Assembly: GCA_014695195.1 (NCBI GenBank)
Contig: JACJNW010000028.1
Span: 186,001 to 250,000, forward strand
DNA: 64,000 nucleotides
Source: Cyanobacteria bacterium FACHB-DQ100
Lineage (GTDB): Bacteria > Cyanobacteriota > Cyanobacteriia > Leptolyngbyales > Leptolyngbyaceae
Reading direction: 5' to 3'
Shown here piece by piece: positions 1 through 64,000 of the stretch; position 1 is the stretch's first letter, and every line of letters begins with the position of its first letter. A program made the position numbers and the translations under genes. The notes under the pieces are model-generated. The model saw nothing but the letters and a program-made list of their open reading frames with translations. It made no database searches and was not told where the DNA came from.

Positions 1-1
1 G

Positions 2-820
2 GGAATTCAGGACTTGATTGCCGCCGTGCGAGAGGCGGATGTCCAAGTGGATGACGACGGCAACGAGAAAACCGGATCGTCGGCTCCCGCGCTGGAGTGG
101 AAATTAGAGAAGATTGAGCGATCGAGCTACTTTCATACGCTAGAGCATACGGTTAGCCCAAAGGAGCTATTTGAACCGGGACAAGTCACAGTTCTTCAAA
201 TGAACGAGATTAGCCAAGAAGAACAACAGGTCATTTGTGCAGCCGTGCTGCGGCAAGTAAATCACGCTCGAATGAGTACCGAGAAAGAGCTAATTTCACC
301 TCAAGATGAAAATTTCTTACCTTATCCCGTGTTTATCCTGATTGAAGAAGCGCATCGTTTTGCGCCTGCCCATGAACCGTCTCGCTGTAAATCAGTGCTA
401 CGAACGATTTTGAGCGAAGGGCGGAAGTTTGGGGTAGGCATGGGATTGATTACACAGCGCCCCGGAAAACTGGATGCGGATGTGCTATCCCAGTGCATGA
501 GCCAGTTTTTGATGCGAATTGTGAATCCGGTCGATCAAGAAAGCTTGAAATATGGTGTAGAAGCAGCGGGAAGAGATTTACTCAAAGAATTACCCGCCTT
601 GACCAAGGGACAGATTATTATTTCTGGAGCTTGTGTGAATACGCCTGTGTTATGTAAAGTTCGCCAGCGTTTAACCAAGCACGGCGGGGAAACCTTAGAT
701 GCTCCGGCACTTTGGCAAAAGCACTTTGAGAGCCATCGGATTCAAGAACGTCAAATCGAGCTTGCTCCCGTTGCGGTTCCGCGTCGATCGCAGACTGTTC
801 GCGGTAGAAGCATTGATTAA
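2..820 (+). CDS. HerA-like ATPase (DUF87/HerA family), C-terminal part, truncated by window edge
   Basis: The frame is open from base 2 to the TAA at 818-820 with no convincing start, so the N-terminus and Walker A lie outside the window. What remains shows the HerA/FtsK-like C-terminal core. There is a Walker B segment (VFILIEEAHRF, bases ~328-360) followed by conserved stretches EGRKFGVGMGLITQRP and FLMRIVNPVDQESL, and a KGQIIISG strand. HerA family members are hexameric DNA translocases that act with nucleases such as NurA in end resection; some serve in defence modules. No NurA partner is visible here. A TTG at base 14 could be read as a start, but coding continues upstream of it. The family is clear; the role in this organism is inferred. 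Confidence 0.85.
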   Translation, partial: GIQDLIAAVREADVQVDDDGNEKTGSSAPALEWKLEKIERSSYFHTLEHTVSPKELFEPGQVTVLQMNEISQEEQQVICAAVLRQVNHARMSTEKELISPQDENFLPYPVFILIEEAHRFAPAHEPSRCKSVLRTILSEGRKFGVGMGLITQRPGKLDADVLSQCMSQFLMRIVNPVDQESLKYGVEAAGRDLLKELPALTKGQIIISGACVNTPVLCKVRQRLTKHGGETLDAPALWQKHFESHRIQERQIELAPVAVPRRSQTVRGRSID

Positions 821-839
821 TAGCGCAGCGAGCGTGGCT

Positions 840-1679
840 CTACTTCACGTTCTTTAACGCAATCTGTTGATTCTTACGGTAGAGGTCTGCGCGATTTCGC
901 GCCACATCTGCACGCGGATGATTATCGGGCACTTGAGACATCAGCCGGGATGCTCCTCCCCACATTTCTGCGACCTGTTGCCATTGAACCGGAGTTTTTG
1001 CCTCTTTCGCGCTGTTTGCGGCTTGTTCTGCAACTCGCACCGCTGTTGCAAAGGAGTCACCATCCTGCTTCACGTTTGCAGTCCACTGGGGCGGCTTGGG
1101 TGAGACTTGCGGCTGCATCCGCGGGGTGGCAAAGAACTTACCTTGGCTCCAAGCATAAACTCCCCAACCTGTGAGCAAAATGCCTGCGCTGATCACGATA
1201 CCGCCGAAGATGCCTTTGGTGAATTGGCGTTTCTCGCGCACGGCTTGGGGTGAAAGCGTCCTTGGTAAGTCATCGCGATCGCTGAAGGCTTCTCGTAGAT
1301 CTTGCAGCATTCCCCGAATGAAATTTGGTCGCTTTAGAAGGATCTCTTGCGACCAGAGTAATTGTCCATCGGGATCGCGGTTGATTTCTTCAAACCAGAG
1401 CAGTTGCTGTTCTCGGACAATTCGGCTGTTAATGTTTACTCGTCGAATATGGCGGGGTGAAATCGATTCGAGAATTTTGCGGACGCGCTCAGTGAGCGCT
1501 GCGCGATCGAGCTGGTCGGAGGTGGCTGCCTCGCATAAAAGTTGTAGCACTCCATTGGCAAAGATAGCGCGAGTTCTCACGCCAGAGTCTGCCAATTTAT
1601 CATTCAGAATTTGAATGATCGCGGCGACGCTGCCTTGGTGGGCTTGCTTGTAGATATCATTGACCGCATTCACAATCAT
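840..1679 (-). CDS. Conserved cyanobacterial single-pass membrane protein, function unknown
   Basis: A 279-residue protein convergent with the HerA-like gene. Residues 1-150 are a soluble, charged, mostly helical domain containing the stretch RRVNINSRIVREQQLLWFEEI. One hydrophobic helix follows at about residues 155-176 (IFGGIVISAGILLTGWGVYAW), then a Pro/Gln-rich linker and a C-terminal helical domain of about 80 residues. I recognise the N-terminal domain as recurring in cyanobacterial proteins of unknown function but cannot name it. With no signal peptide, the likely topology is cytoplasmic N-domain and periplasmic C-domain; that is inference. It is a lone gene with a 148-bp spacer upstream of its neighbour. 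Confidence 0.7.
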   Translation of the reverse strand: MIVNAVNDIYKQAHQGSVAAIIQILNDKLADSGVRTRAIFANGVLQLLCEAATSDQLDRAALTERVRKILESISPRHIRRVNINSRIVREQQLLWFEEINRDPDGQLLWSQEILLKRPNFIRGMLQDLREAFSDRDDLPRTLSPQAVREKRQFTKGIFGGIVISAGILLTGWGVYAWSQGKFFATPRMQPQVSPKPPQWTANVKQDGDSFATAVRVAEQAANSAKEAKTPVQWQQVAEMWGGASRLMSQVPDNHPRADVARNRADLYRKNQQIALKNVK

Positions 1680-1827
1680 GAGATGAGTAGTTAACGAGAA
1701 ACCCTGACTTGGAATTTACTACGTTAATATATCGCTTGTTTTGCATTTCAGGGCAAGTTTAACTGTCAGAAAAGGCAGATTCCTTAGCAAAAATTTGCTT
1801 TTTTACGAGAAATTGACCTCAGAATTT

Positions 1828-2568
1828 TTAATGTAAATGCCGAGAATCATTGAATCTACGAATCTGCCACAGATCGGTATTGAAACGATTTTGATTTTGC
1901 AGTTCCCAACGCGATCGATCAACCCAGAATTCAAACAGGGCAGTATTGTGGGCGCGTAATCTCCAGGATCTATCGCTTCCGAGTAATTGAGCGATTAAAT
2001 GTTGCAAAATCCAACTGTGGCTCACAATCCAAAGTTGGTCTCCGTCGCGGTGGCGCTGCATAATTCGAGCGATAAATCGATGGGCACGATCGCGAGCATC
2101 ATGTAGGGTTTCGGCTTCGGGGATCGGAATCCAATCGGGAGAAGTTTCTAATTTTCGGCAAAGATCGGGATAGCGAGATTGCGCTTCTGCCCAGGTTAAT
2201 CCTTGAAAAATTCCGTTCTGAAATTCTTTTAATTCTTCGGCATATTCAAGCGGGATTTTTCGTGGGGTGGGTTCATCTTCAATCGGGCTTTCTAAATCGG
2301 AATCGATCAAATCGCTCACTGCAGCAGGTAGATGCGGTTCTTGAAAATAAGACAGCAGAATTTCAGTCGTTTGGGCAGCGCGTTTGAGGGGACTAGAGTA
2401 AACGTGGGAAGGTCGCCAAGACTCAGCGCGCAGGTGTTTCGCGAGTTTTTCGCACTGTTGGCGACCAAGGGGAGATAATTCGTAATCGCCGTGACCTTGC
2501 ATTCGTTTTTGGATATTGCCGATCGACTGGGCGTGACGGATAAAAAGGAGTTTGAGGACTTTAGACAT
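1828..2568 (-). CDS. Histidine phosphatase family protein (phosphoglycerate mutase-like)
   Basis: Belongs to the histidine phosphatase superfamily. The N-terminal motif LLFIRHAQSIGN carries the RH(A) catalytic histidine, and a second histidine lies near WIVSHSWILQHL. A conserved SSPLKRAAQT segment lies between them. The ATG at 2568 is chosen because it places the RHA motif about 10 residues in. The longer reading from a TTG at 2646 would overlap the divergent ndhM upstream region. The length of 246 residues is normal for the family. The substrate cannot be told from sequence: these enzymes act on phosphoglycerate, phosphosugars or phosphorylated cofactors. The gene is divergent from ndhM. Confidence 0.85.
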   Translation of the reverse strand: MSKVLKLLFIRHAQSIGNIQKRMQGHGDYELSPLGRQQCEKLAKHLRAESWRPSHVYSSPLKRAAQTTEILLSYFQEPHLPAAVSDLIDSDLESPIEDEPTPRKIPLEYAEELKEFQNGIFQGLTWAEAQSRYPDLCRKLETSPDWIPIPEAETLHDARDRAHRFIARIMQRHRDGDQLWIVSHSWILQHLIAQLLGSDRSWRLRAHNTALFEFWVDRSRWELQNQNRFNTDLWQIRRFNDSRHLH

Positions 2569-2686
2569 GAGAAAATCAATCTTAGAGATGGGAAAGGATT
2601 GATGAGTAAATTGGGCGCGATCGAGAAATTTGGCGACCGAGTACAATTACAATTTCAAAAGTAAGCTACGGAATCCAGGTCAGTTT

Positions 2687-3022
2687 ATGTTACTCAAATC
2701 TACGACTCGCCACATTCATATTTTCTCGGCAGAAGTACAAAATAATGAGTTGATCGAAAGTGATAAGGTTCTGACGCTGGATGTTGATCCAGATAATGAA
2801 TTGGTCTGGAACCAAGATGCGCTGCAAAAGGTGTATAGCAAGTTTGATGAGTTGGTTGAGTCTTACAGTGGTCAAGCACTGACAGACTACAACCTGCGAC
2901 GAATCGGGTCGGATTTGGAGCATTTGGTGCGAGCGCTGCTTCAGAAGGGTGAGATTTCTTACAACCTAGAGAGTCGGGTTTTGAACTATAGTATGGGATT
3001 GCCGCAGGTGAAACCGGAGTAG
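2687..3022 (+). CDS. ndhM: NAD(P)H-quinone oxidoreductase subunit M
   Basis: NdhM is an oxygenic-phototroph-specific peripheral subunit of the NDH-1 complex, which drives cyclic electron flow and respiration at the thylakoid membrane. The protein starts MLLKSTTRHIHIF and contains LTLDVDPDNELVWN, KFDELVESYSG, LTDYNLRRIGSDLEH and LLQKGEISYNLESRVLNYSMG, all characteristic of the family. The ATG at 2687 is chosen over the upstream reading at 2630 because it matches the known N-terminus, and a weak purine-rich stretch (CCAGG) lies at about 2676. Length is 111 residues, normal for cyanobacterial NdhM. Confidence 0.96.
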   Translation: MLLKSTTRHIHIFSAEVQNNELIESDKVLTLDVDPDNELVWNQDALQKVYSKFDELVESYSGQALTDYNLRRIGSDLEHLVRALLQKGEISYNLESRVLNYSMGLPQVKPE

Positions 3023-3070
3023 AGCGATCGAGCTTGCGCGGAAAGTTTCGCTTCGTTTCAGTAGGTTGCA

Positions 3071-3105
3071 GCTCCCTAAATCCCCCATGAATGGGGGATT
3101 TTGAG
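3071..3105. repeat. Family A repeat core (degenerate copy)
   Basis: An inverted repeat made of CTCCCTAAATCCCCCAT, a short loop and ATGGGGGATTTTGAG. It matches the core of the MITE-like elements at 9472-9630, 10222-10323 and 31794-31950, but the flanking terminal inverted repeats are not recognisable here. It lies 49 bp after ndhM and could also act as an RNA hairpin in the ndhM 3' region. Confidence 0.75.
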
Positions 3106-3179
3106 TGTATGGGGGCTGACTTAAGCGAGTGTAGACCGTTTGAAGAATTTGAAACTTCTCACATAGAGCTGATCTAAAT

Positions 3180-3194
3180 TCTCTAAACTAGAGA
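3180..3194. promoter_or_regulatory. Small palindrome upstream of P450
   Basis: TCTCTA-AAC-TAGAGA, a 6-bp dyad 23 bp before the P450 start codon. The position suits an operator, but no regulator can be named. Confidence 0.3.
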
Positions 3195-3217
3195 CAGCGT
3201 GTATTACCAGTAATCTG

Positions 3218-4594
3218 ATGACGTTGCCGCCCGGATTGCGTTCTCCTGCTCTTGTTCAAACTCTATCGCTTGTCGCTGATCCGATCGCGTTTTTCGATCG
3301 TGCGTCAGCCCGATATGGGGATACCTTTACCACGCGAGTTTTGGGTCTGAATTCCCCGCCTGTGGTCTTTCTCAGCAATCCTGATGCGATTCAAGCAGTA
3401 TTTACGACACTGGCAGATGCGTTTGAGTTTGGTAAGGTCACGCACGTTTTTCGACCGTTGGTGGGCAATGAGTCGCTGATTATGCAGGAAGGTGCGCGGC
3501 ATCAGCGACAGAGACAGTTATTGATGCCTGCATTGCATCGGGAGCAACTGCACAGTCAGGGACACTTGATTTGTCAGTTGACGCAGAAACGCATGATCGA
3601 GTGGAGCGTGGGAGAGACGATCGCCATTCGCTCTGAAATGTCGGAAATCTCGCTGCAAGTGATTCTTCAAGTTGTGTTTGGTTTAGTGCCCGGAGTGCGC
3701 TACGAGCGTTTGAAGCAGCTCCTCGCGCAATTGTTAGAAGCCATCACATCGCCGCTCTATTCAACGCAATTCTTTTTCCCGATGCTTCAGCAAAATTTGG
3801 GGCGCTGGAGTCCTTGGGGACAGTTTTTAGAGCAAATGGCGCAGATTGATGAGTTGATCTATGCGGAGATTGTCGATCGACGGTCGCAATCGCTGCAAAA
3901 TCGTACCGATATTCTCTCGGTGCTGATGATGGCGCGAGATGAACAGGGCGAATCGATGAGCGATCAGGAATTGCGCGATCAGTTGATGACTCTGTTGCTC
4001 TTGGGACATGAAACCACGGCATCGGGTTTAACGTGGGCGTTTTATTGGTTGCATCGGAATCAAGAATCGCTCGATCGCTTGCGTCAAGAATTAGAAAGCT
4101 TGGGCGAAAATCCTGATCCGGTCGCACTTTCACAAGCGCCTTATCTCACCGCAGTTTGTAAGGAAGCGCTGCGGGTTTATCCGATCGCGCTGATCTCACA
4201 GCCGCGTAAGGTGAAACGAACGATCGAGATTGAAGGTTATACCTACGAGCCGGGAACGATTCTGATTCCGTGTATTTATCTGGCGCATCGGCGCGAGAAA
4301 ACCTACGAACACGCGGATCAATTTAATCCCGATCGCTTCATCAATCAGAAGTTCTCGGCGTATGAATATTTGCCGTTTGGGGGTGGGAGTCGCAGTTGTG
4401 TGGGAATGGCGCTGTCGATGTTTGAGATGAAGCTGGTGCTGGCAACGGTGCTCTCTTGGTACGACTTTGAAACGACGCTCGCTCGCTCAGTTCATCCAGC
4501 GCGGCGAGGAATTACTTTCGTGCCACCCGATACGTTTCGGCTGAAAGTGGTGCGCGATCGGGCAATAATCCCCGAATTGCTTCACAATCCGTAA
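3218..4594 (+). CDS. Cytochrome P450, CYP110-like
   Basis: A haem-thiolate monooxygenase of 458 residues. The I-helix oxygen-binding motif is at residues 262-268 (LGHETTA), the K-helix ExxR at E316-R319, and the haem loop FGGGSRSCVGMAL has its cysteine ligand at residue 394. The N-terminus (MTLPPGLRSPALVQTL, then DPIAFFDRASARYGDTF) is the type seen in the cyanobacterial CYP110 family, which oxidises fatty acids, alkanes or terpenes. It has no membrane anchor, so a soluble enzyme is likely. No obvious redox partner or terpene cyclase is adjacent, so the substrate is unknown. The P450 assignment is certain; CYP110 is from motif memory. Confidence 0.93.
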   Translation: MTLPPGLRSPALVQTLSLVADPIAFFDRASARYGDTFTTRVLGLNSPPVVFLSNPDAIQAVFTTLADAFEFGKVTHVFRPLVGNESLIMQEGARHQRQRQLLMPALHREQLHSQGHLICQLTQKRMIEWSVGETIAIRSEMSEISLQVILQVVFGLVPGVRYERLKQLLAQLLEAITSPLYSTQFFFPMLQQNLGRWSPWGQFLEQMAQIDELIYAEIVDRRSQSLQNRTDILSVLMMARDEQGESMSDQELRDQLMTLLLLGHETTASGLTWAFYWLHRNQESLDRLRQELESLGENPDPVALSQAPYLTAVCKEALRVYPIALISQPRKVKRTIEIEGYTYEPGTILIPCIYLAHRREKTYEHADQFNPDRFINQKFSAYEYLPFGGGSRSCVGMALSMFEMKLVLATVLSWYDFETTLARSVHPARRGITFVPPDTFRLKVVRDRAIIPELLHNP

Positions 4595-4696
4595 TAAACA
4601 CGACAGAAATGCTTCACTTCATTACAAATTACAAAGGATGAATCCCTAAGTGCTTTAAGATCGGCTTAATGGTTGCCGACGTTTAGGACAATTGTT

Positions 4697-6103
4697 ATGC
4701 CTGCGATCCAGTATCAGCTTCAGTCACAGCTTGATCCTCAAGGTCTCTATCAGTTTCTTCTCAGGTGTAAACAATCTATCTCTCGAACGGTTAATTCTTG
4801 CATTGCCAGCATTTCTTTGAGTGTTGAAGAGATTGATCTGCTTGCGGTTCTAGAAGCATTGGTCAAGCCGGATCAAAAGCATTTTTATCTTGAGAACACA
4901 CAAGCAGTTTTAGCATTTGATCCGGTTTTAGAATTTCAGGCTGAAGGAGGAGATCGATTCACCCAAGTTAAAAGATTCATCCAAGCGACGTTAGATCAAA
5001 CTCATCAAATTGGAGCGCTCGATACCGAATTTGCTGGAGCGCATTTTTTTTGTAACTTCTCTTTTTTCGAGCAAACAGCCGATCCATTATTTCCAGCAGC
5101 GAATGTCTTTCTTCCTAGATGGCAAATTTCGCGCGCTCAGGATCGATCGACGATCACAGCAAATCTAAAAATTTCAGAGACTTCCGACTTAGAAACAACC
5201 GTAGAGCAAACGTTTCAAACCATTCAGAGAATTCGATCGATTAAACATAATGTGATTCGCTTGGCGATTGATACACCGAAACCTTTTTTCAAACGGCAAT
5301 CCGTTTCGCATCCTGGGCACTATCAAAAATCTGTTGCCGCAGCGTTAAAACTGATTCAGCAAGAGCGATTTAACAAAATTGTTTTAGCTGATGCTTTGGA
5401 TGTCATCTCGCCATTACCGTTTAATTTAGTTGGATCGCTGAGTAACTTACGATCGCGCTATCCCAACTGCTATATTTTCTCGGCAAGTAACGGAAAAAAT
5501 GCAGCCTTTATCGGTGCAAGTCCAGAGCGGTTAGTTAAGATTCAGCACGATCGTTTACTCACTGAAGCTTTGGCGGGTTCCGCTCCACGGGGTAAAACTC
5601 GCGCTGAAGATGCTCGACTGGCAGCAGCATTACTCAACAGTCAGAAGGAAAAGCGTGAACATCAGGTTGTGATTGATTCGATCGCTCAACACCTTAGAAA
5701 TTTGAATCTCACACCGCAATTTTCGCCGCCGCGATTGCTGCAACTCCCCAACATTCAGCATTTACAAACCCCAATTCGGGCTGTGATTAAATCTGATGTG
5801 CATCTGCTTGATGCAGTCGCAGAACTTCATCCGACACCTGCCGTTGCAGGCGCACCGAAATTGATTGCCTGTGAACATCTACGATCGTTTGAGGCATTCG
5901 AGCGATCGTGGTACGCGGCTCCGATCGGTTGGATCGATGCTCAAGGGAACGGTGAATTTGCAGTCGGAATTCGCTCTTGTATCTTGCAGGGGAATCGGGC
6001 GCGATTGTTCGCAGGCGCGGGAATTGTGTCAGGATCAGATCCAGAGAAGGAATTCGCTGAAGTTCAACTCAAACTCAAAGCTCTGTTGAATGCCCTTGTA
6101 TGA
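4697..6103 (+). CDS. menF: Isochorismate synthase (chorismate-binding enzyme)
   Basis: Converts chorismate to isochorismate, the first step of phylloquinone/menaquinone synthesis. The 468-residue protein has the chorismate-binding C-terminal domain: KIVLADALDV, FIGASPERLVKI, ALAGSAPRGKTR, LHPTPAVAGAP, and the C-terminal IGWIDAQGNGEFAVGIRSC and ARLFAGAGIVSGSDPEKE. The ATG at 4697 is preferred because an AGGA ribosome site lies at 4685-4688. An upstream TTG at 4673 is the alternative. Its stop overlaps the next start (ATGA), and it leads the cluster that contains menD and menB, which supports a phylloquinone role over salicylate or siderophore synthesis. Confidence 0.93.
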   Translation: MPAIQYQLQSQLDPQGLYQFLLRCKQSISRTVNSCIASISLSVEEIDLLAVLEALVKPDQKHFYLENTQAVLAFDPVLEFQAEGGDRFTQVKRFIQATLDQTHQIGALDTEFAGAHFFCNFSFFEQTADPLFPAANVFLPRWQISRAQDRSTITANLKISETSDLETTVEQTFQTIQRIRSIKHNVIRLAIDTPKPFFKRQSVSHPGHYQKSVAAALKLIQQERFNKIVLADALDVISPLPFNLVGSLSNLRSRYPNCYIFSASNGKNAAFIGASPERLVKIQHDRLLTEALAGSAPRGKTRAEDARLAAALLNSQKEKREHQVVIDSIAQHLRNLNLTPQFSPPRLLQLPNIQHLQTPIRAVIKSDVHLLDAVAELHPTPAVAGAPKLIACEHLRSFEAFERSWYAAPIGWIDAQGNGEFAVGIRSCILQGNRARLFAGAGIVSGSDPEKEFAEVQLKLKALLNALV

Positions 6104-6768
6104 ACACTCCTGTAAGTCAAATTCCGCCGCTTGAGAATGGCGATCACTTAACTCGCGCAGAGTTCGAGCGCCGCTATGCTGCCTCTCCACACATCAGAAA
6201 AGCTGAATTAATCGAAGGAGTCGTGTACGTGGCATCAGCGTTACGCTTTCAGTCCCATGCAGAACCTCATAGCAATTTGAATGGTTGGCTGACGATCTAT
6301 AAGGCATTTACTCCTGGCGTTCGACTTGGAGATAATCCAACTGTTCGACTGGATCTCGATAACGAGCCTCAACCCGATCTAGTTCTGTTTCTTGACCAGA
6401 GTCGAGGTGGACGAGTCGTTATTGATAGTGACGATTATCTGGCTGGCACACCTGAATTAGTGATTGAAGTTGCCGCGAGTAGTGCCGCGATCGATAGTGG
6501 AAGCAAAAAACGGGTTTATCGCCGGAATGGAGTCCAGGAATATATCATCTGGCAATCCTACGAGAAGCGTGTGGACTGGTTTCAATTGGTTGAAGGTGAA
6601 TATCGATTGATGCTGCCAGATGAAACAGGGATTATTCGATCAAGCATTTTTCCCGGTTTGTGGCTCAGCGTCGAGGCTTTATTAGGCGGAGATATGATCA
6701 CCGTATTGGAAACCGTTCAGGCAGGAGTGAGATCGCCAGAACATCAAGCTTTTATTAATCGGCAATGA
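6100..6768 (+). CDS. Uma2-family (DUF820) restriction-endonuclease-fold protein inside the men cluster
   Basis: A 222-residue PD-(D/E)XK-fold protein of the Uma2/DUF820 family, abundant in cyanobacteria. Visible motifs are the N-terminal AELIEGVVYV, EPQPDLVLFL (the PD element), TPELVIEVAASSAA (the ExV element), KKRVYRRNGVQEYIIW and the C-terminal SSIFPGLWLSVEAL. It overlaps menF upstream and menD downstream by 4 bp each (ATGA junctions), so it should be translationally coupled to both. Nothing known links Uma2 proteins to quinone synthesis, and the biological role of the family is unclear. The tight overlaps suggest an old or precise insertion. Confidence 0.88.
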   Translation: MNTPVSQIPPLENGDHLTRAEFERRYAASPHIRKAELIEGVVYVASALRFQSHAEPHSNLNGWLTIYKAFTPGVRLGDNPTVRLDLDNEPQPDLVLFLDQSRGGRVVIDSDDYLAGTPELVIEVAASSAAIDSGSKKRVYRRNGVQEYIIWQSYEKRVDWFQLVEGEYRLMLPDETGIIRSSIFPGLWLSVEALLGGDMITVLETVQAGVRSPEHQAFINRQ

Positions 6769-8492
6769 ATTTAGATTTTCGGAATGTGAATACGCTTTGG
6801 GCTTCGGTTTTAGTCGAAACTTTAGCCCGATCAGGCTTAAAAACTGCAATTATTTGTCCAGGATCGCGATCGACTCTCCTAACGGTTGCATTGGCCCGTC
6901 ATCCTCAAATCGAAGCGATTCCAATCTTAGATGAGCGATCGGCTTCTTTTTTCGCACTTGGAATTGCTCGAAGAACTCATAATCCTGTGGTTTTAGTCTG
7001 CACCTCCGGATCAGCAGGCGCGAATTTTTATCCCGCAGTGGTTGAAGCGCGAGAAAGTCGAGTGCCATTGTTAATTCTGACCGCAGACCGCCCGCCGGAA
7101 TTGAGAAATTGCAACGCAGGACAAGCGATCGATCAGCAAAAACTATTCGGTTCCTATGTCAATTTCTACACAGAGATTGCAATTCCTTCAACAGAATCAT
7201 CAATGCTGCGATATTTGCGTCAAACAATGCTCAATGCAATGCAGCAAACTCAATATCCGATCTCCGGAGTTGTTCATCTCAATTTGCCGTTTCGCGAACC
7301 CTTAGCCCCGATCGAACAACCGGGAATGTCGATCAATATTCCCAATGATTTCTTCGATCACATTCACCCTAAAGTTTCAGCACAATCAAAGTCTCCCATG
7401 AACGGGGGATTTAGGGGGCAAATCAACCTTGCCGGCCAACGCGGAATTATCATTGCTGGAGTCGCTCAACCAGAGTCACCCAACCAATATTGTGAAGCGA
7501 TCGCTCATCTTGCCAAATCGCTCTCGATGCCTGTTCTGGCTGAAGCGCTTTCACCTGTACGGAACTATGCCAGCCTCAATCCGTATCTAATTTCAACTTA
7601 CGACACGATTCTCAGAAACAAAACTCTTGCTAAAAGCCTTGCACCTGAAGTTGTGATCCGAATCGGAGAAATGCCAACGAGCAAAGAATTACGGCTCTGG
7701 CTGAATGCGATTCAACCGACGCAAATTGTGATTGATCCGAGCGATCGTAGCCTCGATCCTCTTCACGGCAAAACCATTCATTTGCAATGTTCGATCGAAT
7801 CCCTCGAATCACTTCCAAGCGTTGAGCCATCTGATTTTCTGCATGACTGGCTTAGTGCAGAATCGAAAATGCGGAGAACGATCGATCAGTTCCTGGCAAA
7901 AGAAACCGCTTTATTTGAGGGCAAAGCGGCTTGGATATTGTCACAATCTCTTCCGGCTGAAACGCCGCTATTCATTGCAAGCAGTATGCCTGTGCGCGAT
8001 GTGGAGTTCTTCTGGAAACCTGGAAACTCGCAGACTCAGCCGTTCTTCAATCGAGGTGCGAATGGCATTGATGGAACCCTTTCAACCGCTTTAGGAATCG
8101 CGCATCATCAGCAAGCAGTCATGCTTACAGGAGATTTAGCGCTATTGCATGACACCAATGGATTTTTAATCCGATCGCACTTCAAAGGACATCTAACTAT
8201 TGTTTTGATCAACAACAATGGTGGCGGCATTTTTGGAATGTTACCGATCGCGCCCTTCGATCCCCCGTTTGAAGAATTCTTTGCCACCCCACAGAACATT
8301 GATTTCTCCAAACTTTGTCAAACATACGGCATAAAACATGAAATCATCGAACATTGGGAGCAATTGCGCGATCGCATTCAATCGCTTCCCAAGAGCGGCA
8401 TTCGGGTACTTGAACTAAGAACCGATCGCCATGACGATGCCAACTGGCGCAAAACCAACTTAAGAACATTCGCGGACTCAATAGAACTATGA
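6765..8492 (+). CDS. menD: 2-succinyl-5-enolpyruvyl-6-hydroxy-3-cyclohexene-1-carboxylate synthase
   Basis: A thiamine-diphosphate enzyme that condenses isochorismate with 2-oxoglutarate. The 575-residue protein shows the N-terminal Pyr domain ([56 protein letters not shown]) and the C-terminal PP domain with the ThDP/Mg segment [11 protein letters not shown] and [13 protein letters not shown]. Residues ~205-221 ([17 protein letters not shown]) are encoded by a copy of the family A repeat core at 7388-7420, placed in the linker after the Pyr domain and in frame. It overlaps its neighbours by 4 bp at both ends. Confidence 0.96.
7388..7420. repeat. Family A repeat core inside menD
   Basis: AAAGTCTCCCAT, then a loop, then GGGGGATTTAGGGGGCA. 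This matches the right half of the MITE-like family A cores elsewhere (AAAGTCCCCCA...TGGGGGATTTAGGGGGC). It is read in frame as [11 protein letters not shown] within menD without disrupting the ORF. Confidence 0.8.
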
Positions 8493-9322
8493 CGATTGAA
8501 TGGCATAGCGTAAAAACCTACGAAGACATCCTTTATCACAAAGCCGACGGCATCGCCAAAATAACCATCAACCGTCCCCACAAGCGAAATGCCTTTCGCC
8601 CAAAAACCATTGTTGAACTGTATGATGCTTTCGCCAACGCCCGCGAAGATAGCCGCATCGGAGTCATTCTCTTGACAGGTGCAGGACCTCACACCGATGG
8701 GAAATACGCCTTCTGCTCCGGCGGGGATCAAAGTGTTCGGGGTCATGCAGGCTATGTTGATGAAGCGGGTATCCCACGATTAAACGTACTGGATTTACAG
8801 CGATTGATTCGATCGATGCCCAAAGCGATCATTGCTTTAGTGGCAGGCTATGCGATCGGGGGCGGTCATGTCTTGCATTTATTGTGCGATTTAACGATCG
8901 CGGCTGATAACGCCATCTTTGGACAAACAGGTCCAAAAGTGGGTAGCTTTGATGGTGGCTTTGGGGCAAGCTACATGGCGCGGATTGTCGGACAAAAAAA
9001 GGCGCGAGAGATTTGGTATCTTTGTCGCCAGTACAACGCTCAGGAAGCCTTAGAGATGGGATTGGTAAACACAGTCGTTCCAGTGGATCAACTCGAAGCA
9101 GAAGGTATTCAGTGGGCACAAGAAATTCTAGAAAAAAGCCCGATCGCAATCCGTTGTCTCAAAGCTGCGCTGAATGCAGACTGCGATGGACAAGCCGGAC
9201 TTCAGGAACTCGCAGGAAACGCCACCATGCTTTACTACATGACCGAAGAAGGCTCAGAAGGCAAACAAGCCTTTCTCGAAAAGCGCAAACCCGACTTTCG
9301 CAAATATCCTTGGTTGCCTTAA
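8489..9322 (+). CDS. menB: 1,4-dihydroxy-2-naphthoyl-CoA synthase
   Basis: A crotonase-fold enzyme that cyclises o-succinylbenzoyl-CoA. The 277-residue protein contains the family-specific blocks [71 protein letters not shown] and [19 protein letters not shown]. The length is normal. ATG at 8489 overlaps the menD stop (ATGA), so it ends the cluster. menC, menE and menA are not in this window. MenB of cyanobacteria is thought to use bicarbonate in place of a missing active-site acid; that is family knowledge and was not tested here. Confidence 0.97.
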
Positions 9323-9471
9323 CTTTTCTCTGAGCTACCACAATTTAGAGTTTTAACGATTTTGAACATTTAAGGGTTTCTTCACAGTCTTCCATAGCTC
9401 TGATTGCTCCCTAATCTTTTACTTCAGGTAACTATACGGTGGTAAAAGTAATCAACTTGTAGCGAGATGTG

Positions 9472-9630
9472 ATACCAAATTGATTTTTGAGTGCTACAGA
9501 TCTTGGAAGCCCCCTAAATCCCCCACGTGTGGGGGACTTCAAGCCAAATCTGTTTCGGATTCTCAAAGTCCCCCAGTATGGGGGATTTAGGGGGCGAAGG
9601 ATCTGTCGCATTAATAAATTGATTCGGTAT
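9472..9630. mobile_element. MITE-like element, family A, full-length copy
   Basis: A 159-bp element bounded by imperfect terminal inverted repeats. The left end reads ATACCAAATTGATTTTTGAG...CTACAGATC, and the right end inverted reads ATACCGAATCAATTTATTAA...CGACAGATC. Inside are two G/C-rich inverted cores, CCCCCTAAATCCCCCA...TGGGGGACTT and AAGTCCCCCA...TGGGGGATTTAGGGGGC. It has no coding potential of its own. It fills most of the 393-bp spacer between menB and the oxidase fragment; nothing else was seen in that spacer. Small apparent reading frames through it are repeat translations. Confidence 0.8.
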
Positions 9631-9715
9631 GAAATGACTAGGATGGAATTGTTGAGTCATTCAACCTGAATCTGTCGAGTCTGGCAGATTCTGTAAGTGA
9701 GTTTGTTGGGAGACT

Positions 9716-10030
9716 GTGAGAATGATTCGTTTGTTAGTTGGTATTTTGGCGTTCGTGATTAATCAGGTCTATATCAATTACTACCGAGATGGCAATCTGT
9801 ATATGTTTGATGAGTTCCAAGCCAGCAGAAAGCCTGAAGAGCGCCGTCCCAAGATCGACAATTTGTATGATGTCTTCATGGCAATTCGAGATGATGAATC
9901 AGAGCACGTTAAAACCATGATTGCCCGTCAGCACCCTGATGCACAATTGATGCTACAAAGTCCGCATACGGCTTGCGCGATCGGGGGCACTGCATCCAAT
10001 GAAACCAACGATGAAGCTTTTGCTGCTTAA
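9716..10030 (+). pseudogene. C-terminal fragment of a plastoquinol terminal oxidase (PTOX/AOX family)
   Basis: The 104-residue reading frame starts GTG at 9716. From about residue 20 it reads INYYRDGNLYMFDEFQ, then RRPKIDNLYDVFMAIRDDESEHVKTM. This is the last part of the di-iron alternative oxidase/PTOX family, including the final ExxH iron-ligand motif (ESEH). The first three-quarters of the normal protein, including the other E and ExxH ligands, is missing, and the first ~18 residues (hydrophobic MRMIRLLVGILAFVINQ) do not resemble the family. An active di-iron site is therefore impossible. The left break lies 85 bp after the MITE at 9472-9630, suggesting a deletion associated with the element. 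Identity is strong; the mechanism is inferred. Confidence 0.85.
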
Positions 10031-10221
10031 CTTCAGGGCAGAGCTTCGCTGACACTAGCAGACTGTGAACAAACTATTTCCTTAACGATCGTCTGCATTG
10101 CTGCTAGCGTTACTTTTCAGCTTTTGAATGTGTTGCTTGCTAAGTATCTGCCGGAAGACGAGGACGGCGGTGAACTTTCTCCAGACGGTCGGGTGCTGGA
10201 AATGTTGAGTGAACACACCTT

Positions 10222-10323
10222 ATACCGAATTAAACATAGAATGCGACAGATCATACTCAAAGTCCCCCATTCTGGGGGATTTAGGGGGCGAGAATCTGTC
10301 GCATCCACAAATCAATCTGGTAT
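10222..10323. mobile_element. MITE-like element, family A, short copy
   Basis: A 102-bp element. Its ends are ATACCGAATTAAACATAGAATGC on the left and, inverted, ATACCAGATTGATTTGTGGATG on the right; both lead into CGACAGAT. It contains one core only (AAAGTCCCCCAT...GGGGGATTTAGGGGGCG). Compared with the 159-bp copy it lacks one internal core. The upstream stretch 10124-10221 is open ([24 protein letters not shown]...) but matches no family I know. It may be a gene remnant interrupted by the element. The rest of the 10031-10394 spacer shows nothing else. Confidence 0.78.
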
Positions 10324-10394
10324 TAGAAGGCTGGCTCCTCACAGGGCGGCATGGATTCTTCTCAACCTAGGAAGCATTCGTTCATGTGATTGAT

Positions 10395-10901
10395 TCAATT
10401 TAACGTGAGCTTCACGTCCTCAGTTAAATCCTCAGTTTTGCCTGTCGTTGCCGCCTTGACAAAGCCATAAGCTTTCGCAACCCAACCCGCAGGAGCATCC
10501 CAGTATTCTGCTTTCGTCGCACTCACTTTTAGCAAAGCAATATCAGGCTCATCGAGTTCTTTGGGAAACCAAGCTTTGAGTTCTGGTGTCCAAAGTTCTT
10601 CCATTTTGGCGCGATCGCGCACCAGTTCCGCCGTTCCTGAGAGCGACACATAGCGCTGTTTGTCTGGAGCAGAGAAGCTAACATTCACCTGATGATGGTG
10701 ATTCACTTCAGTGACTTTGTGCGAACTCGCATAGGTAAAAAACCAGAGATCACCATTGGCTTCGACTTCACTATTGACAGACATGGGGCGACTGCGAAGG
10801 CTGCCATCGTCATCGATCGTGGTTAACATACAGAAGTTAATGTCCTTGATGATGTCGCGCAGCTTTTGTAAAGACTGATCAGAGTCGGTTGCAAGCGTCA
10901 T
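10395..10901 (-). CDS. Pyridoxamine 5'-phosphate oxidase-family (general stress protein 26-like) flavin-binding protein
   Basis: A 168-residue split-barrel protein. Motifs are FCMLTTIDDDGSLRSRPM, GDLWFFTYASSHKV, QVNVSFSAPDKQRYVSLSGTAEL and the C-terminal VSATKAEYWDAPAG, typical of the GS26-like branch that binds FMN, FAD or haem-type cofactors. It is too short and too divergent to be biosynthetic PdxH. It stands alone in reverse orientation between the MITE patch and the subtilase locus. The substrate is unknown. Confidence 0.88.
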   Translation of the reverse strand: MTLATDSDQSLQKLRDIIKDINFCMLTTIDDDGSLRSRPMSVNSEVEANGDLWFFTYASSHKVTEVNHHHQVNVSFSAPDKQRYVSLSGTAELVRDRAKMEELWTPELKAWFPKELDEPDIALLKVSATKAEYWDAPAGWVAKAYGFVKAATTGKTEDLTEDVKLTLN

Positions 10902-10987
10902 TTTGTTGGTTCCTTCTTAGCATCATTTCTCACAATGCCGTAATCGAAAGATTTTTTCTCAAACCTTTAGAGAGGAGTTTGGCTCTA

Positions 10988-11059
10988 TCAATTGGCAGAG
11001 GTTGCGTTGAGATCGCTAGTTTTGGCTAAATACTGAGCAGCTTCTTGAAGCTTCGACAT
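10988..11059 (-). CDS. Possible 23-residue small ORF
   Basis: MSKLQEAAQYLAKTSDLNAT... is preceded by GGAGAAAG with about 5 nt to the ATG, a good ribosome site. There is no homolog I recognise. It could be a leader peptide, a remnant, or chance. It is reported because it is the only ORF with a strong Shine-Dalgarno in the 10902-11281 spacer. Confidence 0.22.
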   Translation of the reverse strand: MSKLQEAAQYLAKTSDLNATSAN

Positions 11060-11080
11060 CTTACTTTCTCCACAAAGATA

Positions 11081-11106
11081 TGTTTGCAGTGACGTGTTTG
11101 CAGTGA
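11081..11106. promoter_or_regulatory. Tandem 12-bp direct repeat upstream of the subtilase locus
   Basis: TGTTTGCAGTGA occurs twice with a 2-nt spacer (14-nt period), about 175 bp before the start of the first gene of the 11.3-19.8 kb cluster. It resembles a paired binding site for a regulator. No regulator is known. Confidence 0.4.
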
Positions 11107-11281
11107 GTAACCTAACAGTATCCAGAGGCTTGAGAAGCTGACAGAATATGCTTGTATTTGGCTATCTGCAACAGTACCCGCGTGGGTGATGCCAGAGCAA
11201 CTCTCGATCAGCCACTTTAGATGCAGTTGAAGCAAGCGAACTGCTCACTATTGACCGAATCCCTGCTAGGAGGTCACTGGA

Positions 11282-11923
11282 ATGGAAACCACAATTCCTA
11301 TTTCCATCATGATCGTTGGGCATCCATTGCTTGAATCAGTAACGGTGGCATGGTCGGCGAACACTGGCATGGTTCCGAAAGCGCTTTCTTTTCCATCAGA
11401 AGGAGGGACGACGGAAGCTGAACTGACAAGCGAGAATCCTGCGATCGCTAGGATTCATTGTCAAGCTCAAGTGAACTTTGCCATCGCAAATTGGGAGGTC
11501 ATTCACTGGGACGTGAGCCAATCGGTGCAACAGGGCGGCGATCGTATTGTGATTGATCCGGGACAGTGGATTCAATCTCTCAATCTGCAATTTGAGGTTG
11601 CAGCCATTGAGACAATGGATTCAGTTGAAAGTGTTAATCGCAATCATTTGGTGGTTAACCTAAATTGGCAGTCTCCTCATCTTTCCCGTCCTGTCAAACT
11701 CTCACACCGACTGACACCCAATCAGAGCTGGGACGTGCCGTATCTGCTATTTCCTGAAGAACAGACAGTCTTTACCATTACTGCATTTGGTGTTGTCAAT
11801 CAGCGCTTGGTGAAGATGTTGGCTCAGTCGCTTGAGGTTATGCGATCGCAAAAGCTCCCTTCAACATTGATCTTGCTTGCCAAAGATCAAGAGCTTCAAC
11901 TGTTCGATGCAATGTCTGTATAA
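11282..11923 (+). CDS. Beta-rich protein of the subtilase locus (small carrier of the shared domain)
   Basis: A 213-residue protein of unknown function, with a strong ribosome site (AGGAGGT at 11269-11275). It has no signal peptide, TM helix or cysteine cluster. Nearly the whole protein appears homologous to a domain in the two larger neighbours. The pattern is an ESVTVAWSA strand, ARIHCQAQVNFAIANWEV, RIVIDPGQWIQSLNLQF, a later LVVNLNWQSP, then FTITAFGVVNQRLV. Corresponding stretches in the 674-residue protein are KSVALSCSA, RINYQAQIDFNNAKFPI, ITIKPSARLGRVNIYLY and TFSAMGVIGTKLV. Predicted beta-sandwich. It is the first gene of a four-gene same-strand cluster (48 bp to the next gene). Confidence 0.75.
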   Translation: METTIPISIMIVGHPLLESVTVAWSANTGMVPKALSFPSEGGTTEAELTSENPAIARIHCQAQVNFAIANWEVIHWDVSQSVQQGGDRIVIDPGQWIQSLNLQFEVAAIETMDSVESVNRNHLVVNLNWQSPHLSRPVKLSHRLTPNQSWDVPYLLFPEEQTVFTITAFGVVNQRLVKMLAQSLEVMRSQKLPSTLILLAKDQELQLFDAMSV

Positions 11924-11971
11924 AGTCGCTTCGTTTTAGATACTTTACTTACCACAAACCCAGGAGGTTTT

Positions 11972-13996
11972 ATGGTCTCTAGCCTGTCTTCTCAATATTG
12001 CGTTGCTTTGTCTGGTCAGAAATGGGATGTCGGTAACTTCACGCTTTGGCAAAGCTCAGATGATGATGTCATTCTGTTCAGTCCCAAACAAGCAACCCTG
12101 GCGCGAGATTTTAGAACGGGACGCTATCAAGCTGCAATTAGCCAATTTCGAGTGCAGAAAGATGGAGCTTACAAAACTGTTGGAGGTGGCGCACTCTTTA
12201 CGCTCTCGACAGGGATTGAATTTGATGCAGATACCTATAAGCAAATCGAACAGCAATGGCGTGAGGAAGTTGTTAAATCAGGACGCTCTAAGTCGACCAA
12301 TCCTCGCTTTGTTCCCTTGGTCACTCGCAAAGGAACAGTGGAATTGTTGATTCCTGAAGTGATTGGTAAAGCGAGCCAATCGACGATCGACAACAAAGAA
12401 TTCGGCGTGATTGGTTCTAAGGTGTCTTTGCTGGCAAACTTGACGGCTGAAGGGGCGCAAGCCTTGGCGCAAGCTGTTCGGAATCGGGAGAATACACCGA
12501 TCGGTGCAATGGTACGGTATGAGTATCTGCAATCGATTCCAGAGTGTATTGTCGAAGTGGATGTGAATGGAAGCCGTGTGTTTAAGCATCTGTCCGCTCA
12601 GTTGAAAGCGAGCTACGACGGATGGTTCTACGGTGGCAGCATCGACTTGCAAGCACAATGGGAAAGCATGGTGCGGAATGGTGCCATTTCTGTAAAAGTG
12701 CAAGGCTTGGATAAGTTGCCAGATGGCATGGAGGAAGTCAAACAAAATCTGCTGAATACCTTTATTGATCAGGCATTTAAGAACTTCTTCCCGATGCTGT
12801 TTGAGAAAAAACCAGATGTTAAACCTGCTGAGGCGGGTAACACTTCTGGATGGTTTGGCGGTGCCAATTTCGCGCTGAAATGGCGGAAAGAGTCCGACGT
12901 GACCAATCTTTCCTTGAAGATGGAGTTTAACGGTTTCTCCTGGCTGAAAGGGGCAATGGATACAGGCGCAACGTTCCTTTCTGAGTTGGATGCAAGCTAT
13001 CTCAATGAAGTGAACACCGAGCTAACCTTCCCGTTACTTCTGAGTGTTTCTCCTGATGAGATGGTGAAGTCGGTTGCACTGTCTTGTTCTGCAATGGAAG
13101 ATGGTCGTCCGGTAATGATTCCGGCTTCTGATGTGTTTGGTGCGGATGTTACTTCTAAGCAATATCTACTCACCAGTCAAAAGCCTGATAAAGTGCGGAT
13201 TAACTATCAGGCACAAATTGACTTCAACAATGCGAAGTTTCCAATCATCACCGAGAAGGGTTCGACCACGGGGGCGCAGCCTTCTATCACCATCAAACCG
13301 TCTGCTCGTCTGGGTCGAGTGAATATCTATCTCTACACCTTTGACAGCGACAATCAGATTAACTTAATGCCGGGTGACAAGGATGAATTAGTAGTTAACG
13401 TTTCGGTTGCAGGAACACATCTGAAGAATCCGATCAAGGAATCTGCTCGGATTAAGCCGTTCCCGAATGGAGAACCGATTACATTCACGTATCCAATGCC
13501 CCTTGATGGCACTCAGCCAGTCGTCACCTTCAGTGCAATGGGAGTGATTGGCACTAAGTTAGTCCGCGCCAAAGAACAACCGATTACTTTAACCGAAGAG
13601 TCAATCTTCATCGTGGTGGATAAGAACGGGGTGCGACTGATTTCTAAAGAAGCTGACTTGCCCGAAAGCGATCCGATCGCCGATCGCCTCCTCACAGCAG
13701 GAACCAATCCAGTGATTCACCTGAGCGAATCTGAGAACAAAGAGCCTGAGTCTGAAAAGACCGAACCCAACGGTAATGGAAACGGGAACAAAAAAGCGAT
13801 CGCTGGAACATTAACCGCAGTGGAGTACGGCAAATTTGGTCCAGCACTGTGGATCGAGGAACTCAGCGGCAGCAAGCAGCGCGTCATGCTGCATGATGTG
13901 GAAGAAGCTGATCCGTTTGATGATGAAGGTCGCAAGAAGGTCAAAGTTCTGGTCGATGAAACGGGTTACGCAGAATCGATCGTCATTGAACTGTAA
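11972..13996 (+). CDS. Large multi-domain beta-rich protein of the subtilase locus
   Basis: A 674-residue protein of unknown function, with a clear AGGAGG ribosome site 5-6 nt before the ATG. The N-terminal half (~16-215) begins VGNFTLWQ and contains SKVSLLANLTAEGAQALAQAV; the same order (VGNFLLWA, ATFLLELSEIGTQIWRQAL) is seen in the 624-residue neighbour. Residues ~366-553 carry the domain shared with the 213-residue protein. A charged linker (~583-605, rich in E, S, N, G and K) leads to a small C-terminal beta domain (KKAIAGTLTAVEYGKFGPALWI...). It lacks an export signal. The architecture suggests a structural or binding protein, not a classical enzyme. Confidence 0.75.
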   Translation: MVSSLSSQYCVALSGQKWDVGNFTLWQSSDDDVILFSPKQATLARDFRTGRYQAAISQFRVQKDGAYKTVGGGALFTLSTGIEFDADTYKQIEQQWREEVVKSGRSKSTNPRFVPLVTRKGTVELLIPEVIGKASQSTIDNKEFGVIGSKVSLLANLTAEGAQALAQAVRNRENTPIGAMVRYEYLQSIPECIVEVDVNGSRVFKHLSAQLKASYDGWFYGGSIDLQAQWESMVRNGAISVKVQGLDKLPDGMEEVKQNLLNTFIDQAFKNFFPMLFEKKPDVKPAEAGNTSGWFGGANFALKWRKESDVTNLSLKMEFNGFSWLKGAMDTGATFLSELDASYLNEVNTELTFPLLLSVSPDEMVKSVALSCSAMEDGRPVMIPASDVFGADVTSKQYLLTSQKPDKVRINYQAQIDFNNAKFPIITEKGSTTGAQPSITIKPSARLGRVNIYLYTFDSDNQINLMPGDKDELVVNVSVAGTHLKNPIKESARIKPFPNGEPITFTYPMPLDGTQPVVTFSAMGVIGTKLVRAKEQPITLTEESIFIVVDKNGVRLISKEADLPESDPIADRLLTAGTNPVIHLSESENKEPESEKTEPNGNGNGNKKAIAGTLTAVEYGKFGPALWIEELSGSKQRVMLHDVEEADPFDDEGRKKVKVLVDETGYAESIVIEL

Positions 13997-14008
13997 TCCA
14001 TAACTGGT

Positions 14009-14038
14009 GTGGATGAAAGAATTGCTTCTTTCATCCAC
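14009..14038. promoter_or_regulatory. Perfect 13-bp intercistronic hairpin before the subtilase gene
   Basis: GTGGATGAAAGAA - TTGC - TTCTTTCATCCAC, a perfect 13-bp stem with a tetraloop. It starts 13 bp after the upstream stop and ends 28 bp before the ATG at 14067. There is no T-tract, so it is more likely an RNA-processing or stability element, or an attenuator, than a terminator. Its presence argues that the subtilase starts at 14067, not at the upstream GTG at 14007. Confidence 0.7.
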
Positions 14039-14066
14039 GCCCTTGAGAATAAATGGTGAGCAACCT

Positions 14067-17000
14067 ATGTCTGATGAACGAACAGTCTTAGTTCCTTCAA
14101 ACTGCGAAATTCTCAGTCATGCGAGTACCGAGATTTTGCATACCTATCGCAACGGTGAAGTCTTAGTCCGAACTGCCGCACCGATCGATTCAACAGAAAC
14201 CTTAATCAATTCGGGTGTGTGTTTAGACAGTCGTTTAGACGGTCAAACTAATCGTCTCCTCGAATCTAGTCGATCGCCCTTAGACGCATTCAGCGATCGT
14301 GACATTATCACTGCCTATCTTGAATTAATTGGTCCGCTTGATCCAGATTGGTTATTGATTCTTCAACAATTAGAAATCGAATTACTTCAATTTCAGCCTG
14401 AACATAGCTTTTTGAGCCGAGGTTCTGTCCAAGCTTTTCGGCAGGCATTGAAGCAATATTTTGTGATAGGTGTTGTGCCGATCAGCGCTGAAACGAAGCC
14501 TCAACCGCCAGCACCCGAAAGCGGAGAAGAAGAGGTTTGGATTGTTGTGCAGGATCAGCCCGATCGCACTGCTCTGATTCAAGAACTCAATTCGATTCCT
14601 GAGGTTTCAATTGATCCAAATCAGCCGATCGAGAGTGTTGGATTTTATCTACGTCTGCGGGGTCGGGTTTCTGCTCAAGGACAAGCCGCTCTACTCCAGC
14701 ATCCTCATGTGTTGGCTGTAGAACCTTACAGTCCTGTGCAGCCTGAAGACGAAGTGGCAGGACTGATTTTGGCGGGACAATACAACAGTTTGGGACAACC
14801 TCAAGGATCATATCTGCGATGGTTGGAAGATCATGGCATCAATGGTGCAGGAGTCACGATCGGAATTGTAGATGCAGGGGTTGAAGCAAACCATCCCGCA
14901 TTTACGGGGCGAATTAAGCAACTGAATCCTGATCGCAAATCCTGGCACGGTACGTTTGTGGCGGGTCATGCCGCAGGATGTTATCTAGAAGAAAAAGATA
15001 GCAATCAATTTATCTATGGATTAGGCATGGCTCCCAAAGCGGAGATACTCATTCAAGATAACCAATCGACTCCGATCGCACTCTGTCGCGAAACCGTTAC
15101 CGAGAAAAGCCCATCCGGTCAAATCGGGAGCATCCAGAATAATTCCTGGGGCGCGGGAACTAAAAATCCAATGGATTATGGCTCACAGGAGGCAACCTAC
15201 GATCGTTTAGTCCGCAATGCTGATCCAGATAGTGCGATCGCAAAACCCTTAAACATCTGTTTTTCGGCAGGTAACTCTGGTATCAATGGTTTAACTCGCC
15301 CAAAAGCTGCAAAAAATATCATTGTCACAGGAAATTCAGAAAACTATCGTCCCGCTACTGGCAAAGAACAAAGCGACAGCATCGATCAGCTTTATCAAGG
15401 TCCGCGAGGCAGCAGTTATGGTAATTGTGGGGATGGTCGCATTGCACCGCATCTCGTCGCACCCGGAGAATGGACAGCTTCTGCAAACTATGATTCTAAT
15501 CCGGGCGATCGTGAATATATCAGTTCACAGTTAACTTGGGGAAGCGGCACGTCTGCGGCAAGTCCTAAAACGGCTGGAGCGTGCGCCCTTTTGATTCAAT
15601 GGTGGCGACAACATCACTACAATCAAGACCCATCGCCTGCGCTGCTAAAAGCGATGTTAGTTAATGGTGCTGAACCTTTGAAAGCAGGTGGATTTATCCC
15701 CAATATGCAGCAAGGCTGGGGCAGACTGAACTTAGAGAATGTACTGCGTCCAGATGTTCAACGCATCTATATTGATCAATCTATCCGACTGAAGCAGCGC
15801 GGCGACAATCAGACCTGGAAAATTCGAGTTGCAAATCCGAATCTTCCAGTGAAAGTAACCCTATGCTGGACTGATCCACCAGGAGCATTAGGAACTGGAA
15901 CAAGCACTGCTTCTGCGATCGTCAATAAGTTAGCTTTACGATTAGAAGCAAACGGCGAAACCTATCGAGGCAACCAATTCCAAAATGGATGGTCTTATCA
16001 GGATGGAAGTCGCGATCGTGAAGGGTGGGATAATCTACAAAATATTTTTCTAGCGCCCGGAACTGCAACAGGCACGTTACAGGTCACAGTGACTGCACTG
16101 GAAATTACAACGAATTGCCTCACTGGGAAAATTGATATTCCGCAGCAAGACTTTGCTTTAGTGATTAGCAATGCAACGATCGAGACTGACCAGACTAGCG
16201 TCTTCGTGAGTGTCGATCCAAATACAAACACTCAAACTAAGCCTAAAGATTCAGGAGATTATTGGGCAGGAAGAAACCAAGATCGCCAAAGCGTAGACTA
16301 TGACTGGTGGCAGAAGATTGACAACAATACTAAACCCAAGCCAAAACCTGCAACCCAACAGCAGATCGAAGCTTGGTGGATGAGAGAGGATATTGGATCA
16401 TCTAAGCCGGAAAGCGATCGCGCACTTCCGCCTGCGATCGTCGAATCTTTAGAAGCAAGCATCACGGTCGTTACAGCAGATCAATCGCATCAGATTGTGA
16501 TGGCAAATCGAACCGAATCAGAAAGCAGTCGGACGAACTCATCAGAAGGGCTTGTGACCATGGGAGGTGGCAAAATTGCTGAAAGCACAAAGGATATTAC
16601 TTCACTCCTTCAGTATCCAGTCGATCTAAGCCGTGCATTGCTTCAATTGATGCAGAATTGGACTCAGTTCGGCTCACTTCAGCAGAAGCAAGTTGCAGTT
16701 CTACTGGTCGGAGCAGGAACACGAGTCACCGCAGATGACCTTTTCGCATTACGACGACTCGCACAGTTAGGACAACTCTATCTAATTTCAACAGATGCTC
16801 AGTTGCTATCGTTTCTAGTACAACGGGTACATTACTCTCCTAATCTATTCTGTCGTCTTGCAAAAGATGAGAATGCTTTACCCACTTTACTGCGTGATAC
16901 GATCGTCGAAGCCAGTGGAGGACAGCAATGTGAGATCGAGATGAATTCCATTGTGATTGAGAACAATTGGCTCAGTTACTACAGCTTCAACGTTACACAT

Positions 17001-17891
17001 CTCGATCGTCATCTAACAATCCGATTGCAATTCCCACTTCAGCAAGCGCTACCTAAAATCGCACTTTACCGACCTGGACAAGAGACGATCGAACTCTCCT
17101 CCAGCATTTCAGGCATTCAGGTCACATCGGGTGAGGATTTTTTACAGATAGATTGCGATCGCTCATCTATCAGCGCAGGAGCATGGAAATTGCTGCTCCA
17201 ACAAGCGACACCCGATGATACTTACCGGATTAGAGTTTGGGCATGGACTGATCTCGGTATTTCCATCGACCAAAAAACGCTAAGTGTCTCTGATCAGGAA
17301 CTTGAGTTTCTTATGACGGTTCGGGGTGGTGAGGGAATTACATTCCATCGGCTACAAGGACAACCTCGATTGATTCAGGAAACCACAAGCTCTCGTGAAG
17401 TAGAGTCCGATCGTTTCATCGAAGCAACTGCGATCGCGCCACGGGAAGGACAGCGGCAACCTGAGTCGAGCCGCACCGTTAATGCAGCAGAATTGGGAAC
17501 TGTGATCCGGGTGATGCCCTCTCAGCCAGGAGCCATTGCTCTGGATGTCCCGATGTGGGTTGAAGGCACAGATCCGCAGGGCGTTCAATTCACACGGTTA
17601 ATTCGCCAGAGTTTGCTTCATCTTGAATCTCGATCGCAGTGGCGACAGCGCCTTGTAGAAGCAGCGGAACTCTTTTTCACGTCAGCCCGAATGATTGGTG
17701 TAGAGCGAGAAGCGGAAGCCATTGTTCGCTTAAAGCTTCAGCGCAGCGATCGCACTCGATGGGTTTCTGTTACTTCACCTTCTCTCAGAACTCAATTGGA
17801 GTGGATTTTAAAGCAATCTTGGTCTACGCAGGAATGTTTAGTAGGCATTACAGGTGATGAATTGTTCGGACTCTATCGGGCTTTGAAATAA
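14067..17891 (+). CDS. Giant subtilase (S8 family) with KP-43-like barrel and additional C-terminal domains
   Basis: A 1274-residue serine protease. Residues ~160-245 look like an I9-type propeptide-like domain (EEVWIVVQDQPDRTALIQEL...). The S8 core has the catalytic Asp269 (GIVDAGVE), His294 (SWHGTFVAGH), the oxyanion Asn in FSAGNSG, and Ser496 (GSGTSAASPKTAG). After it comes a jelly-roll domain (VKVTLCWTDPPGA ... FALVISNA) of the kind following KP-43-type proteases. A charged linker with two short DWW/AWW motifs leads to ~850-960, which resembles a degenerate vWA-like fold (KQVAVLLVGAGTRV ... LYLIST). Further beta domains fill the C-terminus. No signal peptide is visible, so action may be intracellular or activation-triggered. 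ATG at 14067 has GGTGAG upstream. Confidence 0.85.
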   Translation: MSDERTVLVPSNCEILSHASTEILHTYRNGEVLVRTAAPIDSTETLINSGVCLDSRLDGQTNRLLESSRSPLDAFSDRDIITAYLELIGPLDPDWLLILQQLEIELLQFQPEHSFLSRGSVQAFRQALKQYFVIGVVPISAETKPQPPAPESGEEEVWIVVQDQPDRTALIQELNSIPEVSIDPNQPIESVGFYLRLRGRVSAQGQAALLQHPHVLAVEPYSPVQPEDEVAGLILAGQYNSLGQPQGSYLRWLEDHGINGAGVTIGIVDAGVEANHPAFTGRIKQLNPDRKSWHGTFVAGHAAGCYLEEKDSNQFIYGLGMAPKAEILIQDNQSTPIALCRETVTEKSPSGQIGSIQNNSWGAGTKNPMDYGSQEATYDRLVRNADPDSAIAKPLNICFSAGNSGINGLTRPKAAKNIIVTGNSENYRPATGKEQSDSIDQLYQGPRGSSYGNCGDGRIAPHLVAPGEWTASANYDSNPGDREYISSQLTWGSGTSAASPKTAGACALLIQWWRQHHYNQDPSPALLKAMLVNGAEPLKAGGFIPNMQQGWGRLNLENVLRPDVQRIYIDQSIRLKQRGDNQTWKIRVANPNLPVKVTLCWTDPPGALGTGTSTASAIVNKLALRLEANGETYRGNQFQNGWSYQDGSRDREGWDNLQNIFLAPGTATGTLQVTVTALEITTNCLTGKIDIPQQDFALVISNATIETDQTSVFVSVDPNTNTQTKPKDSGDYWAGRNQDRQSVDYDWWQKIDNNTKPKPKPATQQQIEAWWMREDIGSSKPESDRALPPAIVESLEASITVVTADQSHQIVMANRTESESSRTNSSEGLVTMGGGKIAESTKDITSLLQYPVDLSRALLQLMQNWTQFGSLQQKQVAVLLVGAGTRVTADDLFALRRLAQLGQLYLISTDAQLLSFLVQRVHYSPNLFCRLAKDENALPTLLRDTIVEASGGQQCEIEMNSIVIENNWLSYYSFNVTHLDRHLTIRLQFPLQQALPKIALYRPGQETIELSSSISGIQVTSGEDFLQIDCDRSSISAGAWKLLLQQATPDDTYRIRVWAWTDLGISIDQKTLSVSDQELEFLMTVRGGEGITFHRLQGQPRLIQETTSSREVESDRFIEATAIAPREGQRQPESSRTVNAAELGTVIRVMPSQPGAIALDVPMWVEGTDPQGVQFTRLIRQSLLHLESRSQWRQRLVEAAELFFTSARMIGVEREAEAIVRLKLQRSDRTRWVSVTSPSLRTQLEWILKQSWSTQECLVGITGDELFGLYRALK

Positions 17892-17915
17892 AACACACTA
17901 CTTTTGGATAAACCT

Positions 17916-19790
17916 ATGTTGAAGAACGGCTCACTTACAGAATCAGACTGGATTGCTTATCTTTCAGAAAACCTAACGTCTTCGGATACTGTTCCGACAG
18001 AAGGCGATCGTCCATCTCCGATGCTTGATCGAATTGCTGTCGATAGAATTTCTCCTGTTTTGAGCAAACCGATTACTGAAGTAGTCACATCTCCGATTTC
18101 ATCGGGACTGATCAAAGATCGGTTCCGCGAAGGAATCATTGATCGATCGGTGTTGACCGACTTAACAACAGCAAATCTGGCTAAGTCTAATTTAGCGATT
18201 CAAGCGAAGCCAGAATGGACAGTGGCGGCTCAGCAAGTCTATCGGCAAGTTCCACCTGTTCCAATGCTCGGTGATCCCATCCAAGTTGGAAATTTTCTAC
18301 TCTGGGCTGACCCGCAAGCAGACACCATTGAGGTCAAATTACCGGAGCGATTTGTTCAACTTGATCCACGCTACATTAAGCCTTTGCCAAAACCAATCTT
18401 AATCGACCAACGAATCAATCCCGTCGATCGCATCATTGCTCCCCCAATGCTGACTGCGAATCTACCAACAATGGTCGATCGAGCAACAATGATCGATCGC
18501 GTCGTTCTCCGTCCCGATATCATCGATGCGCTTAAAGTTCAGAAAGTTAGAGTTCCAGCCCGGCGTGCTTTTTTTACAACCGTTGCACCAGAGCTTCAAT
18601 CCTTCCGATTGATGGTGCAACAAGGTCAACCCGGACAAGCCACAGTCGGCACAGCGCTATTAACCGTTAGTCTGTACACGAAAGATTCAGCAGAACTCTT
18701 AGAAACCCATCGATTGAAGTGGACAGATGCCCTAACTCAAGCAGGCTATGGCGCTCGAATCTGGAAATTTCTGCCGATTAATTTACAGCAACTTCAACCC
18801 TTTCTGGATATTGATGCTCAACAGTTACGATCGCCCATTCAAGTTTCCACCAATGCAGGTGCAGGTACAGCAACCTTTTTACTGGAACTTTCTGAGATTG
18901 GAACTCAGATTTGGAGACAAGCGTTAGAACGCCGTCAGCCTGAGCAGATCACTGGAGTTGCAAGATTTACGGCTAAGTTCTATGCCCGCACCGACGATCG
19001 CCTACAAATCCGGGAGCAGAACTTCTCTGCGACTTTAGCAACCTTACTCTCTGGTTGCGGTTCAGAACATATCGAAGTCCTCAATCCGACCTTAGCCTTA
19101 ACGACTTCAATTCTTGCCCAGCGACACGCCTTTGTAGACTCAACGACTGTAATTTGGGATATCGATCGATCTGAACACAGTTTTTCCGGCACTGAGGATG
19201 GAGTTTTAACGGGTGTGATTACAACAGACAATTTAGAAGGGGTACAGGTCAACTGGAAAGCACAAGTGAAGTATCGTTTCTCAAGCTGGTCGATCGGAGT
19301 TCAGCAAGGGAAACTATCTTTGCGAAACTCAATCGGAATTATTAAACCAGGCTCAACTGAATGGATTCGAGAATTCACGGTTTACACAGTGATGATGGCA
19401 AGCCCGACACAAGTTGCAACGGATCTCATTGATTTTGAAGACCTCGAAGTAGAAGCGGTTCTAACCTTTAACGCGGATTATCTCACTCTGCCACTCGCCA
19501 CAACATTCAAACCTCGACATCTAGATGTTACAGAAGTTCCCTTTCCCGTCCAACCCGGACAGGCACCCAAGCAGGTTGGAATTACAGTCGTCGTGCGCTC
19601 GAAGTCCAGCGATCGCATCCTAGCCGCTCCTCCCCCTCGAATCTTGGCTCCTTCGTCCTCTTTAATCAATCTCAAAGTCTTTCGGGATGGCACGATCGAT
19701 GTGGTCACAAACATCGATCCAATTTCAGAAAGCTCGATCGATGGCGATCTATTCGATTTGGTTCACAACCTCAAAGCATCCGATAACTAA
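17916..19790 (+). CDS. Second large carrier of the shared beta domains in the subtilase locus
   Basis: A 624-residue protein of unknown function; ATG at 17916, 24 bp after the subtilase stop. The N-terminus (1-170) is rich in I-D-R and P-K/P-L repeats and probably disordered, partly encoded by GATCG words. Residues ~120-400 match the N-terminal half of the 674-residue protein (VGNFLLWA; GTALLTVSLYTKD; ATFLLELSEIGTQIWRQALE). Residues ~408-600 carry the shared C-terminal domain (STTVIWDIDRS; VQVNWKAQVKYRFSSWSI; IGIIKPGSTEWIREFTVY; a final VVVRSKSSDRILA). It has no export signal or membrane segment. It ends the same-strand cluster and is convergent with two NTPase genes. Confidence 0.73.
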   Translation: MLKNGSLTESDWIAYLSENLTSSDTVPTEGDRPSPMLDRIAVDRISPVLSKPITEVVTSPISSGLIKDRFREGIIDRSVLTDLTTANLAKSNLAIQAKPEWTVAAQQVYRQVPPVPMLGDPIQVGNFLLWADPQADTIEVKLPERFVQLDPRYIKPLPKPILIDQRINPVDRIIAPPMLTANLPTMVDRATMIDRVVLRPDIIDALKVQKVRVPARRAFFTTVAPELQSFRLMVQQGQPGQATVGTALLTVSLYTKDSAELLETHRLKWTDALTQAGYGARIWKFLPINLQQLQPFLDIDAQQLRSPIQVSTNAGAGTATFLLELSEIGTQIWRQALERRQPEQITGVARFTAKFYARTDDRLQIREQNFSATLATLLSGCGSEHIEVLNPTLALTTSILAQRHAFVDSTTVIWDIDRSEHSFSGTEDGVLTGVITTDNLEGVQVNWKAQVKYRFSSWSIGVQQGKLSLRNSIGIIKPGSTEWIREFTVYTVMMASPTQVATDLIDFEDLEVEAVLTFNADYLTLPLATTFKPRHLDVTEVPFPVQPGQAPKQVGITVVVRSKSSDRILAAPPPRILAPSSSLINLKVFRDGTIDVVTNIDPISESSIDGDLFDLVHNLKASDN

Positions 19791-19798
19791 AATTTGAC

Positions 19799-19838
19799 AG
19801 CAGTTTGAATGATAAGCGCTCTGCATCTTCAAACTGCT
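19799..19838. terminator. Hairpin between convergent subtilase-locus operons
   Basis: AGCAGTTTGAA (19799-19809) pairs perfectly with TTCAAACTGCT (19828-19838), an 11-bp stem with an 18-nt loop, between the stop at 19790 and the convergent stop at 19890. There is no T-run on either side, so termination would be weak or Rho-assisted. Confidence 0.4.
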
Positions 19839-19889
19839 CGACGATACACTCAGGACTGCTCGGTGGAACATTCAAAGTCTCTCCCGAAC

Positions 19890-21833
19890 TTACTGCTTCT
19901 CATTCTCATTCTGGTGGGAGATTGTTGCACTGACTGAATCCACAAAATCAGTTACCGCTTGCACCAGTGACTTGGGTAAGTGATTACGGAACCATTGATA
20001 CATATACAGCAAGGTTAAACCATTCACTTTCTTCTGGGTAAATAGCTCCTCCTGCAAATCATTCAAATGCTCTAGAGCGCGATGTCTCACTTCTTTTGGA
20101 GCTTCTGCACTCACTTGAGCGCGGAGCTGCTTGAAGTTCTGCTGCAATGAACTGAGATCCGATCGATCCGAAGAAAGCGCCGCGATCGAGGAAATGTAGC
20201 TGCCATTCATGCTCGTAATCGGAAGCACTTTCAGGCGTTCAACGAACTGCTCTTCCCGTCGAATCTGATCGAGTAAGCGCTTTACCTGAGCATTGTTCGG
20301 TTCAATCGCATACGCTTCTTCGAGCTGCGCGATCGCTTCATCGTTTTCACCTAAGTTGTGCAGTTCTTCAGCATAGTCATACAACGCTTCAACATAGTTA
20401 TCTTGCACCCGTACTGCATCGACTAGGTAAGCTCTGCGGTAATGTCTTAAAGCCTGGGGAAACTCTCGCAGCTCTATCAAGCTATCTGCAAGCTCAAACA
20501 ATGCTTCAAAGTGATTCGGATTGTGTCTGAGCGATTCATTTAACAAGCTAACAATCCTTGGCGTTGTGCCCCGACGACGCGCCGCTTTTGCCGTTTCGTA
20601 CAAGGTTTTTGCTTTGACATCCAAATCCTCTAGTTCGCGTAGTTCACGGCGGATCGGATGACGTTGCACCAGCCAACGACGCACCAGTTCGATCGACACG
20701 CGATAGGTTGCAACGCTAGGTGGCATCGAAGTGCGACGGACTCCGATCCCAGAGCGGCTTCCAGTCGTCCGAAGAAATCGCCAATCGACCAGATTGATCA
20801 CTCCATTGCGAATCGGCTCCGTGAGTTCAACTCCGCATTCGCGCAACAGTTCTAGCGACTCAGCTTCGCTAAAATCTAAGCTTGAGAGTTCTGGGTACTG
20901 CAATTGACGAGCGCGAGGCACTTCCGCCGCCGCAGAAAATACAACTCGTTCCGGTAGGGGAATCCCTTCCCAAAACCAGCCCAAGCCGCCTTCTCCAAGC
21001 TCGATTGCCCGATCGACATTTGCTCTGACATCCGAGCGCGTGACTCGCCAGCAATTCTCACTCCGGGCATGAGTAAACAGCGTGAAGCAGATCACCTGAG
21101 TAAAGTAGGGATGTCCTGCAGATAGCTCTAAAATGGCATCGATCGCCTCTAAGTCATACTCCAAAATCCCTTTTGCTGGAACTGTGACCAATTGTTCTGC
21201 ACTTTGACGATCGAGCAATCCCACTTCCTGGTTGGGTGCTTCTCGAAACAAACTCAGCATCGCGGGTAAATCATCTAATTGCCGCCCAACCACCGGAATT
21301 AAATAAAGATGCGGATAGTCATACACTCCCGCTTGCAGAAAGTGAAACAGATTTCCTGCCGCTTGATCAACCGTTCGATTGTAAAGCGCGTCAAATTCGT
21401 CTAAGAGCAGCACCACATTCTCAACGGCTAACTCTCGTCGCAGATTCGGGATAAACTGCCGCAAAAATAGACTCGGATCACGCTGAAACTCCTCGATCGT
21501 CGGGATTTCCATGTGCTCCTTAAGACAATCAAACTGCTGCACCGCATCCCGCGCTAACTCATAAACCACTTCACCGATCGATTTGCGGCTATCTCCTTCG
21601 AGCGACAAGAGAACAAACGCAAACTGCGGCAGGTTAACCGATCGTGGAATTTGCGCTAAGACCGACGACTTGCCGATGCGTCGCTGTCCGTGCAGCAAAA
21701 TCACCTGCGCTCCCTGAAGCAAATTGTCTGTGATGAACTCAAATAAACGATCGCGCCCAAAAAAGCAGTTGGGTTCGGCGATCGGACGACCGATAATGTA
21801 TGGATTTCTGCGTTGCTCGATTAAGTAGCTCAT
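19890..21833 (-). CDS. STAND-type P-loop NTPase with TPR repeats
   Basis: A 647-residue protein. The N-terminal block RNPYIIGRPI...FFGRDRLFEF leads to Walker A at 49-57 (GQRRIGKSS) and Walker B at 140-149 (VVLLLDEFDA), as in AAA/STAND NTPases. A winged-helix-like region and HPYFTQVI motif follow near 260. Residues ~400-550 form tetratricopeptide-type repeats (HFEALFELADSLIELREFPQALRHYRRAY; NYVEALYDYAEELHNLGENDEAIAQLEEAY). The C-terminus is helical. STAND NTPases are switch proteins that oligomerise on sensing a partner. It is 31 bp downstream of the related NTPase gene and convergent with the subtilase cluster. A sensor or regulator role is inference. Confidence 0.85.
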   Translation of the reverse strand: MSYLIEQRRNPYIIGRPIAEPNCFFGRDRLFEFITDNLLQGAQVILLHGQRRIGKSSVLAQIPRSVNLPQFAFVLLSLEGDSRKSIGEVVYELARDAVQQFDCLKEHMEIPTIEEFQRDPSLFLRQFIPNLRRELAVENVVLLLDEFDALYNRTVDQAAGNLFHFLQAGVYDYPHLYLIPVVGRQLDDLPAMLSLFREAPNQEVGLLDRQSAEQLVTVPAKGILEYDLEAIDAILELSAGHPYFTQVICFTLFTHARSENCWRVTRSDVRANVDRAIELGEGGLGWFWEGIPLPERVVFSAAAEVPRARQLQYPELSSLDFSEAESLELLRECGVELTEPIRNGVINLVDWRFLRTTGSRSGIGVRRTSMPPSVATYRVSIELVRRWLVQRHPIRRELRELEDLDVKAKTLYETAKAARRRGTTPRIVSLLNESLRHNPNHFEALFELADSLIELREFPQALRHYRRAYLVDAVRVQDNYVEALYDYAEELHNLGENDEAIAQLEEAYAIEPNNAQVKRLLDQIRREEQFVERLKVLPITSMNGSYISSIAALSSDRSDLSSLQQNFKQLRAQVSAEAPKEVRHRALEHLNDLQEELFTQKKVNGLTLLYMYQWFRNHLPKSLVQAVTDFVDSVSATISHQNENEKQ

Positions 21834-21864
21834 AGCAGCAATTCGCTTAACCCGCTTTTGATTA

Positions 21865-23163
21865 TCACAAGATCAATCCGGTGGATAGGGCAGCAGTAAT
21901 TTTTCCTAACCAGGTCAGAATAGTCGGCACCTCGTCTTTGTTTTGCCACAGCCAGCGAATTGCGTTTGTGACCGTTTCCGCTTGCCGACGGCTCATCAGA
22001 TTGAGAAAGGTGCGCTGTCTCGCTTGCAGTGCTTCTTCGTCACTGTTTTCGATCTCCTTAATCACCCACCATTCCATCAGCGAGGACGCAAAGCGATAAT
22101 ACTTTTTGCCTTCTTGAAATTGACAGAGGACGATCCCGCGTTCTTCGAGATCCCTTAATTCTCGCTCTTTTTGACTAAAGATTACATCCGTATCACCCAA
22201 GTCATAACGTTTCTTCAGTAACCGCCCTTTGAGGTGAGTCAGAGCGAGCAGCATCATCAAGCTTTGCTCGATTTCACTGGAGAAGTTCCAGTTGTCCTCG
22301 AAGTAGTGTTCGGTGGCGCGACGAAATTCCGCAACAAAAGCATTGGGATCGGGCAGGCGATTGGCGCGAAATTCTCGGAATAAAAGGTAGCCCGCAACTT
22401 GCAGGAGCGTTGGACTGCCATCGGCAATGTCTCGAATGCCTTCTTTGATCGCGGGCGTGAGCGGCAATCCGCCTAAAAGTGCGGCTGCCTCAGTTTCACT
22501 AAACGGTTTGAGCGGCTGAAAGAGGTAATGGTTATACCAGGGGGATTCATTTGGCTTGAGTTTGATCCCGGCTTCATTCAGGCGACGCAGTGAAGTGACA
22601 ATGCTGGCAAGATGCTGGCTTTCTTTTGAGTGGGAGGCAAGATTGCGACAATCATTGAGGAAGTCAGCCGCATCTTGTTCGCTGTAGTCCTCAGTCGGCT
22701 GAAGCGCGACATCATAATCATCAATCAACAGCAGCAAAAATTTCTCTTTCTTGCCCAACAGCCGCAGAATCGATCGCAGCGCATCTTTACTCGCTGTAAG
22801 CCGCTCCAGGTGGCGATCGACTTCGGTTTGAATTTCCGGTTCATCGGTCAGGGCATCTTTCAGAATGAGAAAAACTTCTCGCCAGAAATTTGCCGCCGTA
22901 AATGGCGTAACTCCCAAGCAACTGAGCAGCACAATCACCGCTTTTGACGGATCGTGTCCCCGAAATGCCCAAGTCTGCGGAGCCGCGATCATTTGGAGAA
23001 AGGAGGTTTTGCCGATCCCAGACCCACCCCAAACTGCCAGATGTCCCCGAATGAGAATTTGGTCGAATGCAGTTTCGATCTCGTTACCGCGCCCGATAAA
23101 GGCGAGCGGCGACACAGGTTTACCAGGCACATAGGGATTTCGTAAAAATGGGGAATCGGTCAT
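21865..23163 (-). CDS. STAND/AAA-type P-loop NTPase, paralogous to its neighbour
   Basis: A 432-residue protein. The N-terminus RNPYVPGKPVSPLAFIGRG mirrors the RNPYIIGRPI...FFGRD of the downstream NTPase, indicating common descent. Walker A is GGSGIGKTS at 46-54; Walker B is FLLLLIDDYD near 145. A winged-helix-like segment follows (SPTLLQVAGYLLFREF; ELRDLEERGIVLC). The C-terminal tail ends with a hydrophobic stretch (WLGKITAALSTGLIL) that might contact a membrane. There are no TPRs. It is the first gene of a two-gene unit, and a family B repeat element occupies its upstream spacer. Confidence 0.83.
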   Translation of the reverse strand: MTDSPFLRNPYVPGKPVSPLAFIGRGNEIETAFDQILIRGHLAVWGGSGIGKTSFLQMIAAPQTWAFRGHDPSKAVIVLLSCLGVTPFTAANFWREVFLILKDALTDEPEIQTEVDRHLERLTASKDALRSILRLLGKKEKFLLLLIDDYDVALQPTEDYSEQDAADFLNDCRNLASHSKESQHLASIVTSLRRLNEAGIKLKPNESPWYNHYLFQPLKPFSETEAAALLGGLPLTPAIKEGIRDIADGSPTLLQVAGYLLFREFRANRLPDPNAFVAEFRRATEHYFEDNWNFSSEIEQSLMMLLALTHLKGRLLKKRYDLGDTDVIFSQKERELRDLEERGIVLCQFQEGKKYYRFASSLMEWWVIKEIENSDEEALQARQRTFLNLMSRRQAETVTNAIRWLWQNKDEVPTILTWLGKITAALSTGLIL

Positions 23164-23185
23164 GGCAATATCTAGGGGCGATCGT

Positions 23186-23362
23186 CGATAGCAATCCTAA
23201 GCGAGAGTCTTTCGTGCCCTTATCCCCAGCCCTTCTCCCCCAGGGAGAAGGGAGCTAGAATTCTTGTCCCCTCTCCCTGAGGGAGAGGGTGAGGGTGAGG
23301 GTTGACACGCTAGGCTTTCACAAATTTATAGCTTTCACAAATCAATGAGGATTTTTATAGCT
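23186..23362. mobile_element. MITE-like element, family B, long copy
   Basis: A ~177-bp non-coding element. The left end (ATAGCAATCCTAAGCGAGAG) and the inverted right end (GCTATAAAAATCCTCATTGA) form imperfect terminal repeats. Inside are two G/C-rich hairpins: CCCTTCTCCC-CCA-GGGAGAAGGG at ~23231, and CCCTCTCCCTGAGGGAGAGGG at ~23271 followed by TGAGGG repeats. GCTTTCACAAAT occurs twice near the right end. It lies between the NTPase start and the metF stop. It shares ends and core with the 54502-54627 element. Confidence 0.7.
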
Positions 23363-23394
23363 CGATCGTAGCGACGATCCCCAAAATCTGCGAC

Positions 23395-24351
23395 CTATAC
23401 GTTAACCACTTCAACCCGGGGCTTCTCGATCGCTTTGATCCCCGCCAAATCAAGAATTTCTGGGATCAAGTCTTCGCGTTTGACTGCCATCATGTGAACA
23501 CCCTCACACAACTCTTTTGCCAGCTTCACTTGTTCCGCCGCGATCAGCATTCCTTCTCGGAGGGGGTCAGCCGCTTTTTCTAGGCGATCGATAATATGCT
23601 CTGGAATATTTACACCCGGAACGGCGCGATTGATAAATCTGGCATTTTTAGCAGATTTGAGTAAGAAGATTCCTGCAAGCACAGGTTTACCGCAGTTTGA
23701 GGCAATCTGAGTCATAAATTTTTCCAAGCGGTCGAAATCGGTAATTAACTGACTTTGGAAAAACTGTGCGCCTGCTTCGACCTTGCGCTCAAATCGCTTT
23801 TGCAAACCTGACCAACTGCCACACTGCGGATCAACTGCCGCACCCACGAATAAATCAGTTTCACCATCGCTTAGCGCTCGATCGTTCCAGTCCAACCCGC
23901 CATTCAGCTTGCCGATCATCTGCAACAACCGCACCGATTCCAGCTCGAACACTGCTTTTGCGTCAGGATGATCGCCAGCTTTGACCGGATCACCTGTAAG
24001 CGCCAGCACATTCCGAATGCCCAAGGCATGAGCGCCGAGCAAATCGGCTTGTAAACCGATCGCATTACGATCGCGGCAAGCGACTTGATAAATCGGCTCG
24101 ATTCCCTGCTGCAGCAAGAGCGCCGCCGAAACCAGCGACGACATTCGCATCACCGCCCGACTACCATCGGTAATATTCACACCATGCACCCGTCCTTTGA
24201 GCAACTGCGCCATTTGCAGCATATGCGTCGGATTAGTCCCCTTGGGGGGTGCGACTTCTGCGGTGACGAGGAATTCGCCTTTTTTGGCGGCAGTGCGAAG
24301 AGCAGATAGAGGGGCGTGACCAAGGAAATTCGAGAATTGCGGATAGGTCAT
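23395..24351 (-). CDS. metF: Methylenetetrahydrofolate reductase (MetF-like)
   Basis: A TIM-barrel flavoprotein that reduces 5,10-methylene-THF to 5-methyl-THF for methionine synthesis. The 318-residue protein shows FLVTAEVAPPKGTNP, VHGVNITDGSRAVMRMSS, the conserved LALTGDPVKAGDHP and GAQFFQSQLITDFDRLEKF. It is a catalytic domain only, without the eukaryotic regulatory domain. It is a single gene with 129 bp to the trpS stop upstream. Confidence 0.92.
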   Translation of the reverse strand: MTYPQFSNFLGHAPLSALRTAAKKGEFLVTAEVAPPKGTNPTHMLQMAQLLKGRVHGVNITDGSRAVMRMSSLVSAALLLQQGIEPIYQVACRDRNAIGLQADLLGAHALGIRNVLALTGDPVKAGDHPDAKAVFELESVRLLQMIGKLNGGLDWNDRALSDGETDLFVGAAVDPQCGSWSGLQKRFERKVEAGAQFFQSQLITDFDRLEKFMTQIASNCGKPVLAGIFLLKSAKNARFINRAVPGVNIPEHIIDRLEKAADPLREGMLIAAEQVKLAKELCEGVHMMAVKREDLIPEILDLAGIKAIEKPRVEVVNV

Positions 24352-24480
24352 GAGCGATCGTTAGGGTGCGACTTCTTGATTTAGCGTATCGGGGGAGATT
24401 GAGAATTTTGAAGTCACTTGCCGAAACCTTTAGAAAAAGCAGTGAATTCAGAAGAAATTCGTGAAGTTACGGTTGATCTG

Positions 24481-25491
24481 TTAGCCAGGTAGCGTGTAGC
24501 CCATCGCTTTTTTTGCCTTGGTTAACGTTTGGTTCGCCACTTCGGATGCCTTTTCTCGACCCGATCGCAGTACCGATTCAAGATAGCCTTGGTCGGCTCG
24601 AATGGCGTGATATTTCTCCTGAATCGGTTTGAGGGCTGAGATCGTCGTTTCGGTGAGCAACGGTTTGAACTGTCCCCAGCCCATGTCCTGACATTCGGCA
24701 GCAACTTCATCTTTTGTTTTACCCGACAGCAGCAGATAAAGCGTCAGTAGATTGGTACATTCTGGACGCTGGGGATCACCAAAGGTTAAGCCGCGAATCG
24801 GATCAGTTTTACAGCGCTTGATTTTGTTTTGAATCACATCGGGCGGGTCGAGCAAATTAATCCGGCTCAGTTCCGACGGGTCAGACTTCGACATCTTTTT
24901 CGTGCCATCGGTCAAGCTCATGACTCGCGCACCGTCAGCCCGAATCAGCGCATCGGGACGTTTGAGAACCGGAGCATCGGGAGTCGTGAATTTGAAGTTG
25001 AAGCGATCGACTAAATCCCGCGTTAGTTCTAAATGCTGCTTTTGGTCTTCTCCGACCGGAACTTTATCCGGTTCGTACAGCAGAATATCCGATGCCATCA
25101 GCACTGGATAGGTGAGCAGACCTGTGCCGACATCTTGACCTTGCTTGATCCGTTTTTCTTTGAATTGGATCATGTCTTCGAGCCAGTTGAGCGGCGTAAT
25201 GCAGCTTAATAACCAGGAAAACTCAGCATGAGCGGGGACATGAGATTGTACAAAAATGGTCGTGTGTTCTAAATCGAGTCCACAAGCGAGATAGAGTGCA
25301 GCAACTTCATAGGTGTTTTCTGCCAGCGTGGTGCGATCGTGCGGCACCGTAATCGCATGGAGATCAGCAAGAAAGAAATAGTTGTCGTACTGGTCTTGTC
25401 CTTCGACCCAGTTGCGAATTGCGCCCAAATAATTACCGAGATGAAGGTTTCCGGTGGTTTGAACGCCAGAAAGAACCCGCTGCTTAGTCAT
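24481..25491 (-). CDS. trpS: Tryptophanyl-tRNA synthetase
   Basis: A class I aminoacyl-tRNA synthetase charging tRNA-Trp. The HIGH-type motif is GNLHLGNYLGA near the N-terminus and the KMSKS loop is intact (KKMSKSDPSE). VLMASDILLYEPDKVPVGEDQKQHLELTRD is characteristic of the bacterial enzyme. The ATG at 25491 (MTKQRVLSGVQTTG) is preferred over an in-frame TTG 12 bp upstream. Length of 336 residues is normal. Confidence 0.96.
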   Translation of the reverse strand: MTKQRVLSGVQTTGNLHLGNYLGAIRNWVEGQDQYDNYFFLADLHAITVPHDRTTLAENTYEVAALYLACGLDLEHTTIFVQSHVPAHAEFSWLLSCITPLNWLEDMIQFKEKRIKQGQDVGTGLLTYPVLMASDILLYEPDKVPVGEDQKQHLELTRDLVDRFNFKFTTPDAPVLKRPDALIRADGARVMSLTDGTKKMSKSDPSELSRINLLDPPDVIQNKIKRCKTDPIRGLTFGDPQRPECTNLLTLYLLLSGKTKDEVAAECQDMGWGQFKPLLTETTISALKPIQEKYHAIRADQGYLESVLRSGREKASEVANQTLTKAKKAMGYTLPG

Positions 25492-25547
25492 ACCGTTTGT
25501 CAAATCGCCTGTGATTTTCTCTTTTGCCCATCATAGATGAGAGGCGA

Positions 25548-26135
25548 CTATCTCGCTCTGCCGATTTGTCGAAAGAACTTTTGTACAGGAGCGCGAAATC
25601 CAGGGAGTAGCGGCGAGGTGATTTCGTCTTGGGCTTTGTACGTTGCAACTCGCTTAAGCGCAGCATTCTCGCGACGATAAACTTCGACCTGCTGGAGTTC
25701 GCGGCTGACAATCCAGTATTCCTCAACGCCTTGGGTGGAATAAAGTTTAAGTTTGGCTTCACGATCGCGTCTTTCGTTCGTTGTGCCCGGAGACAAAACT
25801 TCGACAATGAGTTCGGGGGCAGCAGTAAAATGTCCAGCTTCGTCAATGATTTGAGTCAGACGATCAACGCTTACCCAAACAACATCCGGAATGACGCTAT
25901 CTGCTTCACTAAAAATGATGCCAGGAACTGGAAAAGCCTCGCCGAGTTGAGTCTCATCCGACCAGCTTTGTAATTCACCGCAAATATTACGAATGACAGA
26001 TTGATGTCTAAGATGCGGCGCTCTCGTCACAAATAATTCTCCATCAATGATTTCATAGCGTTTCCATTCATCGTTGGAAAGCAGCTCAAGATCCGCAGTT
26101 GTCCAGCAGACGCGCTCAGGCAGAGTTTTACTCAT
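25548..26135 (-). CDS. Uma2-family (DUF820) restriction-endonuclease-fold protein
   Basis: 195 residues. Motifs of the family are YEIIDGELFVTRAPHLRHQ, DSVIPDVVWVS (the PD element), AAPELIVEVLSPGTTN (the ExV element), RREAKLKLYS-type and GVEEYWIV. It is distinct from the Uma2 gene at 6.1 kb and belongs to a different subgroup (SPGTTN... type). It lies 56 bp upstream of trpS and could be co-transcribed with it. The biological role of the family is unresolved. Confidence 0.9.
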   Translation of the reverse strand: MSKTLPERVCWTTADLELLSNDEWKRYEIIDGELFVTRAPHLRHQSVIRNICGELQSWSDETQLGEAFPVPGIIFSEADSVIPDVVWVSVDRLTQIIDEAGHFTAAPELIVEVLSPGTTNERRDREAKLKLYSTQGVEEYWIVSRELQQVEVYRRENAALKRVATYKAQDEITSPLLPGFRAPVQKFFRQIGRAR

Positions 26136-26318
26136 GAGAATTCTCCACAGCCTTGATTTTTCTTATTTTCGCGCACTTTTCGTTAACCTCAGTTGGACAA
26201 TTGTTAAGACGCTTTTAACAGGTTTCACAGACATTAACAATTCTCCATCGGGCTAGTTGAGACGGTTTTGCAGGGACGCGCTAGTGTAAGAGAACACGAT
26301 ATGGAGGCAACTGTAAAA

Positions 26319-26636
26319 ATGGCAACGAAACAGCAATTCAACAGCTTTGAAGAGCTACTTTCTGGCTCGGAAATGCCAATCTTGGTAGACTTTTACGCGA
26401 CTTGGTGCGGGCCTTGCCAAATGATGTCTGGATTTCTTGATCTCACTGCTGATAGCCTCAGAGACAAGCTCAAAATTGTCAAAATTGACGTAGACAAATA
26501 TCCCGAAATTGCCAGTCAATACGGAATTTCAGCGCTACCTACAATGGTTCTGTTCAAAGAGGCTAAGCCCGTCGATACGATCGAAGGCGTAATCCGACCG
26601 CAGCAACTAATTGATCGCGTTCAGCCGTTCCTCTAA
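26319..26636 (+). CDS. trxA: Thioredoxin (Y-type-like)
   Basis: A 105-residue protein with the active site ATWCGPCQM and the cis-Pro loop SALPTMVLFK. The start MATKQQFNSFEELL at 26319 matches typical lengths; GGAGG lies at 26303-26307, 11 nt upstream. Upstream in-frame ATGs at 26268 and 26301 would add short unconserved extensions. The sequence resembles cyanobacterial TrxY, which reduces peroxiredoxins, but that subtype call is from memory. Its stop overlaps the tamB stop by 3 bp (convergent). Confidence 0.93.
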   Translation: MATKQQFNSFEELLSGSEMPILVDFYATWCGPCQMMSGFLDLTADSLRDKLKIVKIDVDKYPEIASQYGISALPTMVLFKEAKPVDTIEGVIRPQQLIDRVQPFL

Positions 26637-29600
26637 AACCGGAATTCGTATTCAAATACGCCTTGTGTGTCGCCGGAGAAATCCGTTGAGCCCCGGAACA
26701 ATAAGCGATCACTAAATCGGTAGCGCACTCCAAATTGAGTCGGTTGATCCGCCGTTAACACTCGCAACACTGATGCAGATAGGTTGCGAGTGATATCGAC
26801 CCCAACTTCTGCGGCTAATCCTAGCGTTGAGCCGCGCTGCTGACCCCGATCGAGCAGGGTTGGAAACAGACGAAAATCACTCAGACCAAGCGCGTTACCA
26901 ATAAATCCTTGAATGTTGGTGAGCAATGCCGACCCCGCTAGGTTAGCAATGCCTAAAGCACTATCGCCCCGTCCCAGCGTGTTGACAAATCCGCCGCCGA
27001 TTAGGGAAACGATTTCACTCCGGCTGCGGCTCGGACTGCTAGTGAGTTCTAAGTTTTGAAGCAGTTGACTTGCAGGGCCTGTTGCTTTTGCCTGAATTCG
27101 CACGGTTCGGAGTGAGCCTAGATTCGCGATCGAGGCAGCAGAAACCGGGCTATCTGACACTTCTGCGGTTCCGGGAGTCGCAATCCGACTTCCAGTAACT
27201 TCTGGAACAGAAGCAATCAAGCGGACATCTAGCACCGGATCAAGTCCTCGATCGCGCACGAAGGTTGCAGTCTGCGGATAGCCCCTTTCCAGCACAAACT
27301 GGGTTGTGAATAGATTCACCTGCCCGCTTCTAAGGCGAATCGTTCCTTCGGGGCGAAGCGCATCAAGCCTGCCGTTCACAGTCAGAGTACCAGAAGCGAC
27401 AAAGTTAATCAGCGGTGCGCGGACAATCTGCACCCGATTGCCTAAGACGAGTTTCAGATCGTTTAAGCTGGCGCTGAGTTGAGGAGCCTGGGAATTGGTG
27501 CTACCTGATGCAGCAGGAGGCGTTGCTCCACCTGTGGCTTCTGTATCGGGCAATTGAATTTGTCCGTCTGCGAGTTCGACCTCTCCGCCAATTTCGGGTG
27601 CAAATGCAGTTCCCAATACTGTAATGTTGCCTGTCACGCCTCCTTGATACAAGCCTTTGCGGTTGATTGCTAGACGATCGAGCGTAATTTGTAGGGGATT
27701 GTTTGGATCAGCGTCCGCCGCGACCAGAATCGGTAGCGTTCCTTTGGCGATTACCTGTCCGCGATTGAACTGTCCTTGGAGGCTCTCAACCGAGATGCGA
27801 TCCCGGTTAAACAAGATCGTGCCTGTGATGTCGGTTAGGGGTTCTTGTAAGGCCGTGGATTCGATCGTCGCACCTGCAAGAACGATCGAGCCTGTGACTT
27901 CTGGGCGCAGTAGGGTTCCTGCGACGTTGAGCTTGACGGCACCTTGTCCGTCGCGCCACGCGAGTTGAGGCACTAGCACGTTTAACACAGATAGTCCTTC
28001 GTTCTTCACGTCAAGATTCAAGCTAATTTGATTGCTCTCCGGGCGAACACTATCAGGCAGGAGTTGGTAGGGGAAGCTGCCTTCGATCGTAATCGGTTCG
28101 TTGGTTGACAGGGCGATGTTGCTGCCGAAATTGAGACGCGAGTTGGTGTAAGTGAAGTTGCCTGTGGCGGAGTTGATTGCTTTGTCATTCAAAAAGCCAT
28201 CAATGACTCGGATTTGTCCTACGGCAGATGGATTCGTGCGTGTACCGCTAATCGTGACTGTGGTGTTGAGTTTGCCATCGATACCGAGGGGGAGGGGGTA
28301 AAAGCGATCGATTTCGGCGATCGGTAAGTTCTGCACTTCTAGCTGTCCGAATTGAGTTTCGCCGCCAAACTGCCCAGTCAGGTTAATCTGGGATTCACCG
28401 GATTGAATTCTGAGGGGTTCGAGGGAAACCACACCATTGTTGAGGCTACCAAGGGCGATCACCTGCTGAGCGGTGAGGACACGATCGTTCACCGGTTGGA
28501 GTTTGCCGTCGCGCAATCGAATTTGAGATTGATAAGGACGGTATTCCACATCTTGTGCGCGTAAATCGAAGTTTGCTTGAACGCCTTGAGCAGCGGAAGC
28601 ACTAAGCGTAATTTCACCGCCAAAGTTACCGCGAATATCAGCAGTTTGAGGAATGCGATTGTTGGCGATCGCTTGATTATTCAGTCGCAGTAACGCATTG
28701 ATTTCGGCAAAGCGACGGAGTTGATCAAACAATAAAGCTTGGGGATTACCGACTGCGACTGGGTTCAGCGCATCGGCGCGGTTGTAGGTCGGTGGTTTTG
28801 CTCCACGGGTAAAGTCTTGCAGATCAAAGAACTGTAATCCGCCTAAGACATCTTCGATTCTGCCTTGAGCGATCGCGATTTTGCCGTTGAATTTGGGCTG
28901 CGATCGCAAATCGACATTGCCTGAGACAGTGTATTTGCTTTGTCCCCTAGTCAGCACTGTGTCGCCAAATTCAAAGACATTATTGCGATTCACAAAGCTA
29001 GTCGAAGCGACATCTGTGCGGAATGATCCAAGCCGGAAGTTTTGCACCGTTGCAGTCCCATCAATCACTCGCAGTCGATCGAGATCAATGTCAAGGTTGC
29101 CAGCCAGCGTGCCACCGATGCCACCGTAACGAGAGACATCGACGCCGGGCAAAATAAACCCATCGATCGGGAATTGGCGCACCGCAACCTGGAAGATATT
29201 ACCCCTGGTTTGTCCAATCAGGCTAGCTTCTCCGCGTTCGACGTTGAGCGATCGGGGTCTGAAGCTGGGCGCGAGATCGAGCGCAATTCGATCCTGAACG
29301 CCTGCCACTTTCAGATCAAAGCCTTGTGGTAGCAGATTTAGGGTTCCATTTAGCACTGGATCGAAGGTGATGCCATTCAGCGAGAGTCCCCGCACTGAAA
29401 CGGTACTGACGACGCTTGGACGATCGGGCGTTCCGGTAATGCGTCCGACGAGATCCACGACACCGGAAAGCTGAGTCACAGGGGGACGAGGAATCGGCAG
29501 ATTCGAGAGCGCGTATCCGTTGGCTTGAATGGCTAAATTAAGTCCAGTGATTTGTGGCGTTCCGCTCAGGTTTGCCAAAATCGTGCCATTTGCTCGGAAG

Positions 29601-31642
29601 CCCGAAGAGGTTGCCTGCGGAATGTTGAGTTTCTGACCATCCCAGTTAATCTGCGCGACTAAGGGCGTAGTGACCAACGAGATTCCTTGAGACAGTCTCA
29701 CTTGTCCATTGGCTCGAACCGTCTCTGGACGTAGAGCATTTAACGCTCCTGTCAATCTCACATTACCGCTCAAGTCTCCGCGTAGTTGTTGAGAGAATTG
29801 ATTCAGTGCAATTCCAGCGATTTGTGTATCGGCTTGCCAACGTCCTGCGATCGCATTGAAGTTTGCGTTCACAAAACTATTTCCGTTCGTCAGTCTGGCT
29901 TGTCCGCTTGCCTGTATATTTTCCAGTTGCGGTGAACTTAATGATCCAGCTACCTGAGCACTGCCGTTAATGATTCCTTGTACTTGTGACGAGAATTGAC
30001 TAGCTTGAACATTGGAAGCTTGAACTGTGCCACGGAATCGATCGCCGATCGTTTGTCCCTGAGCGGTAACGGTTCCGCCTGCGACTTGAAACACTGCGTT
30101 TCTCAGCGCAACGTTTCGACCTGTCACTACAACTTCACCTGTTCCTGGATAAGTTGCTTCTGGCGCTTGGAATTGGGCGATCGTTTGGACGCGATCGAGC
30201 CGTCCGATTACTTGTCCTCGTGCATTGACGCGCCCCACGGTGACGGGTAGTGTTCGATTGTTGTAGAGAGCTGCGATCGTATCTCCTGGAATGTTCCAGG
30301 CTTGATAGTTCACTGCGATCGACTGAGGCGCATCGAGGTTGAGGTTGCCACTGGCGACAACTGTTCCACCCACTTCGGGCACGGCGCGAACATTCGATAA
30401 GGCTAAGTTAAGTGTCTTTGTATCGAGGCGAAAATCACTGCTGACTTGGGACAAATTGATGCGATCGACTCGTGCCGTTTTGGTATTGCGAACGCTGCCG
30501 GAAATAATCGGGCTTTGGGTTGCACCTGTAACCCTAACATTTGCGGTCGCTTCTCCGGTAGCTGCAACCGGGAGATTAACTTTGAAGGTACTGAAGAAAT
30601 CTTCGACTTTGACCGCTCGGACATTTGCCGTGAGGTTAAAGCCTTTTTCAGTGTCGATCGTTCCGTTAGCGGTGAGGGGAATCTTTCCGAGTTGCGAAGA
30701 AACTTTCTCAAGCGTAATTAAAGTATCATCGATCTGTAAATTTCCCGATGACTTTGCGAATGTCTGAGGTAATCGCGGAATTTCTACCGTAACATCCTTA
30801 AAGTTTGCAGTTCCTCTGACAACTGCACGTTGATCCGGTCTGATTTGAACGTTGACGTTTCCATTCGTGCGACCTTGTTTTAAGTTGATCGGCAGTTTGA
30901 CTAAACGATCGATTTCCGCAACTAAAAATCCTTGTCCTCGAATATTCAGATTAGAATTCAAACCATTATTAACAATGGTTTCGCCTTGAAGATCGAGCTT
31001 GCCTTCTTTAGTGGATTCAGCATCAAGCGTGTAAGCAATCTGCCGATTGTTATCAAAAAAGTTTGCTTCCCCCGCGCCCTGTCGTAACGTGACTGGAATG
31101 CGCTTTTGGTTCGGTTTCGGAAACGCATCGAGTTCGATATTGGCATCTTTGAATCGAATTCTCTGGAGTTCAGTTTTGATCAATCCTTCTTGTTCCTGCG
31201 CTTTAATCTGCGTTTTGACCCAAACGCCGTCTTTTTCCTGATCCAGATAAACATCCGGTTGCAGCAACGTTATATCCAAATTTAATCGGCGCGTTAACAG
31301 CAATTGCAGCAAATTAAATCCGACTTCAACACCTTCCACTGAAGCTCGATCGCGATCGTTCGGGGTTGCGGGGATTGCACTTTTACCAAACCGCAATCCG
31401 GTCAGCGAGGCACTTTCAACCTTGCCGAGTTCCACGGGTCGATCGAGCAGTTCGCTGAGATTTCGCTCAATTAAGGGGGCAAGATCTTGCTGTACAAATT
31501 TTGATCCGTACCAAATCCCCCCTGCAATGCCCAACGCACCAAGCGCCGCGATCGGGAGTCCGACGCGACCGAGCAGCATCAGCCATAAGCGGCGACGAGT
31601 CGGAGTTTCAGGGCGATTGTTGGGGTCAGGAGATTGGGTCAT
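26633..31642 (-). CDS. tamB: Translocation and assembly module TamB (DUF490) protein
   Basis: A 1669-residue envelope protein anchored by one N-terminal helix (LGRVGLPIAALGALGIAGGI, preceded by RRRLW). The long middle is a repetitive beta-helical groove with many strands of the VTGxxxxPxxxGxxxxxxG type. The C-terminal DUF490 domain (RIQAKATGPASQLLQNLELTS, then SEIVSLIGGGFVN) ends in a beta-strand terminated by YEFRF. TamB-type proteins bridge inner and outer membranes and carry lipids or assist outer membrane protein assembly. The ATG at 31642 gives a normal signal anchor; an upstream GTG at 31684 is possible. It is convergent with trxA, with overlapping stops. Confidence 0.92.
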   Translation of the reverse strand: MTQSPDPNNRPETPTRRRLWLMLLGRVGLPIAALGALGIAGGIWYGSKFVQQDLAPLIERNLSELLDRPVELGKVESASLTGLRFGKSAIPATPNDRDRASVEGVEVGFNLLQLLLTRRLNLDITLLQPDVYLDQEKDGVWVKTQIKAQEQEGLIKTELQRIRFKDANIELDAFPKPNQKRIPVTLRQGAGEANFFDNNRQIAYTLDAESTKEGKLDLQGETIVNNGLNSNLNIRGQGFLVAEIDRLVKLPINLKQGRTNGNVNVQIRPDQRAVVRGTANFKDVTVEIPRLPQTFAKSSGNLQIDDTLITLEKVSSQLGKIPLTANGTIDTEKGFNLTANVRAVKVEDFFSTFKVNLPVAATGEATANVRVTGATQSPIISGSVRNTKTARVDRINLSQVSSDFRLDTKTLNLALSNVRAVPEVGGTVVASGNLNLDAPQSIAVNYQAWNIPGDTIAALYNNRTLPVTVGRVNARGQVIGRLDRVQTIAQFQAPEATYPGTGEVVVTGRNVALRNAVFQVAGGTVTAQGQTIGDRFRGTVQASNVQASQFSSQVQGIINGSAQVAGSLSSPQLENIQASGQARLTNGNSFVNANFNAIAGRWQADTQIAGIALNQFSQQLRGDLSGNVRLTGALNALRPETVRANGQVRLSQGISLVTTPLVAQINWDGQKLNIPQATSSGFRANGTILANLSGTPQITGLNLAIQANGYALSNLPIPRPPVTQLSGVVDLVGRITGTPDRPSVVSTVSVRGLSLNGITFDPVLNGTLNLLPQGFDLKVAGVQDRIALDLAPSFRPRSLNVERGEASLIGQTRGNIFQVAVRQFPIDGFILPGVDVSRYGGIGGTLAGNLDIDLDRLRVIDGTATVQNFRLGSFRTDVASTSFVNRNNVFEFGDTVLTRGQSKYTVSGNVDLRSQPKFNGKIAIAQGRIEDVLGGLQFFDLQDFTRGAKPPTYNRADALNPVAVGNPQALLFDQLRRFAEINALLRLNNQAIANNRIPQTADIRGNFGGEITLSASAAQGVQANFDLRAQDVEYRPYQSQIRLRDGKLQPVNDRVLTAQQVIALGSLNNGVVSLEPLRIQSGESQINLTGQFGGETQFGQLEVQNLPIAEIDRFYPLPLGIDGKLNTTVTISGTRTNPSAVGQIRVIDGFLNDKAINSATGNFTYTNSRLNFGSNIALSTNEPITIEGSFPYQLLPDSVRPESNQISLNLDVKNEGLSVLNVLVPQLAWRDGQGAVKLNVAGTLLRPEVTGSIVLAGATIESTALQEPLTDITGTILFNRDRISVESLQGQFNRGQVIAKGTLPILVAADADPNNPLQITLDRLAINRKGLYQGGVTGNITVLGTAFAPEIGGEVELADGQIQLPDTEATGGATPPAASGSTNSQAPQLSASLNDLKLVLGNRVQIVRAPLINFVASGTLTVNGRLDALRPEGTIRLRSGQVNLFTTQFVLERGYPQTATFVRDRGLDPVLDVRLIASVPEVTGSRIATPGTAEVSDSPVSAASIANLGSLRTVRIQAKATGPASQLLQNLELTSSPSRSRSEIVSLIGGGFVNTLGRGDSALGIANLAGSALLTNIQGFIGNALGLSDFRLFPTLLDRGQQRGSTLGLAAEVGVDITRNLSASVLRVLTADQPTQFGVRYRFSDRLLFRGSTDFSGDTQGVFEYEFRF

Positions 31643-31754
31643 CGACTGGCGGGGGCAGATAGAAAGACAATCTATAGTTACCACACCCGCGAATCTCTAG
31701 TGCAAAGAATTTGACAGAATCTATCAATTGATCGCGGTCATTCTATTGATATCC

Positions 31755-31789
31755 AATAAAAAACGCGATCGTCCGGATAAACGATCGCG
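31755..31789 (-). terminator. Rho-independent terminator on the minus strand
   Basis: CGCGATCGT (31764-31772) pairs perfectly with ACGATCGCG (31781-31789). On the minus strand it is followed by TTTTTTATT. It should end transcripts from the gene at 31964-32707. The stem is built from a HIP1-like word. A MITE (31794-31950) sits between that gene and this hairpin. Confidence 0.75.
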
Positions 31790-31793
31790 AGTC

Positions 31794-31950
31794 ATACCAA
31801 ATTGATCTTTAATCGCTACAGATCTTGCAAGCCCCCTAAATCCCCCACGAGTGGGGGACTTCAAACCAAAGAAGGACTGGATTCTCAAAGTCCCCCAGAA
31901 TTGGGGATTTAGGGAGCACGACGGGCATCAACAAAGTGAAAAATCCGTCG
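31794..31950. mobile_element. MITE-like element, family A, copy with degenerate right end
   Basis: The left end ATACCAAATTGATCTTTAAT...CTACAGATCTTG is nearly identical to the 9472 copy. Both internal cores are present (CCCCCTAAATCCCCCA...TGGGGGACTTC; AAGTCCCCCA...TTGGGGATTTAGGGAGC). The right terminal repeat is eroded, so the right limit is approximate. It ends within ~14 bp of the stop codon of the next gene and lies directly beside that gene's terminator. Confidence 0.75.
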
Positions 31951-31963
31951 AACTCACACCAAT

Positions 31964-32707
31964 TTATGCTTCAGCGGTGCTTTTCGCTTGTTGGGATTTG
32001 CTTCTTGCCCGCTTCACTCCCCCAATAATGCCCGAAACAATTAGTCCAGGAATCGGCGAGAACGCAAATGGGACGGGTGTGATCTCACTGGCATCGATTC
32101 TGAAAGAGTTACGTATGCCGTCCCCTGCGCTCCAGGTCGGGCTTCCCGTTCCTTGAAATCTATAAGTAGCAGTAGGCGATGATGACCAACCAGAGCCGTT
32201 CTGTGCAACTGGAAGATCATTGTTGATGGTGTTTGCCCAACTGAAGCTGTTTCCCGTAACGACGAGCCAGTAGGTTGTGTTTGCCAACAAGGTTGAACCT
32301 CCTGGAGCGGTAAACACAAAGTTGTTAGTTGCTCCATTCCCTGGCACAGTTGGATTGATCAACGTATACAGGATTGTATCGGACGGATTATCGGTATCAC
32401 TTGGGTTGCTTGGATCTTCGGGAAGATTCGTTCGGATTTGCATGGCGGCTGTATCCGCAGAAGTGAACTCCCTCAAGGATAACGCCACTGAATTGAGTGT
32501 CCAGTCTCGATTATCCGTTCTAAAGCTCACCGCTTTGAGCTGTGTCGGATTGCCCGTATTAATGCCTGAGCCGTTGTCGGAGTTGATTGGCACGTACAGT
32601 GTGTTGCCGTACACATCCAATGCTTGGCTCGGCACAGCCCAACCCATACCTACGATCGTCGCTCCCACCGTACCGAGCGGTAGAAGTCTTGTTGCATTCC
32701 TTATCAT
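31964..32707 (-). CDS. Secreted choice-of-anchor-type protein with C-terminal sorting tag
   Basis: A 247-residue exported protein; start MIRNATRLLPLGTVGATIVG, with signal peptide cleavage expected after SQALD. The body is beta-rich with N, S, T and G (VSFRTDNRDWTLNSVALSL; NTTYWLVVTGNSFSW), resembling the choice-of-anchor R class. The C-terminus PFAFSPIPGLIVSGIIGGVKRARS has a P-F-x-F-S-P motif, a hydrophobic helix and a basic tail. This is the tripartite layout of cyanobacterial PFE/PEP-CTERM-like exosortase substrates. No sortase is nearby. An upstream ATG at 32746 is less suitable for export. The last residues abut the MITE. Confidence 0.75.
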   Translation of the reverse strand: MIRNATRLLPLGTVGATIVGMGWAVPSQALDVYGNTLYVPINSDNGSGINTGNPTQLKAVSFRTDNRDWTLNSVALSLREFTSADTAAMQIRTNLPEDPSNPSDTDNPSDTILYTLINPTVPGNGATNNFVFTAPGGSTLLANTTYWLVVTGNSFSWANTINNDLPVAQNGSGWSSSPTATYRFQGTGSPTWSAGDGIRNSFRIDASEITPVPFAFSPIPGLIVSGIIGGVKRARSKSQQAKSTAEA

Positions 32708-32900
32708 CGTCTTTAGTGTCTCAGAGAGATTGCTTGCATCGTACAAGTAAAGTTTTCCCTGGTCGCTCGAAAAAACGCTTAACTCGATCGCTAAATCCCC
32801 CTAGTTCTCAGTAGAAACACGAATAGGGCGCGATCGTCCCTGATGAAACAAATTCACACTTACGCAGAAGTCGATCTTCTCCTAGTCATGCAGGCACAGT

Positions 32901-34655
32901 TTACGGATTCACCCCTCGCAGTGCCCGAATTCCCTCCTGAGCGGCTCGCTGTCCTTCTGGATTGTTTTGTTGTTGATACAGTCGAACGGCTGAGCCATAG
33001 TCTTTGATTGCACCTGAACGATCGCCGCGTTTAGCCACAAGATTCGCCCGATTGAAATACGCATCCGCTAAGGCTGGATCAAGTCGAATCGCTTCAGTGT
33101 AATCAGAAATTGCTTGCTCGATGTTGCCATTGTTAGCGTATTCGATGCCGCGATTGTAGTAGAGATTTGCCGCTCGATTCGCTGGAGTCGGGCTGAGATT
33201 TAGCCCCTGAGTGTAAGCCTGGATTGCCGCATTGCGATCGCCCGCCTGCGCTTTACGGATGCCTTCATTAAACCAACCTTCTGCATCGGCAATCTGAGGG
33301 CGCGATCCGGGAAACGGTTGGAACAATGACCAAAGAATGGCACCAAACAGCCCCAAAACGAATAAACTTCCGAGTCCAAGCACCAACGGCAGGGGAATGT
33401 TGCGCTCTTGCAGATATTGCGAAATCCGATCGTTCGCAGGCTCAAGCTCTGAATCCGACGATCGCAACAACCGCCGATTTCTCAGAAACTGAGTCAATCG
33501 ATTGCCTGAAGTTTCAAGCTGAGTCTCCGTCTCGACTTGCGGCTCAACTGGAACGATTTCAACCGGAGGCAGTGTCTCTGGTGCGGTATTTTGTGCCTCC
33601 TGCTCCATCACAGTTGCGGGTAGGGGTGCAGTCACAAAGGGGTTTTCCGACAGTCCCAATACTTGCCGAAGCTGCAATAGCTCTGCTCGCATATTATCGC
33701 TAAGCGGCGACTGACTAACTTGTTCGAGGATGCGATCGTACTGTCGCTGTTTCTCCATCTGCTGACGATGCGGCAAGAGTGCATCTTCTCGAATGGCAAT
33801 GGCGATGCTTTGAGGAATTCCCTGTCTGATGCGTTGTTCTTCCAGAATGTTGTGTCCGACTAGCGAAATTTCGCCCTGTTCCGCCAAGCTCCTGACCTGT
33901 TTGCGGAAGTCCAGATACGGCGCATAGACGACCACAATTCGGTAGCCGTCTGCTGTGCTGTAAAGGTTTGGAGCCAGTGCAGGCGATGTATCTTGCAGAT
34001 GAGCAGTGATATAAGCGTGAAGTTCAGTCACATCGACCGTACCATCCAACGGACGATTGGCGCTTCCATCTGCCATTCCAGTTTCCAAAGCATCGAGTAA
34101 AAGCTGAGTGTAGGTCGATCGCGCCTTAAGTTTGTGCTCGGTTGAATAGTCGATCGAGGTAGGGGAAGTGAGCAAGGCGCGACGATTGCTGCTGAAGTCT
34201 TGAGCGATCGCATCAAAGTCCTGAGCGGCAATCATGCCTTGAGTAAAGGTGCCGCTAAAACAACAATCGAGAATCACGACTTGTTTTTGCGATCGACAAG
34301 CTTCGAGTTCAGCTTTGAGTTCACTCAATGGATAAGCAGTTTCCTCTAAGTGGGATTGCTGAGTGTTGCGGCAGGGAAAAAACAATGCACCTTGATCATT
34401 CACGATCGCGTGACCCGAAACATAAATCAGAGTAGTTTCATCCGGATCACGTAGAGTGCAAAAGGTTTCGATCGTTTCTCTCAGTTGTTTGAGCGTCGGA
34501 TGCTGAAGCTGCATCACATCATACGCCCGACTTGCACCAATGTCTGGTCGACGCAGCAATTCTTGGAGTGCTTCTGTATCTTGTGAAGGCGCTGTGAGTG
34601 AGGGAAAGCTGGGGTCATCATACTGCCCCATTCCAATCAGTAATGCTTCTGTCAT
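32901..34655 (-). CDS. Caspase-like (metacaspase, C14) protein with TM helix and TPR repeats
   Basis: A 584-residue protein. The p20-like domain has the catalytic dyad His82 (IYVSGHAIV; GHA where most have GHG) and Cys132 (ILDCCFSG). A helical region follows (~250-340). One TM helix is at ~422-444 (LPLVLGLGSLFVLGLFGAIL), then three or so TPRs (AEGWFNEGIRKAQAGDRNAAIQAYTQGL; NLYYNRGIEYANNGNIEQAISDYTEAI; ADAYFNRANLVAKRGDRSGAIKDYGSAV). The likely topology is caspase domain inside and TPRs outside, or the reverse. Such proteins in cyanobacteria are thought to cleave after Arg/Lys; some act in regulated death. It stands alone. Confidence 0.88.
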   Translation of the reverse strand: MTEALLIGMGQYDDPSFPSLTAPSQDTEALQELLRRPDIGASRAYDVMQLQHPTLKQLRETIETFCTLRDPDETTLIYVSGHAIVNDQGALFFPCRNTQQSHLEETAYPLSELKAELEACRSQKQVVILDCCFSGTFTQGMIAAQDFDAIAQDFSSNRRALLTSPTSIDYSTEHKLKARSTYTQLLLDALETGMADGSANRPLDGTVDVTELHAYITAHLQDTSPALAPNLYSTADGYRIVVVYAPYLDFRKQVRSLAEQGEISLVGHNILEEQRIRQGIPQSIAIAIREDALLPHRQQMEKQRQYDRILEQVSQSPLSDNMRAELLQLRQVLGLSENPFVTAPLPATVMEQEAQNTAPETLPPVEIVPVEPQVETETQLETSGNRLTQFLRNRRLLRSSDSELEPANDRISQYLQERNIPLPLVLGLGSLFVLGLFGAILWSLFQPFPGSRPQIADAEGWFNEGIRKAQAGDRNAAIQAYTQGLNLSPTPANRAANLYYNRGIEYANNGNIEQAISDYTEAIRLDPALADAYFNRANLVAKRGDRSGAIKDYGSAVRLYQQQNNPEGQRAAQEGIRALRGVNP

Positions 34656-34771
34656 CTGCGTCTCCCCAACTCAGTGCGATCGTGCCTGCTTATTTACCAG
34701 CAATTATCTGTAAGCAAAGACAACTTTTCAAGCAATCTTACCCATTTTTGGAGGCGAGACTCGTTCCCGCA

Positions 34772-36712
34772 CTAAGAAACAGCTTCAGAGTTTGTCGGTT
34801 CTGGAATATTGTCGATCGCATCCTCATCGCCCGGATGAAAATAGCGATAAATCTGTTTCGCAATCTGCATTCCAATGCCGGGGACTGTCGCTAACTGCTC
34901 TGGACTCGCTTCACGAATGTAATCGATCGACCGAAATTCTGCGAGGAGTAGCTTTTGGCGGTGATGTCCTAAGCCGGGAATCTCATCTAAGCTCGATCGA
35001 CGCATCCGCGTGGTACGCTGCTGACGATGGAACGTGACCGCAAATCGGTGTGCTTCATCGCGTAAACGGCGGAGCAATTGAACTCCAGCCTGTTCGGCAT
35101 CGGTTTCCAGCGGGAAAGATTCACCAGGCAGGAAAATCTCTTCGCGCTGTTTTGCCAAACTCACAACCTTGATATCTTCGAGTAAGTTCATCTCCCGCAG
35201 CACATTCACCACAGCAGAAAGCTGACCTTTACCCCCGTCGATCATCACCACATCAGGAAAATCCGAAGACTTTCCAGCAACTAGCGGTTCTCCTTTCGCT
35301 TTCGCGGCGGCATACTTGCGGAATCGGCGGGAGATGACTTCTGCCATACTGGCAAAGTCATCCGATCGTCCCGATCGCACGTCTGGATTCTTAATCTTGT
35401 AGTGCCGATAATGCTGCTTCGCTGGCAATCCATCAACGAACACGACCTGAGAAGCGACCGCATCCGAACCCTGAATGTGCGAAATGTCGTAGCCTTCAAT
35501 CCGACGTGGCAACTCTGGCAAATCGAGAATCTCAGCGAGGTCTTGCATCGCTTCCGCATTGCGATCGGCAAACTTCTGCGTCCGCGCTAACTCAATTCCC
35601 GCATTGCGCTCGACCATCTCGATCAATTCGGCTTTGGTCTGACGCTGGGGAGCGACGATCGACACCTTCCGCCCTTTCGCCTGACTGAGAAATTCCGCCA
35701 GCATTTCACCATCGGGTAACTCATGCTGTACTAGAATCTCTGCCGGAATTTCAACCGGATCAACCGTCTGATAATGCTCTTCGAGAACGCGCTGAAGAAT
35801 TGCACCATACTCACCTGACTGAGCATCCGCGATAAATCCCAAGCGTCCGACCAGCCGACCTGCACGAATTTGAAACAACTGCACACAGGCATGATGTTCA
35901 TCGGCAGCAAGGGCGATCGCATCGCGTGAAATCGTATCGTCCGGCAATGCTACCTTTTGATCTGCGCTCAAGCTCTTCAGTCCAGCAATCTGATCCCGCA
36001 GTCGGGCAGCGTGTTCAAAGTTGAGGTCTTCAGCCGCTTTCTCCATCTGCGCGGCTAACGATTCCTCTAATTCCCGCGTCCGTCCCTGGAAAATCATCGC
36101 CACCTTTTGCACCGTCTTGCGATAGTCCTCCGACGAAATCATCGTCTGACAGACCCCCGGACAGCGCCCAATATCGTAATTCAAACAAGGACGATCCTTA
36201 AATAACGGCTGTGGACGCTGACGCAAGGGAAAGATGCGCTTGACTAAATGTAGCGTTGTGCGAAGGGTGCGGCTATCGACATACGGGCCGTAATAACGAT
36301 CGCGCTCCTTTGCCATACGCCGCTTACGGGTAATGAAAATCCGAGGATACGGCTCCGACCAAGTAATACAGAGATAGGGATACTTCTTATCGTCTTTCAG
36401 CAACACATTAAAGTGCGGCTGATGCTGCCGAATCAGATTCGCTTCGAGCGCCAGTGCCTCTGCTTCGGTATCGGTCACGATCACTTCAATTTCGACCACC
36501 TGACGCATCATCAGCGTAATTCGGGGTCGAGTATCATGTCCGTTGAAATACGATCGTAAGCGCGATCGTAAGCGCTTCGACTTGCCAATATAGAGAATTT
36601 GATCCGTGCGATCGCGCATATAGTACACCCCTGGCTCTTGGGGAATTTCCTTAAGCCGAGCTTCTAAGCGCTCTGGATCATCGATCAGCGACAAAGTTTG
36701 AGGAGCAGTCAC
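34772..36712 (-). CDS. uvrC: UvrABC excinuclease subunit C
   Basis: A 646-residue nucleotide-excision repair nuclease. The N-terminal GIY-YIG domain is seen in PGVYYMRD...[18 protein letters not shown]; then the cysteine-containing [15 protein letters not shown], a UvrBC motif ([13 protein letters not shown]), the RNase H-like C-terminal nuclease domain ([34 protein letters not shown]), and a tandem HhH region ([32 protein letters not shown]). The start is GTG at 36712. Divergent from a small helical gene. Confidence 0.96.
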
Positions 36713-36833
36713 TTAAAACTTTATGTAAAAGACGGATATTTAAATCTTAAATCAATCTCCACAGACAGGGGTGACGATCACCGAACCGGAATGACTATAG
36801 TGCTAAATATTCAGTACCAGACTTGTCTAAGCT

Positions 36834-37034
36834 ATGAATCTACAAGAGTTTGAGAGCCAAACTCGCATCAGTATCGAACGAGCGCTCAATCAACTTCAAA
36901 CCGCAACTCTATTACTTTCCGCGCTCGAAATTCAAATTCAAGAGTCTGGTGATACTGTCAAGAGCCTGAGTCTCACGATCGAGCAATTCATTAATACGCA
37001 TCCAGACTATGACTCGATCAGATCCAGACGCTAA
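36834..37034 (+). CDS. Small helical cyanobacterial protein, unknown function
   Basis: 66 residues, MNLQEFESQTRISIERALNQ, predicted to be almost entirely helical with heptad-like hydrophobics. It is divergent from uvrC, with a 121-bp spacer holding a TATAGT-like element at ~36795. I have no family name for it. Conservation could not be tested here. Confidence 0.5.
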   Translation: MNLQEFESQTRISIERALNQLQTATLLLSALEIQIQESGDTVKSLSLTIEQFINTHPDYDSIRSRR

Positions 37035-37072
37035 GGTTGGCAGGATTAAAGCTTCACGAATCATAGTTTTCT

Positions 37073-37498
37073 TTACTCGATTAGTTCGGCTTGAATTGCC
37101 TGAAGCAACTCAGCCAAGCGAATCGGCTTCACCAAATAACGCCGTGCGCCGAGGCTGAGCGCATTTTGTTGGTCAGTCATAAAGGCGCGAGCCGACACCA
37201 CAATCACGGGAACCCTGCACCACTCTGAATGGCGCTGCATCTGCTCTAGAATCTCGCAGCCGTCAATATCGGGCAACCTGAGATCGAGTAGTACGACTTG
37301 AGGCTGAAACGTTTCTAAGGCTCGATCGAACCCTATGCCCACACCCAAAGCCAATACGCTGTAGCCTTGATAGATTAGATAATCTTCAAGCAGACCTCGG
37401 TTTGCCTCATTGTCTTCAATCAGTAGTATTCGGATCGGAGGCTCCGATCCTGTCTCTTGATCACTTGTCATTACATCTGCACCCTTGTTGACTTCCAT
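37073..37498 (-). CDS. Single-domain response regulator (CheY-like receiver)
   Basis: A 141-residue receiver domain without output domain. The acid pocket is in LLIEDN (E28, D29), the phosphoacceptor is Asp72 in LLDLRLPDIDG, and the signature Thr/Ser and Lys are seen in VVSARA and LVKPI. A 20-residue N-terminal tail precedes the domain; ATG at 37471 is an alternative start. No kinase is adjacent, so it is an orphan that may signal to another protein by docking. Confidence 0.93.
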   Translation of the reverse strand: MEVNKGADVMTSDQETGSEPPIRILLIEDNEANRGLLEDYLIYQGYSVLALGVGIGFDRALETFQPQVVLLDLRLPDIDGCEILEQMQRHSEWCRVPVIVVSARAFMTDQQNALSLGARRYLVKPIRLAELLQAIQAELIE

Positions 37499-37655
37499 TT
37501 TCCGGTCAACGTGGAGAAATTGCGAGAGGAGTCTTACACCTAATCTCGCGGATGTCCCGGCTGAATTTTGCAGCCGCCTTTATGCGACAAATTTCACACG
37601 GTTATCTGCGTAAAGCAAGCAAATCTCAAAAACTTTGCGTATGTTAAGTATTCAT

Positions 37656-39737
37656 TTATGAAGAGGACGACAATAGAACCGAACGATCGACCGATTGCGG
37701 TTCACCTACCAGCACGATCGAGCATTGAATCTGCGGCAAGATCTGAGCCGTGCGACTATTTAGCGCCAGTCCTCCTGCACTAAGCAAGCGCTCCGGCGAT
37801 CGCAAAACCAATAAGTCAGAAGATTTCGCTGCCATTGCGATCGTCCGAACCACATCATCATCTGGGACGATTTGAATATCGGTCTTAAGGGGTGGCAGCT
37901 TTGCAGCGAGGAGCGTGATTTGTGATTTGATCCAAGCAATCTTACTGGGAGAGGTCGCTCGATCACACACATGCAGGATTGTAATTTGTCCTCCTGTCGC
38001 GGTGGCGATATTATGAGCGAGCTGTAAGGTTGAGATCGATCGCGGGGTAAGATTTTCGACAGGGAGCAAAATTTGCTGAAATTCGCTTGGAGATTTCACT
38101 AATCGCGCAACGGCAACCGGGCAAGAAGCCGCGTATAAAACACTGTTGACGACATTTCTAAACAACCGCTCTCTAATCGCGCTTTTGCGTCCCCAACCCA
38201 TCACAATCAGGTCAGCGCGATATTCTCGACTGGTGCGAGCGATTCCTTGAGCAACGTTGTCATCAATTCGCAGCAGGGGGGTCACTTTAACCCCAAATCC
38301 TTCGGTCAGTTCTGTTGCACGCACTAACCGAGATTCGCTGTCATCAATGCGTTCTTGCATCGACGGTGAGTTTAAATGGGCTTGGGACAGGGCGATCGCT
38401 AACGGAATTAATTGACCCGCGTGGGAGCGAGCAATGAGAGCTGCAAGTTCAAGAAGATTCGCTTCGGTATTGGGATTGTAGATTGGGACAACGATCGTGG
38501 TTTGGTGTGTCCAGGTCGAATCGGGAATTGTCGGTGCGATCGTGGCGGGAGTTTCGGGTCGAAGTTCATTCGCAAATCGCGCCGTTAAGATCGGCCCTAA
38601 TGTCGAAGTCACTAGCATCAACACAATCACGCTATTGAGAACGCTCTCGGTGAGCAATCCTGCCCGATAGCCGACCAGCGTTGCAGCCAACGTTGCGGCC
38701 ACTTGAGGCAGGGAAAGCGATCCCATCACCATCATTTCTTGCCAGCTATAGCGATAGGTCAGTTTTGCCAGCACCGCCGCCCCAAATTTACTAGCGATGA
38801 GACCGAGCACGATCGCAACAGTCAATCCCAACAACTTCGGATCAGTCAAGCTCTGAATAAACGCCGGAATCCGAATTAGCAACCCCATATCCACAAAGAA
38901 GATGGGAATAAACAAAACGCTGCCGACAAATACGACTTTCTCTTTAACAGGGCTGTTTCCGACAACGCGATTTACTGCAAGCCCGGAGAGAAACGCACCC
39001 ACGATTTTTTCAACCCCGATTAACTGCGCTCCAACCGAAGCCAGAAACACCGCTAATAGAACGAACAGGAATTGATTGCCTTCATCGTCTCCCGATCGTC
39101 GAAAAAATTCTCTTCCCGCTCGATCAAACCCAAAGAGAACCACGATCGTATAAACAACCAGCGATCCCAACAGCGTGATCAGCTTGATGAGTGTAAAATC
39201 GCCTGCATGAACCCCGACACAAATCGCTAAGACTAACAGCGCCCCAACGTCAGTAAAGATCGTTGCGCCGATCGTCACCGTAACGGCTTCATTTCCCACA
39301 ACCCCTAGGCGACTGACGATCGGATAGGCCAAGAGCGTGTGAGACGCGAACAGCGATCCGATCAAAATCGCGGGATTCCACTCAAACCCAAACATTCGCC
39401 CAACGATCGTTCCAGTAATCAATGGCACTAAAAACGTATAAGTTCCAAAGCCGATCGAGCGATTTCGTGTCCGAGTAAATTGGTCAATATCAATTTCCAA
39501 ACCTGCCACAAACATCAGATACACCAGTCCGATGTCTGAGAGCAAATTCATGGTCTCAGAGTCATTTTGAATGATCCCCAATCCATTCGAGCCGAGTGCA
39601 ACTCCCGATGCCAGCAATCCTACCAGTCCCGGTAGCTTTAACCGCTCGAATACGATCGGTACAATCAAAATGACCGCTAGCAGAATCACAAAAGAAACGA
39701 TTGGTTCTTGAAACAAGCCAGCGGTTAAAAACAACAT
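37656..39737 (-). CDS. CPA2-family cation/proton antiporter with two UspA domains
   Basis: A 693-residue membrane protein. The N-terminal ~400 residues form a Na+/H+-exchanger domain of 12-13 TM helices (RLKLPGLVGLLASGVALG; VAGLEIDIDQFTRTR; ASHTLLAYPIVSRLGV). The C-terminal ~280 residues hold two universal-stress-protein domains (IVVPIYNPNTEANLLELAALIA...LIVMGWGRKSAIRERLF; QQILLPVENLTPRSISTL...LLVLRSPERL), probably cytoplasmic regulators binding nucleotide. Similar to cyanobacterial NhaS-type antiporters. ATG at 39737 (MLFLTAGLFQEPIVSF) is chosen over a TTG at 39767. Ion specificity is unknown. Confidence 0.9.
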   Translation of the reverse strand: MLFLTAGLFQEPIVSFVILLAVILIVPIVFERLKLPGLVGLLASGVALGSNGLGIIQNDSETMNLLSDIGLVYLMFVAGLEIDIDQFTRTRNRSIGFGTYTFLVPLITGTIVGRMFGFEWNPAILIGSLFASHTLLAYPIVSRLGVVGNEAVTVTIGATIFTDVGALLVLAICVGVHAGDFTLIKLITLLGSLVVYTIVVLFGFDRAGREFFRRSGDDEGNQFLFVLLAVFLASVGAQLIGVEKIVGAFLSGLAVNRVVGNSPVKEKVVFVGSVLFIPIFFVDMGLLIRIPAFIQSLTDPKLLGLTVAIVLGLIASKFGAAVLAKLTYRYSWQEMMVMGSLSLPQVAATLAATLVGYRAGLLTESVLNSVIVLMLVTSTLGPILTARFANELRPETPATIAPTIPDSTWTHQTTIVVPIYNPNTEANLLELAALIARSHAGQLIPLAIALSQAHLNSPSMQERIDDSESRLVRATELTEGFGVKVTPLLRIDDNVAQGIARTSREYRADLIVMGWGRKSAIRERLFRNVVNSVLYAASCPVAVARLVKSPSEFQQILLPVENLTPRSISTLQLAHNIATATGGQITILHVCDRATSPSKIAWIKSQITLLAAKLPPLKTDIQIVPDDDVVRTIAMAAKSSDLLVLRSPERLLSAGGLALNSRTAQILPQIQCSIVLVGEPQSVDRSVLLSSSS

Positions 39738-39797
39738 GAAGCAGCGCCACTCAATGCGATCTAACAATTACCAGGTCAAATTGAGCACGAAATCCAC

Positions 39798-40460
39798 CTA
39801 GAGATGAATTTGACTCAGGATCACCCGTAGTCGATCGTAGTCATCTTTCAGCAGCAAGCTTAGCATTCGACCCGCTTGCACCAACCAAGCACGATCGGCT
39901 TTCCTCAGTTGATAGATTTCTCGAATTGCAGCCGCCGTCAGCGCATCAACCGGAGCACTGCCCACTTGCAGTAAGGTTCTCAAAAAATCAAGCTGATCGC
40001 TAAATTCAACAATTTCTTCTGCATCACAAGCGTAAACGGCTTGATGAATTTGGGGCGGACGGGGCGGTAAATGTTGATAAAGCGTTCCACCTGCCGAGCC
40101 ATTCTTTTTATTTCCGCCCGCACGATAGCCAACGATCGCCGATCGAAATTCTGTTCTCAGCATCGCGAAAATTTGCGGCTGTTGTTCGCGCAGTTCTAGC
40201 AGCGACATTCCTAATGCTCTAGCCCGATGCACGGTATCGATCGGGCTAGTCGTCGCGTGGTAAACGACTGCATAGATTAAGTTTCCTGATTCTTCGTCGA
40301 TCGCTTTGACCCAGCTTCCAAACGGCGGCATCACCGGAAACGATAGATCTTCCGGTTCCAGGCATTGTGAAAGAAATTCTGTCGTCGCTGTTTCGATCAC
40401 CTCGGCAATGTGATTGGCAGGGCGATTCTGAGCAGAAAACTGGGGAAGTGGGAGGCGCAT
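39798..40460 (-). CDS. HAS-barrel domain protein, conserved in cyanobacteria
   Basis: A 220-residue protein. The N-terminal ~110 residues fit the HAS (HerA-ATP synthase) barrel: MRLPLPQFS, HIAEVIETATTEFLSQC and PPFGSWVKAIDEESGNLIYAVVYHATTSPIDTVHRARALG. The barrel is normally the N-terminal cap of HerA translocases and F1 subunits, but this is a stand-alone form. The C-terminal ~90 residues are helical. The ATG at 40460 matches the conserved N-terminus better than the ORF start at 40544. It lies beside ndhS on the same strand (113 bp). Function unknown. Confidence 0.8.
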   Translation of the reverse strand: MRLPLPQFSAQNRPANHIAEVIETATTEFLSQCLEPEDLSFPVMPPFGSWVKAIDEESGNLIYAVVYHATTSPIDTVHRARALGMSLLELREQQPQIFAMLRTEFRSAIVGYRAGGNKKNGSAGGTLYQHLPPRPPQIHQAVYACDAEEIVEFSDQLDFLRTLLQVGSAPVDALTAAAIREIYQLRKADRAWLVQAGRMLSLLLKDDYDRLRVILSQIHL

Positions 40461-40573
40461 AAGCAAATTCATACCGACGATCAAGCCGACGATCGCACCG
40501 GTGCAATGTCGTACAGACGTTTCGTGAAAACGTCTCCATCCCACAATCTACCGCATTCAAACCCTGAACGTGC

Positions 40574-40768
40574 TTATTTTGCTGCCTTTTTCTTGGCAGT
40601 TTCGACAATTTCAAGCTCAGACATTCTGAACGTGATCAACTTGTCCCAGTTGCCACCCTCAAATAAAACTGCAACTTTTCCATCAGTGATACGCTGTACA
40701 AGTCCTTGGAACCCGTAGTAAGTATCATTCACATTCGTCACACGGACGGCTGAACCTGGTAAAAACAT
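40574..40768 (-). CDS. ndhS: NAD(P)H-quinone oxidoreductase subunit S (ferredoxin-docking SH3-like subunit)
   Basis: A 64-residue SH3-like protein: [51 protein letters not shown]. This matches NdhS of cyanobacteria (Ssl0352-type), the subunit that forms the ferredoxin-binding site of photosynthetic NDH-1. It is of normal length, with a Lys/Ala-rich tail (AKKKAAK). A second NDH subunit gene, ndhM, lies 38 kb away, so NDH genes are dispersed here. Confidence 0.9.
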
Positions 40769-40878
40769 AATTGCTGCAAGATAGCTTCCCTATCAGTTTA
40801 CAGGCGGTGTCGAACACTCTGTTATCGATTGTGATCGATAGCGCGATCGCGTCTTTCCAATTGTTCAAGTCCAATCGT

Positions 40879-42156
40879 TTAGAATTTCGGCTTTTGGCGG
40901 GCGTTTGCCACGGACTGAACCAAGCCGATCGCGATGAAATTCATCAACAGTGCCGCATTGCCGTGACTCAGCCACGGCAAAGGAATTCCAGTCACAGGCG
41001 ACAGATTAATCGTCATGCCAATATTGACTGCCATCTGAAACAGAATCATCGAAAATACACCCACTGTGATCAGTGCGCCAAACTCATCTTTGGCGTTTTG
41101 GGCAATAATCAGCAATCGGTAGCAAATCAGCAAATAAGCGGCAAGCACAAAGATTGCGCCGATAAATCCTAATTCTTCACCAACCGCAGTAAAAATAAAG
41201 TCTGTATTCTGCTCAGGAATAAAGTCGAGCTGTGTCTGAGTGCCCCGAAATAATCCGCGTCCTGTGAGTTCTCCCGCCCCGATCGCAATCCGCGATTGAA
41301 TCAAGTGATACCCCGCTCCCAGCGGATCTTGGTCAGGGTCAATAAACATCAGAATTCGCGCCTTCTGATAATCGTGCAGCACAAATTGCCACAGCACCTG
41401 TCCCAGTCCACCTGCAACTAAATTAATCACCACTGGAACCAGCGTTCCATAAGTGCGCCAAGGCAGCGTTCTCCAAGCGATCAGACCGATCGTCGCAATC
41501 CACAACCCGATCGCCGAGATGCCGAACGCTCCTTTGCTGATTAGCGTGGTAAATAAAATCGCGGATACGACCGGAGACAGCAGCAGCAGCAACCAGCCGG
41601 GATTGGCATTGCCCCAATACAGCATCCCGATCGTAATTGCCCCAAACACTAGAGAAGTCCCTAAGTTCGGCTGCAAAAACACCAGTGCCCAAGGCAAAGC
41701 TGCAACCCCAAGAATCTTCATCATCATCGCGATCGTCGATGCCGATCGCTGGTGCAGCATTCCCGCTAGCACAACAATGATCCCAAGCTTGGCAAACTCT
41801 GACGGCTGAATTCCAAACCCGAAAAATCCGAGCCAACGCTGTGCTCCCTTTGCCTCTAGCCCCATGACCATCACGAGCAGCAGCGAGGCATTGGTCACAC
41901 CATAAATCCACCACTTCCACCGCAGCAGGACATCGTAGCGCATTCGCGCCAGCGCCAGAATCAGAAACGTTCCTAGCCCACCGATGCAGAGGTGATAGAT
42001 CCAGTCTTCGCGCTCAGTGTGCGTCAGTTGAACGCTAAACAGCATCACGCTACCCAAGAGCGTCAGCGCGAGGACTGCTCCGAACAAGTACCAGTCCATT
42101 CCTTGCCAGGGTTGGAGCCATGGTCTGAGGGGGGAAGGAGATCTTTTGCGAAACAT
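40879..42156 (-). CDS. rodA: Rod shape-determining peptidoglycan glycosyltransferase RodA (SEDS family)
   Basis: A 425-residue SEDS polytopic membrane protein that polymerises lipid II in lateral wall growth. Ten or so TM helices. Signatures are GAQRWLGFFGFGIQPSEFAKLG, FLQPNLGTSLVFGA, PLGAGYHLIQSRIAIGAGELTGRG, FIPEQNTDFIFTAVGEELGFIG, and the C-terminal GIPLPWLSHGNAALLMNF. The RodA branch is chosen over FtsW on the form of these motifs. ATG at 42156 (MFRKRSPSPLRPWLQ) is chosen over a TTG at 42219 which would overlap mrp. It is 16 bp downstream of mrp, likely one transcript. Confidence 0.92.
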   Translation of the reverse strand: MFRKRSPSPLRPWLQPWQGMDWYLFGAVLALTLLGSVMLFSVQLTHTEREDWIYHLCIGGLGTFLILALARMRYDVLLRWKWWIYGVTNASLLLVMVMGLEAKGAQRWLGFFGFGIQPSEFAKLGIIVVLAGMLHQRSASTIAMMMKILGVAALPWALVFLQPNLGTSLVFGAITIGMLYWGNANPGWLLLLLSPVVSAILFTTLISKGAFGISAIGLWIATIGLIAWRTLPWRTYGTLVPVVINLVAGGLGQVLWQFVLHDYQKARILMFIDPDQDPLGAGYHLIQSRIAIGAGELTGRGLFRGTQTQLDFIPEQNTDFIFTAVGEELGFIGAIFVLAAYLLICYRLLIIAQNAKDEFGALITVGVFSMILFQMAVNIGMTINLSPVTGIPLPWLSHGNAALLMNFIAIGLVQSVANARQKPKF

Positions 42157-42172
42157 AGATTTGAGAAAGGCG

Positions 42173-43243
42173 TTAAGCGAGGGCTGCCACGGATACTTTA
42201 GCAGCAATTTGCTGAGCAATCCGAGTTAGCGCTTTTGCCGAGGCAGAATCGGGTTCACCCACGACGATCGGCACTCCTCGATCGCCCCCCTGACGCAACG
42301 GAATTTCGAGCGGTACACAGCCCAAGAGCGGCACGTTTAATTCTGCTGCGGTTTTTTCGCCACCTGCTGATCCGAAAATGTCGTACTGACGATCGGGCAT
42401 ATCCGGTGGAATAAAGTAGCTCATGTTCTCAACAATTCCTAACACTGGCACGTTTAGCTGCTGGAACATCTTTAAGCCGCGTCGAGAATCAAGCAATGCG
42501 ACCGATTGAGGCGTGGTGACGATGACTGCTCCTGCCATCGGAACGGCTTGTGCCAGCGTCAATTGGGCATCTCCGGTACCGGGAGGCATATCGACGATGA
42601 GATAATCCAAGTCACCCCATTGCACCTGATAGAGAAATTGGCGAATCACACCGTTCAGCATCGGGCCTCGCCAGATCACAGGCTGGTCTTTGTCGATTAG
42701 AAATCCCATTGAGACAAGCTTAACGCCGTGATTGAAAGCAGGTTCTAGGATCTCGCCTTGAGCCGTTTGGCGCACCGCAACGCCTGATCCTTCCAGACCC
42801 AACATCATTGGAGCATTGGGTCCGTAGATGTCAGCATCGATCAACCCCACTTTTGCGCCGGCTTGGGCGAGTGCCACTGCCACATTCACAGCGATCGAGC
42901 TTTTACCAACTCCCCCTTTACCGCTCGAAATCGCAATGATGTTTTTCACGCCATCAATTCCAGTCCGATCGGGCAATCCTTTCTGCTGCGGCGTTTCTGC
43001 CGTGACTTCCACCTCCACCGATTCCACGCCAGGGAGGGTCTTGACGGCGCGTTCACAGTCTTCGACGATGAACTGGCGCAATGGGCAAGCAGGAGTCGTT
43101 AGAACCAGGGTGAAGCGCACCTTGCCGCCGGAAATCGACACATTCCGAATCATGTTTAGTGCAACCAAACTTTTTTGCAGTTCGGGATCTTGAACAGGCT
43201 TAAGGACTTCTAAAACAGATTCTGCACAGAGGGTATCTAACAT
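42173..43243 (-). CDS. apbC: Mrp/ApbC-type iron-sulfur cluster carrier ATPase
   Basis: A 356-residue protein with an N-terminal DUF59/FeS-assembly domain (VLEVLKPVQDPELQKSLV) and a MinD-like P-loop domain with the deviant Walker A SGKGGVGKSSIAVN, DADIYGPNAPMMLG, and DYLIVDMPPGTGDAQLT. The C-terminal CxxC seen in many homologs is absent at the usual place (NMSYFIPPDMPDRQYDIFG); to my memory that is typical of cyanobacterial forms. It is upstream of rodA. Confidence 0.92.
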   Translation of the reverse strand: MLDTLCAESVLEVLKPVQDPELQKSLVALNMIRNVSISGGKVRFTLVLTTPACPLRQFIVEDCERAVKTLPGVESVEVEVTAETPQQKGLPDRTGIDGVKNIIAISSGKGGVGKSSIAVNVAVALAQAGAKVGLIDADIYGPNAPMMLGLEGSGVAVRQTAQGEILEPAFNHGVKLVSMGFLIDKDQPVIWRGPMLNGVIRQFLYQVQWGDLDYLIVDMPPGTGDAQLTLAQAVPMAGAVIVTTPQSVALLDSRRGLKMFQQLNVPVLGIVENMSYFIPPDMPDRQYDIFGSAGGEKTAAELNVPLLGCVPLEIPLRQGGDRGVPIVVGEPDSASAKALTRIAQQIAAKVSVAALA

Positions 43244-43306
43244 AGAGGGTAGAGAGCGATCGCTTGGGTTATCCGTTTGATCTTACCGCTCGGAGACGAT
43301 CGCTTG

Positions 43307-43816
43307 TTAGAAATCGAAACAGCTAGCTTGAGTGGATTTGGAGTCGATCGGCTGTTCGGCTGCATGTGCGAGATCCTCTGCCACTCGCGCCGCGTAAGGC
43401 TTGATGATCGACCAGATTAACGGCGACAACCAGCCTTGCAGCGTTACCGAATAAGCGATACTGGTTCCCGAAACCATCGATTTCACTTCATATCGAATTC
43501 GTTCTTCGATGCCTGGAATCGCCATAATTCTGATGCTGAGCAACTCTCTCGGCTCAACTCGCTCCACAAAAATCCGAATTGGAAAGGGGCCAAGGCGCGT
43601 CACTGCTTCGTAAATCAATCCTGGTTTTGCCACCTGTCCACGCGGCACATTCGTTTTGGAGATTAACGGATGCCAAGAGACATCTGCCAAATCAATCACT
43701 TTCTTCCACAAATCATCTACAGAGGCTGAACTAATCGCTTGATAGGTTCGAGCCAGAGTGGATTGCACCCGTCGCCGCCTGCGATTAACCAATCTCCAAG
43801 GAAAGTTCAGCATCAA
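43307..43816 (-). CDS. SRPBCC (START-like) family protein
   Basis: A 169-residue protein with an SRPBCC fold: an N-terminal basic stretch (RLVNRRRRRVQS), then a helix-grip core (ISSASVDDLWKKVIDLADVSWHP; KPGLIYEAVTRLGPFPIRIFVERVEPRELLSIRIMAIPGIEERIRYEV; SIAYSVTLQGWLSPLIW). Such proteins bind hydrophobic ligands. Two cysteine-poor ends; a C-terminal tail ends CFDF. Nothing in the context names a ligand. Divergent from hemF with a 333-bp spacer. Confidence 0.8.
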   Translation of the reverse strand: MMLNFPWRLVNRRRRRVQSTLARTYQAISSASVDDLWKKVIDLADVSWHPLISKTNVPRGQVAKPGLIYEAVTRLGPFPIRIFVERVEPRELLSIRIMAIPGIEERIRYEVKSMVSGTSIAYSVTLQGWLSPLIWSIIKPYAARVAEDLAHAAEQPIDSKSTQASCFDF

Positions 43817-44149
43817 TACGTCTCCTAAGTAAGGGAATCGGTTTGACCCGCACCCTGAATCCGGGGTGTTCGATCTTAGCTAGATTTGTGCTGCAATTGT
43901 CATCTTTCTTGAGACGGCTAACCAGATTACACCAGTCGTAACAGCACGTTATAAACATTTACGATCGTGCTTTTCCGCTCAGGATGCACCATCCTGGGCT
44001 TGACAGCCGAGCAAGTCACCTTCTAGCTGCCGTTTCGCGATAGTCTAAATGAACCGACTGGTTTCAGCAATTCTAATGCTTGAAGCTAGTCGGAAACTTT
44101 AAACTCCTCCACTGCATAGTAAGAAGACTCGTTCCAGGAATCGACGTTT
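43817..44149. promoter_or_regulatory. Divergent spacer upstream of hemF
   Basis: A 333-bp spacer without ORFs of interest. It holds a 7-bp perfect hairpin at 43980-43996 (CAGGATG-CAC-CATCCTG) and a CACCC...GGGTG inverted pair near 43855-43872. Promoters for both the SRPBCC gene and hemF must lie here. No specific regulator site could be identified. Confidence 0.35.
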
Positions 44150-45205
44150 ATGACTGCCTTCTTTACCTCTAACCCCACCGAAACGACACAACCGCTTCCT
44201 CCCAGTGATTCTAGAGAGCGGGTCAGCCAATGGTTAAAATCTTTTCAAGATCAAGTTTGTGAAGGACTAGAAGCCGCAGACGGAGCATCGCAGTTTCGCG
44301 AAGATAGCTGGACAAGAGAAGAAGGCGGCGGCGGTCGATCGCGGGTGATTCGCGAAGGTCGAGTGTTTGAGCAAGGCGGTGTGAATTTCTCAGAAGTCTG
44401 GGGCAAGGATTTGCCACCTTCGATTTTGGTGCAGCGACCGGAAGCAGCAGGTCATAGTTTCTATGCGACTGGAACTTCGATGGTGCTGCATCCCCGCAAC
44501 CCTTACATCCCAACGGTGCATTTAAACTACCGCTACTTTGAAGCAGGCCCTGTCTGGTGGTTTGGCGGTGGAATCGATTTAACGCCGTATTACCCGTTTG
44601 AAGAAGATGTGATTCATTTCCATCAAACCTTGAAGGAAGCGTGCGATCGTCATCATCCCGAATACTATCCCACGTTCAAACTTTGGTGCGACGAGTATTT
44701 CTATCTCAAGCACCGTAAAGAAACTCGTGGGGTGGGCGGCATCTTCTTTGATTACCAGGATACTCGCGGCGATTTGTATCCCATCTCTTATCCCGGATCT
44801 CAGAGTGATACCTCTGCGGCGCTGCGCAGTAAAGAAGTGGGAGCAGTACAAAATCGCACCTGGGAAGACTTATTTGCGTTTGTGCAATCCTGCGGTGATG
44901 CGTTCTTGCCTGCTTATCTGCCGATCGTGGAGCGTCGTCAAGATACTGAGTACGGCGATCGTCAGCGTCAGTTCCAGCTTTATCGGCGGGGGCGCTACGT
45001 GGAATTTAACCTGGTGTACGATCGCGGCACGATCTTTGGGCTGCAAACGAATGGGCGGACTGAATCGATTCTGATGTCGTTGCCGCCGTTGGTGCGTTGG
45101 GAGTATGGCTATGAGCCAGAAACAGGCAGTCCAGAGGCGCGGCTGTACGAGATTTTCCTAAAACCACAAGATTGGATCAATTGGTCAACAAACGGGGCAC
45201 ACTAA
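44150..45205 (+). CDS. hemF: Oxygen-dependent coproporphyrinogen III oxidase
   Basis: A 351-residue enzyme of tetrapyrrole synthesis that decarboxylates coproporphyrinogen III using O2, feeding haem and chlorophyll. Blocks include [67 protein letters not shown], and [22 protein letters not shown], all family signatures. ATG at 44150. It is followed by a strong terminator at 45257-45287, so it is probably monocistronic. Confidence 0.97.
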
Positions 45206-45256
45206 GCCCAATGGTGATGAACCATTGACATCCATTTGTTAAGCCTTGCACTTCGG

Positions 45257-45287
45257 GGGAAGCATTCAACAGACGCTTCCCTTTTTT
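45257..45287 (+). terminator. Rho-independent terminator of hemF
   Basis: GGGAAGC (45257-45263) pairs with GCTTCCC (45275-45281), followed by TTTTTT (45282-45287). 52 bp after the hemF stop. Confidence 0.85.
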
Positions 45288-45376
45288 GATCTTAAAATCT
45301 TAAGAAATCGTTATCTTCCTCTATCTTTGGGCATAATTTAGAGAGGTGATCACCAAAAGACTGCATGAGGCAAGTC

Positions 45377-45769
45377 ATGGTTTACATGGAGCAGAAGACT
45401 TTCAATACCCCAGACGGCACGACGATCGTCGTGTTCAGTCCGAGCGGGCGGCTAGATATTACGACAGCATGGAAATTTCGCACCAAACTACAGGACTGCA
45501 TTGCTAAACAGGGAAATCATGTTGTTGTGAATTTAGGGCAGGTGAATTTCATTGATAGCTCTGGCTTAACTTCATTAGTTGCAGGGATGCGGGATGCGGA
45601 TAAGGCAAAAGGTAGCTTCAAGCTGTGTAATGTTCATCCGGAGGCGAAGCTGGTTTTTGAAGTGACGATGATGGATTCTGTTTTTGAGATTTTTGAGAGT
45701 GAGGAAGAGGCTTTATTAAGTAGTAAAGCGACTTTGCAAAATTCTGTTCCTCAAGGTTTAGCAAGTTAG
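45377..45769 (+). CDS. STAS-domain anti-sigma factor antagonist
   Basis: A 130-residue STAS protein: RLDITTAWKFRTKLQDCI, VVVNLGQVNFIDSSGLTSLVAGMRDA with the phosphorylatable serine in DSSGL, and VFEVTMMDSVFEIFESEEEAL. Such proteins bind anti-sigma kinases when dephosphorylated. The ATG at 45377 has a GAGG site 6 nt before it; ATGs at 45365 and 45386 are alternatives. No partner kinase or sigma factor is adjacent. Followed by a terminator. Confidence 0.92.
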   Translation: MVYMEQKTFNTPDGTTIVVFSPSGRLDITTAWKFRTKLQDCIAKQGNHVVVNLGQVNFIDSSGLTSLVAGMRDADKAKGSFKLCNVHPEAKLVFEVTMMDSVFEIFESEEEALLSSKATLQNSVPQGLAS

Positions 45770-45804
45770 CTTGAGAGCAGGACAACTGAAGAGTTTGTAC
45801 CAGA

Positions 45805-45835
45805 AGCGATCGAAGTCAGGTTTCGATCGCTTTTT
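45805..45835 (+). terminator. HIP1-based terminator after the STAS gene
   Basis: AGCGATCGAA (45805-45814) pairs perfectly with TTCGATCGCT (45822-45831) and is followed by a T-run. 36 bp after the STAS stop. The stem contains a GCGATCG word, as in the 31755 terminator. Confidence 0.8.
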
Positions 45836-45930
45836 AATTGTTTAAGGCTGTTGTAACAAAATCTATCCCAGGATGCTTTGGGATGGCTAAAGCAAAGGCT
45901 TAAGGTATCCAAGGACGATCGAGGTGACTT

Positions 45931-47265
45931 ATGGTAGATGCAATTTTGGCGCGATCAAAAGAACTGAAGCAATCGCTAACGGATTTTGTTTACGATGCGG
46001 AAGGGGAATTAGCAAAGGCTTTTGAAAAGTTTGTCGCAGAGAAGTTAGCGCAATCGCAGTCAAAAGAGAGTAAGCACCGGGATACGATCGTTGATATATT
46101 TTTGACTCACGGACAAGTTGGAACGAAAACCCCGTTAGAGCTATTCATTGAAAGCGAACCAGAATTGTCGGAGGACGATCGACAACTGATTCTGAACTGG
46201 AAGCGTAATTTTTCAGGACTGTTTGCCATTCAAGAAATCTTACCCGACGGCTTCAAACTGATGAATTGGCTAACCACAAAACTATACATTGTGAAGCCGA
46301 ATGATTCAGAAACACTAGAAGCAATGTCGCGATTAAAGCTTGGGGAAATGCTCGTCACGCGAATTGCACCTGTTGAGGATTACTGGACAATCTTTAGTCC
46401 CTATGTGCAGTTAGGGAACTTAGGGAAACCCAAGTTAGCGGTTGCGATCGGTAACTTTAGACAGAGCTATAAATCTGATTTGTACGGGGATGCTCCAGAA
46501 TTACTCGAAGAAGCCTGGAAATCGGTTGAGCGCTATCACCAAGATTTTCTCGATTTTTTCGGCACCGATCAGATGACGTTATCGGGTTATCATCTGGGTA
46601 AAAAGATTGCGGAATTTCAGGGCTTTCTCACCCAGCGTCGAATGGATGAAGCAGGACTTGATCCGAATAAATCCCTTGCAGAAATGGCGCAAGAAGCAGG
46701 CGTGAGCGATGAAGAACTCACCGAAATGGCGGAAGCAATGGGACTCGACGAAGAAGCGGCGGCAAAAATGATGCAAAACAAAGCAGCCGCAAAAATGGTG
46801 ACACCCCAGATCGAGCTACCGCCGGATTTGAAAAAAGCAGAAGAAGTGACGATTCTGGCGCATCCACGCTGGGGACAAATGTTACTGACAACCTACACTC
46901 AGTTTGAAGCGCTGCTGAAAGCGGAAGATTGGCAGTCGGTCAAAGGTGCGGATAGATTAGTGCGGAAGTATCTAACAGATGCTGAAGTGAATCCGTTTGT
47001 GTGGCATCAACTTGCAGAACAGTATCCAACTCAATTGGAGACTGTGTTGAGATCGTTCCTCGATCGCCCAGATTTCAACCTGCAAACAGACCTTGACCCA
47101 CTGTTGCAGGAGCATCATAAACCCCTAGAGCCAGAACTACCGGACATCGCCAGTGTGCCAATACATTTACACAATCTATTTCAAGAAGCTTTGGCAGAAG
47201 TGAGCAAGACGAAAGCCAAAGAAAAAGCGGATAAGAAGCCAACGAAAGGATTCAAGCGGAGTTAG
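45931..47265 (+). CDS. Conserved cyanobacterial protein of unknown function
   Basis: A 444-residue soluble protein with a clear GAGGTG ribosome site 4-5 nt before its ATG. Mostly helical. Residues ~1-160 include GLFAIQEILPDGFKLMNWLTTK; ~190-230 an acidic region; ~245-290 an Ala/Met/Glu-rich helical stretch (LAEMAQEAGVSDEELTEMAE). The tail is Lys-rich (KTKAKEKADKKPTKGF). No enzyme motif could be seen. It is 3 bp upstream of the MFS transporter gene, so the two should be co-transcribed. Confidence 0.75.
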   Translation: MVDAILARSKELKQSLTDFVYDAEGELAKAFEKFVAEKLAQSQSKESKHRDTIVDIFLTHGQVGTKTPLELFIESEPELSEDDRQLILNWKRNFSGLFAIQEILPDGFKLMNWLTTKLYIVKPNDSETLEAMSRLKLGEMLVTRIAPVEDYWTIFSPYVQLGNLGKPKLAVAIGNFRQSYKSDLYGDAPELLEEAWKSVERYHQDFLDFFGTDQMTLSGYHLGKKIAEFQGFLTQRRMDEAGLDPNKSLAEMAQEAGVSDEELTEMAEAMGLDEEAAAKMMQNKAAAKMVTPQIELPPDLKKAEEVTILAHPRWGQMLLTTYTQFEALLKAEDWQSVKGADRLVRKYLTDAEVNPFVWHQLAEQYPTQLETVLRSFLDRPDFNLQTDLDPLLQEHHKPLEPELPDIASVPIHLHNLFQEALAEVSKTKAKEKADKKPTKGFKRS

Positions 47266-47268
47266 ACT

Positions 47269-48456
47269 GTGCGATCGAAACCGCGTTCACGATTGAACGA
47301 TCGATTGTGGATTGGTGTTGCACTCATCTTTTATTCGTTTGTTGCGATCGGGATTGCAGAAGGTGGATTAGGTGTGATTCTGCCATCGATTCTCGAAACT
47401 TACAGTCTCACACCTGCAACAGTGACATTTTTGTTTATTAGTCAGGTGTCAGGGTATGCGATCGCAGCCACAGCTAGCAGTTTTCTAACCCATCGATTCG
47501 GTTTAGCAAAGACAATTCTGCTCGGCTTGCTCTTACTGACCAGTGCATTAAGCCTTTATGCTTCCACGACGCACTGGATTGTCATGATTGCAACAGGATC
47601 ACTGTTAGGGTTTGGGATTGGATTGATTGATGCAGGCGGTAATACGTTTATTGCACATGAGCAACAGAATGCTAATTTGATGGGATTGCTTCATGCGTTT
47701 TATGGAATTGGCGCACTTTCGGGGCCTGCGATCGCAACCGCATTGCTCACGTTTGGCGTGCATTGGCGACAAATTTACGCTGTGATTGCAGGGATTGTGA
47801 GCGTGTCAATTGTAGGAATGCTTTGGGCAGTTCTACACCAATATTCCCCTTTACAGCAGCGCTTTACTGGTGAGACGACCGCTCGATCGAACTTTGCCGC
47901 CGCGCTCAGAAATCCGATCGTGATTGTTTCTGCATTGTTGTTATTAATCTATGTGGGAACTGAGGTCTCGATCGGGAACTGGGCCTATACTGTGCAACAC
48001 GTCGGTCGAGGCATTTCGACACAGATTGCAGGATACAGCGTGTCGGGCTATTGGGTGGGGCTGACGATCGGGCGCTTGAGCTTTGGTCAATTGATGAATC
48101 GATTGGGTGCAAATCGCACGATCGTGTTTTCACTGCTATTGCTGATTGTGGGCTTGCTGATTTGGTGGCAAATACCGAGCACATGGTTTATTCTGCCCGT
48201 TTTAGGATTTGGGCTGGCAATCATCTTTCCCGCAATGATTTGGTTGACACCGCAACGAGTCGATCGAGCAATGGTTCCAACGGCGATCGGTTTACTTGCC
48301 AGTATGGGCAGTGTCGGAGCGGCGACGATTCCTACAGGAGTCGGTTGGGTTGCAAATCGAGCGGGGATTGGAATCATTCCTGCATTGATGTTGCCGTTAG
48401 CGATCGTCATGTTAGGTTTGCACAGTTGGCTAATGTCCCGTTTGGCTCAACGCTAA
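47269..48456 (+). CDS. Major facilitator superfamily transporter
   Basis: A 395-residue protein with 12 predicted TM helices, GTG start at 47269. Typical features are GLGVILPSILETYSLTPA, a cytoplasmic loop with THRFGLAKT, GFGIGLIDAGGNTFIAHEQ and LLHAFYGIGALSGPAIATAL. The pattern resembles the sugar/fucose-permease-like FHS branch, but the substrate cannot be assigned. It is 3 bp downstream of the conserved unknown gene and 17 bp from the convergent aroK stop. Confidence 0.87.
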   Translation: MRSKPRSRLNDRLWIGVALIFYSFVAIGIAEGGLGVILPSILETYSLTPATVTFLFISQVSGYAIAATASSFLTHRFGLAKTILLGLLLLTSALSLYASTTHWIVMIATGSLLGFGIGLIDAGGNTFIAHEQQNANLMGLLHAFYGIGALSGPAIATALLTFGVHWRQIYAVIAGIVSVSIVGMLWAVLHQYSPLQQRFTGETTARSNFAAALRNPIVIVSALLLLIYVGTEVSIGNWAYTVQHVGRGISTQIAGYSVSGYWVGLTIGRLSFGQLMNRLGANRTIVFSLLLLIVGLLIWWQIPSTWFILPVLGFGLAIIFPAMIWLTPQRVDRAMVPTAIGLLASMGSVGAATIPTGVGWVANRAGIGIIPALMLPLAIVMLGLHSWLMSRLAQR

Positions 48457-48473
48457 CACCTTCCTAAAATCGC

Positions 48474-49061
48474 CTACGAGTTCATGTGAAACGGCATTTC
48501 CTGATTCAACCGTTGCACCGATTGATCGATTTGGCGTTTCTGCTCACAGGCTTGAGCGATCGCCGCAATCACCCGTGCTGTAGCCTGCTCTGGAGTTTCA
48601 TCCGGCATGACCTGAATGTGAATATCCGCTTGGGCATAGCGCGATCGACGTTCATCCGCAAGCTGCGTTAATCGAGCCGTGAGATCCTGGTTCTGCAGCA
48701 AAGGTCGCGTTGTATCTTGGCTGAGTCGTTCCCGCAACTGTTCTATTGGAACATCGAGCCAGACAATTACCCCATGCTTCAGATAGCTCCAATTTTCCTG
48801 TGCCAGCACAATTCCGCCGCCTGTTGCCACGACTCGCCGCAACCGTGCTGAAACTTGCGCCAAGGTAGCCGTTTCGAGTTGGCGAAAAATTGCTTCTCCT
48901 GACTCGGCAAAAATCGCACTCACCGTCTGTCCGGTTGCCTGCTCAATAAACTGATCGACATCAAGAAACTCATAATCGAGCTGTTTTGCCAGCAGTTGTC
49001 CGATCGTGGTTTTGCCAACCCCCATCATGCCGATCAGAAACACACTCACCCCGTTTAGCAT
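48474..49061 (-). CDS. aroK: Shikimate kinase
   Basis: A 195-residue P-loop kinase that phosphorylates shikimate in the aromatic amino acid pathway. Walker A is at 11-19 (GMMGVGKTT); DVDQFIEQATGQTVSAIFAESGEAIFR supplies the shikimate-binding DxD and R; VVATGGGIVL is the GGG loop; the lid contains RPLL. Immediately downstream of the LapA-like gene (2 bp), probably one transcript. Confidence 0.95.
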   Translation of the reverse strand: MLNGVSVFLIGMMGVGKTTIGQLLAKQLDYEFLDVDQFIEQATGQTVSAIFAESGEAIFRQLETATLAQVSARLRRVVATGGGIVLAQENWSYLKHGVIVWLDVPIEQLRERLSQDTTRPLLQNQDLTARLTQLADERRSRYAQADIHIQVMPDETPEQATARVIAAIAQACEQKRQIDQSVQRLNQEMPFHMNS

Positions 49062-49063
49062 GA

Positions 49064-49591
49064 CTATTCCTCCTCATCTAACTTTCGTACCGGGGGGCGA
49101 ATCACACGGTAGTCTGCGTCCACGACATCCGGCTTTTTCGGTTCTGGTGCTTCGCGATAGGTGTAGGAATACGTCGAACCTGATCGCGTGGTCGAGGTGG
49201 GTTCCTGTCTGGTTTCAAAGTCTCGCTCTGATCGATTTTTGGGTTCAGTTGCCCAATCGTCGCTATCGTCGCTAAACCAATCGTCCGCATCAGGGGTGCG
49301 GGGTGCAGTGTTACGCGGCGTTTCCGTGTAGGCAAAGCCGGTCGATTGAGGTCGGGTGCCTTTGCGCTCAGAGCGCCGCGCCGTAAATCCAGTGAGTCCA
49401 AACAGCGCCGTAATAATCAGCGTTGTCGCAGCACCTAGCCCGATCGCACCGCCGATCCAGATGGGTAGCGGCAAACTAGGCGACGGAACCCCAAGGAATA
49501 CAAGCGACATCGACACGCCCCAGTTCGAGAGCGCGAAGATTACACCAAACCCAACGATCGCACAGAGCAGAACAAAACGCAGAAGAGCCAT
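49064..49591 (-). CDS. LapA-like two-TM membrane protein with acidic tail
   Basis: 175 residues. Two hydrophobic helices at ~4-25 (LLRFVLLCAIVGFGVIFAL) and ~42-65 (IWIGGAIGLGAATTLIITAL), then a long polar C-terminal tail rich in D, E, T, S and R, probably disordered. Start ATG at 49591 has GGGGG 8 nt upstream. Layout resembles LapA-domain proteins. Function unknown. Confidence 0.7.
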   Translation of the reverse strand: MALLRFVLLCAIVGFGVIFALSNWGVSMSLVFLGVPSPSLPLPIWIGGAIGLGAATTLIITALFGLTGFTARRSERKGTRPQSTGFAYTETPRNTAPRTPDADDWFSDDSDDWATEPKNRSERDFETRQEPTSTTRSGSTYSYTYREAPEPKKPDVVDADYRVIRPPVRKLDEEE

Positions 49592-49691
49592 AAGAAAACC
49601 CCCGGTTAAATTCACCCGATCGGGTACTTTACTTCAGCTTAGCGTATTGCCAGACCGTACAGAAACGCAACGTTACGACGAATGCTGAAAC

Positions 49692-49712
49692 AATCAATTG
49701 TTGCAATTGATT
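49692..49712. promoter_or_regulatory. Perfect 9-bp dyad in the porin upstream region
   Basis: AATCAATTG-TTG-CAATTGATT, perfect arms of 9 bp. It lies 101 bp upstream of the divergent LapA-like start and 208 bp upstream of the porin start. It resembles an operator for a dimeric regulator. The 328-bp spacer 49592-49919 has no other ORF of interest. Confidence 0.45.
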
Positions 49713-49821
49713 AAATCTTTGATTTCTCAGTCTTTAGACAGTCGAGAGCTAAGAACAGAGACCAGTAGTGTGGCTCTATCTAAGGATTTGAACGATTCAT
49801 AACTCCCGCTTCCCAGGACGT

Positions 49822-49853
49822 GAGCTTCAGCTTTAGTAATTTTTGAGCTTCAG
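49822..49853. promoter_or_regulatory. Direct repeat GAGCTTCAG x2 upstream of the porin
   Basis: GAGCTTCAG at 49822-49830 and 49845-49853, 23 bp apart start to start (about two helical turns), 67 bp before the porin ATG. Compatible with an activator or repressor site, but unproven. Confidence 0.35.
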
Positions 49854-49919
49854 TGTTTTAGCTTCGTAGCAATGCGAGGTCTGCATCTATAAATATTGAT
49901 TGATAGTGAGGAATGACGA

Positions 49920-51533
49920 ATGAAATTCGCTTCATTTACCTGTTTGGTGACGATCGCGGCAAGTTCTTTACTGCTTGCACCTTTGAGCGTTCGTGCGGCT
50001 GAACCTGAGATTGTTCCTGCAAATCCACAAATTCAAAATAGTTTAGATCAAGTTACTTCTGTCTCACAGCTTTCGGATGTGCGCCCGACAGATTGGGCAT
50101 TTCAGGCACTCCAATCTCTAGTTGAGCGGTATGGTTGTATTGCAGGGTATCCCGATCGTACCTATCGCGGCAATCGAGCATTAACCCGCTTTGAGTTTGC
50201 AGCCGGATTGAATGCTTGTCTCAATCGAGTCAATGAACTGATTGCCGCTTCTACCGCTGATTTGGTCAAGAAAGAAGACCTTGCCACGCTCCAGAAACTC
50301 CAAGAACAATTTGCGGTAGAGCTGGCAACGATTCGCGGTCGCGTGGATGCCTTGGAAGCCCGCACAACAACTTTAGAACGCCAGCAATTTTCAACGACTA
50401 CGAAGCTGCAAGGTGAAGCGATCTTCGCTGGTGTCAGCGTTTTGGGCGGTGATAATGCGGTGACGAGCACCAGGGCTGAACGCAATCCCACGCTATCTTA
50501 TCGGGTGCGATTGAATCTCAACACAAGCTTTACAGGACGGGACTTACTCACGGCGCGGCTCCAAGCCAATAATGTGACACCGCTCGGCGAAACAACCCAA
50601 GACCCAACTAGCGTAACGGGTGTTCGTGGTTTGGGGGTGTTAGGCACGAATATGGGACGAGTTGAATTTGATGGGGATAGTGGTGGACAGGTTGGACTTG
50701 CACTCCTGCGCTATCGATTTCCATTGAGCGAGAATACTGATGCGTTTCTTGCAGGGACAGGAAACGGGTTTGTTGATTTGGATGCGTCGTCCCAGCTTAA
50801 CCCTTATTTTGACGGTGGTTCTGTTTCTCTGTTTGGGTTACGGAATCCGATCTATAACTATTCGTTTGGTGCAGGATTTGGAATTCGGCACCGGATTGGG
50901 ACGGCTGCCGAGGTTAATTTAGGGTATTTGGTTCCGAATGCTTCCGACCCAGCAAACAAACGCGGCTTGTTTAATGGTCAATATGGAGCCTTAGCACAAG
51001 TCATTCTCAATCTGAGTCCAAGTTCTCGCATTGGTTTTACCTACATCAATGCGTATGCTCCATTTGGTGCAGAGCTTCAACCTGATGATCCGTTTAACCT
51101 GAGTGCGACGGGTAGCAACTTGGCAAATAGTAACTTTGGTGCTCCGGTTAGTATTAATGCGTATGGGGTTTCTGGTGTCTTCCAAATCTCTCCAAACTTT
51201 GCGCTAGGGGGTTGGGTTGGTTATGCAAATCATAATTACATCGGTCGGGGTCGAGGAGATGTGTGGAACTGGGCGGTTAATCTAGCCTTTCCTGATTTGT
51301 TTAAGAAGGGTAATTTGGGCGGATTGTTGGTGGGGCAGGAGCCGAGATTAACGCGTAGTGATTTAGGATTTCGCGATCGCAACAACTCCTTACACTTAGA
51401 AGCGTTTTACCGGCATCGCATCAATGACAACATTTCGATTACTCCTGGAGTCATTTGGATCACGAATCCTGACTTCAATGAAGACAACGAAGATGTTGTG
51501 GTGGGTGTGATTCGGACAGTGTTCTCGTTCTAG
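49920..51533 (+). CDS. SLH/OprB-type outer-membrane porin (iron-uptake porin type)
   Basis: A 537-residue outer membrane protein. Signal peptide at 1-26 (LLLAPLSVRAAE). An SLH domain at ~55-100 (SQLSDVRPTDWAFQALQSLVERYGCIAGYPDRTYRGN) binds peptidoglycan-linked polymer. A coiled coil at ~112-145 (DLVKKEDLATLQKLQEQF) precedes a ~390-residue OprB-type beta-barrel ending in VVGVIRTVFSF (terminal Phe). This is the standard cyanobacterial porin layout. Such porins let inorganic ions, including iron, pass. Confidence 0.93.
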   Translation: MKFASFTCLVTIAASSLLLAPLSVRAAEPEIVPANPQIQNSLDQVTSVSQLSDVRPTDWAFQALQSLVERYGCIAGYPDRTYRGNRALTRFEFAAGLNACLNRVNELIAASTADLVKKEDLATLQKLQEQFAVELATIRGRVDALEARTTTLERQQFSTTTKLQGEAIFAGVSVLGGDNAVTSTRAERNPTLSYRVRLNLNTSFTGRDLLTARLQANNVTPLGETTQDPTSVTGVRGLGVLGTNMGRVEFDGDSGGQVGLALLRYRFPLSENTDAFLAGTGNGFVDLDASSQLNPYFDGGSVSLFGLRNPIYNYSFGAGFGIRHRIGTAAEVNLGYLVPNASDPANKRGLFNGQYGALAQVILNLSPSSRIGFTYINAYAPFGAELQPDDPFNLSATGSNLANSNFGAPVSINAYGVSGVFQISPNFALGGWVGYANHNYIGRGRGDVWNWAVNLAFPDLFKKGNLGGLLVGQEPRLTRSDLGFRDRNNSLHLEAFYRHRINDNISITPGVIWITNPDFNEDNEDVVVGVIRTVFSF

Positions 51534-51609
51534 CAAGTTGAAGGCTCTGAGCAGTTGAGAAACGGCTTTAGGGTCGCTAAGGTTATGGAATCAGTATGAA
51601 CTTTTTCCT

Positions 51610-53685
51610 ATGCCAAATCGTTTAATTCAAGCTCAGAGTCTTTATTTGCGGAAACATGCTTATAATCCGATCGAGTGGTGGGCATGGGGCGATGATGCGA
51701 TCGAGCAAGCCCGCCGCGACAATAAGATTATCTTTTTATCAATTGGTTACTCTTCTTGTCACTGGTGTACGGTGATGGAGGGAGAAGCGTTTTCAGACCC
51801 GACGATCGCGCAGTATCTGAATGAAAACTATCTGCCGATTAAGGTCGATCGCGAGGAACGCCCCGATATTGATAGCATCTATATGCAGGCGCTTCAGATG
51901 ATGACGGGGCAAGGGGGCTGGCCCTTAAACATCTTTCTGACACCGGATGATCTTGCACCGTTTTATGGTGGAACTTACTTTCCAGTTGATGCAAAGTACG
52001 GTAGGCCCGGATTTCTGCATGTGTTGCAGACTTTGCGGCGATTGTATGATGACGATCGTGCTCGATTGGATGCCGTAAAAGCTGAGATTTTGACGAACTT
52101 ACAGAACTCGGTGCTGCTTCCAACTCAAACACTGAGTGAAGCATTGTTAAAAGAGGGGTTGGAGTACAGCACCGGAATTGTTTCAGCCCAGATGCCGGGA
52201 ACGCGGTTTCCGATGATTCCCTATGCAGATGCGGCGCTTCATGCGGTGCGGTTTGGGTTTGAGCGATACAATGCTCGCGAAGCGACTACACGGCGCGGAT
52301 TAGACCTTGCGCTCGGTGGCATTTTTGATCAGGTTGCGGGCGGTTTTCATCGCTACACGGTTGATCCGACTTGGACAGTTCCGCACTTTGAAAAGATGCT
52401 GTATGACAACGGGCAGATTGTTGAGTATCTTGCAAATCTTTGGGGATCGGGAGTACAAGAGCCAGCCTTTGAAAGAGCGATCGTCAAAACAGTCGAATGG
52501 CTCAAACGCGAGATGACTGCACCGGAAGGTTATTTTTATGCTGCACAAGACGCAGATAGTTTTGTCACTCCCGAAGATGCAGAACCCGAAGAAGGAGCAT
52601 TCTATGTTTGGAGCTATGAGGAATTACAGCGATCGCTCTCTTCCGAAGAGTTAACTGCGCTTTCAGAACAATTCACGATCGAGCCTAGAGGCAACTTTGA
52701 AGGGAAAATCGTGCTTCAGCGTCAGCATCCCGGTCAGCTCTCGGACACTGTAGAGACTGCATTCGATAAGTTATTTGAACTGCGATATGGTGCTTGCATC
52801 GGTGAAACCTTTCCGCCTGCGCGAGACGCTGAAGAAGCGAAATCCATTGCGTGGTCAGGTCGAATTCCAGCCGTCACCGACACAAAAATGATTGTTGCTT
52901 GGAATAGCTTAATGATTTCGGGATTGGCGCGATCGTACGCAGTATTCCGCGATTTAGAAGCATTAGAATTAGCCACTCAAGCTGCAACATTCATCTTGCA
53001 GAATCAATGGATCAACGATCGCTTTCATCGAATTAACTACAATGGCTCAGTTGAGGTTCTCGCACAGTCCGAAGATTTCGCATTATTCATCAAAGCATTG
53101 TTAGATTTGCATCAAGTCACCCGGAGCATTCAATCCGAAGCGCCGGAAAATCAAATTGATTGGTTAGCTGAAGCCATTCGGATTCAAGCGGAGTTTGATC
53201 AGTATCTTTGGAGCGATGGATTAAGTGGTTATTACAACACTGCTAAAGATGCCAGTCGAGACTTACTGATTCGAGAAAGAAACTATGTAGACAACGCCAC
53301 ACCTTCTGCAAATGGAATTGCGATCGCGAACTTAGTCCGCTTGTCTCTGCTAACTGAGAATTTAGATTACTTCGATCGTGCCGAACAAACGTTACAAGCT
53401 TTTGCCAGTGTGATGGAACAATCGCCCTCGGCTTGTCCGACCTTGTTTACTGCACTCGATTGGTTCCGCAATCAAACCTTAATTCGGAGTACAGCCGATC
53501 GAATTGCAACACTAGAAACACAGTATCTCCCAACAACCGCATTTAGGGTGATGGAGACATTGCCGGAAGATGCGATCGCGCTTGTCTGCCAAGGTTTAAG
53601 CTGCAAAGAACCTGCCCGAACTCAGGAACAATTCATTCAGCAAATCCAGCAAAGCCAGAATAGATACGCTACCGGATTGGGATAA
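51610..53685 (+). CDS. DUF255/YyaL (SSP411-like) thioredoxin-fold and six-hairpin-glycosidase protein
   Basis: A 691-residue protein. The N-terminal thioredoxin-like domain has NRLIQAQSLYLRKHAYNPIEWW and the CxxC SSCHWC, then REERPDIDSIYMQALQMMTGQGGWPLNIFLTPD. The C-terminal (a/a)6 domain includes GGFHRYTVDPTWTVPHFEKMLYDN and TDTKMIVAWNSLMISG. Homologs are widespread from bacteria to animal SSP411/spermatogenesis-associated protein 20; the activity is poorly defined. Its last 17 bp overlap the convergent 101-residue gene. Confidence 0.92.
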   Translation: MPNRLIQAQSLYLRKHAYNPIEWWAWGDDAIEQARRDNKIIFLSIGYSSCHWCTVMEGEAFSDPTIAQYLNENYLPIKVDREERPDIDSIYMQALQMMTGQGGWPLNIFLTPDDLAPFYGGTYFPVDAKYGRPGFLHVLQTLRRLYDDDRARLDAVKAEILTNLQNSVLLPTQTLSEALLKEGLEYSTGIVSAQMPGTRFPMIPYADAALHAVRFGFERYNAREATTRRGLDLALGGIFDQVAGGFHRYTVDPTWTVPHFEKMLYDNGQIVEYLANLWGSGVQEPAFERAIVKTVEWLKREMTAPEGYFYAAQDADSFVTPEDAEPEEGAFYVWSYEELQRSLSSEELTALSEQFTIEPRGNFEGKIVLQRQHPGQLSDTVETAFDKLFELRYGACIGETFPPARDAEEAKSIAWSGRIPAVTDTKMIVAWNSLMISGLARSYAVFRDLEALELATQAATFILQNQWINDRFHRINYNGSVEVLAQSEDFALFIKALLDLHQVTRSIQSEAPENQIDWLAEAIRIQAEFDQYLWSDGLSGYYNTAKDASRDLLIRERNYVDNATPSANGIAIANLVRLSLLTENLDYFDRAEQTLQAFASVMEQSPSACPTLFTALDWFRNQTLIRSTADRIATLETQYLPTTAFRVMETLPEDAIALVCQGLSCKEPARTQEQFIQQIQQSQNRYATGLG

Positions 53686-53974
53686 AGGGAAAGACAGTTT
53701 TGATGAATCTTCGCAGGCGCAGAAGTCCGATCGTTCTTCTCACTTGCGGCGAAACTTGATCACGCGGATTTACAGGCTGACCTTCTTGAAGTTGAGCTTG
53801 CAGCGCGGCATATTCCGCAGCATTTAACGGCTTGTTATCAATCGGCGATCGAGCTTCTGTAATGATTTCTGTCCGTGCTACTTCTTCGGGTTGGTCTTCC
53901 GGGGGTGGAAGCGCCATTGCAGGTGCAGCAACAGTCAGCGCTAGAAAAGCAATAAACGGAGATTTCCAAGTCAT
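53669..53974 (-). CDS. Small exported protein of unknown function
   Basis: 101 residues: a signal peptide (MTWKSPFIAFLALTVAAPAMA) then a polar mature part with PPPEDQPEEVARTEIIT and a basic C-terminus ending in RFIKTVFPFIPIR. It overlaps the rsmD stop by 4 bp (ATGA), so is probably translated with rsmD. No family recognised. The 3' end overlaps the DUF255 gene by 17 bp. Confidence 0.65.
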   Translation of the reverse strand: MTWKSPFIAFLALTVAAPAMALPPPEDQPEEVARTEIITEARSPIDNKPLNAAEYAALQAQLQEGQPVNPRDQVSPQVRRTIGLLRLRRFIKTVFPFIPIR

Positions 53975-54504
53975 GATGTTTGATAGAACGTGAGTGCAGT
54001 GTTACCGTATCGTTTTTGACGAACAATCGTTAAAGGAGTGTCAAAGGTAGCACCCGGACGATGTTCGACTGCCAGTTCACCGTCTTGAGCAAGTAGGTTG
54101 AGTGTTGCGATCGCATTCAATACCGGAACATACAATTCACTATCGTAGGGCGGATCGAAATAGATGCGATCGAACTGTTGTCCAGATAGATTCGCTAATC
54201 GCTTGACCACATCCCCACGCGACACTTGATAAGACTGCTCGGATTGAGCCACTTGTTTCCAATTTTGCTCAATAATTCGACAAGCAGGCGCAGATTGTTC
54301 GATACCAATCACCAATGAAGCGCCTCGACACAAAGCCTCGGCTCCCATCGATCCACTTCCTGTACAAAGATCTAGCCAGCGACATCCCTCGATCGACCCT
54401 TGCCAAATATTAAACACGGCTTCGCGCACTCTTGCTAAAGTCGGGCGAGTGTCTTGACCTGGAAGTGTTTTTATAGGTCGATTGCCGTAAATTCTCAGGC
54501 TCAT
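53971..54504 (-). CDS. rsmD: 16S rRNA (guanine(966)-N2)-methyltransferase
   Basis: A 177-residue class I SAM methyltransferase. SAM-binding motif is WLDLCTGSGSMGAEALCRGA; the catalytic motif IV is YFDPPY. RPTLARVREAVFNI is an RsmD signature. The ATG at 54504 coincides with the left end of a family B repeat, so its whole 5' untranslated region is repeat sequence. Confidence 0.93.
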   Translation of the reverse strand: MSLRIYGNRPIKTLPGQDTRPTLARVREAVFNIWQGSIEGCRWLDLCTGSGSMGAEALCRGASLVIGIEQSAPACRIIEQNWKQVAQSEQSYQVSRGDVVKRLANLSGQQFDRIYFDPPYDSELYVPVLNAIATLNLLAQDGELAVEHRPGATFDTPLTIVRQKRYGNTALTFYQTS

Positions 54505-54627
54505 ACAGCGATCCTAAATGAGTGATGAACTTCTGCTTGCCCTCATCCCCAACCCTTCTCCCCCAGGGAGAAGGGTTGGGGATGAGGGCTGAAATGCCCA
54601 TGCTTTCACGAATCAAGATTGCTATAG
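54502..54627. mobile_element. MITE-like element, family B, copy filling the hisH-rsmD spacer
   Basis: A ~126-bp element with a 23-bp perfect hairpin: CCCTCATCCCCAACCCTTCT... at 54540-54562 pairs with its exact complement at 54566-54588 (loop CCA). The right flank (GCTTTCACGAATCAAGATT, GCTATAGC) and left flank (ATACAGCGATCCTAAATGAG) match the 23186-23362 copy. It spans from the rsmD start codon to the hisH stop codon region, contributing the TAG at 54622-54624 to hisH. Confidence 0.75.
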
Positions 54628-55263
54628 CTTTAATAGCTGACGTTGATTCACCAACTGCACGAAATTCGATAAAAGCTGTAATCCAGCCGTGGAGGATTTC
54701 TCTGGATGAAACTGAACAGCCATGAGATTCTCACGAGCGATCGCGGCTGTAACCGTTTGTGTTCCATGTGTAATTGTTGCGGCACGAACGCTTGGATCAC
54801 TCGGTTCAACATAGTAAGAATGCACAAAATACACCCAAGGAGCTGCGCCTAAGTTCTGCCACAGAGAACAATCCGGTTGTGTGAATTGAAGCTGGTTCCA
54901 GCCCATGTGCGGAATGGTTAATCCAGGTTCCGGCTTGAAGCGTTTAACAGTTCCAGGAACAATGCCTAATCCGGGTTCTTTGCCTTCTTCGCTCGATTCA
55001 AAGAGAATTTGCAATCCTAAACAAATGCCTAAAAAGGGTTTACCACTGTCGATCGCATCTTTGATCGGTTGCACTAAATCCCGCGATCGCAAGTGCTGAA
55101 CGGCTGGATCGAATGAACCCACACCGGGAAGCACCACCGCATCGGCTTGCTCAATTTCTTTGGCAGAATCCGTGATGAGCGTGGCTGCGCCTGCGTTGTC
55201 TAATCCTTTACAAGCAGAGTGCAAATTCCCCATGTCATAATCGACAACAGCGATCGTCGGCAT
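54622..55263 (-). CDS. hisH: Imidazole glycerol phosphate synthase glutamine amidotransferase subunit
   Basis: A 213-residue class I glutamine amidotransferase that feeds ammonia to HisF in histidine synthesis. The nucleophile is Cys81 in FLGICLGLQILFE, with His and Glu in VQFHPEKSS. IAVVDYDMGNLHSACKGL is typical of HisH. The last few codons (LLKL, then TAG) lie in the end of the family B repeat. hisF is not in this window. Confidence 0.95.
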   Translation of the reverse strand: MPTIAVVDYDMGNLHSACKGLDNAGAATLITDSAKEIEQADAVVLPGVGSFDPAVQHLRSRDLVQPIKDAIDSGKPFLGICLGLQILFESSEEGKEPGLGIVPGTVKRFKPEPGLTIPHMGWNQLQFTQPDCSLWQNLGAAPWVYFVHSYYVEPSDPSVRAATITHGTQTVTAAIARENLMAVQFHPEKSSTAGLQLLSNFVQLVNQRQLLKL

Positions 55264-55297
55264 CTTTCAATCCTCTAGTCTGGTATCTAAATTCTAG

Positions 55298-55798
55298 ATG
55301 AAAATCTTATTGACTTCGTTTACAACTTGGATGGAGCATCAACGATCGAATGCTTCCGATGATTTGATTCAAGCCATCTTAGATCGAGAGCGCTTTCACC
55401 CAAATTGCCATTTTCTTAGACAGCTTCCGGTTGATTTTGAGCTTGCACCGAAGCAAACGATCGCGAAAATTAATGAGATTCAACCTGACGTTACGATCTG
55501 TTGTGGAATGGCAGAATCTCGACAGTGTTTATCGCTTGAATCAAATGGAAAGTTTCAGAGTGAAATTCTACGATCGCGACTTGATCTAAAGCACTTGATG
55601 GAATCAACGATCGCCACCGAAATCAGTCATGATGCTGGAAATTTTGTCTGTAATTATCTGTATTACTGTGTTCTCAAACATTTAGAAAGCCTAAATCGAC
55701 ACTGTATCTTCATTCATGTGCCAGTTTTAACCACTGAGAATACAGAAATTATTGTTCAGGATTTTTTGAACATTCTCGATCGAATTTGCATCCAATAA
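55298..55798 (+). CDS. Pyroglutamyl-peptidase I (C15)-like protein, short
   Basis: A 166-residue protein related to pyrrolidone-carboxylate peptidase. It has MKILLTSFTTWMEHQRSNAS at the N-terminus, CGMAESRQCLSLES near the glutamate position, the Cys motif HDAGNFVCNYLYYCVL, and the His motif IFIHVPVL. It is about 45 residues shorter than usual (~210), so activity is uncertain. Divergent from hisH by 34 bp. Confidence 0.82.
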   Translation: MKILLTSFTTWMEHQRSNASDDLIQAILDRERFHPNCHFLRQLPVDFELAPKQTIAKINEIQPDVTICCGMAESRQCLSLESNGKFQSEILRSRLDLKHLMESTIATEISHDAGNFVCNYLYYCVLKHLESLNRHCIFIHVPVLTTENTEIIVQDFLNILDRICIQ

Positions 55799-55878
55799 TC
55801 CATAACAAAATACGAAAAAATTGCACGATCGCGCCCAACAAGTGCGATGGTATTTGACTGAGCATTCTTAGGTGAACT

Positions 55879-57651
55879 ATGCGACGCGCTTGGATTCTTG
55901 GATTGTTGATAGCTGTGTTAACGATCGCACCTTCGGCTTTCTCCCAGCCAAAATTAACCGACATTCAAAATCATTGGGCGCGATCGTGCGTTGAATCTCT
56001 GTCGCAAAAATCAATCATTCGTGGATTTCCGAACAATCAGTTCCGACCGGACGATCCAGTGACTCGATCGCAGTTTGCTGCAATGGTCGTGAATGCTTTT
56101 CCAGACCAAATGAGTGCTCCCACCCGCGCACCGATTCAATTCCGAGATGTACCCGCAAATTTCTGGGCGCAAGATGCCATTCAAAAAGCGTATCGATCGA
56201 ACTTTTTCTCCGGCTTTGAAGACGGAACCTTTCGACCCAATCTAGAAATTCCTAGAGTACAAGCCTTAACCGCACTAGCCAACGGATTAAAGCTTAAGCC
56301 GACCAATGAAATCGAGCTAACAAACAAAACATTTGCCGATCTTCGGGATATTCCGAACTATGCGAAAAGCGCGATCGCAGCCACAACCGAGCGCAAGATC
56401 GCAGTCAACTTTCCCAATGTTCAACGCCTCAACCCCAATCGAACTGCAACCCGTGGCGAAATTGCAGCGTTCCTCTGCCAAGCTCGATCCGACACCAAAG
56501 GCTTGATCAGCGATCGCTATCTTCCCAACCCTGAACGACAAGCAAGAGAAATTCGCGGCGTTTGGTTAACCAACATTGATAGTGATGTGTTGTTCGATCA
56601 GAGTAAGTTGAGCAATGCAGTCAACGAACTTGCGCGATTGAACTTCAACACACTCTATCCAACCGTTTGGAACTGGGGTTATACGCTTTATCCAAGCCAA
56701 GTGATGAAGCGAGATGTTGGACTTGCGATCGACCCGCGCCCAGTTGCCGCAGGATTGCAAAACCGGGACATGCTCAAAGAAATGATCACCGAAGCGCACC
56801 AGAAAGGAATGGCTGTCATTCCCTGGTTTGAGTTCGGATTCATGGCTCCTAAAGATTCGGAGTTGGCGCAAAAACATCGCGACTGGTGGACACAAAAGCG
56901 CGACGGCTCAACCGATTACGAATCCGCAGCGCTCGATCGTGTTCAGATTCCTGTTTGGTTTAATCCCTTTAAACCAGAAGTTCAACAATTCATTCTCAAT
57001 CTCGTTACCGAAGTTGTTGATAACTACGATGTCGATGGCATTCAGTTTGATGATCACTTTGGCTTACCCGTTGCATTCGGCTATGACGATTACACTGTGA
57101 ATCTCTACAAGCAAGAACACAACGGAAAAGCTCCACCTGACAATGCTAAAGATCCAGAATGGTCGAGATGGCGATCGGACAAACTCCAAGCTTTCCTAGC
57201 GAAACTGTTTCAAACCGTCAAAGCCCGAAAAAACAAGGTTCTGATCTCGCTTTCACCGCTCGATCTGCCTTACGCCTACGAGAACTTTCTAGTCGATTGG
57301 GACAAGTGGCGACAAGCAGGACTAATCGAAGAAGTGATCCCGCAAATCTATTTTCAGGGGCAGAAATTCGACGATCGCATCAATCCCAACACTTGGAAGA
57401 CCTTACGTGCTGCCCGTGATCACATTCCAACCGCAATCGGGATCTTAAGCGGATTGTCCAGCACCCCACGCCCGATCGACGAACTCCAACGACAAGTCAA
57501 AGCCGTTCGAGATCAAGGCTATGCAGGAATGTCGTTCTTCTTCTACGAAACGCTTTGGAACAAATCGCCTGAACCGATCGATCAACGAAAATCAGGCTGG
57601 CAGAGCATATTCAAGCAGAAAGTTCAGCGAGTGAGTCTCGTTAATCCCTAA
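55879..57651 (+). CDS. SLH-domain GHL10-type glycoside hydrolase
   Basis: A 590-residue secreted protein: signal peptide (MRRAWILGLLIAVLTIAPSAFS), then three SLH repeats at ~28-205 (IQNHWARSCVESLSQKSIIRGFPNNQFRPDDPVTR; FRDVPANFWAQDAIQKAY; LNPNRTATRGEIAAFL), then a ~380-residue TIM-barrel of the family-10-like/DUF187 type (REIRGVWLTNIDSDV; NFNTLYPTVWNWGY; GIQFDDHFG; LISLSPLDLPYAYEN). SLH tethers it to the cell wall. The substrate is probably a cell-envelope polysaccharide. Confidence 0.9.
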   Translation: MRRAWILGLLIAVLTIAPSAFSQPKLTDIQNHWARSCVESLSQKSIIRGFPNNQFRPDDPVTRSQFAAMVVNAFPDQMSAPTRAPIQFRDVPANFWAQDAIQKAYRSNFFSGFEDGTFRPNLEIPRVQALTALANGLKLKPTNEIELTNKTFADLRDIPNYAKSAIAATTERKIAVNFPNVQRLNPNRTATRGEIAAFLCQARSDTKGLISDRYLPNPERQAREIRGVWLTNIDSDVLFDQSKLSNAVNELARLNFNTLYPTVWNWGYTLYPSQVMKRDVGLAIDPRPVAAGLQNRDMLKEMITEAHQKGMAVIPWFEFGFMAPKDSELAQKHRDWWTQKRDGSTDYESAALDRVQIPVWFNPFKPEVQQFILNLVTEVVDNYDVDGIQFDDHFGLPVAFGYDDYTVNLYKQEHNGKAPPDNAKDPEWSRWRSDKLQAFLAKLFQTVKARKNKVLISLSPLDLPYAYENFLVDWDKWRQAGLIEEVIPQIYFQGQKFDDRINPNTWKTLRAARDHIPTAIGILSGLSSTPRPIDELQRQVKAVRDQGYAGMSFFFYETLWNKSPEPIDQRKSGWQSIFKQKVQRVSLVNP

Positions 57652-57693
57652 CTTCATCCCAATTACTCGATACGACAAACTCCGCCTCAGTTC

Positions 57694-57725
57694 AAAGTCC
57701 CCCACTCGTGGGGGATTTAGGGGGC
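57694..57725. repeat. Family A repeat core
   Basis: AAAGTCCCCCA-CTCG-TGGGGGATTTAGGGGGCA, a copy of the family A core, in the spacer between convergent genes (57652-57781). Flanking inverted ends are not recognisable. It may serve as a bidirectional hairpin. Confidence 0.75.
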
Positions 57726-57781
57726 AGAAGCCGATCGCAACGAAGCCAACACCCAGCGAACTAACCTTTCTTCAATGCCGC

Positions 57782-58603
57782 TTACTTCTCGTAATCCGTT
57801 TTCTTAAAAAACTCCCGCAGATCGCTGAAAAACTTCTCTCGATCGCTCTCCTGATACGCCGCTCTCACCCGATTCCAGCCATCCTCTTGCTGCCCAAGCA
57901 AATACTTATCCGCCAAATAAGCCGCCAAAATTCCTTTGACCTCAGCGTCTTTCTCGGTTCTCACTTGCTGATAACCCTGCCACAGTTTGTAAGCATCGCT
58001 GTAAATCAGCTTCGGATATTGCCGCGTCACATCGATCATTTTTCCATTGTCAAACCGCCAAATCTGAACTGGAAACGCCGAAGCCGCATAGCTCGTAAAC
58101 GCATAAGCAAAACGATCGTCCGCACTATAAAATTCCGTTTTGCCATCGCGATCGAGATCCCGCAGTTGATAGCCCAAATTGCCCCAATAGGCTTGCGATT
58201 CCACATACTGCTTCTGAGCAGAATCGTACTGATAAATCAATGAATACTCACAGCAATGCGCCCCACCTGTATACATATCTGCAATCACTTCGGGGTCTTT
58301 ATCACCATTCAAATCCCGAACAACAAACCCACGATCGCGCTCATTCATCCCAAACGAAACCATCGGACGATCGTACTCAGAAATCTTTGGCGCTTGATCA
58401 AATACAGTCTGTCCCGATCGCTGAATCTTCAATCGCACATTCTTGACTTGGGGAAAGCCATCGGTTGAAGTCTGTTCATATGACAATTCAGCTTTCACCT
58501 CTCCTTGCTGTACTGTCTTTGTCAATACTTCCGCTCGAACTGGCAACCCCACAAATCCCAACACTCCCAAACCCACTAAAGCAATCGCCCGAATGCTCAT
58601 CAT
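57782..58603 (-). CDS. Exported protein with FG-GAP/VCBS-like region
   Basis: A 273-residue protein with a signal peptide (MMSIRAIALVGLGVLGFVGLPVRAE). The middle shows repeat-like strands DLNGDKDPEVIADMYTGGAHCCEYSLIYQY and DLDRDGKTEFYSADDRF, suggesting a calcium-binding beta-propeller fragment. The C-terminal third is helical. Possibly secreted; function unknown. It is 32 bp downstream of the DUF1361 gene's stop, same strand. Confidence 0.72.
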   Translation of the reverse strand: MMSIRAIALVGLGVLGFVGLPVRAEVLTKTVQQGEVKAELSYEQTSTDGFPQVKNVRLKIQRSGQTVFDQAPKISEYDRPMVSFGMNERDRGFVVRDLNGDKDPEVIADMYTGGAHCCEYSLIYQYDSAQKQYVESQAYWGNLGYQLRDLDRDGKTEFYSADDRFAYAFTSYAASAFPVQIWRFDNGKMIDVTRQYPKLIYSDAYKLWQGYQQVRTEKDAEVKGILAAYLADKYLLGQQEDGWNRVRAAYQESDREKFFSDLREFFKKTDYEK

Positions 58604-58635
58604 CGCAGTATTCCATCACTGCGTTTAACTACGCT

Positions 58636-59358
58636 TCAAGAGTGAGGAATTACGAAATCCTGTCGCTCCCGCTTCGGACGAAGTTTCCAGTAGTCTGACA
58701 ATGAAAAATGAACAGGTTTCAGCAACGCATAAAGCACTGTGAGAATGATGAATGTTAACACCATTGTCATCAATGGTTCCTTTGCAAACATCGCATCAAA
58801 TACGCTATCGACAACATCATTCCAATTCGTCAGCAGGTTCCAGCTATTAAACCGCAGAAATCGTCCTAGATAAATCCCGATCGCGCTCAGCAAATGAATC
58901 GATAGTTCAACCGGAAAAATATATCGTCTCAGTCCTCGCTGCTTCAGGTAGTGCCCCACATTCAGCAGCGACATCACATACGCCTCGAACCCCGCGAAAA
59001 GAAACAAAAAGAAAAGCGGCACATAAACCAGTGCAACCGTCCAGATCGACGAACCCGCCCGCACCCATCTGACAAAATGAATAATATCCGTGAGAATATA
59101 AGGCGCGTTCGGCAGAAAGGCAATGAACACCGCAACCCCAAACCACCACAGGGGAGAGCGATGCCGACGCTCGATCGCGCCACCCGGCAAAGTTAGGGTC
59201 GAATTGCCAACTTGCACCTGCCGAAATAACCATACACTCAGGACTAGCGGAATGACGGCAAGAAACAGATTCCAGCCCATCCAATCGACGTTGTGATAGA
59301 GCGTATGCAGCGCTTGGGCGACAAGAGACTTAAGCGGCAAGTCCAGCATCTTAGACAC
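58636..59358 (-). CDS. DUF1361 family membrane protein
   Basis: A 240-residue polytopic membrane protein with about six TM helices (WNLFLAVIPLVLSVWLF; WWFGVAVFIAFLPNAPYILTDIIHFVR; VYVPLFFLFLFAGFEAYVMSL; LSIHLLSAIGIYLGRFLRFNSW). LPNAPYILTDIIHF is a hallmark of DUF1361. Function unknown. Confidence 0.87.
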   Translation of the reverse strand: MSKMLDLPLKSLVAQALHTLYHNVDWMGWNLFLAVIPLVLSVWLFRQVQVGNSTLTLPGGAIERRHRSPLWWFGVAVFIAFLPNAPYILTDIIHFVRWVRAGSSIWTVALVYVPLFFLFLFAGFEAYVMSLLNVGHYLKQRGLRRYIFPVELSIHLLSAIGIYLGRFLRFNSWNLLTNWNDVVDSVFDAMFAKEPLMTMVLTFIILTVLYALLKPVHFSLSDYWKLRPKRERQDFVIPHS

Positions 59359-59480
59359 TCCTCTAAAAAATACTTTCCTGCAATCTACTCAGCCCGTTTG
59401 TCGATCGTATGACAATGCCGTCTAAAAAAAGTTGCCCTAGAAAATACTTTCCAGGGCAGGGTACGAGTAACACAATGAAA

Positions 59481-59594
59481 TTAGAGGTTCAGCTGATTGC
59501 CGCGACGATATTGCGTGTAAGCAGCAACAAACAGACCCGCCAAGGTAACGGGCACAAGTCCCAATACAATACCCAGCAAAATTGGCTCAACCAT
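59481..59594 (-). CDS. petG: Cytochrome b6-f complex subunit 5 (PetG)
   Basis: A 37-residue single-TM protein: [19 protein letters not shown], then [18 protein letters not shown]. This is the canonical PetG sequence. A strong ribosome site (GAGGAG) lies 8 nt before the ATG. PetG is needed for assembly of cytochrome b6-f, which links plastoquinol to plastocyanin. It is divergent from cytM with a 234-bp spacer. Confidence 0.97.
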
Positions 59595-59828
59595 GTTTGA
59601 ATCTCCTCGGTTCGTAAGATTTTGAAACTTAAATCATGAAGGTCTCGTTATCTATTATCTTAGCCGTTCTTGTCCGCTCCACATAGAGCAACCCTTGTAC
59701 ATCAACCGAATCACAAGATTTTTTTGGCAAGATTACAGAATTTGCTGCGGCAGGAGGAGCTGAAATTTGTTAAAGTCTGTTTAGTATATGAGTGAACAAA
59801 TTTTACAGTCCTTTTATAGAATCCTCTT

Positions 59829-60203
59829 TTGAACCAGCAGCTTGTCAAATCTGAAGGGTCGCCCCAAAAATTACTCACGATCGCGCTCGTCGTGTGTTTT
59901 GCGATCGTGCTGTCGCTTCTGGGTGCAAACCAACTTCATCGGACTGATCCCTATGTGCAGGAAGTTCTCTCGATTCCAGGGGATGCCATCCAGGGTCATG
60001 CCATCTTTCAAATTAACTGTGCAGGTTGTCACGGAATCATGGCAGATGGCAAAGTGGGGCCGAGTTTGAAAAATGTCTCTAGTCGCAAGTCGCGTACTCG
60101 CTTGATAGAGCAGGTGATCAGCGGACAAACGCCTCCAATGCCCAAGTTCCAGCCCAGTCCCCAAGAGATGGCAGACCTGCTGGAATATCTAGAAAGTTTA
60201 TGA
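59829..60203 (+). CDS. cytM: c-type cytochrome CytM
   Basis: A 124-residue membrane-anchored cytochrome c. One N-terminal helix (KLLTIALVVCFAIVLSLLGANQL), then RTDPYVQEVLSIPGDAIQGHAIFQINCAGCH with the haem motif CAGCH, and PPMPKFQPSPQEMADLLEYLESL with the axial Met. This matches CytM, a low-abundance cytochrome that limits or reroutes electron flow to oxidases. The start is TTG at 59829; no ATG in frame fits. It is divergent from petG. Its end overlaps the convergent peptidoglycan-binding gene by 6 bp. Confidence 0.9.
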   Translation: MNQQLVKSEGSPQKLLTIALVVCFAIVLSLLGANQLHRTDPYVQEVLSIPGDAIQGHAIFQINCAGCHGIMADGKVGPSLKNVSSRKSRTRLIEQVISGQTPPMPKFQPSPQEMADLLEYLESL

Positions 60204-61097
60204 CCCGATCCTGATTCTGCGTGCCTCGGCATCAATTCGGCTGCGGACGGCTAAGCTAGCAATTCCGTTTACTCTCAAGCCGTAACGAGACTGAAATTGT
60301 TCAACTGCGGCACGAGTCGCAGCATCGTAATATTGAGCGATCGCAAAGTTACTTCTCAAAATCAGCTTCAGATTGTTGCGTAGATTTCGCATGACTCTAG
60401 ACAACTGCTCTTCAGTGTCGCGATTAATCGCACCCGTTTCAGAAAGCCCATACAGTCTCTGAAGATCCCGGATTGCCCGCACCGTTGCGGGATCACTGAG
60501 CGGTGCTTGCGGATTAATGTCATACCCAAACCCAGCCAAAATTGCTTTGATTTGAGGCTCAGTGTAGATGCTCAACTGCGATCGTTCAGCAGGAATCGTA
60601 GGAGTCGTAGGTGTTGAGGGAGTGGTCGGAGGGGTGAGAGGATCTTCATCGTTGAGAATGGCATTTAATCGCCGCCGTGTTTCTAGCGTTGCAGTTCCCG
60701 TGATAGGTAAGCGATTTTGCTCCTGAAATTGTTTGACTGCTGCTTCAGTTTGCCTGCCGTAGAACTGACTTCCCGGAAGTTGGGGAGAGGGTTTTACAGC
60801 ACGATTTAAGCCAGATTGCAGCGATCGCACAATCTCCGCTGCTTTGTCTTGCGTGGGATTGTTTAACGTTCCATCCACAGGTAAAGCGTATTGAACTTGA
60901 AAGTCTCGAATCGCCTGCTGAACCCGTGGATCAGTGATCGGAGCATCCAACTGCACCGCATAGCCCAGTCCATTCAGCACAGAGATAAATTGTGCTGGGG
61001 AATAGTCTTGCGATCGGGCTGCATTCGCGGCTTGAGCATAGGTGACGATCGCGACACTTCCACAAACCACACCGGAAATTAACCTTGCGTTCCACAT
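60198..61097 (-). CDS. Exported peptidoglycan-binding protein with duplicated PG_binding_1 units
   Basis: A 299-residue protein. Signal peptide at 1-26 (MWNARLISGVVCGSVAIVTYAQ). Two tandem blocks, each of two PG_binding_1 units: block 1 (LGYAVQLDAPITDPRVQQAIRDFQ; GRQTEAAVKQFQEQNRLPITG) and block 2 (FGYDINPQAPLSDPATVRAIRDLQ; DAATRAAVEQFQSRYGLRVNG), separated by a Pro/Thr-rich linker. The repeat of block order indicates internal duplication. An upstream ATG at 61124 is a possible alternative start. It may help anchor to or remodel the cell wall; no catalytic domain. Confidence 0.85.
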   Translation of the reverse strand: MWNARLISGVVCGSVAIVTYAQAANAARSQDYSPAQFISVLNGLGYAVQLDAPITDPRVQQAIRDFQVQYALPVDGTLNNPTQDKAAEIVRSLQSGLNRAVKPSPQLPGSQFYGRQTEAAVKQFQEQNRLPITGTATLETRRRLNAILNDEDPLTPPTTPSTPTTPTIPAERSQLSIYTEPQIKAILAGFGYDINPQAPLSDPATVRAIRDLQRLYGLSETGAINRDTEEQLSRVMRNLRNNLKLILRSNFAIAQYYDAATRAAVEQFQSRYGLRVNGIASLAVRSRIDAEARRIRIGS

Positions 61098-61201
61098 ATC
61101 CAATTTATGATTTTTTCTGAGCAAATTATCGCGCGTTCTGCGGTGTTGCGCTGCATTTGCTAGAAGGGATTAATTGAGAAACGAACACTTTTTCCCACTT
61201 T

Positions 61202-61927
61202 ATGACTTATTCGCTTCGCATTGCTGATCTTCCAGAGAGTGAACGTCCGCGCGAACGTCTGATCGCCCAAGGTGCAAGAACACTTTCAACGGCAGAGCTT
61301 TTAGCTATCTTGCTCAGCACGGGTTCAGGAAAGCTCTCAGCCGTTGGATTGGGGCAGTACATCCTCAAGGAACTAAGTCAGCATGAGCGCGATCCTCTGA
61401 GTGCGCTGCGTGAGGTGAGCATTGCAGAACTGACCAAAGTTCCAGGAGTGGGAACGGCAAAGGCGACGACAATTTTAGCGGCGATCGAGCTTGGCAAACG
61501 AGTGTATCAATCCCGCCCACCGGAAAAAACTGTGATTGATGATCCAAATGTTGCTGCTGCTGCGCTCAGTCACGAATTGATGTGGCAAACCACAGAGCGA
61601 TTTGCAGTTTTGATTCTAGACGTAAAAAACCGGCTGATTGCAACGCAGGTAATTACGATCGGCACTGCAACCGAGACGTTAGCCCACCCCCGCGAAATTT
61701 TTCGAGAAGTGATTCGGCAAGGAGGAACGCGAGCGATCGTCGCGCATAATCATCCATCTGGAAACACTGAACCTAGTACCGAAGACATCGCCCTAACCCG
61801 TCAATTATTCGAAGGCGCTCGATTCCTTGGCATCCCGATTTTAGATCACCTAATTTTAGGTAATGGCACACACTTAAGTTTGAGGCAAACCACTGCACTC
61901 TGGAATGAAGTTCCACAAGGCATATAA
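61202..61927 (+). CDS. radC: RadC-family JAMM-domain protein
   Basis: A 241-residue protein with an N-terminal helix-hairpin-helix ([18 protein letters not shown]) and a C-terminal JAMM/MPN domain with the metal site [17 protein letters not shown] (HxH-x7-S-x2-D). The name RadC is historical; a DNA-repair role is not firmly established for this family, which is often linked to mobile elements. Convergent with psaK. Confidence 0.93.
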
Positions 61928-61959
61928 ACCGTGTATACACAGCTTTTGCATACACGGTT
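61927..61959. terminator. Hairpin between convergent radC and psaK
   Basis: AACCGTGTAT (61927-61936) pairs perfectly with ATACACGGTT (61950-61959). It begins on the last base of the radC stop. It lies 9 bp before the psaK stop and could act on both strands. There is no T-run. Confidence 0.5.
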
Positions 61960-61968
61960 CCCCTCTAC

Positions 61969-62235
61969 CTACAAAACGCCAGCGTTACTAAGTCCAAGAA
62001 TCACACCTGCACCAATCACATGACCTAAGCTCATTGTTCCAAGCAGTTCGGGAAATCCAAAGCCTTCAAATAAGGCGGGTGACTCTAACGGTAATTTCGG
62101 ACCCACGCCGCGATTTTTGATCGCAAAGCGTCCGATCGCAACCGAAAACAAACAGCACAGCGTCATGACCAAGCCAACCGCAGGTGTCCATTCGACGGTT
62201 CGGGGCATTGTGGCAAGTAGTGTTGAGTAAAGCAA
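61969..62235 (-). CDS. psaK: Photosystem I subunit PsaK
   Basis: An 88-residue PSI subunit with two TM helices: TVEWTPAVGLVMTLCCLFSVAIGRFAI and LGTMSLGHVIGAGVILGL. FGFPELLGTMSLGHVIG resembles the PsaK signature. The start is judged to be TTG at 62235, preceded by AGGAG with 7 nt spacing; this gives the N-terminus LLYSTLLAT typical of PsaK. An ATG 9 codons on would remove it. PsaK caps the PSI periphery and may take part in state transitions. Confidence 0.88.
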   Translation of the reverse strand: MLYSTLLATMPRTVEWTPAVGLVMTLCCLFSVAIGRFAIKNRGVGPKLPLESPALFEGFGFPELLGTMSLGHVIGAGVILGLSNAGVL

Positions 62236-62327
62236 CGTTTTTCTCCTGAATCTTGCTAAATCGAAACAATTCACAAGATCCATAGATACCTGTTCGCTGA
62301 ATTCTCTGATCAAGATTGTTGAAAGAG

Positions 62328-63710
62328 TTAACGATCGACGACCGGAGCCTCAACGATTCCCTTCGCCTCTAACTCTGCCGCAACCCGCAGCACTAGCGCT
62401 TCTTGATATGGAGCCGCGATGATTTGGACACCGATCGGGAGTCCCGATCGCTTGACCGGAACCGAAACGATCGGCAACCCAATAAACGACAACGGCTGAG
62501 TAAACATCCCCAAATTCGGACGCACTAACATTTCCTGCCCGTCTAAGGTCATCGTTTGCTGCCCGATGCGGGGTGCAACACAGGGAGTCGCCGGAGCCAA
62601 AATAATATCCACTTCTTGAAAAATTTCGCGAACTTGATCGCGAAACCACTGCCGAAATCGCTGCGCTTGTACGTACCAGTGTCCCGGCACTAATGCCCCT
62701 GCAAGCAGCCGATCGCGCACGGCAAAATCAAAATCCTGCGATCGGGTGCGTAGCTCCTCAAAATGTAAATTTGCTCCTTCCGTTGCCGTAATCACAAAGG
62801 CTGCGGCTCGCGCTTGCCCTGGTGCGGGTAAGGTTATACGACGAGTCACGCCTAGCGCTTGTGCAACTTGTTCGACAGCAGCAAACACCTCTGGTTCGCC
62901 GCCTCTGGCAAAATAGTCATCCGCGATCGCAATCCTCAATCCCTCACTACCTTTAGAAAGCTCCGGCAAGCAGAACTCCGGCGATCGCGCTGTACAAACC
63001 GGATCGCTCGGATCATGCCCCTGCATCACGTCAAACAAGAGGGCAAGATCTCGCACTGATCGGGCAAACGGGCCGACATGATCCAAGCTGCCCACAAACG
63101 GATAGGCTCCCGCTCTCGATAGCCGTCCATACGTTGGTTTCAGCCCAAAGATGCCACAAAACGACGCAGGAACCCGGATCGAACCGTTCGTATCAGACCC
63201 CAAGCTAAAGGGGACTAATCCGGCGGCGATCGCGGCGGCTGATCCTCCTGATGATCCGCCTGCGCTACGACCAAGATCGTGCGGATTGCGAGTTGCTCCG
63301 TAATGCGCGTTCTCGGTGGTGAAGCCGTAGGCAAATTCATCCATGTTGAGCGCTCCAACCAAGACGGCTCCCGCTTCCTTCAAGCGTTTGATTAACGCAG
63401 CATCTTGAGTGGCTGGAGGTTTCTCTGCATTAATTTTCGAGCCTGCGAAAGTTGGAATTCCGGCGACATCGAACAGATCTTTCACCGCAAAAGGAACACC
63501 TGCTAACGCACCTGGATCTTCTCCTGCGGCAATTTTTTGATCGATGCGATCGGCAGCTTCTAGCGCCGACTCGGATAAAACCGTCGTGAAGCAGTTGTAA
63601 GTTTGGTTGTGTTCTGCAATTTGAGCAAGGGCGGCGGCTGTCACCGATTTAGCGGCGACTTCTCGGTTGCGGACGACGATCGCGGTTTGAGTCGCGTCAG
63701 GAATGTTCAT
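62328..63710 (-). CDS. Amidase-signature enzyme, AtzE-like
   Basis: A 460-residue amidase-signature protein: catalytic Lys in [10 protein letters not shown], the Ser-Ser-Lys triad region [47 protein letters not shown]. The high similarity to GatA/AtzE and the small AtzG-like partner directly upstream (4-bp overlap) support an AtzE-type role (amide hydrolysis in urea/biuret-type or related nitrogen metabolism). Not GatA of the tRNA amidotransferase, which would lack such a partner; that is inference. Confidence 0.87.
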
Positions 63711-63883
63711 GGTTCAAATACCGGGGCGGCTTCGATTTCTTCGGGTAACGGAAACTCTAGCACCAACTGCGCGACCGTGTGAATGCGTTCCATATTGGCA
63801 ACCACGCTCTCACGGTACTCCGCTGGAATCGGCAAACCAACCGCTTCAGCCATGATTTCGACAAATTCGTTTGCGTTGTTCAT
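63707..63883 (-). CDS. AtzG-like (DUF4089) small protein
   Basis: A 58-residue protein: MNNANEFVEIMAEAVGLPI, then YRESVVANMERIHTVAQLVLEF, ending EAAPVFEP. It overlaps the amidase start by 4 bp and the upstream stop is immediately adjacent (TAA then ATG), so the three genes form a translationally linked unit. AtzG forms a complex with AtzE in cyanuric-acid catabolism and resembles GatC in function. The DUF4089 assignment is from motif memory. Confidence 0.75.
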   Translation of the reverse strand: MNNANEFVEIMAEAVGLPIPAEYRESVVANMERIHTVAQLVLEFPLPEEIEAAPVFEP

Positions 63884-64000
63884 TTACTGACTCTCGATAT
63901 ACGCTCTCCAACCACCGTACTGCGTGATTTCGACCTGACCTTCGCACAAAAACGGCTCACCCAAAACTCCTAAAACCTCTGTACCGTCTGCGAGCCGAAC
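63884..64000 (-). CDS. Allophanate-hydrolase-related (gamma-glutamylcyclotransferase-like) protein, C-terminal end, truncated by window edge
   Basis: The last 38 codons of a minus-strand gene whose start is outside the window: VRLADGTEVLGVLGEPFL, CEGQVEITQYGGWRAYIES, stop TAA. The pattern CE...IT.YGGWRAY resembles the C-terminal domain of allophanate hydrolase and its stand-alone cyanobacterial relatives. Its stop abuts the ATG of the AtzG-like gene. The assignment rests on a short piece. Confidence 0.6.
   Translation of the reverse strand, partial: VRLADGTEVLGVLGEPFLCEGQVEITQYGGWRAYIESQ

What the first reader, a model, noticed from the sequence alone, without database searches (positions are those of the whole stretch)
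11282..23163. Unassigned six-gene locus: subtilase, three beta-domain carriers and two STAND NTPases
Four same-strand genes (213, 674, 1274 and 624 residues) lie close together and converge on a pair of paralogous STAND NTPases (647 and 432 residues). The beta-domain proteins share domains with one another, and the subtilase sits between two of them. None of these proteins has an export signal. A giant protease with inferred regulator NTPases and scaffold-like partners resembles sensor-effector layouts in defence or regulated-death systems, but no named system I know has this set. The functional link between the two convergent units is inference.
Basis: partly seen in the sequence, partly recalled or inferred. 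Interest (0 to 1): 0.8.

Follow-up and report, generated by a model that had tools for sequence, protein, structure and literature searches.

The report
Mobile protease-and-carrier gene module
Four of the six genes form a self-contained cassette, a large protein-cutting enzyme with three related helper proteins of an unnamed family, with relatives on plasmids of distant bacteria, while the two neighbouring ATPase genes are separate chromosomal genes that merely lie next to it.

Summary
The g5-g6 ATPase pair is strong in 18 of 42 genomes of the order. In 11 of these whose neighbourhoods I read, g6-g5 stands without g1-g4. Conversely, g1-g4 occurs with 48/78/63/59% identity, same order, in a family member without any g5 or g6 match. 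So g1-g4 is the unit.

g1, g2 and g4 are paralogues of a carrier family without a name in Pfam, NCBIfam, PHROGs or PADLOC: g1 is the C-terminal domain alone, g4 has both parts, g2 adds an insertion. g3 is a KP-43-type subtilase with its catalytic residues intact. On an alphaproteobacterial plasmid g2 is 41% identical, and g3 and g4 are fused in one 1827-residue protein with two peptidoglycan-binding domains. On a Streptomyces plasmid a g2-like part is fused to a papain instead, beside a chagasin-type inhibitor gene.

Best reading: a rare, mobile protease-on-carrier cassette, probably acting at a cell envelope. Target and release route are unproven.

The parts
11282..11923 (+). g1: stand-alone copy of the ~200-residue carrier C-terminal domain
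   Evidence: BLAST to g2 350-538 E 3.7e-15 and to g4 E 1.8e-7; domain alignment; 48% identical copy in G391; fastest evolving of the six, dN/dS 0.30
11972..13996 (+). g2: full carrier (N-terminal part, insertion, C-terminal domain, tail)
   Evidence: 78% identical in G391, 41% over the full length in an Indioceanicola plasmid; collinear with part of a Streptomyces papain-family protein
12545..12961 (+). approximate insertion of g2 that g4 lacks
   Evidence: mostly unaligned stretch in the g2-g4 profile comparison
13016..13654 (+). carrier C-terminal domain inside g2 (residues 349-561)
   Evidence: hmmsearch with the shared-domain profile (this sequence was in the profile)
14067..17891 (+). g3: 1274-residue subtilase with N-terminal region (propeptide-like by recall), S8 domain, beta barrel and C-terminal region
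   Evidence: Pfam Peptidase_S8 E 4.3e-30; profile to KP-43 1wmd E 1.1e-42 over profile positions 253-678
14844..15722 (+). g3 S8 catalytic domain (residues 260-552); D269, H294, N403, S496
   Evidence: Pfam boundaries; the four residues, assigned from recalled family motifs, are invariant in A9, which includes the alphaproteobacterial copy
16620..16913 (+). tentative vWA-like half domain of g3 (residues 852-949)
   Evidence: low-confidence model, block pLDDT 50-72 here; Foldseek matches include a vWA structure (4fx5) among unrelated ones, none reaching E 0.001
16974..17216 (+). approximate P-domain-like region of g3
   Evidence: read from alignment A9 opposite the Indioceanicola stretch that passes Pfam P_proprotein by 0.4 bit; no hit in the window's own copy
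17916..19790 (+). g4: carrier without the insertion; its homologue is fused to the protease in Indioceanicola
   Evidence: profile match to g2 98.2%, E 3.5e-14; fusion
19089..19721 (+). carrier C-terminal domain inside g4 (residues 392-602)
   Evidence: hmmsearch with the shared-domain profile (this sequence was in the profile)
19890..21833 (-). g5: AAA/STAND-like ATPase with TPRs; judged NOT part of the module
   Evidence: present without g1-g4 in the order
21865..23163 (-). g6: AAA/nSTAND1-like ATPase; judged NOT part of the module
   Evidence: present without g1-g4 in the order

Best explanation
g1-g4 is a self-contained, horizontally mobile protease-carrier module, and g5-g6 is a separate chromosomal ATPase pair beside it. 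Shown by sequence: a KP-43-type subtilase with intact catalytic residues, kept together with three paralogous carrier proteins; the g4 homologue joined to the protease as one polypeptide in an alphaproteobacterium; a g2-like part fused to a papain-type protease in Streptomyces. Inferred: g2 and g4 (with g1 as a variable single-domain subunit) assemble with the protease and present or target it; the protease is made as a zymogen that removes its own N-terminal region; its C-terminal domains, or the peptidoglycan-binding domains in the alphaproteobacterial version, hold it at a cell envelope. As no signal peptide is visible, release by lysis or by an unrecognised export route is assumed.
For: Same gene order and strand in three cyanobacterial genomes, two of them congeneric and one in another genus with different flanks. 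Full-length g2 at 41%, and g3 residues 5-643 at 53%, in a conjugative Indioceanicola plasmid. There g3, two PG_binding_1 domains and a g4 homologue are one protein, followed by a gene for another PG-binding protein with a TIGR02594 domain. A Streptomyces plasmid protein matches g2 23-390 (tblastn E 1e-12), and by profile about 23-550 (98.4%, E 8.9e-15), before a Peptidase_C1 domain; after it come genes for an I42 inhibitor, a protein related to its own C-terminal carrier region, and a PG-binding protein. Purifying selection on all four genes. NTPase independence.
Against: No folds were obtained for the carriers (g2 model pLDDT 33), so 'carrier' is a role inferred from fusions. The cyanobacterial copies have no PG-binding domain, so envelope action rests on relatives. 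No export route was identified. Only three cyanobacterial and two plasmid loci support the module, and the Indioceanicola locus has no separate g1. In the Streptomyces protein the match is firm only up to about g2 residue 400: the shared C-domain profile scores the C1 and stand-alone Streptomyces proteins no better than shuffled sequences, gives 0.9% with the C1 region alone and 0.3% with the stand-alone proteins, and only 26.7% (E 7e-4) with all three combined; a reversed control gave 0.2%. In 2 of the 3 cyanobacterial genomes the module does sit next to g5-g6.
Confidence: 0.55

Rival explanations
1. g1-g4 alone is an intracellular defence or regulated-death module: the carriers sense an invader and release the subtilase inside the cell.
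For: No clear export signal; rare and patchy in cyanobacteria, plasmid-borne elsewhere, as for many defence systems; g3 matches the generic 'subtilase' PADLOC profile (E 2.8e-20).
Against: g1, g2 and g4 match nothing in PADLOC at E 1; the IetS match of g3 is only 16.9 bits. Of ten flanking window proteins tested two match PADLOC profiles: 6100-6768 (PDC-S03 models) and a caspase-like protein about 10 kb away. KP-43 enzymes are known as secreted (recalled), and the plasmid relatives carry or neighbour PG-binding domains.
Confidence: 0.22
2. An ordinary degradative or nutritional protease with accessory proteins.
For: KP-43-type subtilases are usually extracellular degradative enzymes (recalled); catalytic residues intact.
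Against: Three paralogous carriers, fusion to one of them, and another protease class in Streptomyces are more than a simple scavenging enzyme needs; no signal peptide seen.
Confidence: 0.13
3. One reading: one six-gene sensor-effector system in which the two NTPases control the subtilase.
For: Adjacent and convergent in the window and in FACHB-63; NTPase-peptidase pairings, including S8 peptidases and STAND components, occur in described conflict systems (PMC7159879, passages seen).
Against: g5-g6 without g1-g4 in 11 of 11 neighbourhoods read; g1-g4 without any g5 or g6 match in G391; no significant g5 or g6 match among the ORFs around the two plasmid relatives.
Confidence: 0.06
4. Cargo of a contractile injection system.
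For: No signal peptide; phage-sheath family matches in 29 of 42 genomes of the order, including the window genome and G405.
Against: G391, which has g1-g4, has no sheath match.
Confidence: 0.04

Closest known systems
KP-43 / SubHal-type alkaline subtilases (PDB 1wmd, 5fax)
   Same: Catalytic domain and following beta barrel match over profile positions 253-678 of g3 (E 1.1e-42 and 3.5e-41).
   Different: g3 has about 600 further C-terminal residues, lacks a visible signal peptide and lies in a gene row with three carrier paralogues.
Streptomyces canus plasmid C1-family peptidase with adjacent I42 inhibitor (NZ_CP107732.1)
   Same: g2-like part before the protease, a separate protein related to its C-terminal carrier region, and a PG-binding protein gene nearby.
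   Different: The protease is a papain, fused C-terminally to the g2-like part, with a separate chagasin-type inhibitor gene.
ietAS (AAA ATPase plus subtilase antiphage pair; system recalled)
   Same: A subtilase beside an ATPase gene.
   Different: The IetS profile scores 16.9 bits, best stretch 42 residues, and the ATPases here are not linked to the subtilase.
Multi-peptidase, NTP-dependent conflict systems of Kaur et al. 2020 (PMC7159879; passages seen)
   Same: S8 peptidase domains and STAND NTPases occur in one described type; peptidoglycan-directed effectors are mentioned.
   Different: The type seen in the passages is built around NucA, trypsin and EAD1 components; none was reported for the six proteins in Pfam.

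Membership tests
KP-43-type subtilase (S8) | S8 catalytic domain with D/H/S triad | tested here: met
   Peptidase_S8 105.4 bits; D269, H294, S496 (assigned from recalled motifs) and N403 invariant
KP-43-type subtilase (S8) | beta-barrel domain directly after the catalytic domain | tested here: met
   profile match to 1wmd spans profile positions 253-678
KP-43-type subtilase (S8) | secretion signal | tested here: not met
   no hydrophobic N-terminus in the three cyanobacterial copies or the Indioceanicola copy of g3 (hydropathy only)
ietAS antiphage system | IetS-type subtilase | tested here: not met
   16.9 bits, best stretch 42 residues
ietAS antiphage system | partner ATPase inherited with it | tested here: not met
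   no g5 or g6 match in G391, which has g1-g4
STAND NTPase-regulated peptidase conflict system | NTPase inherited with the peptidase | tested here: not met
STAND NTPase-regulated peptidase conflict system | effector-associated adaptor domains (EADs) | tested here: inconclusive
   none reported by Pfam at E 1, but I do not know which EAD types Pfam covers
Contractile injection cargo | injection apparatus in every host genome | tested here: not met
   no sheath match in G391
Polymorphic toxin with immunity gene | inhibitor or immunity gene beside the toxin | tested here: inconclusive
   I42 inhibitor in the Streptomyces locus; none recognised beside g3

The most novel reading that the evidence does not exclude
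The carrier family defines a previously unnamed kind of mobile, modular protease weapon in which one carrier system is loaded with exchangeable protease heads (subtilase in cyanobacteria and Alphaproteobacteria, papain in Streptomyces) and aimed at cell envelopes by exchangeable binding domains, with g1-like single domains as fast-evolving specificity or control subunits.
Probability: 0.25. Interest if true: 0.75.

Novelty: new variant of a known kind. Interest (0 to 1): 0.5.

Why it matters
Three proteins of one domain family pass no curated cut-off in Pfam or NCBIfam and have no PADLOC or PHROGs match at E 1. The family can now be tied to proteases by two different fusions and to plasmids in two other phyla. 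If the reading holds, it names a protease-carrying arrangement that could be found by searching for the carrier instead of the protease, and it removes two ATPases from a set that would otherwise be studied together by mistake.

Tried and rejected
Structure prediction of g2 from two near-identical sequences gave pLDDT 33 and was not searched further. The g3 C-terminal model (pLDDT 40.5) gave no Foldseek match at E 0.001 or better; the best lines mix a pilus protein, a vWA protein, integrins, an NAD kinase and others, so vWA is only a hint.

PDB sequence searches with the g2 and g4 profiles found nothing useful (none; one hit at E 2.4). Viral contig scans with g2, A8 and A9 found no relative (they depend on a few short peptides), nor did phage records with the Indioceanicola g2. 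The genome-contig scan used six short peptides of g2; the G391 copy differs in all six, so the scan is blind to relatives at that distance and says little about the range outside close relatives. Whole genomes of other phyla could not be searched. The phylum searches scored only two or three candidates per genome, so 1 of 386 is a lower bound.

The Sinorhizobium protein was first taken as a possible carrier relative. It is related to the Streptomyces stand-alone protein (pairwise E 7e-88) and to the C-terminal carrier region of the C1 protein (6e-9), but not recognisably to g1/g2/g4: its profile score lies below several shuffled sequences.

Injection-system cargo was considered and weakened by G391. 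No Rfam family reaches its threshold in 9300-24000, and promoter- and terminator-like sites are fewer than in shuffles, so transcription units could not be drawn from them.

Literature searches gave no paper on this module judging by titles and abstract starts. Only passages of PMC7159879 were read. Absence from print is claimed for these searches only.

Full report
What is there. The window lies on contig C28 of a 5.5 Mb assembly. The phylum is taken from the title of its relative 'Cyanobacteria bacterium FACHB-63'. All six ORFs exist at the stated places and lengths. g1-g4 run in one direction with gaps of 48, 70 and 24 bases and converge on g5.

The NTPases are a separate unit. Profile searches of the 42 genomes held for the order found strong matches to g5 and to g6 in the same 18 genomes (E below 1e-60 for g5, below 1e-100 for g6). 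One search counts 38 of 42 genomes with a g5 match at E 0.001; the other 20 are weak, mostly in the TPR part. A search with the single g3 sequence matched 6 of 42 genomes: full-length or nearly so in three (window, G405, G391), partly in three (G414, G410, G409). Of the 18 genomes with g5 and g6, two have g1-g4 (window, G405). I read the neighbourhoods of 11 of the other 16 (G402, G403, G404, G407, G408, G289, G185, G412, G414, G396, G386): g6 and g5 are adjacent in 11 of 11, no ORF there matches g1-g4 at E 1e-10, an MTHFR-family gene (the window's 23395-24351, called metF here) lies on the g6 side in 7 of 11, in two of them with one ORF between, and trpS in 6 of 11. The other five (G406, G413, G390, G394, G395) were not fetched. 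G391 has g1-g4 and no g5 or g6 match at E 0.001. In G396 the g5 relative carries a protein kinase domain. So the pair has its own history, and the adjacency in the window looks like a matter of insertion site. Against this stands the fact that two of the three genomes with g1-g4 have both units side by side; these two are congeners, so this may be one event.

The four-gene unit. In G391 g1-g4 are 48, 78, 63 and 59% identical and sit between a FUSC-family transporter gene and a MerR-CbiC regulator gene with a P-type ATPase gene beyond, unlike the window's neighbours. Across the phylum it is rare: 1 of 386 genomes (the window's own) with g2 alone and again with profile A8; the 386 were drawn evenly from a larger group, and only two or three candidates were scored per genome. 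With the g3 profile, 6 of 386 genomes pass E 1e-15, and apart from the window these matches cover only the subtilase region (profile positions 254-674).

The carriers. g1, g2 and g4 have no match above the curated cut-offs in Pfam or NCBIfam and none in PADLOC or PHROGs at E 1. Weak Pfam lines (g1 LIM_bind E 0.01; g2 E 0.07 and 0.18) were taken as chance. They are paralogues: g1 aligns with residues 350-538 of g2 (27%, E 3.7e-15) and with g4 (E 1.8e-7), and g2 with g4 over 320 columns (98.2%, E 3.5e-14), g2 having an insertion of roughly 140 residues. g1 is the fastest evolving (48% identity to G391 against 78% for g2; dN/dS to FACHB-63 0.30 against 0.05).

The protease. g3 has a complete S8 domain and matches the KP-43 structure over catalytic and barrel domains. 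The residues that I assign, from recalled motifs, to the triad and the oxyanion site are invariant, also in the alphaproteobacterial copy. The first 250 residues look like propeptides; that is recalled from other precursors of this type and was not tested. The last 430 residues may hold a vWA-like half domain and a P-domain-like barrel; the support is a low-confidence model, sub-threshold Foldseek matches and one marginal Pfam hit in the Indioceanicola copy.

Relatives in other phyla. tblastn of g2 against 72,556 plasmid records gave two records. In Indioceanicola profundi (conjugative plasmid) g2 is 41% identical over its length, and the next gene encodes one protein with g3 residues 5-643 (53%; five other plasmid records matched only part of the subtilase region at 26-31%), two PG_binding_1 domains, the g3 C-terminal part and a g4 homologue. 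The following gene encodes a PG-binding protein with a TIGR02594 domain. ORFs that I read as transposase fragments lie on both sides (my reading). I see no stand-alone g1 there: g1 finds two places in that record, one in the g2 gene; the second is not listed, and I presume it is the fused protein, whose C-domain the shared profile finds. In Streptomyces canus a 1023-residue protein matches g2 23-390 (tblastn E 1e-12), by profile about 23-402 (hmmsearch) or 23-550 (hhalign 98.4%) (one-sequence comparisons), and then has a papain domain. After it come an I42 inhibitor gene, a protein related to its own C-terminal carrier region (pairwise E 2.4e-6) and a PG-binding protein. The link of that C-terminal region to the g1 domain is weak (0.9% alone, 26.7% combined; no better than shuffles). 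Fusion of g3 with g4 and of a g2-like part with a papain are two separate signs that carrier and protease work together.

Mechanism. I take the module to be a protease held by carriers: the zymogen processes itself, g4 and g2 bind it, g1 adds a variable domain, and surface-binding domains hold it at an envelope. The first link (protease with carrier) is supported by fusions and shared gene order; self-processing, the envelope site and release are inference. A missing signal peptide and the lack of a recognised exporter are the weakest points. An intracellular defence role remains possible at about one in five.

Context checks. Of ten flanking window proteins, two match PADLOC profiles: 6100-6768 (PDC-S03 and PDC-S17 models) and 32901-34655 (caspase). 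Injection-system cargo is disfavoured because G391 has no sheath match.

Novelty. Literature searches found no description of this set (listings and abstract starts seen, and passages of PMC7159879). I rate it a new variant of a known kind: the protease type is known; the carrier family and its use with two protease classes are not described in what I could search.

Noticed in passing
L011 (G414:C77:1-20000), 3920-18726: A 908-residue subtilase 26% identical to residues 2-708 of g3 lies among TIR-domain proteins (one with CHASE2, one with CD225, two with WD40 arrays) and a caspase-FGE protein.
   Followed up: partly
L056 (Sinorhizobium numidicum plasmid), 5566-18333: A 519-residue relative of the Streptomyces stand-alone protein, with its N-terminal domain duplicated, lies near a BTAD regulator and some 7 kb from a multiubiquitin-ThiF-DUF6527 gene set.
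   Followed up: partly
L068 7061-9844 (G396): The g5 relative has a Ser/Thr protein kinase domain after the ATPase and TPR parts.
   Followed up: no
window 19890-25503 and L059-L061, L064-L066: Order trpS, MTHFR-family gene, g6, g5 kept in six of eleven other neighbourhoods (one extra ORF in two); the function of this ATPase pair is unknown.
   Followed up: partly
L010 14381-17481; L054 1-4991: Two of the hosts keep the module near metal- or cation-related genes: a MerR-CbiC regulator and P-type ATPase in G391, a CusA/CzcA efflux set in Indioceanicola. Possibly chance.
   Followed up: no
window 32901-34655: A 584-residue protein matching PADLOC 'caspase' (E 4.3e-14).
   Followed up: no
window 26633-31684: A 1683-residue TamB-family protein.
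   Followed up: no
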